From: a virus
DNA: 24,308 bases
Direction: 5' to 3' (one strand)
Virus record (IMG/VR): IMGVR_UViG_3300048571_000231
Coordinates: 1-24,308 of that record
The notes under the pieces: generated by a model
What the model was told of the DNA's origin: nothing
What the model saw: the letters and a program-made list of their open reading frames with translations, nothing else
The model's database searches: none
Program-made: the position numbers and the translations under genes
Part shown: positions 1 to 24,308 of the stretch, piece after piece
How positions within the stretch are numbered: the first letter of the stretch is position 1
Layout: the number at the start of each line of letters is the position of its first letter

Positions 1-153
1 CAAGCGAAAACAGAGTCCGTGATCGCAAAACAAGTAGTCGAAGTGCTGGAGGCTAAGGTTAATGCCGTTGCTATTGCAACCGGCCAATCGAAGAAAAAAG
101 CAAACGATTTGGAAACGAGAGTTGCGGAAATCGCAGACAAGGTAGGTAGTTAA
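1..153 (+). CDS. C-terminal end of an unidentified protein (partial)
   Basis: An open frame enters from the left edge and ends at TAA 151-153, giving the last 50 residues of a protein whose start lies outside the window. The visible part is rich in Ala, Lys, Val and Glu, with no Pro and a single Gly before the end, so it is probably a long helix or coiled coil. It contains a KKKAND stretch followed by a heptad-like LETRVAEIADKV tail. The next gene starts at the base after the stop, so the two are probably co-translated. Too little is visible to name a family. The frame is trusted because it is open from base 1 and abuts a well-formed downstream gene. Confidence 0.6.
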   Translation, partial: QAKTESVIAKQVVEVLEAKVNAVAIATGQSKKKANDLETRVAEIADKVGS

Positions 154-327
154 ATGCCGATAGGAATTTTGTTCTGGGTACTAATGCTGATGTGGTTTTT
201 TTTCGGTTTGTACTGGAACCGAGGCGAAATCGCAGGTGGAAACTACGGCGTCGTGGGCGGCAACTTGTTGCTCTTCGTGCTGCTGATGTTGCTTGGTTGG
301 CGCGTTTTTGGCCCTGTGCTTCAATAG
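154..327 (+). CDS. Small two-helix membrane protein
   Basis: This 57-aa protein starts at ATG directly after the TAA of the previous frame. AAGGTAGG just upstream acts as the ribosome-binding site inside the end of the preceding gene. Residues about 4-20 are strongly hydrophobic, with a run of Phe and Trp. A short polar segment follows (YWNRGEIAGGNYG), and then a second Leu-rich hydrophobic segment at about 34-53. This predicts a helical hairpin in the inner membrane. I do not recognise the family. Its position among other small membrane proteins next to phage genes allows a holin or antiholin role, but nothing in the sequence proves it. Confidence 0.5.
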   Translation: MPIGILFWVLMLMWFFFGLYWNRGEIAGGNYGVVGGNLLLFVLLMLLGWRVFGPVLQ

Positions 328-374
328 GTAAGGTTCGACGATAGCAATAAACAACAACACAAGGAGCGGCGAAG

Positions 375-479
375 ATGCCGACAAACATGGACAATTGGCC
401 TCAGATAATTTCGGCAGTGGGATTTCCTATCTTCATGGCAATGGCAATGGCTTGGGCTATTTGGAAGGCCGCATTTTGA
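375..479 (+). CDS. Short membrane protein, YvrJ/holin-like N-terminal segment
   Basis: ATG 375 follows AAGGAG at 361-366 with ordinary spacing. The frame encodes 34 residues before TGA 477-479: a short polar start (MPTNMDNWPQII) and one hydrophobic helix with VGFPIF, then repeated Met/Ala and a final WAIWKAAF. The NVGFPI-type motif and length recall YvrJ-like peptides and the N-terminal membrane segments of small phage or planctomycete proteins of about 100 aa that continue into a coiled coil. The frame does stay open for 80 more codons after the TGA, and the joined product would have that architecture. It is therefore either a real mini-protein, a gene broken by a nonsense change, or one read through at TGA. 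Confidence 0.5.
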   Translation: MPTNMDNWPQIISAVGFPIFMAMAMAWAIWKAAF

Positions 480-719
480 TTTGGCACTGAGATAGGTAAG
501 CCAGCGGCAGTACAATTCGCCGCACACTTGCATGCAGTAGACATGACATTGGAAAGTTTCGCCAAGTCTATGTCGGAAGCGTCCCGGGAAATTAAAGGGA
601 TTAGGGATGATATGAAAGGTATTTGCAAAGTCAGTTACTGTGATGTTCACGGTTGTACGTCGCGCCATACCACTGGACACGAAATAAATCTCAGGGAGGC
701 AATGCCTGGTAAAACCTAG
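480..719 (+). pseudogene. In-frame continuation after TGA: helical tail of the preceding small membrane protein
   Basis: This frame is the same as that of 375-479 and is open from the base after TGA 477-479 to TAG 717-719. It begins FGTEIGKPAAVQFAAHLHAV and continues with an amphipathic helix rich in Lys, Glu, Ser and Met, ending in a Cys/His-containing tail (CDVHGC). Possible internal starts are TTG 528, ATG 543 and ATG 570, and none has a convincing ribosome-binding site. The stretch is therefore best explained as the second half of one 114-aa protein, separated by a single TGA. A sequencing error, a recent nonsense mutation or programmed readthrough would all fit. Trp at the TGA would be natural in the AAFxFG context. 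Confidence 0.45.
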
Positions 720-768
720 ATCAGATTGATTTCTAGACAACCCAACACCAGTTTGGAGGTAGTAATTG

Positions 769-2196
769 ATGCCAAAGAAGGAGGTATTTTGGGCAATCGC
801 TATCCAGTTATTGTTGGTAAGTATTGCTGCCGGTGGGGATGTTATTGGTCCCATCTACCAAGATATTTCCAATATGCCGGAGTATGATCGCAAATACATG
901 AGGTATTTGGATTTCAGCAATATACCTGTCGATAAATTGGACAAGTATTTGAAAGTCATTTCTGGGCATGTGAATGGATTGTCTAGAAAAACTCGAATAC
1001 AGATACCAGTGGTGATTGCCAAGACAATGATGAGATTGGATACCCGATACTACGGTTGGAATTTGAATGTTTGGGAAAAGTTCAGGGACAATGACCTATA
1101 TTTTCGAATTCAAATTCAAACCGATTGGCCTGGTGGGGTTTGGGAAGGTGATGGAAAGAATTACCCTAAAGGGGCTTTCAAGGTAAGTGGGGCCACTGGA
1201 TCGTATACCGCAATGGCACCCTGGGTTGCCGAGACACCTGAGCAATTGAAGAAATTGGCGTACATCCAAAAGGAAATCGGTGATAAAGCGTTTGTCTTGC
1301 GAGCCGATTGGTGGTTCGCCGATACCGCCGCTCAGGAAGATAAAGTGGTTGGGTATTACGGTCTTTTGGAAATAAAGGATCAAAAGGACTTTGAAAACGT
1401 GGCGAGGTTCAATGTCGCCACGGCTGCTGAATTGGAACATCGAAGAGTGGTGTTGAATTCAGGGATTGCCTTGCAGCGTAGAAGAGTCGAACGTCTTGCC
1501 ACAGTGAAGGGGGGACTGTGGCGGACGTTCGACAACAAGAAAGCCACCGGTAAAGGCAATCCAGCGGTATTCTTGGATGATGAGTTCACGTTTGATGCCA
1601 CGGAACAATTCGCTCCATTGCCAAACGGATTGCCAGTTTGGTTCCTGGCAAACAACAAAGGTGTTCGGCAAGATAAGGCACCTGACAATATCGTCGGTGG
1701 GGACACCACCACACATTCCAACGACACGCGATTGCAAGTAGGCATCTCGTGTTGGCGTTGCCATTCAGGGAAAGGGGAAAGTGGCATCAAGGAGGTACTT
1801 TCCGCTAAGATTCGAAAGATATTCGGCAAGGATTACGATCAATTGCAGGAAATCGATCGGCAGTACATGCGAGAGTGGCAGGAGGAACTCTCCACGGATC
1901 GTAGACGATTTGAGTTGGCAATCAAAGAAGCCACTGGAATGTCTTTCCAAGAATACGGGGAGGCGTATGGCGATTTCTATAGTTGGTATGAGGATGCCAA
2001 AATAGATCTTGCTAGGGCAGCGTTGGATCTAAATTGTACCGTGGAACAATTTAAGGCAGGGATGGAAAGTCAGGAAAAATTGACGGGACAACTCCATCCA
2101 GATCTTACTGTGATTCTTTCGGGCACACTGACTATGAGACAATGGGAAGAAGTCTACCCATTGGCACAGGCTACTATTCGAGGGATTCAACCATGA
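769..2196 (+). CDS. Exported c-type haem protein (single CxxCH), planctomycete-like
   Basis: This 475-aa protein starts at ATG 769, 9 bases after GGAGG at 755-759; the TTG codon just before it is not needed. Residues 1-23 form a Sec signal peptide: basic start MPKKE, hydrophobic core, and the AAGGD cleavage region. The mature protein is rich in Trp, Tyr and charged residues. CWRCH at residues 328-332 is a standard covalent haem c attachment motif, so the protein should be matured in the periplasm by the host cytochrome c machinery. The C-terminal 130 residues are highly charged and helical. No known enzyme active site is evident. It overlaps the next start by ATGA, so it is co-translated with phage-type genes. 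Large mono-haem proteins of this kind are common in planctomycetes, and their roles are mostly unknown. The haem motif is seen directly; export and haem loading are inferred. Confidence 0.7.
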   Translation: MPKKEVFWAIAIQLLLVSIAAGGDVIGPIYQDISNMPEYDRKYMRYLDFSNIPVDKLDKYLKVISGHVNGLSRKTRIQIPVVIAKTMMRLDTRYYGWNLNVWEKFRDNDLYFRIQIQTDWPGGVWEGDGKNYPKGAFKVSGATGSYTAMAPWVAETPEQLKKLAYIQKEIGDKAFVLRADWWFADTAAQEDKVVGYYGLLEIKDQKDFENVARFNVATAAELEHRRVVLNSGIALQRRRVERLATVKGGLWRTFDNKKATGKGNPAVFLDDEFTFDATEQFAPLPNGLPVWFLANNKGVRQDKAPDNIVGGDTTTHSNDTRLQVGISCWRCHSGKGESGIKEVLSAKIRKIFGKDYDQLQEIDRQYMREWQEELSTDRRRFELAIKEATGMSFQEYGEAYGDFYSWYEDAKIDLARAALDLNCTVEQFKAGMESQEKLTGQLHPDLTVILSGTLTMRQWEEVYPLAQATIRGIQP

Positions 2197-2435
2197 TTGT
2201 TCGGGCGAAATTCAAATGTACCCAAGTTGAGCCTAGCAAACAAAGTGAAGCTGAAGGGTGTGCCACGATTCGGTTATCGGCCGTTTACGGCAATGATGAT
2301 CCGAATCATGAAAATACCAGTTTTTTCCGTTGGACACCAAGTGGAGATATTTGTCTTGGCATAGTCAATGTCCAAGCGGCAAAGCAATTCGAAGTGGGAA
2401 AAGAATACTACGTGGATTTCACACCATGTAATTGA
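2193..2435 (+). CDS. Small conserved phage hypothetical protein
   Basis: This 80-aa protein starts at ATG 2193, overlapping the TGA of the preceding gene (ATGA). The sequence opens MIVRAKFKC, has LSAVYGND and WTPSGDI in the middle, and ends EVGKEYYVDFTPCN. From memory, this resembles a family of short cytosolic phage proteins with a V-RAKF start and a YYVDF end, found near virion genes. I know of no demonstrated function. It has no signal peptide, unlike the genes on both sides, which makes the cluster look mixed: a phage gene between two exported cargo genes. An upstream in-frame start within the previous gene is less likely because the ATGA junction recurs throughout this genome. Confidence 0.6.
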   Translation: MIVRAKFKCTQVEPSKQSEAEGCATIRLSAVYGNDDPNHENTSFFRWTPSGDICLGIVNVQAAKQFEVGKEYYVDFTPCN

Positions 2436-2448
2436 AGGAGGTTCAGCC

Positions 2449-3147
2449 GTGAAAACGTTAGTTTCCATTGTCGCCTTTATTTCATGTGGTACCATGATAT
2501 TGGCGAACGATTGTCGTGTTAGAGCCGTGGTACACGCACCAGCAGCGAGAGTGTATTCGGCGCCAATTGTTCATTCGCAAGCATACGCGGCACCAGCCTA
2601 TGTGGCACCAGTGGCGTATAATAACTACGTGGCAACGTATGTAGCCGTTCCATTGGTTGTGCCAGCGTACAATGTATTCTATGGGGGGAATGACAATGGC
2701 ACGAAAGATGAAATCCTGAGACTGCGGGATGAAATCAGATCCATGCGGGATACTTTTCGTGCCCCTGCTCCCGTTGCTCCGATGCAGCCACCGGTAAATG
2801 ACGGACCTATTCGTGTTCCGGCGAACCTCAGTGAAGCTGTGGGGGCCTCATGGGGGGTGGGGAGACAGATGCCAAATCCGACTACCGGGCTTAGACAGCA
2901 GGGGCAAGTGCTGCACGACGGCGTGAAAATTCTCACAGCCTCGTGTTCGAAGTGCCATGATGGCACAATCGCAAAGACGAAAGGGGGTGGGGTTGTACTT
3001 ACGGAAGGTGGGGTGTTGGTGGCTTTGACCGATTCCCAAATGTTGGCAATCGTTAGGGAGATTTATTCAGGCAGGATGCCTAAGGGAAGTAAACTTACTG
3101 ATGCCGATGTTGGCACGGTAATAGAATGGGTTGACACAAGGAAATGA
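2449..3147 (+). CDS. Secreted cytochrome c-like protein (class I, C-terminal haem domain)
   Basis: The start is GTG 2449, preceded by GAAGGAGG at 2434-2441, giving 232 aa. The annotated order is: a signal peptide at 1-21 ending MILAND; a low-complexity Ala/Pro/Tyr/Val region at about 30-80; a short charged coiled coil (DEILRLRDEIRSMRDTF); a Pro-rich linker; and a C-terminal cytochrome c domain. CSKCH at residues 166-170 binds haem covalently, and Met210 in GRMPKG is well placed as the distal axial ligand, followed by a C-terminal helix (ADVGTVIEWVD). This fits a class I monohaem cytochrome for periplasmic electron transfer. It is the second CxxCH protein in three genes. The downstream gene begins at the end of this one. 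The haem domain is a confident call; its role in a phage is unknown. Confidence 0.75.
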   Translation: MKTLVSIVAFISCGTMILANDCRVRAVVHAPAARVYSAPIVHSQAYAAPAYVAPVAYNNYVATYVAVPLVVPAYNVFYGGNDNGTKDEILRLRDEIRSMRDTFRAPAPVAPMQPPVNDGPIRVPANLSEAVGASWGVGRQMPNPTTGLRQQGQVLHDGVKILTASCSKCHDGTIAKTKGGGVVLTEGGVLVALTDSQMLAIVREIYSGRMPKGSKLTDADVGTVIEWVDTRK

Positions 3148-3155
3148 GGTTCAAC

Positions 3156-3710
3156 ATGAAACGGGTTTTCGCATTGTTCGTTCTTACCGCGTTTGGCGTT
3201 GGTATGATTGCTAGTGATGCTTTGGCAAACGACTATGGCCAAATGCAGGTGAGGCAACGCTTTTTCCAACCGGTGCGACAATACTACCAGCCTGTACAAC
3301 AGGTGATTCAACAGGCACAACAGGATTATTGCCAACCTGCCCAACCTGTTCAACAAGTGATTCAGCAGGCACAACAGGACTGTCAACCTGTTGAACAGGT
3401 GTTTCAACGACAGGTGTATGCTCAACCTGTTTTTCAACGACAGGTGTTCGCGCAACCGGTAGCCTATGCTCAACCTGTTTTTCAACGACAGGTGTATGCC
3501 CAACCTGTTTATGCTCAGCCCGTGTTCGCCCAGGCGATCCAAGGCTATAGTTATGGGCAGTCTTTTCGTTCGCCGATTCGAAGTGCGATTTTCGGCGGCG
3601 GGTTCGGTCGTGGCTTGAACATCAATATCGGTGGGGGTAATCAATTCCGCCAACGCGGGCCGATAGGCAACGTGAACCGTGTCGTGGTTCGCCAGCGATT
3701 GCCCCGCTGA
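3156..3710 (+). CDS. Secreted Gln-rich repeat protein
   Basis: Two ATGs are possible, 3144 and 3156. I choose 3156 because GAGG at 3147-3149 is correctly spaced for it and the signal peptide then begins MKRVFALF. Residues 1-25 form a signal peptide ending ALAND. The mature part (about residues 40-130) consists of imperfect repeats with QPVQQVIQQAQQD and QPVFQRQVYA units, and it includes single Cys residues in the first two units. The C-terminal 50 residues are Gly, Arg and Asn rich (FGGGFGRGLNINIGGG). The composition suggests an unfolded or surface-adhesive extracytoplasmic protein. It follows the cytochrome gene almost without a gap, so the two are probably made together. Planctomycete genomes carry many such secreted repeat proteins; no function can be assigned. 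Confidence 0.6.
   Translation: MKRVFALFVLTAFGVGMIASDALANDYGQMQVRQRFFQPVRQYYQPVQQVIQQAQQDYCQPAQPVQQVIQQAQQDCQPVEQVFQRQVYAQPVFQRQVFAQPVAYAQPVFQRQVYAQPVYAQPVFAQAIQGYSYGQSFRSPIRSAIFGGGFGRGLNINIGGGNQFRQRGPIGNVNRVVVRQRLPR
3280..3535 (+). repeat. Imperfect tandem repeats within the Gln-rich gene
   Basis: Two kinds of repeat are visible. The first two units share CAGGCACAACAGGA and begin with CCTGTWCAACARGTGATT. The later units contain CAACCTGTTTTTCAACGACA followed by GGTGT, present at least twice exactly and once in part. Each later unit carries an ACCTGT and an ACAGGT that are reverse complements, so each copy could also form a small hairpin. The repeats keep the reading frame, and there are no unique spacers, so this is coding repetition and not a CRISPR array. 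Confidence 0.7.
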
Positions 3711-3727
3711 GTGAGTAATCCATCCTA

Positions 3728-3805
3728 GCAATGATCCCTATTGGGCGATTGGGGCATTGCGATGGGTTGGACGGGTGGCGATTCAGAAATGGGTTGCCAC
3801 CCCGT
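3728..3805 (+). terminator. Two adjacent hairpins in the intergenic gap, possible terminator
   Basis: The 170-base gap between the Gln-rich gene and the next start holds no supported gene. It contains GCAATG (3728-3733) pairing with CATTGC (3755-3760), extended inside by CCC/GGG. A second stem pairs ACGGGTGGC (3771-3779) with GCCACCCCGT (3796-3805), with one bulged C. The second hairpin is followed by TCTTGATTC, which is only moderately T-rich. This would separate the cytochrome group from the following genes. It may be a weak intrinsic terminator or an mRNA processing site. Confidence 0.4.
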
Positions 3806-3880
3806 TCTTGATTCTTTGCAAACTGTTTTGGTTCTTGATTGGTTGGTGGTTGCTTTTTGTTGTTCATGGGGAGGTAAAAA

Positions 3881-4213
3881 ATGGACACGTTTTTAATGTG
3901 GTGTGCACCGTGGCTTTTACTTGGGGGTCCGGCGATTTTTGTCATCGGGCATGCGGTCATTTACTGGGTGGATCGCCGAAGGCAACAGGTCTGGGATCAC
4001 ACGGCGAGAGCGTTTCACAAGCAGCGAAAGGCTCTTTCCTCGGCGTTTGAAAATGGCAAAAAGGAAGGCATCGCTCAGGAATTCGCTCGCCTCGAAAAAT
4101 TGCGAACCCTCGAAGAACCCGCCCCTGTTAAGGCTTGCCGTCGGCGGCGAGCAGCAGGTAGATTCCAACGGCGTGCGTCGTCCAACATTTGTATTCGTTC
4201 AAATCAGGGGTAA
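3881..4213 (+). CDS. Single-helix membrane-anchored basic protein
   Basis: This 110-aa protein starts at ATG 3881 after GGGGAGG at 3870-3876. Residues 5-29 form one hydrophobic segment (CAPWLLLGGPAIFVIGHAV). A charged helical region follows (about residues 32-80), with many Arg, Lys and Glu, and then an Arg-rich tail containing CRRRRAAGRFQRR. The tail would stay in the cytoplasm under the positive-inside rule. I do not recognise the family. The size, single N-terminal helix and coiled region are compatible with a spanin-like or holin-accessory protein, but there is no decisive motif. An alternative overlapping frame (3903-4256) lacks a ribosome-binding site. Confidence 0.5.
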   Translation: MDTFLMWCAPWLLLGGPAIFVIGHAVIYWVDRRRQQVWDHTARAFHKQRKALSSAFENGKKEGIAQEFARLEKLRTLEEPAPVKACRRRRAAGRFQRRASSNICIRSNQG

Positions 4214-4218
4214 ATTCC

Positions 4219-5091
4219 ATGGCAAAAAGAAAATCGCTAAAGTCTGGCAAGAATGATTTTCAGGCTTGCTCGATTAAGACGCTTCCCGAAGAAATTCTAA
4301 TTGAAGCGTCAGAAACAGCGGTATTCATAAATCCTGCCAACGCGGTTGCGATCATGGCGGCGCTTGGCTTTGGTTTCACGATGCTGCCACCTGCCTACAT
4401 CGCGGCAATCACCAGTAAATACTGGGGTCCAAAAGTCATGCTGACGGTTGGCTTCATGGAGTCGATCACCGATGAAATCGCCAATAGAATCATCGGCTAT
4501 ATGAACCGTTGGAAAGATCGGGGTGCGTCGGTACTCTTTACCCGGACGAAGACCGATCCCCAAGTTAGAATCACAAGATCAGGCGACGGGTACTGGTCTT
4601 ATCTTGGTACCGACATTCTGCACGTCCCAAAAAATCAACCTACGATGTGCCTATCGGGAATCACGATGCGTACTTCGGATGCCGAATGCGAGAGGGTGAT
4701 CGTCCATGAGGCAGGGCACACTTTGTCCTTCCCTCACGAGCATATGCGTAGGGATTTGGTGCAACTTCTAGATCGTGAAAAAACTATTGCCGAATTCATG
4801 CGGACCCAAGGCTGGTCTAGACAAGAAGTAATCAATCAGGTATTGACACCACTGGATGAAGCCTCACTTATGTCTACGCCAGTCGATCAAGATTCCCTGA
4901 TGTGTTACCAAATTCCAGGGAATTGCACGAAAAGCGGACAGCCTATTAAGGGAGGGTCCCGTCTTAGTGAATCCGATTGGACTTTCGCTGCCAGGAGCTA
5001 TCCGCCATCTACGGGACCGATCGATCCACCGCCTACGGCTAGGCGTCTTGTAGTTGAGTTTACCGGCGATTATAGAGTGCTCACCGCGTAA
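4219..5091 (+). CDS. Astacin-like (M12 family) zinc metallopeptidase
   Basis: This 290-aa protein starts at ATG 4219 with AGGGG upstream, 5 bases after the previous stop. The zinc-binding motif is H163-E-A-G-H167-T-L-S-F-P-H173-E, matching the astacin/metzincin pattern HExxHxxGFxHE except that Ser replaces the usual Gly. Glu164 would be the catalytic base. The expected Met-turn follows at residues 226-230 (SLMCY, Met228 and Tyr230), matching astacin SxMHY except for Cys in place of His. Upstream segments such as DGYWSYLGTDI fit the metzincin beta-sheet. The N-terminus is polar and basic (MAKRKSLKSGKN), and no standard Sec signal is seen. It should cleave proteins, perhaps host envelope protein or virion precursors. 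The enzyme class is clear; the phage role is inferred. The Ser-for-Gly change may affect the helix turn but not metal binding. Confidence 0.85.
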   Translation: MAKRKSLKSGKNDFQACSIKTLPEEILIEASETAVFINPANAVAIMAALGFGFTMLPPAYIAAITSKYWGPKVMLTVGFMESITDEIANRIIGYMNRWKDRGASVLFTRTKTDPQVRITRSGDGYWSYLGTDILHVPKNQPTMCLSGITMRTSDAECERVIVHEAGHTLSFPHEHMRRDLVQLLDREKTIAEFMRTQGWSRQEVINQVLTPLDEASLMSTPVDQDSLMCYQIPGNCTKSGQPIKGGSRLSESDWTFAARSYPPSTGPIDPPPTARRLVVEFTGDYRVLTA

Positions 5092-5119
5092 AGAAACCAA
5101 TAACGAATCGAGGTGACGC

Positions 5120-5515
5120 ATGGAAACCGCTCTCGCTTTTTCCCTGGCAATCTCCCTCAGTACGGCAGCCGAAACAATGGAGTTGTACCCTCAATTCCCA
5201 AGCTACGGCGATTGTGCGAAAGTGGTGGCGTGGTGCGTGAAAGAAACTTGCGACATCGACCACGAAATCACGCGCGCGCAAAGTCTGCTATCCGGCTGGG
5301 ATTTAGAGATTGAGTTGCCCGCAATAAATGTTCTTCGTGAGCGGCAACGAGGACTAAATGAGGCCCGTGAGGTATGGTATTGTGCCTGGTGGCTCAAGAC
5401 TGTGCTCAGTGAAACTTATCCACTGTTCGTGCAAACAGTGCACCACAAATTGAGATCCATGCTTTCCGAGGACGATTTCGAACGGGGGCGGCTGCCGCTG
5501 CCATACGCACGATAA
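5120..5515 (+). CDS. Unidentified 131-aa protein
   Basis: ATG 5120 is preceded by GAGGTGA at 5110-5116. The 131-aa product begins with a weakly hydrophobic Ala/Ser/Leu stretch (residues 2-17) that could be a poor signal peptide. The rest is mainly helical and charged, with Cys in YGDC, AWCVKETCD and WYCAWW, and several Trp residues. No catalytic motif or known domain is recognised. It lies between the metallopeptidase and a holin-like membrane protein in the same orientation. Its base composition is more GC-rich than that of the capsid genes, as is that of its right neighbour. A role in lysis or as a peptidase partner is only suggested by position. Confidence 0.5.
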   Translation: METALAFSLAISLSTAAETMELYPQFPSYGDCAKVVAWCVKETCDIDHEITRAQSLLSGWDLEIELPAINVLRERQRGLNEAREVWYCAWWLKTVLSETYPLFVQTVHHKLRSMLSEDDFERGRLPLPYAR

Positions 5516-5573
5516 AACCGGATTGGCGGGCCGGGTAATTCCCGCCGAAACTGCAATAGGAGAGGATTTACCT

Positions 5574-5951
5574 ATGTGGTTCAACTCATTGAAGTGGGTT
5601 GCGATTTTCGCGGGTGTTGCCTTTGCCATTATTGGCGTTGGCGCAGTCGCCCTCTTTCACGCGGTCTCGATAGGGACCGTACCTGTGTCGGTCGTGGCTG
5701 AATGGTATGCCTGGGCGAATGCTTGGCACACCTACCTTGCTGGGTTCGCTGGAGCTTACCTTGTGTCGGGACCATTGGCCCGATTTGGCGTGCCCGCTCT
5801 TTGGAATATGGCGTGGTCTCGCGTGATTGCCGGAATGCAATCGGTGATGAAAGCCGCGCAGCCTCCCGCTGTAGACATGGAAAAGATGGTGAGGGAGATC
5901 GTGGCTGCCCAACTTGAGCAAGCCACTTCACCAAAAATCGTGCTGCGTTAG
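5574..5951 (+). CDS. Holin-like multi-helix membrane protein
   Basis: The start is ATG 5574, preceded by AGGAGAGG at 5559-5566, giving 125 aa; the longer frame from 5523 lacks a signal. Residues about 7-30 form a strong transmembrane helix, and about 48-68 form a second (HTYLAGFAGAYLVSG). The segment at 70-92 is amphipathic. The C-terminus is a charged helix with EKMVREIVAAQLEQ, followed by a short basic end. The size, two N-terminal helices and charged cytoplasmic tail fit a class II holin or a small membrane-organising protein, but there is no diagnostic motif. It is the last gene before the regulatory gap, and a hairpin follows its stop. Confidence 0.5.
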   Translation: MWFNSLKWVAIFAGVAFAIIGVGAVALFHAVSIGTVPVSVVAEWYAWANAWHTYLAGFAGAYLVSGPLARFGVPALWNMAWSRVIAGMQSVMKAAQPPAVDMEKMVREIVAAQLEQATSPKIVLR

Positions 5952-5960
5952 TCAGCCATT

Positions 5961-5990
5961 AGAGGTACCGACTGTAAAGCCGGTACCTCT
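5961..5990 (+). terminator. Perfect 10-bp hairpin after the accessory block
   Basis: AGAGGTACCG (5961-5970) and CGGTACCTCT (5981-5990) are exact reverse complements with a 10-base loop. The hairpin begins 9 bases after the stop of the holin-like gene. It is followed by ATCTTTC and not a true T run, so an intrinsic terminator is likely but not textbook. The loop reads ACTGTAAAGC, which resembles a tRNA-Tyr anticodon loop by chance; no other tRNA arms are present. Confidence 0.55.
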
Positions 5991-6011
5991 ATCTTTCAAT
6001 ATCCAAGTGAT

Positions 6012-6071
6012 CTCCGGGCAGATGTCGCCTGAGGTGTTGCAGGTTCGTGGATGTCTGTCCCGGAGTTTTTT
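6012..6071 (+). terminator. GC-rich hairpin followed by six T's, probable Rho-independent terminator
   Basis: CTCCGGGCAG (6012-6021) pairs with CTGTCCCGGAG (6055-6065), with one bulged T, and TTTTTT follows at 6066-6071. The 33-base interior can form a small CCTG/CAGG stem (6028-6031 with 6040-6043). The strong stem plus T run matches a bacterial intrinsic terminator. The long structured interior also allows a short stable RNA ending here. Confidence 0.65.
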
Positions 6072-6129
6072 GATGCGACATTAGGTTTACGTCGTATTTG
6101 GGAATCGTTCATCGATTATACCAATTCTC

Positions 6130-6158
6130 TTGTTCTAGGGAGGCTGATCCTTTATAAT
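6130..6158 (+). promoter_or_regulatory. Sigma70-like promoter for the capsid operon
   Basis: TTGTTC at 6130-6135 and a perfect TATAAT at 6153-6158 are separated by exactly 17 bases. Transcription would start near 6165, just before the ribosome-binding site AAGGGAGGG (6165-6173) and the ATG at 6181, so the leader would be only about 15-20 bases. The promoter sits directly after a terminator and before the first head gene, which makes it a credible start for late structural transcription. The -35 box matches the consensus at only three positions, so an activator may be needed. Confidence 0.6.
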
Positions 6159-6180
6159 CTACGAAAGGGAGGGAATTTGC

Positions 6181-7668
6181 ATGGCACAAGAATTTCAAAA
6201 TATCCGCTTTACCTTGAATGCTGCGGCAAAAGTGCGGTATTCGAAGTTGGAAGGAAAAGACTATGCCGTGGTGCCCACGGTAATGTTGGTGGAAGGGGTG
6301 CATTACGGTAACATGGGTCCATTGTTTTATCGTGGCTCCACAATTGGTAGAAACACGGAAAACTGGAACCACAAACCGGTGGTGAACTATCATCCTGAAA
6401 TTGCCGGAAAAAAAGTCAGTGCGGCGAATCCAGCGATTCTGGAAAAGCAACGAACTGGGTTTGTCTTGAACACCCAATATAAAGCCAAGTTGAAAACCGA
6501 ATCTTGGCTTGATATTGCCAAATGTGAAATAGTGGACGTTCGCATTATGGAGCATGTTCGAAATGGCACGCCGATGGAAGTGTCCACTGGACTATCTTAC
6601 ACCCCAGACAATAAAGTCGGTGTTTGGAATGGTGAAGAGTATTCCTCGGAAGTGATTGAAATAGTCCCAGATCATCTAGCGTTATTGCCAGATCAAACTG
6701 GGGCTTGCAGTCTCAAGGATGGTGCCGGTTTGCTTGTGAATGTGGCGGATGATTTTCCCCCACAATTGAGCCTGGATTTCAACGCTAAGATAAAAGAACA
6801 GTTATCGGCATTGAGATTGATGGTTCAAAATGAAATGTCCAATGACGATTTGTTTAGCGCTTTGCTGCGAACCGTCAGAGCCAGTTTGGAAACATTTGGT
6901 ATATCTTGGGATGGATATATCGTCGATGTGTTCCCAAAGTTCGTGGTGTATTCGTCCCGTGGTACTTTGTACAAAGTCGCCTATAAGGCAAGCGATATGC
7001 AGGCTACCTTATCTGGCGATCCCGTAGTGGTCGTTCGAAAGTACAGTTATGTTACCGAGAATGGATTTTCAGTGAATGTCGCTGGTGATCCCATTCCAGA
7101 ACTCCAAAAGGAAGAAATCAAGATGGCAACCAATCAGTTTGATCCGAAGCCTATTGTGGATGGCCTTATCCTTGCCAATGCTTTCCCCGAAGGTGATCGT
7201 GAATTTCTTATGACCCAGCCGAAAGATCGATTGGATAGATTCGTGGAAATGGTTGCCAACAAGAAGGTACCTGTTGCCAACACTGTTCTCAAGGAAGTGG
7301 TCATCACGCCACAACAAAAGAAATCGAACGATGTCGCGGCGTATCTGTCCAATAGCGATATGCCACAGGAAATGAAGGCATTGATTTCTAATGCGCTGGT
7401 GCAACAGGAATCGCAGAAAACCAAATTGGTGGATGCCATTCTTGCCGTGCCTACCAATCGTTTCCAGAAAGAATACCTTGTTACTGCCGATGTTCAGGTG
7501 CTTGAAGGCATGCTTGAACTTGCCACCAATTCGCAACAATCTCACCAATCAAATGGTGGTGGGTCGTTCTTCGGTGCCAATACGGGACCTTCCATTCTGA
7601 CACCCAAGAAGCAACAGGCAGCCAATTCTGCCAATGACGATTTCCTAGAGATTCTCGAAACCCCGTAA
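6181..7668 (+). CDS. DUF2213-type prohead protease with C-terminal scaffold-like domain
   Basis: This 495-aa protein starts at ATG 6181 after AAGGGAGGG. Residues 1-185 resemble DUF2213 phage proteins thought to be capsid maturation proteases. Visible landmarks are NWNHKPVVNYHPE, RTGFVLNT, a GTPMEVSTGLS segment and a conserved DHLALLPDQTGACS segment. His in DHLALL and Ser in EVSTGLS are candidate catalytic residues by analogy with herpesvirus-type prohead proteases. The middle (about 200-310) is less clear. The last 180 residues are helical and Gln/Asn/Lys rich, ending in a Gly/Ser linker and a charged tail, and look like a scaffold. An internal ATG with its own ribosome-binding site lies at 7123. 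The decoration and major capsid genes follow directly, as expected. Confidence 0.75.
   Translation: MAQEFQNIRFTLNAAAKVRYSKLEGKDYAVVPTVMLVEGVHYGNMGPLFYRGSTIGRNTENWNHKPVVNYHPEIAGKKVSAANPAILEKQRTGFVLNTQYKAKLKTESWLDIAKCEIVDVRIMEHVRNGTPMEVSTGLSYTPDNKVGVWNGEEYSSEVIEIVPDHLALLPDQTGACSLKDGAGLLVNVADDFPPQLSLDFNAKIKEQLSALRLMVQNEMSNDDLFSALLRTVRASLETFGISWDGYIVDVFPKFVVYSSRGTLYKVAYKASDMQATLSGDPVVVVRKYSYVTENGFSVNVAGDPIPELQKEEIKMATNQFDPKPIVDGLILANAFPEGDREFLMTQPKDRLDRFVEMVANKKVPVANTVLKEVVITPQQKKSNDVAAYLSNSDMPQEMKALISNALVQQESQKTKLVDAILAVPTNRFQKEYLVTADVQVLEGMLELATNSQQSHQSNGGGSFFGANTGPSILTPKKQQAANSANDDFLEILETP
7123..7668 (+). CDS. Possible nested scaffold protein from internal start
   Basis: In the frame of the DUF2213 protein, ATG 7123 is preceded by AAAGGAAG at 7107-7114, 8 bases upstream. 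It would give a 181-aa product starting MATNQFDPKPIVDG. The predicted helical, charged, Gly-free composition suits a scaffold, and the terminal NGGGSFFGANTG linker plus acidic end could contact the capsid protein. Phage lambda makes scaffold Nu3 from an internal start within protease gene C, so the arrangement has precedent. No separate scaffold gene is seen between the protease and the capsid gene, which supports the idea. It is an inference from start context only. Confidence 0.4.
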   Translation: MATNQFDPKPIVDGLILANAFPEGDREFLMTQPKDRLDRFVEMVANKKVPVANTVLKEVVITPQQKKSNDVAAYLSNSDMPQEMKALISNALVQQESQKTKLVDAILAVPTNRFQKEYLVTADVQVLEGMLELATNSQQSHQSNGGGSFFGANTGPSILTPKKQQAANSANDDFLEILETP

Positions 7669-7723
7669 ATTGTCGGTTCGTTGTGTGTTTCAAATTCAAT
7701 TGCTAAAAGTTTGGGAGAGATCT

Positions 7724-8647
7724 ATGTCGCGTCAACAGATTGTGGTGATCGGGGATCTTTACACCCGTCACGAGGAAAAACAAGCGGCGGAAGCATTGAA
7801 GCCTGGTCACCTTATCATGGGCACCGCTGCCGGTAAGTTCCAAAAGCATAATGTGGCAGGTGGGAATTTCACTGCCTATGTCGCCAAGGAAAATGGATTG
7901 CTTGGCAAGACGAAAGTCGATGCGTATGCCGTGGACGATATTGTGTTTGGGCATCGAATCAACAAAGACAATGTTGTCCAGATTCGAATCGCCGCTGGAG
8001 CAATCGCCCTTCTCAAAGAAGATGCGGTGGTTTCTGCTGGTGATGGTACCGTGATGAAACGTTTGATTGGGGAAGGCAATCTTTATCAAAACGTCGCGGC
8101 TTCGGCGAACGTCACCAATACCACTGTGGAAACCGCGTTCGACAAATCCTATACCATCCCTGCCAAATCTTTGCGGGTTGGGGATGTTATCGATGTTGAG
8201 GTGAGGGTATCCGCCCCTACCACGAATAGTACGGATACGCTGACCCTCAAACTCAAGATTGGCACCACCGTACTGGTTGCCACTGGTGCGGTCAATGTTG
8301 CCGATGGTGATGTGGGCATTCTTCGTGCCCGCCTAACTATCCGCACTATTGGGGCTTCGGGTACATTCGTATCGGATGGTGAGTGGGCTTTGGGAGTTCC
8401 AGGTACTGCGGCATTCAGTCCGTATGTTTTGGCATCTACTGCGATTGACACCACTGCCACGCAAGCTATCACCGCTACTGCCACGTGGTCTGTGGCCAGT
8501 GCCAGTAACATCGCGGCTTTGCAAACATTGGGAATCGGTTTGGAGAGGACTGGCGACGTGAACGACAATGTAATCGGATTTGTCCATGAGGACGTGGACA
8601 ACAGTGCCGAAATTGTTGAGGGTTTCGCGATGATTCGCGGAGCCTAG
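7724..8647 (+). CDS. Capsid decoration/head fibre-like protein
   Basis: The start is ATG 7724 after GGGAGAG at 7713-7719, giving 307 aa; an upstream in-frame TTG is not supported. Residues 1-116 resemble small phage decoration proteins, with KPGHLIMG, AYAVDDIVFG and IAAGAIALLKEDAVVSAGDG as landmarks. Residues about 117-270 are a beta-rich Thr/Val/Ala region (TLTLKLKIGTTVLVATGAVN) that looks like an inserted jelly-roll. Residues 270-307 (NVIGFVHEDVDNSAE) resemble the last strand of the decoration domain. It lies between protease and capsid genes, where decoration proteins usually are. Its product should sit on the outer head surface, and the inserted part would project outward. The family assignment is from pattern memory. 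Confidence 0.65.
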   Translation: MSRQQIVVIGDLYTRHEEKQAAEALKPGHLIMGTAAGKFQKHNVAGGNFTAYVAKENGLLGKTKVDAYAVDDIVFGHRINKDNVVQIRIAAGAIALLKEDAVVSAGDGTVMKRLIGEGNLYQNVAASANVTNTTVETAFDKSYTIPAKSLRVGDVIDVEVRVSAPTTNSTDTLTLKLKIGTTVLVATGAVNVADGDVGILRARLTIRTIGASGTFVSDGEWALGVPGTAAFSPYVLASTAIDTTATQAITATATWSVASASNIAALQTLGIGLERTGDVNDNVIGFVHEDVDNSAEIVEGFAMIRGA

Positions 8648-8703
8648 TTTTTGACTGAATTTGTTTTTTAATCCACCAAAACAAAATGAAAGGTACGAAT
8701 AGA

Positions 8704-9837
8704 ATGGCACTCACCAAGATTGGACTTGATTGCTTCAATACCAATGGCGCTGCCCATGGACTTGTTGCCAATCAAATCGCGAATAGTCGATTCAACGTGG
8801 GGCGCATGCGTCCCTTCGTTGGTAACGATGGCAACAGTTATGTCAGCCTTTTCCAAGGGTACAAAACCGACCCAAAAACTGGGAATTTCACGACCAATGA
8901 GAAAGGGGAAAAGCAAAAGCAATACAAGACGTTTGCCACCAATGCCGATTCCCTTCTCAAAAGGGACGAATGGATTCAAATCGATAAAGCCGTGCGGGAA
9001 GTCGCGGTGAATGAACTTCGTTTGGTGAAAGACTTGGTGGACAAGGGTCTGACCTACGACATTCCCAACGGTCTTGGTAAAACCGTCATGGAATGGCAGC
9101 GCATGAGTCGTGCGGGCAAGGCCCAGATGAGCATGGATGGTTTGCAGCGTGGGGAATCGGATCGCCCGGTGTACGATTTGGTTGGGATGCCGTTACCAAT
9201 CCTATTCGCTGAATTCCATATCAGCATGAGGGAATTGGAGGCTTCCCGGAATAGTGGTGCCGGTGTCGATACCGACATGATTAAGCAAGACATGCGCCAA
9301 CTGAACGAAGAGTTGGAAAAGATGGTTGTCGGTGTCAGTACGCTCACTCTGCCGTTTGGTGGATATTCCATCTATGGATACAAGAATCATCCATCCCGTG
9401 AAACGTACACCCTGACTGCGCCTACTGCCGGTGGATGGACAGGTGGCACGTTAGTCACGCAATTGATTGCCATGCGGCAATTGCTGTACAACAACAACCA
9501 AATGGGACCCTACACCATTTACCTGGCACCAAATTGGATGCCTTACTTGGATGAGGATTTTTCGGCAACGAAGAATTCCAACACTCTTCGGCAACGAATC
9601 ACCGCGATTGATTTGTTTCCTACCGTGAGGATCGCCAATTATCTGTCTAACTATGACATTATCATGGTGGACATGAAAGAACAAACTGTTCGGTTGGTGA
9701 CAGGCTTGAATTGGACCACCATCCAATACAAGTCCCTTGACGAAATGGAAGCCGGATTCAAAATCATCGGCATCAAGGTACCTCAAATTCGTGCCGATTA
9801 CGAAGGCCAAATCGGCCTGGTTCACGGCTCTGTGTAA
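8704..9837 (+). CDS. Major capsid protein, HK97 fold of encapsulin-like type
   Basis: ATG 8704 is chosen because AAAGG at 8689-8694 fits it; the ATG at 8686 has no ribosome-binding site. The protein is 377 aa, usual for a major capsid protein. Residues 163-174 (PLPILFAEFHIS) followed by RELEASRNSGAG and a DTD motif match the signature of the linocin/encapsulin-like HK97-fold family, where PLPIVHKDF-type sequence precedes ASR and a DT pair. An N-terminal arm and a long helix (VREVAVNELRLVKDLVDKG) come before it, and a GYKNHPSR segment and a C-terminal beta-rich domain follow. It assembles the head shell. No portal gene is visible nearby. It sits directly after the decoration gene and before the neck genes. 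Confidence 0.8.
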   Translation: MALTKIGLDCFNTNGAAHGLVANQIANSRFNVGRMRPFVGNDGNSYVSLFQGYKTDPKTGNFTTNEKGEKQKQYKTFATNADSLLKRDEWIQIDKAVREVAVNELRLVKDLVDKGLTYDIPNGLGKTVMEWQRMSRAGKAQMSMDGLQRGESDRPVYDLVGMPLPILFAEFHISMRELEASRNSGAGVDTDMIKQDMRQLNEELEKMVVGVSTLTLPFGGYSIYGYKNHPSRETYTLTAPTAGGWTGGTLVTQLIAMRQLLYNNNQMGPYTIYLAPNWMPYLDEDFSATKNSNTLRQRITAIDLFPTVRIANYLSNYDIIMVDMKEQTVRLVTGLNWTTIQYKSLDEMEAGFKIIGIKVPQIRADYEGQIGLVHGSV

Positions 9838-9870
9838 ATTCCCCCAACAACTCCATAAATGAGGTTACCA

Positions 9871-10332
9871 ATGCGATCATTCAAGATTCGAAAAGGCAGA
9901 GGCGGTCATACGTATGACGGGGTTCGGTACACTGCCGGGCAAACCGTGGACGTGAAAGACGACAAGTTGAATTTCGTCGATATGTTCCCAAACAAGTTCT
10001 TGGAGGTTACCAAAGGCAAGAAAGTCACGCCTATTCCCCCAGAGGAAGAGGAAGATGATGAAGTTGAGGTTGATGAAGTCGTCGGCACGACGGGAGGTGA
10101 AGAGTTGGAAGTTACTTTCTCAAAAGAGAAAGAGGACACGGCACCCGTCGAATCTGAACTTGGTGAAAATGTTACTGCCAAGTTCGGCGTTGCCGTGAAA
10201 AATGGATTCAATGTCTTCAAAGATGGCAAAAAGTATTTTGTCACGGAAGAAGGCAATATCAACGAATCCATGAATAACAACCCATTGATGAAAGAAGATG
10301 TGGCATCTTTCATCAAAAAGCAATTGAAGTAG
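9871..10332 (+). CDS. Small virion-associated protein with acidic linker
   Basis: Two ATGs lie at 9859 and 9871. I use 9871 because GAGG at 9861-9864 is 6 bases upstream. The 153-aa protein has a basic N-terminal domain (MRSFKIRKGRGGHTYDGVRY) that looks like a small beta-barrel of the kind seen in phage head-completion proteins. An Asp/Glu-rich segment follows (about residues 55-100, including EEEEDDEVEVDEVV), and then a C-terminal module with VAVKNGFNVFKDGKKYFV and a helical end. The acidic tract may mimic DNA or bind basic surfaces inside the head. The position between capsid and connector genes suggests a head role. I cannot name the family. Confidence 0.5.
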   Translation: MRSFKIRKGRGGHTYDGVRYTAGQTVDVKDDKLNFVDMFPNKFLEVTKGKKVTPIPPEEEEDDEVEVDEVVGTTGGEELEVTFSKEKEDTAPVESELGENVTAKFGVAVKNGFNVFKDGKKYFVTEEGNINESMNNNPLMKEDVASFIKKQLK

Positions 10333-10342
10333 GGGGATCGTC

Positions 10343-10780
10343 ATGCCAAGGACAACGAGCGCTGAAGTCCTAGGCATTATGGATGAAATGGAGATAGGGA
10401 CTGAAAAGAACCTATCTCCATTCATTACTACTGCCAATGTGTTGATAAATTCGGTATGCCTACTTTCAGGGTATACCGATGAGTTGTTGACGGTAATCGA
10501 AATGTGGCTATCCGCCCATTTCGTTCGTATCAATTTCGCCGAGGTGCAGAAAGAAGTGATGGGACGTGCCCAAACCGAATTTCTGATGAAGAACGATTTG
10601 AATCTGGCACAAACACGGTACGGCCAACAGGCCATGGTTCTGGATTTCAAAGGAAACTTGGCATCCATTAGCAAAGCCAATGATCCTACCAAAACCGGCC
10701 GTCCTATGCGTGCCTTTTGGGGTGGCACTGAAAATCGTACCAATCCAGATGGCTGTTGTGATAGGAGCTATGACTACTAA
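10343..10780 (+). CDS. Head-tail connector (adaptor) protein
   Basis: This 145-aa protein begins at ATG 10343 after AGGGGGATCG. The first half has the pattern of phage head-tail adaptor proteins of the gp6 type: an N-terminal helix (TSAEVLGIMDEM), then LSPFITTANVLINSVC and GYTDELLTVIEMWLSAHF, a helical bundle that docks below the portal. The middle contains NLAQTRYGQQAMVLD, which I associate with this family. The C-terminus is Arg/Gly/Asp rich with a CC pair. It overlaps the next gene by one base (TAATG), so the two are translationally coupled. Confidence 0.65.
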   Translation: MPRTTSAEVLGIMDEMEIGTEKNLSPFITTANVLINSVCLLSGYTDELLTVIEMWLSAHFVRINFAEVQKEVMGRAQTEFLMKNDLNLAQTRYGQQAMVLDFKGNLASISKANDPTKTGRPMRAFWGGTENRTNPDGCCDRSYDY

Positions 10781-11118
10781 TGGCTACCTTACGTGAAACC
10801 GTGGTTGTTTGGAAGGCAACGGGAGAGGTGGATGAAACATCACGGGATATAATCTCGGATGATCCACCTTGTGAGTACAAATGTAAATGGGAAGACATGC
10901 AGAAACAGTACACCGATCCAATGGGGAATATCGTGATCTCCAGTGCGGTGCTTATTTGTTTCGACGAAATTCCCATTAAGAGTTTTGTTCGTCAGGGGGG
11001 ATTGGATTGTCTGACATCCACCGTATATTCGGAAAATTCGGATGTTCGGCAGGTGAACGGCAAAATGTCCGCGAAAAATACCAGGGGGACTCGAAAATAC
11101 ATCGAGTATTACCTATGA
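10780..11118 (+). CDS. Head-tail joining (stopper-like) protein
   Basis: This 112-aa protein starts at ATG 10780 in a TAATG overlap, with AGGAG at 10763-10767 upstream. The order adaptor, this gene, gp10-like protein, tail terminator is the usual order of siphovirus neck genes, so the second position suggests the head-closure stopper. The sequence is beta-rich: VVVWKATGEVDE, PCEYKCKWEDMQK, VISSAVLICFDE and a basic C-terminus ending in RKYIEYYL. The CEYKCKW and LICFDE parts resemble stopper strands. The assignment is based mostly on order and size. It ends in ATGA overlapping the next start. Confidence 0.55.
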   Translation: MATLRETVVVWKATGEVDETSRDIISDDPPCEYKCKWEDMQKQYTDPMGNIVISSAVLICFDEIPIKSFVRQGGLDCLTSTVYSENSDVRQVNGKMSAKNTRGTRKYIEYYL

Positions 11119-11540
11119 GTTTCTCAGCCACGTTGACGGTAAATGGTGTCCCAGAAGTGAAGATCAATATGGGCAGATTTATTTTTGCCTATAACGTCAG
11201 TGCCGTGAAAGCGATGGAATCGGTGGTGGATTTGCTGTATGACGAATCCCAAAAAATCGTGCCAGTGGACACCGAAGCATTGAAAAAGTCTGGCTATAAA
11301 AAAGTGACTTCATTGCCACCAGTGTTTACCATTGGTGAAGTGGGGTACGAAGGTACCACTTACGGCATTTACGTTCACGAAAACCCAGAACATCACCATG
11401 ATCCCCCAACACAGTACAAGTTTTTGGAACAGCCTATGATGCAAGGTATGGGATCTGGTATGTTTTTCAAAGCATTCCAACAAAATCTAATGGCACAAAT
11501 GGCAGCTAAATACGGCATTGCCAAGTGGATGTACCCATGA
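11115..11540 (+). CDS. HK97 gp10-like neck protein
   Basis: The start is ATG 11115 in an ATGA overlap, giving 141 aa. A long N-terminal extension in the same frame is open but has no signal. The sequence has the features of HK97 gp10-like proteins: an N-terminal helix with AMESVVDLLYDESQKIVPVDT, a small sheet (GYKKVTSLPPVFTIGEVGYE), the GIYVHENPEHHHDPPTQYKFLEQPMM segment split around a His-rich turn, and a C-terminal helix. In the family the IYVHE and KFLEP motifs are typical. It belongs between the stopper and the tail terminator and helps join head and tail. The HHH turn could bind a metal, but that is a guess. Confidence 0.7.
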   Translation: MSFSATLTVNGVPEVKINMGRFIFAYNVSAVKAMESVVDLLYDESQKIVPVDTEALKKSGYKKVTSLPPVFTIGEVGYEGTTYGIYVHENPEHHHDPPTQYKFLEQPMMQGMGSGMFFKAFQQNLMAQMAAKYGIAKWMYP

Positions 11541-12070
11541 ACAACAACATGATCCTTTCCCAACCACCGTCGAAGATAATCCGGCAATATTTGCTTGGGC
11601 TATCTCCCGAAGTAATCAAGGATCGTCCTACCAAAACGTTTGTGCCTACCGATTGGCCGTCCACGTATGACAAAATGCCGGACTTGCCTAATCGGATAGC
11701 TACCGTGTATCATGGGCCAGGCATAACTGAAGCTAGTGAAATGGATGGGAATTTACGGGTGACTCATCCAAGCATTCAAATTTTGTTGCGGGATTCAGAT
11801 TCACCTGATTCAATGTGGGTGAAAAGTTCCCAGATAGCCGCCAAAATGGATGAAGCTCATTTGGTGGAAGTTACGTTTGGGGAAAATCCTACCACGAAAT
11901 TCGTGATACATTCTTGCCGACCAACCTGTCCGCCTGTTCCATTGGGAGCCGAGCGGAATGAGAATACTTCCCAAGGTACGCAGAAAGTGCCAAGGGAAGA
12001 CGCTAAGCAAACTAGGTATTTGTTGAGTCAAAACTACGTGGTAACCATCACTGAACAGGAGATTACTTAA
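11537..12070 (+). CDS. Tail terminator/minor capsid-like protein
   Basis: This 177-aa protein starts at ATG 11537 in an ATGA overlap, with CAAGTGG only a weak upstream signal. Its order after the gp10-like gene and before the tail tube gene predicts the tail terminator that caps the tube. Landmarks are a leading helix (SKIIRQYLLGLSP), a PDLPNRIATVYHGPG strand, and THPSIQILLRDSD and VWVKSSQ-like regions as in minor capsid/tail-completion proteins of similar length. The C-terminal part contains CRPTCPPVP and ends in a strand (YVVTITEQEIT). TAA is followed at once by the next ATG. Confidence 0.6.
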   Translation: MNNNMILSQPPSKIIRQYLLGLSPEVIKDRPTKTFVPTDWPSTYDKMPDLPNRIATVYHGPGITEASEMDGNLRVTHPSIQILLRDSDSPDSMWVKSSQIAAKMDEAHLVEVTFGENPTTKFVIHSCRPTCPPVPLGAERNENTSQGTQKVPREDAKQTRYLLSQNYVVTITEQEIT

Positions 12071-12676
12071 ATGGCTGCCCAAACTACCGCATCGAATAGA
12101 AGTGTTTCGATTGGGGGATTGAACTTCACCCAAACTAAATCCCGGTCCGTAGATCAGAATATCGCTTCGAAGCGTATGTCGAATGCTGGGAAAGCTGGCA
12201 CGTTGTCCACCAGGACTGATAATGACACCGGTGTCGCCACATTGTCAACGGGTCATGGTATTTCCACTGGTGCCAAAGTGGATGTGTACTGGTCTGGGGG
12301 GAAACGGTACGGCGTCACTGTGGGTACCGTATCTGGAAATACCGTGCCAATCGACTTAGGCGCGGGAGATAACTATCCAATCGCCACCACTGTTATTACC
12401 CTTTGTGTGAGAATCACGGAGCCATTCATTGTCGATGGTGACAACATAGTCAATGTGGCGGCAACTTGTGTTGCTAGGGCTACCGTGTTGTTCGCCGATG
12501 TTTCGGACGCGGTACTATTGGCGGTTGAGGTATCGGCGGGAGAGGTTTTCAATTGGAGTACCTTTTCGTCCACGGTGAATCCGTTCGCGGGATTCGCAAT
12601 CACCCAGTTGTTCATTACGCAATCGGGTGCCGCATCGGTTGAGGTACCTGTCGCGGCGGCAATCGTGAATAGCTAG
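12071..12676 (+). CDS. Beta-rich virion protein of unknown role
   Basis: This 201-aa protein starts at ATG 12071, abutting the previous stop, with CAGGAG in the end of the preceding gene as the ribosome-binding site. The composition is Ser, Thr, Val, Ala and Gly rich with very few charged residues after residue 60, typical of a virion surface or tail-tube-associated protein. A module at about 42-112 reads TLSTRTDNDTGVATLSTGHG and continues with a YGVTVGTVSG strand. This looks like an SH3-like or small beta-barrel that I recall from phage hypothetical proteins. The rest is beta-rich (CVARATVLFADVSDAVLLAV). Its place just before the tail tube gene fits a tail or neck-surface protein. No enzyme motif is present. 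Confidence 0.5.
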   Translation: MAAQTTASNRSVSIGGLNFTQTKSRSVDQNIASKRMSNAGKAGTLSTRTDNDTGVATLSTGHGISTGAKVDVYWSGGKRYGVTVGTVSGNTVPIDLGAGDNYPIATTVITLCVRITEPFIVDGDNIVNVAATCVARATVLFADVSDAVLLAVEVSAGEVFNWSTFSSTVNPFAGFAITQLFITQSGAASVEVPVAAAIVNS

Positions 12677-12714
12677 TTTTACCTTTTCGATTTACACAAT
12701 CATGGGAGAATTTC

Positions 12715-13152
12715 ATGCCTCGTGGATTACCTGATGGATATAGGACGTTGGTAACATTTGCCGATTTCCCATCCATTCAACTATTTGCTAAAAAAGTCAC
12801 ACCTCCTGGCATTGAAGGTGGTGATGGCATTGATACCACTACCATGCTAAATGATAGGTGGAAGACTAAATACCCTCAATCGTTGATTGAGGCCACCCCG
12901 TTGAATTTTACTGCGGCATATAAACCGGAAATATATGTTCAAGCGGTAATTGCCGTAAATCTGCCTCAATATATCACGGTTACATTTCCAAATGGTGATA
13001 GTGTGGGGGATTATGGTTGGCTACGATCAATCAAACCCAATTCACATGAAATTGGAGCACAGCCTACGGCGGAATGTGTCGTTGAATTCGGTGGTGAAAC
13101 TTTCGCCGATCCAGTGGTGGAAACTGGTTTGACGTACGTGGCATCGGTATAA
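12715..13152 (+). CDS. Major tail tube protein
   Basis: ATG 12715 follows GGGAGAATTTC. The product is 145 aa, small but normal for a tail tube subunit. Its sequence has the expected order: MPRGLPDG start, ADFPSIQLFAKKVTPPGIEG, the GIDTTTML turn, TPLNFTAAYKPEIYVQ, and ITVTFPNGDSVGDYGWL followed by an immunity-type terminal strand. This KKVTPP, DTTTM and AAYKPE pattern fits short siphophage tube proteins, which polymerise into the tube around the tape measure. The tail assembly chaperones and tape measure follow, in the classic order. Thr and Ser are abundant and no signal peptide is seen. Confidence 0.75.
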   Translation: MPRGLPDGYRTLVTFADFPSIQLFAKKVTPPGIEGGDGIDTTTMLNDRWKTKYPQSLIEATPLNFTAAYKPEIYVQAVIAVNLPQYITVTFPNGDSVGDYGWLRSIKPNSHEIGAQPTAECVVEFGGETFADPVVETGLTYVASV

Positions 13153-13174
13153 CTTTGTTTTTGGAGAATTTGAA

Positions 13175-13609
13175 ATGGCAGACGACAACACCAATGAAAT
13201 CGCGGAACCAGAATACAGGGAACCCCCTGTTCCCCAAGGACCACCTAAGAAAAGAAGGGTGGTCCTTAAACGTAAGACGGAGGAAATCGAACTTGAATTG
13301 GCTGATGGCAAGGTAATCATTGCCACCTTGAAGGAATTGGATGGCCCTTCAAGGGATCAATTGGTGGATATGAACACCACTAGGGTCAAGTTGGACCACA
13401 AAGGCAAGCCTTGCGGTTTGAATTCACTACTGGGACAGGACATGTTTGTCCTAGAACGGTGCGTGTTCATCGATGGCAAATTGGTTCCCCGCAAGGATAT
13501 TGTTTCCTGGCCGGGAAGCGTGCAAGGGGCAGTTGCCTTAATGATTAGGGAACTTTCCAATTTGACGGACGATGAAAACGAGAAAATGGAGAAGGCAAAA
13601 AACGGCTAA
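13175..13609 (+). CDS. Tail assembly chaperone (gpG-like)
   Basis: This 144-aa protein starts at ATG 13175 after GGAGAA. A Pro-rich N-terminus (EPPVPQGPPKKRRVVL) is followed by a compact domain in which LELADGKVIIATLKELDG and DQLVDMNTTRVKL stand out, and by a helix at the C-terminus. It sits between the tail tube and tape measure genes, the standard place of the lambda gpG-type chaperone that coats the tape measure during tail assembly. The last codons before TAA 13607-13609 contain the slippery heptamer A AAA AAC, and the minus-one frame stays open afterwards for 133 codons. This protein should therefore be made both alone and as a longer fusion. Confidence 0.75.
   Translation: MADDNTNEIAEPEYREPPVPQGPPKKRRVVLKRKTEEIELELADGKVIIATLKELDGPSRDQLVDMNTTRVKLDHKGKPCGLNSLLGQDMFVLERCVFIDGKLVPRKDIVSWPGSVQGAVALMIRELSNLTDDENEKMEKAKNG
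13597..13603 (+). promoter_or_regulatory. Programmed minus-one frameshift site A AAA AAC
   Basis: In the zero frame the codons are GCA AAA AAC GGC TAA, so the heptamer A AAA AAC lies exactly in X XXY YYZ register two codons before the stop. Slippage back one base gives AAA AAA CGG CTA and continues into the next ORF. A 7-bp stem TTAGGTG (13622-13628) with CACCTAA (13645-13651) lies 18 bases downstream, and GGAGAAGG precedes the site. Either could stimulate slippage. Lambda G/GT uses the same logic. Confidence 0.8.
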
Positions 13610-14004
13610 CAGGGGAACGCCTTAGGTGGTTTGAATTGGCAAGTCACCTAAAGAAACCTCTACAGTACGTGCAAAGGCACACCACCAGCACTGAGTTTGT
13701 TGAGTGGTGTGCCTTTCTTGATTTACTCTGGGAAAAAAATCATAAGTGGGAATATTATCTGGCTGCTATAATGATTAAGATCGAACAGGCGTTCGCATCC
13801 TCTGAATCTGGTGCCTCCGATCTTACCGTTGACGATAGATTGTTCAAATTCAAAATTGGCGCCGAAAAGACGGAAGATGATCTTTCCCAGGAAGAAATCG
13901 AGCAAGAAATGGCAATTCAACGAGCTACTTTTGAAGGCGTTATGGCTCGCAATAAAAAACGGCATGAAGTTTTATCTGCTAAACCGAAAAAGGCAGTAAC
14001 ATGA
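13603..14004 (+). CDS. Tail assembly chaperone, gpT-like extension reached by frameshift
   Basis: This is the minus-one part of the G/GT fusion. After slippage it reads RLTGERLRWFELASHLKKPL and onward to TGA 14002-14004, giving about 133 added residues and a fusion of about 276 aa. The segment is strongly helical, with EFVEWCAFLDLLWEKNHKW, a DLTVDDRLFKFKIG strand region, and an acidic to basic C-terminus. The sequence and place fit the lambda gpT-like part of the GT chaperone, which recruits the tape measure to the tube. The upstream end of this frame is TGA 13573-13575, so no ATG is available. TTG 13636 after AGGTGG could start a separate product. The fusion is the better explanation. Confidence 0.7.
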   Translation, partial: RLTGERLRWFELASHLKKPLQYVQRHTTSTEFVEWCAFLDLLWEKNHKWEYYLAAIMIKIEQAFASSESGASDLTVDDRLFKFKIGAEKTEDDLSQEEIEQEMAIQRATFEGVMARNKKRHEVLSAKPKKAVT

Positions 14005-16946
14005 TAAATTTCCACGCAGGATCATTGGTAGTTCGTATCGTGGCGGATGCCACTAGGTTTCATTCCGGTATAGCAGGTGCTAGTTCAGGTCTAGGTATTT
14101 TTTCCGCTGCCGTTGGTAAATCGGCAGCGGGGTTGCATTCTCAACTCATTCCATCGGTGAGTGCCGCGATCTACAATGTGGTATCTCTTACCAAATCCAT
14201 TTTTAGCGCTGGCATGGCATTGATGACTCCTTGGAGATGGAATGCCGGTTCCCTTTTACTCAATACCGCCATGGCGATCCCCAAAACAATGGATTTTGCC
14301 ATCGCTAGTGTTTATAGACTACAAATGGCAGTAATGAGTTTGGGGAAAACTCTTACTTTTGCCTTGACTGCCCCACTGGCTATATTTGGTGTGATGAGTG
14401 TTAAGGCATGGGCTGATTTCGACAAAGCTATGATAAACGCCACGGCAGCCGCTGGCGGAGTTGGCAGACGAATGCGTGAAGAACTAGAGAAAACCATCTT
14501 CGACATCGCCAGAGTGAGTATAACCTCACCAAAGGACATGGCACAAGCGTACTACTATTTAGTCAGTGCCGGTCTATCGATTCAACAGTCCATGGCATCC
14601 CTACCGGTGCTTGAACGATTTTCAGTAGCAGGCATCATGGACATGCGACGTGCCACTGATGTGATCGTGGATATTCAATCCGCTTTGAACATGGTAAGTG
14701 CCGATGCCACGGAACATGCGCTAAATATGACTAGGTTGACTGACGTTATCACCACCGCGTCGATCCAATCCAATGCCACAATCGAACAGTTGGCGGCATC
14801 GTTGACCAATAAGTCTGCCTCTGCCATGAGGCTATTCAACATTTCATTAGAAGAAGGTACCGCGGCATTGATGGTTTATGCCCAACAGGGTACCAAAGCT
14901 GAAATCGCAGGTGAACGATTGGCAATGGTATTACGGGATTTGCAGGCCGTGAATATCATCAATCGCTCGGAATGGCTTCACCAGGGAATTTCAGTGTATG
15001 ATTTAACGGGAAAAATGTTACCATTGGCGGAAATTATCGGTCAATTGGAAGATCGCATGCGAGGCATGAACGATGAAAGTAAACGTGCCTTGTTGATTGC
15101 CTTGCGATTCCCAAGTCGTTCCATTAGCGCGTTGTTGCCTTTGATTGGTAGAAGCGATCAACTGTCCCGTTTCACGGATGAGCTTACCAGAAACGCGGCA
15201 GGTGCCACTGAACGCGTAGCTAGGGAAATGCTTCAATCGTTTTCTGCCCAAACAAGTATTTTCTGGAATCATGTGGTTATGGCGGCAATCGAAGCTGGCA
15301 GACAATTGGCTCCCATTATCGCCAAAATCAATAATATGTTGAAAGGCATGGCGGAATATTGGTTGGCATTGAATCCAGCCATTCGTAATGGATTGATGGG
15401 TTTTCTATTCGTAGCGGCGTTAGTGGGACCGGTAATGTTGTTGCTGGGATTGATTCTAATGCTGGGAGCGGCATTGGTTACCTTCTTAATCAATCCATTG
15501 GCATGGTTAGCGGTGATTGGCATGGGATTGTTGGTAAGGAACACGGAATCCTTATCGAAATTGTGGGACAGCGCCACGACTAACTTCGGTACGTTTATTT
15601 CCGAAGCTGGTAAATACCTTTACAACTTCAAAGAGAATTTCGATATTCTTTCCGATTGGGTATACAACAATTGGCCTGCCATTTTACGGGACGTTGGGGT
15701 GATCGCTCTTGCGGGATTGTTGGTTGTCCTACACAAGATTTGGCTAGGATTTAGGGTCATTGGGGAAGGTATTGGTGCCAATTGGAAGGAAATCATAAAT
15801 GGGTTAGTAAACGGTACTATGATATTTTCCCGGAATTTGTTGGCGAATTTGATAACGCTAACTCCCGCTATTATGCGATTAACCACTGAATGGGGTGGTC
15901 AATTCGCATTGATTGTTGGCAATTTAGTGGCCCTTACCATGCATATGACCCAAAGAATGACTGCAAATATGGTGACCTTGATAGTATACATTGTGCAATT
16001 TCTCGGTGAAGCGATAACACGATTATCACCGTTGATTATAACGGTTTTCGCCAATATGGGGGTAAACCTAAGACGGTTTTTAATCAATAGTGCCAATGAT
16101 ATAACCAGGGCTTTCAATCCAGTCGCGGGACTGGCATTACCTGCTAATTTGCCATACGTCGATCTCTTGTCTGGCATAGATTTGGATAAAGTGGGCAGAC
16201 AAGTGAGACAAACGTGGGTCCGTATATGGGATGGTGGCAGGGGATTTCAAAATGTGATTGCCGATAATTTCCAATTTCCATTCGCGGTAAATTTAGCCAG
16301 GGGATGGAATAACTTTGTGGCGGAGGTTCAAGCGCAATGGCCGAATTTGGTGGGATTATTCGATGGATTCGATTTCAACTTTGGTGATCCAGCCAATTGG
16401 TTGGCGGCATGGAATCGTGCCGTTCACGATTTCACGCATTCAGGTACTTTCCGAGAATTCGTGAATATGTTAGGTGGCTTGGGAACCCTAATGCCTAATT
16501 TGAACAATAGAATACCTACTAGAGTCGAAGAATTGGGAAGTCACACAGGTATGTTAGGCATGCTGTCCAATCCAATGGGTGGATTGGCAGGTATGGGGAA
16601 TGCTTCAGCATTTGGTAACTTTGGGATTGGTAGAAATGCCATTGGGGCTATTAGTGGTCTGGGTGTTGGTTCCCAGGGAACCGGCATGGCTGGACTGAAT
16701 GCCGCTACATTGGCGTTGGTAAACGGAATGAGTCAGGTGGGATCTAGAGGTGGTGCCCGAGCATTCCCTGAAGTCAGCAATATGTCGGGAAGCCAATTCG
16801 AACAAGTAAGCACCAGACGATTCGAATTGGATGGTCCATACGGGTTGGCGAACACTCCAAAGGGTGGAATGCACGTACGGGATCCCGAAGCCCACCGACT
16901 TCTCGACAATATTAGACAAGAAATCAATCCAGGTTTGGGGAATTAA
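14001..16946 (+). CDS. Tape measure protein
   Basis: This is the longest gene, 981 aa from ATG 14001 in an ATGA overlap. The N-terminal third resembles the TP901-type tape measure region: DFDKAMINATAAAGG, KDMAQAYYYLVSAGLS and ATVEQL-like helices with LANKSAS-type repeats. A hydrophobic block at about 464-512 (LFVAALVGPVMLLLGLILML) is the usual membrane-active segment that helps DNA cross the host membrane. The rest alternates helical and low-complexity Asn/Gly/Met-rich stretches. At 0.15 nm per residue the tail would be about 147 nm, a general rule of thumb. It follows the chaperone genes in the standard order. No muralytic domain is visible, so cell wall passage may depend on other proteins. 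Confidence 0.85.
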   Translation: MINFHAGSLVVRIVADATRFHSGIAGASSGLGIFSAAVGKSAAGLHSQLIPSVSAAIYNVVSLTKSIFSAGMALMTPWRWNAGSLLLNTAMAIPKTMDFAIASVYRLQMAVMSLGKTLTFALTAPLAIFGVMSVKAWADFDKAMINATAAAGGVGRRMREELEKTIFDIARVSITSPKDMAQAYYYLVSAGLSIQQSMASLPVLERFSVAGIMDMRRATDVIVDIQSALNMVSADATEHALNMTRLTDVITTASIQSNATIEQLAASLTNKSASAMRLFNISLEEGTAALMVYAQQGTKAEIAGERLAMVLRDLQAVNIINRSEWLHQGISVYDLTGKMLPLAEIIGQLEDRMRGMNDESKRALLIALRFPSRSISALLPLIGRSDQLSRFTDELTRNAAGATERVAREMLQSFSAQTSIFWNHVVMAAIEAGRQLAPIIAKINNMLKGMAEYWLALNPAIRNGLMGFLFVAALVGPVMLLLGLILMLGAALVTFLINPLAWLAVIGMGLLVRNTESLSKLWDSATTNFGTFISEAGKYLYNFKENFDILSDWVYNNWPAILRDVGVIALAGLLVVLHKIWLGFRVIGEGIGANWKEIINGLVNGTMIFSRNLLANLITLTPAIMRLTTEWGGQFALIVGNLVALTMHMTQRMTANMVTLIVYIVQFLGEAITRLSPLIITVFANMGVNLRRFLINSANDITRAFNPVAGLALPANLPYVDLLSGIDLDKVGRQVRQTWVRIWDGGRGFQNVIADNFQFPFAVNLARGWNNFVAEVQAQWPNLVGLFDGFDFNFGDPANWLAAWNRAVHDFTHSGTFREFVNMLGGLGTLMPNLNNRIPTRVEELGSHTGMLGMLSNPMGGLAGMGNASAFGNFGIGRNAIGAISGLGVGSQGTGMAGLNAATLALVNGMSQVGSRGGARAFPEVSNMSGSQFEQVSTRRFELDGPYGLANTPKGGMHVRDPEAHRLLDNIRQEINPGLGN

Positions 16947-16948
16947 CA

Positions 16949-17824
16949 ATGGCACGCGCTAGAGTTGACAATATCACCATGTTGAGTGCCGAGGAATACC
17001 TTGGCGCATTCACCAAGGTAGTCCGTAGAGCTAGGGTAGTTGGTTGCGTCACTAAAGGATATAATATCCTGAATGAGGCGTTGAACGCGACAGATATGCC
17101 CCAATACGGCCACGGACTGGTAGGCGTGAACGGTGCCGATAGTTCCATGGCACATTTGAGATGTGCCGGAAGATCACCAAAAATTATCGCCAATAATGCC
17201 GTGGAAGTAGATCTTACCTACGAAAGTCTTTTGGCGGATGCCAATCAGAATTTGGATAATACTGTATTACCAGATGGGCAAAAGAATATATTTGCCATCA
17301 TATATGGTACCCATAAAACTTCATTGGTACAAAAGAAAACCAATTTCTACCGTGAGAATGGTGTGGGACCTAGGATTCAATTGTTCGTGTCCCACACATT
17401 TCCAAGAGGTAATGGGGAAGAGCAAGCGGGGGTTCTCAAGAACCAAGGTGGGGAAATAGATATTCACGAACCCCAAAGCAATTACAAATTCGCAGGGGTA
17501 GTGAATACACCATACCCATGGCTACTTGAAGATGCCTTGATTGGATCGGTGAATTCCACCGCATGGATGAATAGGGTGCCATTTACCTGGATGTGTACTG
17601 AGGTATCTTACCGGATGCTTCGATTGTACCGATACCGATTCGAATTCGAATTTCAAAGCAATGAAGATTTGTGGCAACCCGAAATAGTGTTCATCGACGA
17701 AAGAACAGGTAGGGTACCTGAGCGGTTGGTAGATGGGGTAGGTAAAAAGAAAATCCCATATTATCGTCCACGTAATTTCAATTTGGCGTTTGGGTCCATG
17801 TTCGAAGGATGGGCTGGAATATAA
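16949..17824 (+). CDS. Putative distal tail protein
   Basis: This 291-aa protein starts at ATG 16949, two bases after the tape measure stop, with GGGGAA upstream. It lies where the distal tail protein usually follows the tape measure. The sequence has MARARVDNIT, many aromatic and basic residues, NFYRENGVGPRIQLFVSHTF, YKFAGVVNTPYPWLLEDAL and a repeated RYRFEFEFQSNEDLW strand region. It contains few Cys and no signal peptide. I cannot match it to the Dit or gp17-like families by sequence alone, so the name rests on gene order and length. Confidence 0.5.
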   Translation: MARARVDNITMLSAEEYLGAFTKVVRRARVVGCVTKGYNILNEALNATDMPQYGHGLVGVNGADSSMAHLRCAGRSPKIIANNAVEVDLTYESLLADANQNLDNTVLPDGQKNIFAIIYGTHKTSLVQKKTNFYRENGVGPRIQLFVSHTFPRGNGEEQAGVLKNQGGEIDIHEPQSNYKFAGVVNTPYPWLLEDALIGSVNSTAWMNRVPFTWMCTEVSYRMLRLYRYRFEFEFQSNEDLWQPEIVFIDERTGRVPERLVDGVGKKKIPYYRPRNFNLAFGSMFEGWAGI

Positions 17825-17838
17825 ACAAAAGGTGGATG

Positions 17839-19911
17839 ATGCCTGGATTATTCAGTAAACCAAGTGAGTTTGTGCCGGGGAATAGAAGTCCACTAAGCGC
17901 TGGTGCCTTGAATAAGATTTTGTCGGCCACAAGTAGGCAGGTAATTGGTGGTACCCCAGTTTCCATGTTTGGCGATAGGGTTGTGCTAAATCGCAATCAA
18001 GAAGTAGTGGCACGTAGAAAACAAGCGGCACCTTTCCGAGTCGTATCTGAGGATTTCGATTGGCTGTTGTGTGTGCCATGGATTCCAATTGGTACTTTGT
18101 ATGCCCACGATTCTACTTTGAATTCCGATTCCGCCACATTCGATACTTCACAATACGTCTACGTGGCGAAGCCACGATTGCTCCAGCGGGCTCCATTCGA
18201 CGGAAAGGTCGTAACGTTTCTGGAAGGGTATACCGAGACGTATGTCTACGATGAAGAGGTGTTTTCATACCGTAAAACGTATGGTAGTCCCTATGGCGAA
18301 TACGTGGATGAGTATCTATCCCCTGATTACTTTACGGGGGATTTAATTTGGGCAATCCGTGGTGTCACGGGATTGATGGAGCCTACCAATCCTTTGTTGG
18401 TTTTTCCGGGAGTAATTCTGTCCCCCGTGGAATTGGGAATTTCCTTTGATATTGAATTGTTGTATACAATTGGCATTGGAGCATTTCTTAAAATTGAGTG
18501 GGAATCCATCCCAGATGTTTTGGGGAATGTCACTAAATACACAATGCAGGTAGAAGTGGTTTCCGTGGATCTTGTCACGGGAGTAGTTGTTGTCAGTGTT
18601 GTTAATCCCACGCAAAATTTGCCAGTAGTGAGCACTCTAGTTGGGCTGTCATTGGAAGTTCCCATAGTGTGGGAAGACATAAATGAAGGGGCACGTAAAT
18701 GGCTCACCGGTGGTGCGCCAATATACAGTTTTTTCAAATTGGTGAGTTTATCTCCCTACTTCGATAAATACTATTTGGCTATTTATCAAATAAGCCAGGC
18801 TACCGAAACAGGAGATATAGTATGGCAAGATGTTGCTTCGGATGTTTACAAGTATGCCTTTGTCGAATTGATAAATTTGACGACACCTAATTCCGATTTG
18901 GATACCGTGTATGTGGGATTTCCCACAAAAGGCGATATTAGAAAACTGACTCATCCTGTCCATGGGGATCTTTGGCTGTATGACGTTTTGTATTACAGCA
19001 ATCTTTGTAAAATACCGGTAGTGATTCAGATTGAAGGTGGGGATAACGCCAGTGGACATGATTGGACGGCATTGCAGCAGGTAGTTGGCACTCCCAATAC
19101 ATGGCAACCTGACGCAGCTGGATACACCAATGTTTCCACAGGTGTTAAGATGTACGAATTGAATGAAAACGATGTAGGGGCGGGACCTGTTCGTTATCTG
19201 GGACACTACGACATTTGTAGGCAGGTAGCTTTTTTTTTATTCAGTCTTAGTGAACTCACTGGTAGAGTCATCGTCATGTTTCTAGAATCTTCGCCTAGTA
19301 TTGGGGATTTGTATTCGGCAAAAATCTACACCGAAAATGTATCCTCGGGAACGGGCCTTGTGGAATGGGTAGCTGGTTCCGAGGTTTACGCATTCCCGAT
19401 CAACGCGAATCTTATTCCGACGTTGGAAACAAAATATTTCGCACGGCGTTCGGATGGGGAAGAGATCGTAAATAGCCGACTTGTTTACACGGTAGACCGT
19501 TGCTGTGATGCGCCAATCGATCAGAGTTCGAGCGGTGGGACGGATAACTGTTTGTGCTTATTCCCGGAAATAATGACGGCGACTTTGGATGATGGCAGTC
19601 TCACTCCTCAAGAATACACAATTACAATGTCAGGGGGAGGGAACTCCACGCAGCAAGAATGGGAGGGTGGGGGTACTTATAATTGGGGGACAGGGCATTC
19701 TTGCACAATCGCAATATACTTGGTGTGTGTTGCTAACCCACCTGCCGGAACCCGGTCCATTCTTGCGTCAGTAACTTTTTCCGCGTGCGATGAGACCCCG
19801 CCCATCACTGATGCTGTCAGTTTCGTACGGGAATGCGACGATCCCAATGGCTTGTACTTCAATAATTCGTCATGGGAAACGGGCGGTGGATTCGAATTGA
19901 GTATAGGATAA
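17839..19911 (+). CDS. Large tail tip/receptor-binding region protein
   Basis: Two adjacent ATGs exist at 17836 and 17839. I use the second, with AAAGGTGG at 17828-17835 as ribosome-binding site. The protein is 690 aa. The N-terminus reads FVPGNRSPLSAGALNKIL, a pattern I associate with phage tail proteins that begin with a P-x-N-R attachment segment. The middle is beta-rich with many Tyr, Val and Asp. The C-terminal 210 residues are different: they contain paired Cys (DRCC), NCLCL, HSC and ECDD, and many Gly, Thr and Ser residues. Residues 485-556 are homologous to the next protein. The gene is A/T-rich at first and becomes more GC-rich near the end. It probably contributes to the tail tip or side fibres; no enzyme motif is seen. 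Confidence 0.55.
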   Translation: MPGLFSKPSEFVPGNRSPLSAGALNKILSATSRQVIGGTPVSMFGDRVVLNRNQEVVARRKQAAPFRVVSEDFDWLLCVPWIPIGTLYAHDSTLNSDSATFDTSQYVYVAKPRLLQRAPFDGKVVTFLEGYTETYVYDEEVFSYRKTYGSPYGEYVDEYLSPDYFTGDLIWAIRGVTGLMEPTNPLLVFPGVILSPVELGISFDIELLYTIGIGAFLKIEWESIPDVLGNVTKYTMQVEVVSVDLVTGVVVVSVVNPTQNLPVVSTLVGLSLEVPIVWEDINEGARKWLTGGAPIYSFFKLVSLSPYFDKYYLAIYQISQATETGDIVWQDVASDVYKYAFVELINLTTPNSDLDTVYVGFPTKGDIRKLTHPVHGDLWLYDVLYYSNLCKIPVVIQIEGGDNASGHDWTALQQVVGTPNTWQPDAAGYTNVSTGVKMYELNENDVGAGPVRYLGHYDICRQVAFFLFSLSELTGRVIVMFLESSPSIGDLYSAKIYTENVSSGTGLVEWVAGSEVYAFPINANLIPTLETKYFARRSDGEEIVNSRLVYTVDRCCDAPIDQSSSGGTDNCLCLFPEIMTATLDDGSLTPQEYTITMSGGGNSTQQEWEGGGTYNWGTGHSCTIAIYLVCVANPPAGTRSILASVTFSACDETPPITDAVSFVRECDDPNGLYFNNSSWETGGGFELSIG

Positions 19912-19914
19912 CAA

Positions 19915-20694
19915 ATGGCATCTTCACTACTTGCAAACCTGATGTTTACGTCACGAACTCCCGCGATAGGATCGCTACACCCGGCAACGCGATACTCGCA
20001 TGCCGTGGACGCGGCCGGTCTTGTGCAATGGATTCCGCAAGCAGATGTGCTGGCGTTCGACATCAACAACGGCAATCCGCCACTGGAGACGATGTTCAAG
20101 GCTCGCAAAGCCCGCGTCATTGGCGGGGCGTCTGTGTTGGGCAAGCCGGTATACAAGGTCGATTCGTGTTGCCTGCTAATTGATGATGACGAGTATTATT
20201 TGTGGGACTGTGAAAGTTTCACGACATCCCCGCAAAGCGCGACTCTGCATTACTACAATCATTACTACGAGGGTTATGACGTAATTGTCAGGACTATGGG
20301 CATCGCAATGATTCCCACTACACCTGGACAAACGATGGGGGAGGGGTCATGGGTAATCCGGTATGAGAATGGCCCATGGTCGTATTCATCCCGAATATTT
20401 TATACTGCCCGCGCTACATGCATTACAATTGGGAATGAAGGGTCGGGGTTATTCTGGGAACTTTGGTTTTCAGCCGACCAGTTCATCGATAACGAGGGAA
20501 TTGAAGGGCCAAAAACCCCACAGACTGGCACCACCGTATACCAGAGTTTTGTGCCATTCACCGAAGATCAAACAATCAAGGGTGGGTGCTGCGCACCGAA
20601 CGGATGCGTAAGCAACCCGTGCCAAGGAGGCAGAAGGCAATGGTTTGCTACGAACGCTAGTTATCACAACATTCCATTTTGGCTTCAAGCATAG
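19915..20694 (+). CDS. Cys-containing virion protein, paralogue of the preceding gene's C-terminal module
   Basis: This 259-aa protein begins at ATG 19915, three bases after the previous stop; the ribosome-binding site is weak (AGGATAAC), which suggests coupling. Residues 15-86 align with residues 485-556 of the 690-aa protein: both share PxIGxLxxA, a GLVxW turn, AFxIN, PxLET, an AR pair and VYxVDxCC. The following part diverges. It is aromatic-rich (YYLWDCESF, HYYNHYYEGYD), and near the C-terminus GGCCAPNGCVSNPC occurs, which could form disulfides. Base composition is higher in GC than upstream. It likely belongs to the tail surface, perhaps assembling with its larger relative. The function is unknown. 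Confidence 0.55.
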   Translation: MASSLLANLMFTSRTPAIGSLHPATRYSHAVDAAGLVQWIPQADVLAFDINNGNPPLETMFKARKARVIGGASVLGKPVYKVDSCCLLIDDDEYYLWDCESFTTSPQSATLHYYNHYYEGYDVIVRTMGIAMIPTTPGQTMGEGSWVIRYENGPWSYSSRIFYTARATCITIGNEGSGLFWELWFSADQFIDNEGIEGPKTPQTGTTVYQSFVPFTEDQTIKGGCCAPNGCVSNPCQGGRRQWFATNASYHNIPFWLQA

Positions 20695-20703
20695 GAGGAT
20701 AAG

Positions 20704-22410
20704 TTGGCAATTCCATGCCGAGGCTGCCTCGGAGAAGGCCCGGACGCCCAATATGGCGTTGCCGCCTCTGCGTCTAGCCTTGTTTCCGAGTGGCTCTTGT
20801 CCGGCATCAAAGACCCGATGCCGACGCCGGTTCACGATCCGAAAGATTGGACCTGGCACACGCGGTTCGCGACGACTGCCGAACACGTCGCGGCACTAGA
20901 AGCCCTGGGACAAATGGACCTTCCCCCTCACGAGGCCAAAGGCGAGGGCATGGTCTACGTAGGTGGTGATATTCCAGGGGAACCATACAAACAGTATGGC
21001 TTGGGTGTAGCTGCCGGAATCCACATGGCTCGATGGTCTGGGTATCACGGACCCATCGAGTGGTGGTTCGATTCGAAAAAGGAAACCGCTCGCCAGTACG
21101 ACATGCGGGACCTGGGAGACGTTCGAATTAGGGATATTCAGGATTTGAATCCATTGCCAAGAATGCGTGTAGGGTGGCCGAATAAACTCACGGCAATCGT
21201 CCATAGTGCATTTCGCCGCGTGTTGTTTTTGGACGCGGATGCCCACCTTGTGGCATCACCGGATACCCTGTTCTCTTTGCTGGACGAGGTAAGTTTTGTT
21301 CATTGGACGAAAAACGATATGCGGGCAGTAGTCGCCAGAGCTTGGCCTCATGGTGGTTTCGGTGGGAGTTTTGGTATCACGGGAGGTCAACTACTGATCG
21401 ACACGATAGCGGCTCGCAGATTGGTGGTAATAGCTCATTGGGTGAATCAACATGCTGATTATTACTATCCTTCCAAAACGCACAAGCAGGCTCAATATTA
21501 CCTGTTCGGCGACGAAGATACGTGGCCTTTGAGTTTTGCCGTCTGCAAACACTACGGGTATGTTTTCAAGACCCGAGACCTAGGCAAAACAGTCTACAGT
21601 AAGAACGGGTGCGAGTTTTCCCATGAGGGAAAAACACGAATTGCCCATTGGTCCAACAACAAAATGAATTCGAGCGGATGGCACCCGTTGCCGGAAAGCC
21701 GGTTCAAGTGTTCGGAACAAGCCGTGGCGATGAGGAACGAAGCATTGCGAGGCAGGGACCGAAAGGTCGTGGGCGCTCCCGCGCAGTGGCGATACCAAGA
21801 AGGGACTACCGATCTGAAGAGGTTCGGCATCATTGCCACGCGGAACGAATACCGATTGCCGGACACGTTCGAGCCAGAAGACGTGATTCTTGACGTAGGT
21901 GGAAATCACGGTACCTTCACACATGCCTGCCATCAGCGAGGTGCTGGGAGAATCGTAAGCGTGGAACCGCATCCAGACAACTTGGTAATCCTGCGGCATA
22001 ATTGCCCCTATTCGGAAATACATGAGGTAGCCCTATGGTCGGAAGAAAACAGGGACAAACTCACGCTCATCGATCACAGTACCACCAACACAGGCGACGC
22101 CAGATTAGGTGTAGGAGGCATGGCGGTCACGGTCGAAGGATTCGACACATTCGTTCACCGTGTTCGTGGTGACCAGCCTATTCGCTTTCTCAAGCTAGAT
22201 TGCGAGGGAGCCGAGATCCCAATTTTGATGACTTCGCAACGCCTCAGACAAGTCCAAGAGATTGCCTGCGAGGTACATACCGAAGCTTCACAGTGGGACA
22301 TGATTATCAAGGCAATACGCGGCAGACTTTCCGATGAGGGATTCAGTATAATCACTGAAGTGGAACAATTCAAAGGGCAGGGACTGATTTTCGCAAAAAG
22401 AGGTAATTAA
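20704..22410 (+). CDS. Glycosyltransferase-FkbM methyltransferase fusion
   Basis: This 568-aa protein starts at TTG 20704, five bases after a perfect AGGAGG. Residues about 80-340 form a GT-A type glycosyltransferase: MVYVGGDIP entry, PNKLTAIVHSAFRRVLFLDA leading to the D177-A-D179 metal-binding motif, GGFGGSFGITGGQLLIDT as acceptor loop, and GDEDTW at 269-274. Mannosyl- or galactosyltransferase families have this layout. Residues about 385-568 are an FkbM-type SAM methyltransferase: VILDVGGNHGTF (motif I), VSVEPHPDN (motif II), and FLKLDCEGAEIPIL (motif post-III). The two enzymes would transfer a sugar and then methylate it. The short N-terminus has CRGC. It sits among tail genes in a GC-rich island. 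Likely targets are tail proteins or host surface glycans; which one cannot be told. A single polypeptide is supported by the continuous frame. Confidence 0.85.
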   Translation: MAIPCRGCLGEGPDAQYGVAASASSLVSEWLLSGIKDPMPTPVHDPKDWTWHTRFATTAEHVAALEALGQMDLPPHEAKGEGMVYVGGDIPGEPYKQYGLGVAAGIHMARWSGYHGPIEWWFDSKKETARQYDMRDLGDVRIRDIQDLNPLPRMRVGWPNKLTAIVHSAFRRVLFLDADAHLVASPDTLFSLLDEVSFVHWTKNDMRAVVARAWPHGGFGGSFGITGGQLLIDTIAARRLVVIAHWVNQHADYYYPSKTHKQAQYYLFGDEDTWPLSFAVCKHYGYVFKTRDLGKTVYSKNGCEFSHEGKTRIAHWSNNKMNSSGWHPLPESRFKCSEQAVAMRNEALRGRDRKVVGAPAQWRYQEGTTDLKRFGIIATRNEYRLPDTFEPEDVILDVGGNHGTFTHACHQRGAGRIVSVEPHPDNLVILRHNCPYSEIHEVALWSEENRDKLTLIDHSTTNTGDARLGVGGMAVTVEGFDTFVHRVRGDQPIRFLKLDCEGAEIPILMTSQRLRQVQEIACEVHTEASQWDMIIKAIRGRLSDEGFSIITEVEQFKGQGLIFAKRGN

Positions 22411-22671
22411 ATGACTAAAACCAAAGAAGTCGATTTAGCAAACGAAGAAGATTGGAAGTTGGCAGATTTCTGGCAGATTCCAATGCAAACCGCGCAAGAA
22501 CTTTTCATGGGAGTGAAACAAGTAGATTCGGATTTGGTTGTGTTGAAATCCACCGATTTCCAAATTGCCATGGTGTGTGTCAATCTATGTATCGATACGG
22601 CAAGAAAAACAAGAGAACAATGGAAACCAGGTGTCAAAAACGAACGTACCGAGATAACTGTACATTGGTAA
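22411..22671 (+). CDS. Small acidic hypothetical protein
   Basis: This 86-aa protein starts at ATG 22411 directly after TAA 22408-22410, with AGAGG in the end of the fusion gene upstream. The sequence has an acidic Lys/Glu-rich start (MTKTKEVDLANEEDWKLADF), a middle amphipathic part with VDSDLVVLKSTDFQIAM, two Cys near VCVNLC, and a basic end. No signal peptide or membrane segment is seen. No family is recognised. It is tightly coupled to the fusion gene, yet its base composition resembles the A/T-rich phage genes, so it may mark the right border of the GC-rich island. Confidence 0.5.
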   Translation: MTKTKEVDLANEEDWKLADFWQIPMQTAQELFMGVKQVDSDLVVLKSTDFQIAMVCVNLCIDTARKTREQWKPGVKNERTEITVHW

Positions 22672-22683
22672 TAGGTTAATCGG

Positions 22684-22716
22684 TTGTTGGGAGTTTTCTA
22701 ATGAAACTCCCAACAA
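22684..22716 (+). terminator. Perfect 13-bp hairpin between genes
   Basis: TTGTTGGGAGTTT (22684-22696) and AAACTCCCAACAA (22704-22716) are exact reverse complements with a 7-base loop. The hairpin starts 12 bases after the stop of the small acidic gene. There is no T run after it, only TGAGTAAAATGG, so a textbook terminator is not certain. It may terminate with a host factor, protect the upstream mRNA, or be a processing site. The 86-base gap holds nothing else clear. Confidence 0.6.
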
Positions 22717-22757
22717 TGAGTAAAATGGCGTTGAAACTCTTTTTGTAAAGGGATACC

Positions 22758-23162
22758 ATGAAAATTGGAACTGTGGTACGTAACGCGATGGTGGATTCGG
22801 CAGTGGATCTAATCGACGCTGGGGCAGGTGCTGGAACAATCGAGATTAGAACAGGAGCACCTCCTACCAACGTGGCTGACGCTGATTCTGGCACGCTGCT
22901 GGCCACATTGACCATGACTGATCCAGCATTTGGTTCGTCAGCCACTGGCACGGCTACTGCCAATTCCATCACTAGCGATACTAACGTCGATGCTAGTGGA
23001 ACGGCAGGTCATTTCAGGATAAAAGATTCGAATGCCGTTTCGTTATTCCAAGGTACTTGTGGTACCAGTGGGGCGGATTTGAATTTCAATACCGTCACAT
23101 TCGTGGCTGGTGGTACCTGTGCGATTTCTTCTCTAACCATGACACAGCCTGTGGGGACTTGA
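22758..23162 (+). CDS. Small beta-rich phage virion protein
   Basis: ATG 22758 follows AAAGGG at 22747-22752. The 134-aa protein resembles common phage virion proteins with this order: an N-terminal helix (RNAMVDSAVDLIDAG), GTIEIRTGAPP, SGTLLATLTMTDPAFGSSAT, an ATANSITSDTN strand, FRIKDSNAV, GTCGTSGADLNFN and a final beta hairpin. The GTS-DLN motif near the end is typical of those families as I remember them. Such proteins are usually encoded in the tail fibre region and are probably part of the tail tip or fibres. It overlaps the next gene at ATG 23162. Confidence 0.6.
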   Translation: MKIGTVVRNAMVDSAVDLIDAGAGAGTIEIRTGAPPTNVADADSGTLLATLTMTDPAFGSSATGTATANSITSDTNVDASGTAGHFRIKDSNAVSLFQGTCGTSGADLNFNTVTFVAGGTCAISSLTMTQPVGT

Positions 23163-23689
23163 TGAATACTTCGATAGGAACTTACCATCACCTATACAAT
23201 CGATTGTGGTTCCCCGGGACATTCTCCAATTACTTTCAACCGGTAATGCGGGTAAAATCCCCCGGAGTAAAGGGATCGATTCTTCTAATTACCGCTACCA
23301 CGTCAGTGGTAAACGATTACTCCCCAGATAAACCTGAAAACGGGTTGGGGTGGAGAAAGCCGGCGTTCTTGGCATCCTTCATCCAAATTTCCAAGGTTGA
23401 AAATGAAAATTCCAACAAAGTCACCGGTATGATAGTGTCCGATATGAATGGGGAAAACATCTATCCAGCCGGGTATACAGGGAAAGGGTCCAGAATTGAC
23501 GTATACAAAACACCTACTAAAACCGTGTTTGATGTTGTCCAACCCTGGGAAACGTGTATAATTGAATTTGTGCTATACACCAGATCCACGGAATCCCAAC
23601 GAACCGATTCTTTATTCGTACCGGGGGATAATTCTCCATCAGATAGTAAATATGGGAAATTATCCGTTGTCGCTTTAGGGGGAGATTGA
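23162..23689 (+). CDS. Unidentified virion-region protein
   Basis: The start is ATG 23162, overlapping TGA 23160-23162 by one base; a longer frame from 23057 overlaps the previous gene and has no signal. The 175-aa product is aromatic and beta-rich, with NTSIGTYHHLYNRLWFPGTF at the start, a PGVKGSILLITATTSVVND strand region, a GMIVSDMNGENIYPAGY turn and VQPWETCIIEFVLYT near the end. No signal peptide or enzyme motif is seen. Its place between two small virion genes suggests a tail fibre or accessory structural role. Confidence 0.5.
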   Translation: MNTSIGTYHHLYNRLWFPGTFSNYFQPVMRVKSPGVKGSILLITATTSVVNDYSPDKPENGLGWRKPAFLASFIQISKVENENSNKVTGMIVSDMNGENIYPAGYTGKGSRIDVYKTPTKTVFDVVQPWETCIIEFVLYTRSTESQRTDSLFVPGDNSPSDSKYGKLSVVALGGD

Positions 23690-23690
23690 A

Positions 23691-23924
23691 ATGGCTACCA
23701 ATAAGGGGCTACATGAAATGAGTAACCAGGAACTTGTTTTGGAAAACAAAAGGCTGATGAAAGTTCGCGCGGAGGCATTCACTCAAATGAATACCATCAG
23801 TCAGGAAATGACCAATCGTTTCGCCAAGGAAAAGGCCGTGAAATTGGCGTCGAAACTCACACAAGGCGAATTGCGGGCATTGTTGGAAGTCTCGCAAGAA
23901 TCCGCCAAATCCCAAAAAGCGTGA
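23691..23924 (+). CDS. Small coiled-coil protein
   Basis: This 77-aa protein starts at ATG 23691, two bases after the previous stop codon's last base, with GGGGGAG upstream. Residues about 8-55 form a likely coiled coil (MSNQELVLENKRLMKVRAEA), and the tail (LTQGELRALLEVSQES) is helical. Leu and Met occupy heptad-like spacing. No family is recognised. It may be a chaperone or trimerisation partner for a fibre protein, which is only suggested by its neighbours. A 14-bp hairpin lies just downstream. Confidence 0.5.
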   Translation: MATNKGLHEMSNQELVLENKRLMKVRAEAFTQMNTISQEMTNRFAKEKAVKLASKLTQGELRALLEVSQESAKSQKA

Positions 23925-23952
23925 GAGGCATGATGAGAGTAGAAGCTAAACC

Positions 23953-23986
23953 GACATACCTGTCGGCAATCACCGACAGGTATGTC
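23953..23986 (+). terminator. Perfect 14-bp hairpin between coiled-coil gene and next gene
   Basis: GACATACCTGTCGG (23953-23966) and CCGACAGGTATGTC (23973-23986) are exact reverse complements with a 6-base loop CAATCA. No T run follows (ATTAAAGGAG), and the ribosome-binding site of the next gene begins 4 bases after the stem. The hairpin may therefore act as an RNA element that controls translation, an operator, or a terminator without a T tract. It would be coding only if the unlikely upstream starts at 23921-23933 were used. Confidence 0.6.
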
Positions 23987-24004
23987 ATTAAAGGAGAAGC
24001 CACG

Positions 24005-24226
24005 ATGAATAGTCCGGGTGCGTTGGTTCCACAAATGGAAAGAGGGGATGCCACTAGGGATCCTGCCAGCGATTACACGCTTGTTAGGGAAGACTTAGAA
24101 AGGGCGGGGGATAGGGAAAACCGCGCGTTGGCGAGTACAGCCATGTGTTGGATTCGTCGTTGCGTCCATTCCGAGGAATTCGCCAAGGCATTGGAAAAGG
24201 AATTGGAAACTCTGAGAAGGAGGTAG
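24005..24226 (+). CDS. Small charged hypothetical protein
   Basis: ATG 24005 is selected because AAAGGAG at 23990-23996 lies 8 bases upstream; starting at 23921 or 23930 would force translation through the 14-bp hairpin. The 73-aa product has an Asp/Arg-rich centre (DATRDPASDYTLVREDLERA), CWIRRC and a helical C-terminus ending in ELETLRRR. It is probably a small helical protein. No family is recognised. It precedes a probable fibre gene with a very strong ribosome-binding site. Confidence 0.5.
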   Translation: MNSPGALVPQMERGDATRDPASDYTLVREDLERAGDRENRALASTAMCWIRRCVHSEEFAKALEKELETLRRR

Positions 24227-24229
24227 ACA

Positions 24230-24308
24230 ATGGCATTCACGGAATTTTGTTGTCGGTCTGGTGGCTCGAACTTGAACGCGGGAACTCGTACGGGAAATAG
24301 CACGGTAC
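24230..24308 (+). CDS. Start of a probable beta-rich fibre/virion protein (partial)
   Basis: ATG 24230 follows the strong AAGGAGG at 24217-24223. The window ends after 26 codons. The visible start MAFTEFCC followed by RSGGSNLNAGTRTGN matches a pattern I recall at the start of large phage proteins with repetitive beta structure (x-F-x-SGGSNLNAG-T-T), found in tail fibre regions of environmental phages. A CC pair is present where many relatives have YC. The rest lies outside the window, so function and length are unknown. It would be the next member of the tail surface gene set. Confidence 0.55.
   Translation, partial: MAFTEFCCRSGGSNLNAGTRTGNSTV

Follow-up and report, generated by a model that had tools for sequence, protein, structure and literature searches.

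A conserved three-gene phage module encoding two predicted exported c-type haem proteins and a secreted repeat protein

We found that two phage genes encoding predicted exported c-type haem proteins, termed CytA and CytB, belong to a conserved module with a third gene, which encodes a secreted repeat protein. The order CytA, CytB, secreted repeat protein is kept in all 14 virus records assembled here (13 distinct ones). We propose, with a probability of roughly 0.45, that the module provides a periplasmic or envelope electron-transfer pair that would act in the infected cell. The DNA from which the analysis starts (the window) is the whole of IMG/VR virus record IMGVR_UViG_3300048571_000231, of 24,308 bases, which is probably a genome fragment.

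CytA (positions 769 to 2196, plus strand; 475 aa) has a single CxxCH site, CWRCH at residues 328 to 332. CytB (2449 to 3147, plus strand; 232 aa), a monohaem cytochrome c of exported type, has CSKCH at residues 166 to 170 and a candidate ligand at Met210; its gene starts with GTG, preceded by an AAGGAGG-type site. Between them lies an 80-aa phage gene (2193 to 2435, plus strand; PHROG 6978, 4e-11), which overlaps CytA in an ATGA at 2193 to 2196. CytB is followed by the gene for a secreted, repetitive protein containing Gln, Val, Tyr, and Phe (3156 to 3710, plus strand). An earlier note, made from the sequence, had described two phage-borne haem genes of exported type, the Met210 ligand, the phage-type 80-aa gene with its overlap, and a large first protein with one haem site and no recognised family, and each of these points held. 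The Pfam check it had suggested placed the second protein in Cytochrome_CBB3, above the cut-off, and gave no match for the first. The note had also taken the pair for isolated cargo; the phage location stands, and the one-off pair gives way to a conserved three-gene module whose third gene (3156 to 3710) had been missed. The unit runs to position 3710, because the third exported-type gene belongs to the module in all relatives.

Head and tail genes lie downstream in the window, from about 6.2 kb onward. By PHROG match they encode a head-protease-type protein, the major capsid protein (PHROG 771, 1.6e-32), and the tape-measure protein (PHROG 1533, 3e-49). A membrane protein with a hydrophobic N terminus (5574 to 5951, plus strand), encoded behind the module and ahead of the head genes, is a positional neighbour of the module only. 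A search of the window for tRNAs and Rfam elements found none. Further along, the gene at 20704 to 22410 encodes 568 aa, of which residues 378 to 551 match a phage methyltransferase family (PHROG 8156, 6e-15), and the N-terminal part has, by eye, the look of a glycosyltransferase.

Chance is ruled out as the source of the CxxCH sites: such a site arose in 5 of 20,000 shuffles of the CytA sequence and in 18 of 20,000 shuffles of the CytB sequence, and it is present in 0 of the 24 other window genes examined. Export was called with a simple hydrophobicity index over the first 40 residues. The maxima of CytA (2.58) and CytB (2.39) correspond to predicted signal-peptide-like N termini; among the 24 control genes, the membrane protein at 5574 to 5951 reached 2.74 and the others 1.98 or less. 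Both proteins are predicted to be exported and to have a haem attached.

Scans of IMG/VR with single window proteins returned no relatives. A tblastn search with CytA against the INPHARED phages gave one match, LR756511.1 (26% over 79% of the query, 5e-25), a 595-kb uncultured phage in which CytA (CIVCH) is followed by an exported CAQCH protein and then by a secreted repeat protein. The family was reached only through this genome and then through profiles built from that match. A profile match on a 73-kb phage contig (L009; CytA 36%, 5e-81) has a CAGCH cytochrome behind it and, after that, a secreted repeat protein; later profiles recovered L015, L016, and L025 to L031 through CytA and L017 to L024 through CytB. 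Besides the window and LR756511, the 14 records include 12 other contigs from IMG/VR, with lengths of 18.8 to 343 kb. Two of these, L026 and L027, stem from a single data set and are apparent duplicates, which leaves 13 distinct records.

The CytA profile matches all 14 records, and the CytB profile matches 13, always next downstream of CytA on the same strand, with small inserted genes only in the window, in L009 (a different small gene, DUF5662, at the position of the 80-aa gene), and in L030 (an extra Tyr-rich exported gene). In the 14th record, L031, an exported CAKCH protein is found by eye at the place of CytB. This linkage is not just an effect of record selection, because L021, L022, and L023 were found by the CytB query and missed by the CytA query, yet carry CytA beside CytB. 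The identities of CytA and CytB are correlated (Mantel r 0.96, p 0.0001, 13 records), which is the expectation for a unit inherited together.

The earlier note had allowed for a chimeric assembly of host and phage sequence near positions 1 to 5950 and for homologues confined to bacterial chromosomes. A chimera is ruled out, since 13 more virus records, drawn from several data sets, contain the same module, and these records likewise place homologues outside bacterial chromosomes. Bacterial and archaeal genome contigs, scanned twice with just two short peptide patterns each time and thus weak as evidence, returned no homologue; among plasmids, the only matches were to Neorhizobium and, weakly, to Paracoccus. 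Similar proteins are presumably present in planctomycete chromosomes.

The third gene comes after CytB in 14 of 14 records, with profile matches that are inflated by low complexity (the same profile caught one CytB at 3e-6). Tyr plus Phe make up 9 to 27% of its product in the 12 of 14 proteins measured, and Tyr alone varies from 2 to 16%. Exported-type N termini are common to all three module families. In L031, a probable HNH gene (by eye) precedes the third gene. Upstream of the module, ten of the 14 records keep another exported protein, and seven keep a "KFGP" protein; the window begins too near CytA to reveal conserved upstream genes. In the jumbo group, the region ahead of the module contains a conserved gene with, by eye, the look of a tRNA-His guanylyltransferase (Thg1-like; L002 16675 to 17559, L015 6940 to 7746, L025 6022 to 6843, and L026 6972 to 7841).

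We then analysed the CytA sequences. CytA of the window matched nothing in Pfam, PHROG, or NCBIfam, seven CytA members gave no convincing match to curated families, and no peroxidase family matched. A known family was thereby ruled out as far as Pfam, PHROG, NCBIfam, and PDB sequence searches reach (best PDB profile value, 0.097). Two of the seven members weakly matched FixO/CcoO, the monohaem subunit of the cbb3 oxidase (PF02433), but the best E value was 0.14, and the neighbours scanned contained no oxidase gene, nor any haem-maturation or reductase gene. Every CytA has exactly one CxxCH (14/14), and the alignment of the 14 members contains no invariant His or Met beyond that site; the invariant positions are Tyr, Arg, Trp, Asp, and Asn. 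One column has His in 12 of 14 members, with Tyr111 in the window and Thr in L009. Because a second invariant His or Met is missing from CytA, as judged from alignments at 19 to 36% identity to the window, and because it belongs to no Pfam family, CytA may be a haem enzyme. The N terminus is hydrophobic in 13 of 14 members; that of L031 is weak (1.49) and shows a Tat-like start by eye, which is odd for a c-type cytochrome. Lone copies of CytA (CIACH or CVACH) also occur apart from the main module, at L008 8725 to 10631, L038 3093 to 4904, and L039 2694 to 4453. Near the lone copy in L039, a 187-kb phage contig, an exported protein (6647 to 7120) has, by eye, a haem-handling look of the HugZ/pyridoxamine-phosphate-oxidase type. 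Altogether, CytA is a putative new haem-protein family, with a ready partner in CytB.

CytB is better placed among known proteins. The window copy belongs to Pfam Cytochrome_CBB3 (PF13442; 9e-7, 29.6 bits against a 27-bit cut-off) and has the CxxCH and Met ligand of the cytochrome c domain (PF13442 and PF00034), but it differs from such proteins by a long linker rich in Tyr, Val, and Pro, and the copies of LR756511 (18.9 bits) and L009 (17.1 bits) fall under the PF13442 cut-off. Each CytB has exactly one CxxCH, and Met210-Pro211 is invariant, in 14 of 14 records. Of the five pairs tried for each gene, four were computable and one was saturated; dN/dS was 0.118, 0.110, 0.101, and 0.081 for CytA and 0.227, 0.187, 0.228, and 0.119 for CytB, values that are rough because synonymous distances are near 1 or above. 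By this measure, both genes are under purifying selection. AlphaFold2 models made from two-row alignments had a mean pLDDT of 33.8 for CytA and 32.7 for CytB, too low to be informative on either fold.

The carriers are phage genomes, as seen from the head and tail genes of the window and from a terminase (PHROG 2) found in 6 of the 14 records. The four jumbo-type terminases are 52 to 79% identical to one another (blastp), and the terminase of the L009 phage gave no significant match to them (E value of 0.15 or worse), in a comparison covering five of the six, with G009 (L036) left out. The capsid protein of the window matched nothing in the other 13 records. Vertical inheritance accounts for the jumbo records, which have a common ancestry. 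Since these markers are not common to the window, L009, and jumbo lineages, the module must either have been transferred or have come down by very ancient descent during which structural genes were replaced. The CytA tree groups the window with L009 (100/100); it also joins the two longest branches, L030 and L031, whose placement is unsure. Judged by these markers, the carriers are several unrelated phage groups, some of them very large.

Further support for a CytA-CytB pair came from bacteria. The one bacterial homologue found is a 1157-aa c-type cytochrome of Neorhizobium petrolearium (NZ_CP123001.1, QEO92_RS29260), encoded on a megaplasmid and containing four CxxCH sites and a weak DUF4384 match. 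The CytB haem profile scores best on residues 368 to 450, the third cytochrome domain (15.7 bits, versus 0.2 and 2.0 bits on the first two cytochrome c domains), and the CytA profile matches residues 485 to 945 (4e-51), directly after that CytB-type domain. The protein thus resembles the module in having a CytA domain right behind a CytB-type haem domain, and it differs in being a single polypeptide with two extra cytochrome c domains on a megaplasmid rather than in a phage. That two phage neighbours form one bacterial chain is good evidence for a physical CytA-CytB pair; the fusion points to a redox partnership and is silent on the substrate. The plasmid cluster around it (L003 1068 to 9423) also encodes caspase-family, OmpA-family, and ferredoxin-reductase family proteins, and it might be a defence or cell-death cluster.

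Phages carrying cytochrome c genes are already known. In Kieft et al. 2021 (PMC8190135), SoxD, the cytochrome c subunit of sulfane dehydrogenase, is a phage auxiliary metabolic gene found in two data sets. The module resembles SoxD as a c-type cytochrome gene carried by phages, but SoxD works with a known partner, SoxC, in a known pathway and belongs to a known family, whereas the module belongs to no known pathway, brings CytA and a secreted repeat protein along, and occurs in several phage lineages. Of the 10 window genes compared with Pfam, none gave a SoxC-type match. The words cytochrome, haem, heme, and planctomycet do not occur in the main text of the huge-phage paper (PMC7162821), and a word search of PMC9875498 found no cytochrome. 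In the literature searched on phage cytochromes and planctomycete phages, mostly outside subscription journals and bioRxiv, exported electron-transfer proteins are seldom described as phage-encoded, and the conserved three-gene module with CytA is absent.

How might the module work? We propose that host machinery would attach the haems to CytA and CytB after export. CytB, a small His/Met monohaem cytochrome c, would then exchange electrons between the CytA haem and a carrier of the host. CytA would be the functional end, because its haem appears, from the alignment, to have no conserved sixth ligand and could form a catalytic or ligand-binding site. The third protein, secreted, repetitive, and containing aromatic residues and Arg, may act with the two at the cell surface, as its place in the gene order suggests. 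The role would be to keep redox flux going or to handle oxidants in the envelope during infection, and we prefer such redox support of the infected cell over envelope modification. A bolder version, in which the module is a phage-specific envelope redox system, seems unlikely to us: CytA would be a haem enzyme of a new family that, with CytB as its dedicated cytochrome c partner and the aromatic repeat protein, is passed between unrelated phages (genomes up to 595 kb) and oxidatively modifies the surface of the infected cell or its peptidases instead of feeding host metabolism.

Envelope remodelling is a rather doubtful alternative. Here CytA would be a peroxidase- or oxidase-like haem enzyme, fed by CytB, that oxidises or cross-links either the third protein or the wall of the host, perhaps so that competing phages are kept out or exit is prepared. 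This reading would explain why an exported-type, repetitive, aromatic protein is encoded behind CytB in every record, and it fits the want of a second invariant His or Met in CytA. However, the widely varying Tyr content of the third protein and the lack of a peroxidase family match speak against it, and low-complexity proteins may have other uses.

Peptidase genes led us to consider a protease-based unit for exit or host takeover, with the peptidases as effectors and CytA and CytB tuning their redox state or the envelope. In 12 of the 14 records the module has a peptidase gene next to it: papain-like C1 in seven (one of them, in L029, cut by the contig edge), C39-like in two, subtilase/sedolisin-like in two, and astacin-like in the window (4219 to 5091, plus strand, downstream of the module; Pfam Astacin, 1.1e-5). 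The window gene also matches NCBIfam NF050131, "beta-glucuronidase AbsR1" (8.7e-15, 54.6 against a 650-bit cut-off), and a name based on that match may be off. The large subtilase/sedolisin-like genes (L009 8618 to 9919 and L031 15231 to 16643) are of one family, lie just after the module in otherwise different phages, and have small hydrophobic proteins nearby; protease-based lysis is possible for these loci. In addition, each of the three lone CytA copies, which belong to LR756511 and to the L026 and L021 phages, has an exported C39-like gene as its neighbour, and the Neorhizobium cluster includes a caspase-family gene. But the peptidase kinds differ, L030 has no adjoining peptidase, and L022 has only a C1-like gene about 9 kb off on the other strand. 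We regard the association as a lead and the protease-based unit itself as quite unlikely.

Two further explanations are highly improbable. Haem proteins in or on the virion would suit the structural genes near the module in the window and the putative ones (by eye) near that of LR756511, but all three families have exported-type N termini, and haem is attached to CxxCH outside the cytoplasm, where virions are not assembled. Haem or iron handling, with haem bound so as to store or capture it, fits the haem sites and the HugZ-like gene near a lone CytA, but not the His/Met set of an electron-transfer cytochrome kept in all 14 CytB proteins, and a haem bound covalently at CxxCH lends itself poorly to reversible storage.

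We thus favour an electron-transfer pair in the envelope. Three genes that keep one order and are under purifying selection, in phages with unmatched structural genes, argue for a repeated phage advantage in the cell envelope and suggest that the carriers alter redox chemistry in the outer layers of infected cells. CytA would define a new haem-protein family with its partner in hand, and the module makes the effect of huge and ordinary phages on envelope redox chemistry a testable question.

Follow-up and report, generated by a model that had tools for sequence, protein, structure and literature searches.

A predicted glycosyltransferase–FkbM methyltransferase fusion protein encoded in the tail module of an uncultivated phage

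Gene content of the window

The window analysed here spans a complete IMG/VR virus record (24,308 bases). On the forward strand, at 20704..22410, it carries a gene for a 568-aa protein in which a GT71-like glycosyltransferase (GT) is followed by an FkbM methyltransferase. The gene lies in the structural (tail) region, as a first-pass annotation of the same DNA had proposed. The tape measure protein (981 aa, 14001..16946, +) was recognised by PF10145 (E 3e-29) and by PHROG tape measure families (E 3e-49), and its gene is followed by three genes, two of them Cys-rich, and then by the fusion gene, a small gene and a phrog_3758 gene. The two Cys-rich genes, both without a family match, encode a 700-aa putative tail protein with 11 Cys (17809..19911, +; assigned by position and composition) and, directly upstream of the fusion, a 259-aa putative tail protein with 8 Cys (19915..20694, +), either of which is a possible acceptor. 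On the 3′ side, an 86-aa protein without a family match (22411..22671, +) begins immediately past the fusion stop, and a virion structural protein of phrog_3758 (22758..23162, +; E 3e-31) comes after it. The fusion had also been described as lying between Cys-rich tail genes, which holds for the upstream pair but not for the downstream pair, with only 2 Cys in 86 aa and 2 in 134 aa.

Neither a terminase nor a portal gene was recognised in the window, and none was found upstream (1–6180) of the head protease gene at 6181–7668; the window is therefore probably a genome fragment, and these two genes may lie outside it. Two c-type-cytochrome-like genes are located left of the head genes, at 766–2196 (476 aa, CWRCH) and 2368–3147 (259 aa, CSKCH, PF13442). 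Similar cytochrome genes occur near phage-like genes in Gemmataceae-family genomes, i.e., near a phrog_3758-like gene in L150 and a tape-measure-like frame in L151, and the cytochrome-like genes may be a phage-borne cassette rather than host flank. An astacin-like metalloprotease (PF01400, E 1e-5; weak NCBIfam match) is encoded at 4189–5091, just ahead of the head genes.

The fusion gene and its product

The fusion gene is a single unbroken frame of 568 codons running from a TTG start at 20704 to a TAA stop at 22410, with a Shine-Dalgarno sequence, AGGAGG, at 20693..20698 (+), 5 nt 5′ of the start. The probability of 568 stop-free random codons at the base composition of the window is about 2e-14, so that the continuous frame noted in the first-pass annotation is borne out, and the DAD, GDED, VILDVGGNHG and FLKLDCEGAE motifs reported there were all found at the sites given below. 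The product begins with an extension of about 33 aa (20704..20802, +) that contains one CxxC, is predicted to be disordered (pLDDT < 50 for residues 1–29) and is missing in most viral relatives. The GT-A domain at aa 82–320 (20947..21663, +) and the FkbM domain plus its lead-in at aa 361–568 (21784..22407, +) follow. The maximum 19-residue hydropathy of the protein is 1.2, i.e., there is no hydrophobic segment of membrane-span length. An AlphaFold model of the whole protein was obtained with confidence (pLDDT 82.3) and matched GT71/GT8-type and class I methyltransferase folds.

Pfam PF11051 (Mannosyl_trans3) matched aa 82–191 with E 4e-6 and 26.8 bits against a gathering cut-off of 22, the match spanning only positions 3–114 of the 273 in the profile. 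The GT motifs are DAD at 177–179, GGQ at 227–229, GDED at 269–272, His315 and Lys320; 25 aligned relatives of the GT half share D177, D179, G228, G269, D270 and H315 without exception, and K320 almost without exception. The DxD, GGQ and GD segments together with a C-terminal His...Lys pair are what we take to fit retaining GT-A enzymes of GT8/GT71 type, in which D177, D179, H315 and K320 would presumably serve as metal/phosphate ligands. The model of this half (pLDDT 86.6) has a GT-A fold with the DxD, and its best PDB match in Foldseek is the GT71 mannosyltransferase MNT2 (7xjv, E 1e-8), with GT8- and GT24-type enzymes ranking next. MNT2, a yeast α-1,3-mannosyltransferase of GT71/PF11051, belongs to the same Pfam family and is the best solved fold match, but it shares only about 10% identity with the window GT and is a single-domain enzyme without a methyltransferase. 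By sequence family, the N-terminal half is a predicted GT-A glycosyltransferase of the GT71/PF11051 kind, with its chemistry taken from family membership.

For the C-terminal half, PF05050 (FkbM) matched aa 397–548 with E 5e-14 and 53.3 bits (cut-off 22.7), and NCBIfam TIGR01444 (fkbM_fam) matched with E 1e-16 and 61.2 bits (cut-off 37.7), while a profile search retrieved the FkbM structure 2py6. The SAM motif VILDVGGNHG lies at 394–403 and FLKLDCEGAE at 495–504, and the invariant residues of these DVGxxxG and KLDCEGxE motifs are kept in 11 relatives; active-site signatures are thus conserved in both halves. Members of the FkbM family modify sugars or small molecules. The nearest FkbM relatives (L104–L109) are stand-alone Gemmataceae-family proteins, whereas the FkbM domain in the window is joined to a GT.

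Distribution of the fusion

Relatives were gathered from IMG/VR and genomes with a hand-made pattern, K..A....F..VLFLDAD, followed by alignments; a direct whole-protein search of viral and genome contigs relied on 8-residue patterns that are not conserved, and none matched. GT and FkbM in the same frame were found in 15 other viral contigs, i.e., L074 (703 aa) and 14 more, some of which are near-copies (L152, L155, L156, L159, L161, L162, L164, L166, L167, L168, L174, L175, L196 and L197), and in three frames (L102, L125 and L111) in two Gemmataceae-family (Planctomycetota) genomes. The homologues are therefore not confined to separate proteins with a frameshift at the join, and their full length rules out a frameshift or assembly artefact. 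About 35 viral contigs, and L035 from a Gemmataceae MAG, carry a related GT whose frame continues into a class I methyltransferase of a different type (VVDLGCGDG motif; Pfam Methyltransf_11/12/25). Unfused arrangements occur as well: L103 (311 aa) is a GT without a methyltransferase, in Zavarzinella (L139) the GT gene adjoins a gene with an FkbM domain at its end, and in phage L019 an FkbM gene comes after the GT gene.

In 50,697 deposited phage genomes, tblastn detected neither the fusion nor its GT domain; a relative used as query in the deposited phages gave FkbM matches only, and so did a plasmid search. A BFVD structure search found two proteins of uncultured Caudovirales, A0A6J5NND2 (E 3e-27) and A0A6J5SUQ0 (E 2e-17), that align across both domains; both are uncharacterised, the latter being annotated as FkbM, and the likeness is one of structural alignment. 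Cys-rich N-terminal modules stand ahead of the GT in L156, L159 and L175 and in L102, L111, L040 and L022, one with CxC...MNxWGxxGCxxH..EIVxHL and another with HGxCT...CCxxCxDY; these modules are without a family assignment and could bind zinc or the acceptor.

In total, GT–methyltransferase fusions were found in about 50 uncultivated viral contigs, and they lie in the tail module wherever that module is recognisable. A tape measure gene could be recognised 2–4 kb upstream in 10 contigs including the window; in L041, L062, L071, L074, L152, L155, L156, L164 and L174 it lies 2.2–3.1 kb upstream of the GT, and several other contigs have a long gene without a family match at the tape-measure place. 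The window proteins other than the fusion showed no similarity in those related contigs at E 1e-3, and the fusion is therefore a recurrent tail-module passenger of dissimilar phages. The chromosomal fusions in Gemmataceae genomes, in contrast, are surrounded by cellular genes, so that the fusion family is not tied to virions. Three loci on Gemmataceae-family chromosomes, L129 (11452–13680), L131 (5574–7523) and L139 (9541–11709), have a Ser/Thr kinase gene near a GT–FkbM fusion or GT/FkbM pair, and the order kinase, ~290-aa gene, GT is common to L131 and L139. The middle genes between kinase and GT in the Gemmataceae chromosomes showed no convincing mutual similarity. Serine/threonine kinases are common in Gemmataceae-type bacteria, and their proximity at these loci may be due to chance.

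Origin of the fusion

In the GT tree, the window protein sits in the lineage of GTs bearing the other methyltransferase (support 98/87), of which it is the sole sampled FkbM-bearing member, and all other FkbM-fused GTs form a separate deep lineage. Forcing the FkbM-fused GTs into a single origin costs 167 log-likelihood units (p-AU 6e-8); an earlier, smaller GT tree concurs (p-AU 1e-6), and a single origin is also rejected on the FkbM half (p-AU 0.013). Because the window GT forms a long branch, its exact neighbour is uncertain, but BLAST scores agree with the tree, at E ~1e-34 for the other-methyltransferase lineage vs. ~1e-16 or weaker for L074 and the chromosomal fusions. In a smaller tree, the FkbM half clusters with stand-alone proteins of the Gemmataceae family (97/94); in a larger one it is placed inside a wider clade, without resolution. 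The lead-in of a stand-alone FkbM protein (L106: PPHWRYRPRTLDARIL...NEYRLP) is recognisable at the join in the window (QWRYQEGTTDLKRF...NEYRLP), which looks like the addition of an entire FkbM gene to the end of the GT. Since the trees reject one common origin for the FkbM-fused GTs, the predicted GT and methyltransferase activities have been joined repeatedly. This recurrence is the strongest argument from computation that sugar transfer and methylation would serve one product.

Host of the phage

Relatives cluster in the family that includes the Gemmataceae MAG, with a match of any kind in 26 of 95 genomes, vs. 14 of 392 sampled across the phylum, where the matches were nearly all to the FkbM half only. 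A cytochrome-like protein of the window was matched in 58 of the 95 genomes of that family vs. 5 of a phylum sample of 294. By these sequence matches, the host is likely a planctomycete of the Gemmataceae kind. The capsid protein of the window was not detected in 102 genomes of the order to which the MAG belongs, and capsid searches either did not place the phage or gave distant matches only. Two GT71-like proteins were found in contigs of the JAIXLE01 record titled Bacteroidales (L036 and L037); this genome groups with the family of the Gemmataceae MAG, and the title looks wrong.

Comparison with known systems

Both domain families are already known, and so is the concept of a viral GT–methyltransferase. 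In chloroviruses, the terminal part of the capsid glycan is made by the GT and 2-O-methyltransferase domains of A064R (PMC9614988). This PBCV-1 protein is a single virus-encoded, cytosolic-type protein that combines GT-A and class I O-methyltransferase domains; a sugar attached by its GT part is capped by its methyltransferase part, and the product is the capsid glycan (PMC9614988). The window protein shares with it the presence of GT and methyltransferase in one viral protein. However, A064R has two GT domains (rhamnosyltransferases), belongs to a eukaryotic algal virus and has proven activity (PMC9614988); the likeness considered here is one of proposed function and of architecture. Flagellin glycosylation islands contain GTs with fused methyltransferase domains, and their FkbM genes vary between strains; these GTs are GT41 and GT2 instead of GT71, and the target is bacterial flagellin, with no phage gene involved (PMC4875605). 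Mycobacteriophages such as Che8 are reported to encode glycosyltransferases and to bear glycans on capsid and tail tube; the hosts differ, and no fused methyltransferase is mentioned in the passages on them (PMC11256854, PMC12619734). A search of the open-licence literature found no paper on such a phage fusion or on glycosyltransferases of planctomycete phages.

Proposed function and alternatives

From the domain families, the motifs and the location of the gene, we infer the enzyme activity, step order, donor, acceptor and role as follows. The GT71-like GT-A domain would transfer a sugar from a nucleotide donor in a metal-dependent manner, with retention of configuration by family expectation, and the FkbM domain would then O-methylate the added sugar (or its partner sugar) using S-adenosylmethionine, yielding a methyl-capped glycan. 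The tail-gene location and the lack of a membrane segment point to action in the cytosol during tail assembly, with tail or receptor-binding proteins of the phage itself as the likely substrates. The choice of acceptor is suggested by the conserved tail-module position and by the analogies with A064R, the mycobacteriophages and the flagellin islands. Such decoration would change the adsorption, stability or recognition of the virion. To this reading, that a soluble two-domain enzyme builds a methyl-capped glycan in the cytosol, the favoured acceptors being tail or receptor-binding proteins encoded by the phage, we assign a probability of about 0.5. The tail-module position would also suit a gene that merely requires late expression.

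The main alternative, which we regard as possible yet clearly the less probable, is that the methylated sugar is placed on an envelope glycan or surface protein of the host during infection or lysogeny, so as to alter the receptor or exclude other phages. Chromosomes of the Gemmataceae family contain fused and split relatives, in Zavarzinella as adjoining GT and FkbM genes and in other cases near large multi-GT proteins, which is consistent with such a role. Temperate-phage glycosyltransferases are established agents of serotype conversion (noted in PMC12619734). However, none of the membrane flippase or GT partners of a gtr cassette was recognised among the neighbours of the fusion, the window being a fragment, and the fusion itself has no membrane span. 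The gene also lies within the structural module, neither at an end nor by lysogeny genes, and the same place is kept in many dissimilar phages, some of which give no hint of lysogeny over the sequence read. Of the earlier interpretation, a genuine GT–FkbM fusion in the tail region, with conserved motifs and matching folds, is upheld; decoration of tail proteins, as against a host surface glycan, stays a proposal.

It is improbable that the gene is a host-derived metabolic or passenger gene, acting on a small molecule or a secreted polysaccharide or non-functional in the phage. Its closest FkbM relatives do stand alone in Gemmataceae-family genomes, and its GC content of 0.52–0.53 exceeds the 0.44–0.50 of most neighbours, but the motif residues are intact, the translation signals are clean and the tail-module position recurs in many phages. 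Its GC3 of 0.55–0.57 equals that of the capsid gene (0.57), and GC3 thus does not point to recent acquisition. Hypermodification of the phage genome by methylated sugars on modified bases is very improbable, since, well known as DNA-modifying phage glycosyltransferases are (reviews cited in PMC12619734), no DNA glycosyltransferase family was matched in Pfam, PHROGs or NCBIfam, the fold is of GT71/GT8 type, no base-modification gene was recognised near this tail-module location and the FkbM substrates given above for the family are sugars or small molecules.

Significance

What is new is the wide, tail-linked distribution of the fusion in uncultivated phages, the presence of alternative methyltransferases on related GTs and the occurrence of the fusion in Gemmataceae-family genomes. 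To our knowledge, phages of Gemmataceae-type planctomycetes are almost unknown, and if the enzyme decorates virions, the fusion would be a marker for them. It would then also be a test case for methylated tail sugars, with respect to the evasion of glycan-binding or glycan-degrading defences, receptor tuning and stability. The occurrence of fusions across dozens of dissimilar uncultured phages suggests that methylated sugars are put by many phages on the surface of their particles or of their host. More tentatively, and with the odds against it, these proteins may form an extensive and as yet undescribed family of enzymes, encoded in the tail modules of uncultivated planctomycete phages, that build methyl-capped glycans on virions; on related GTs, swapping of the methyltransferase between unrelated types (FkbM or Methyltransf_11/12/25-like) would diversify the cap in the way flagellin glycans are diversified.
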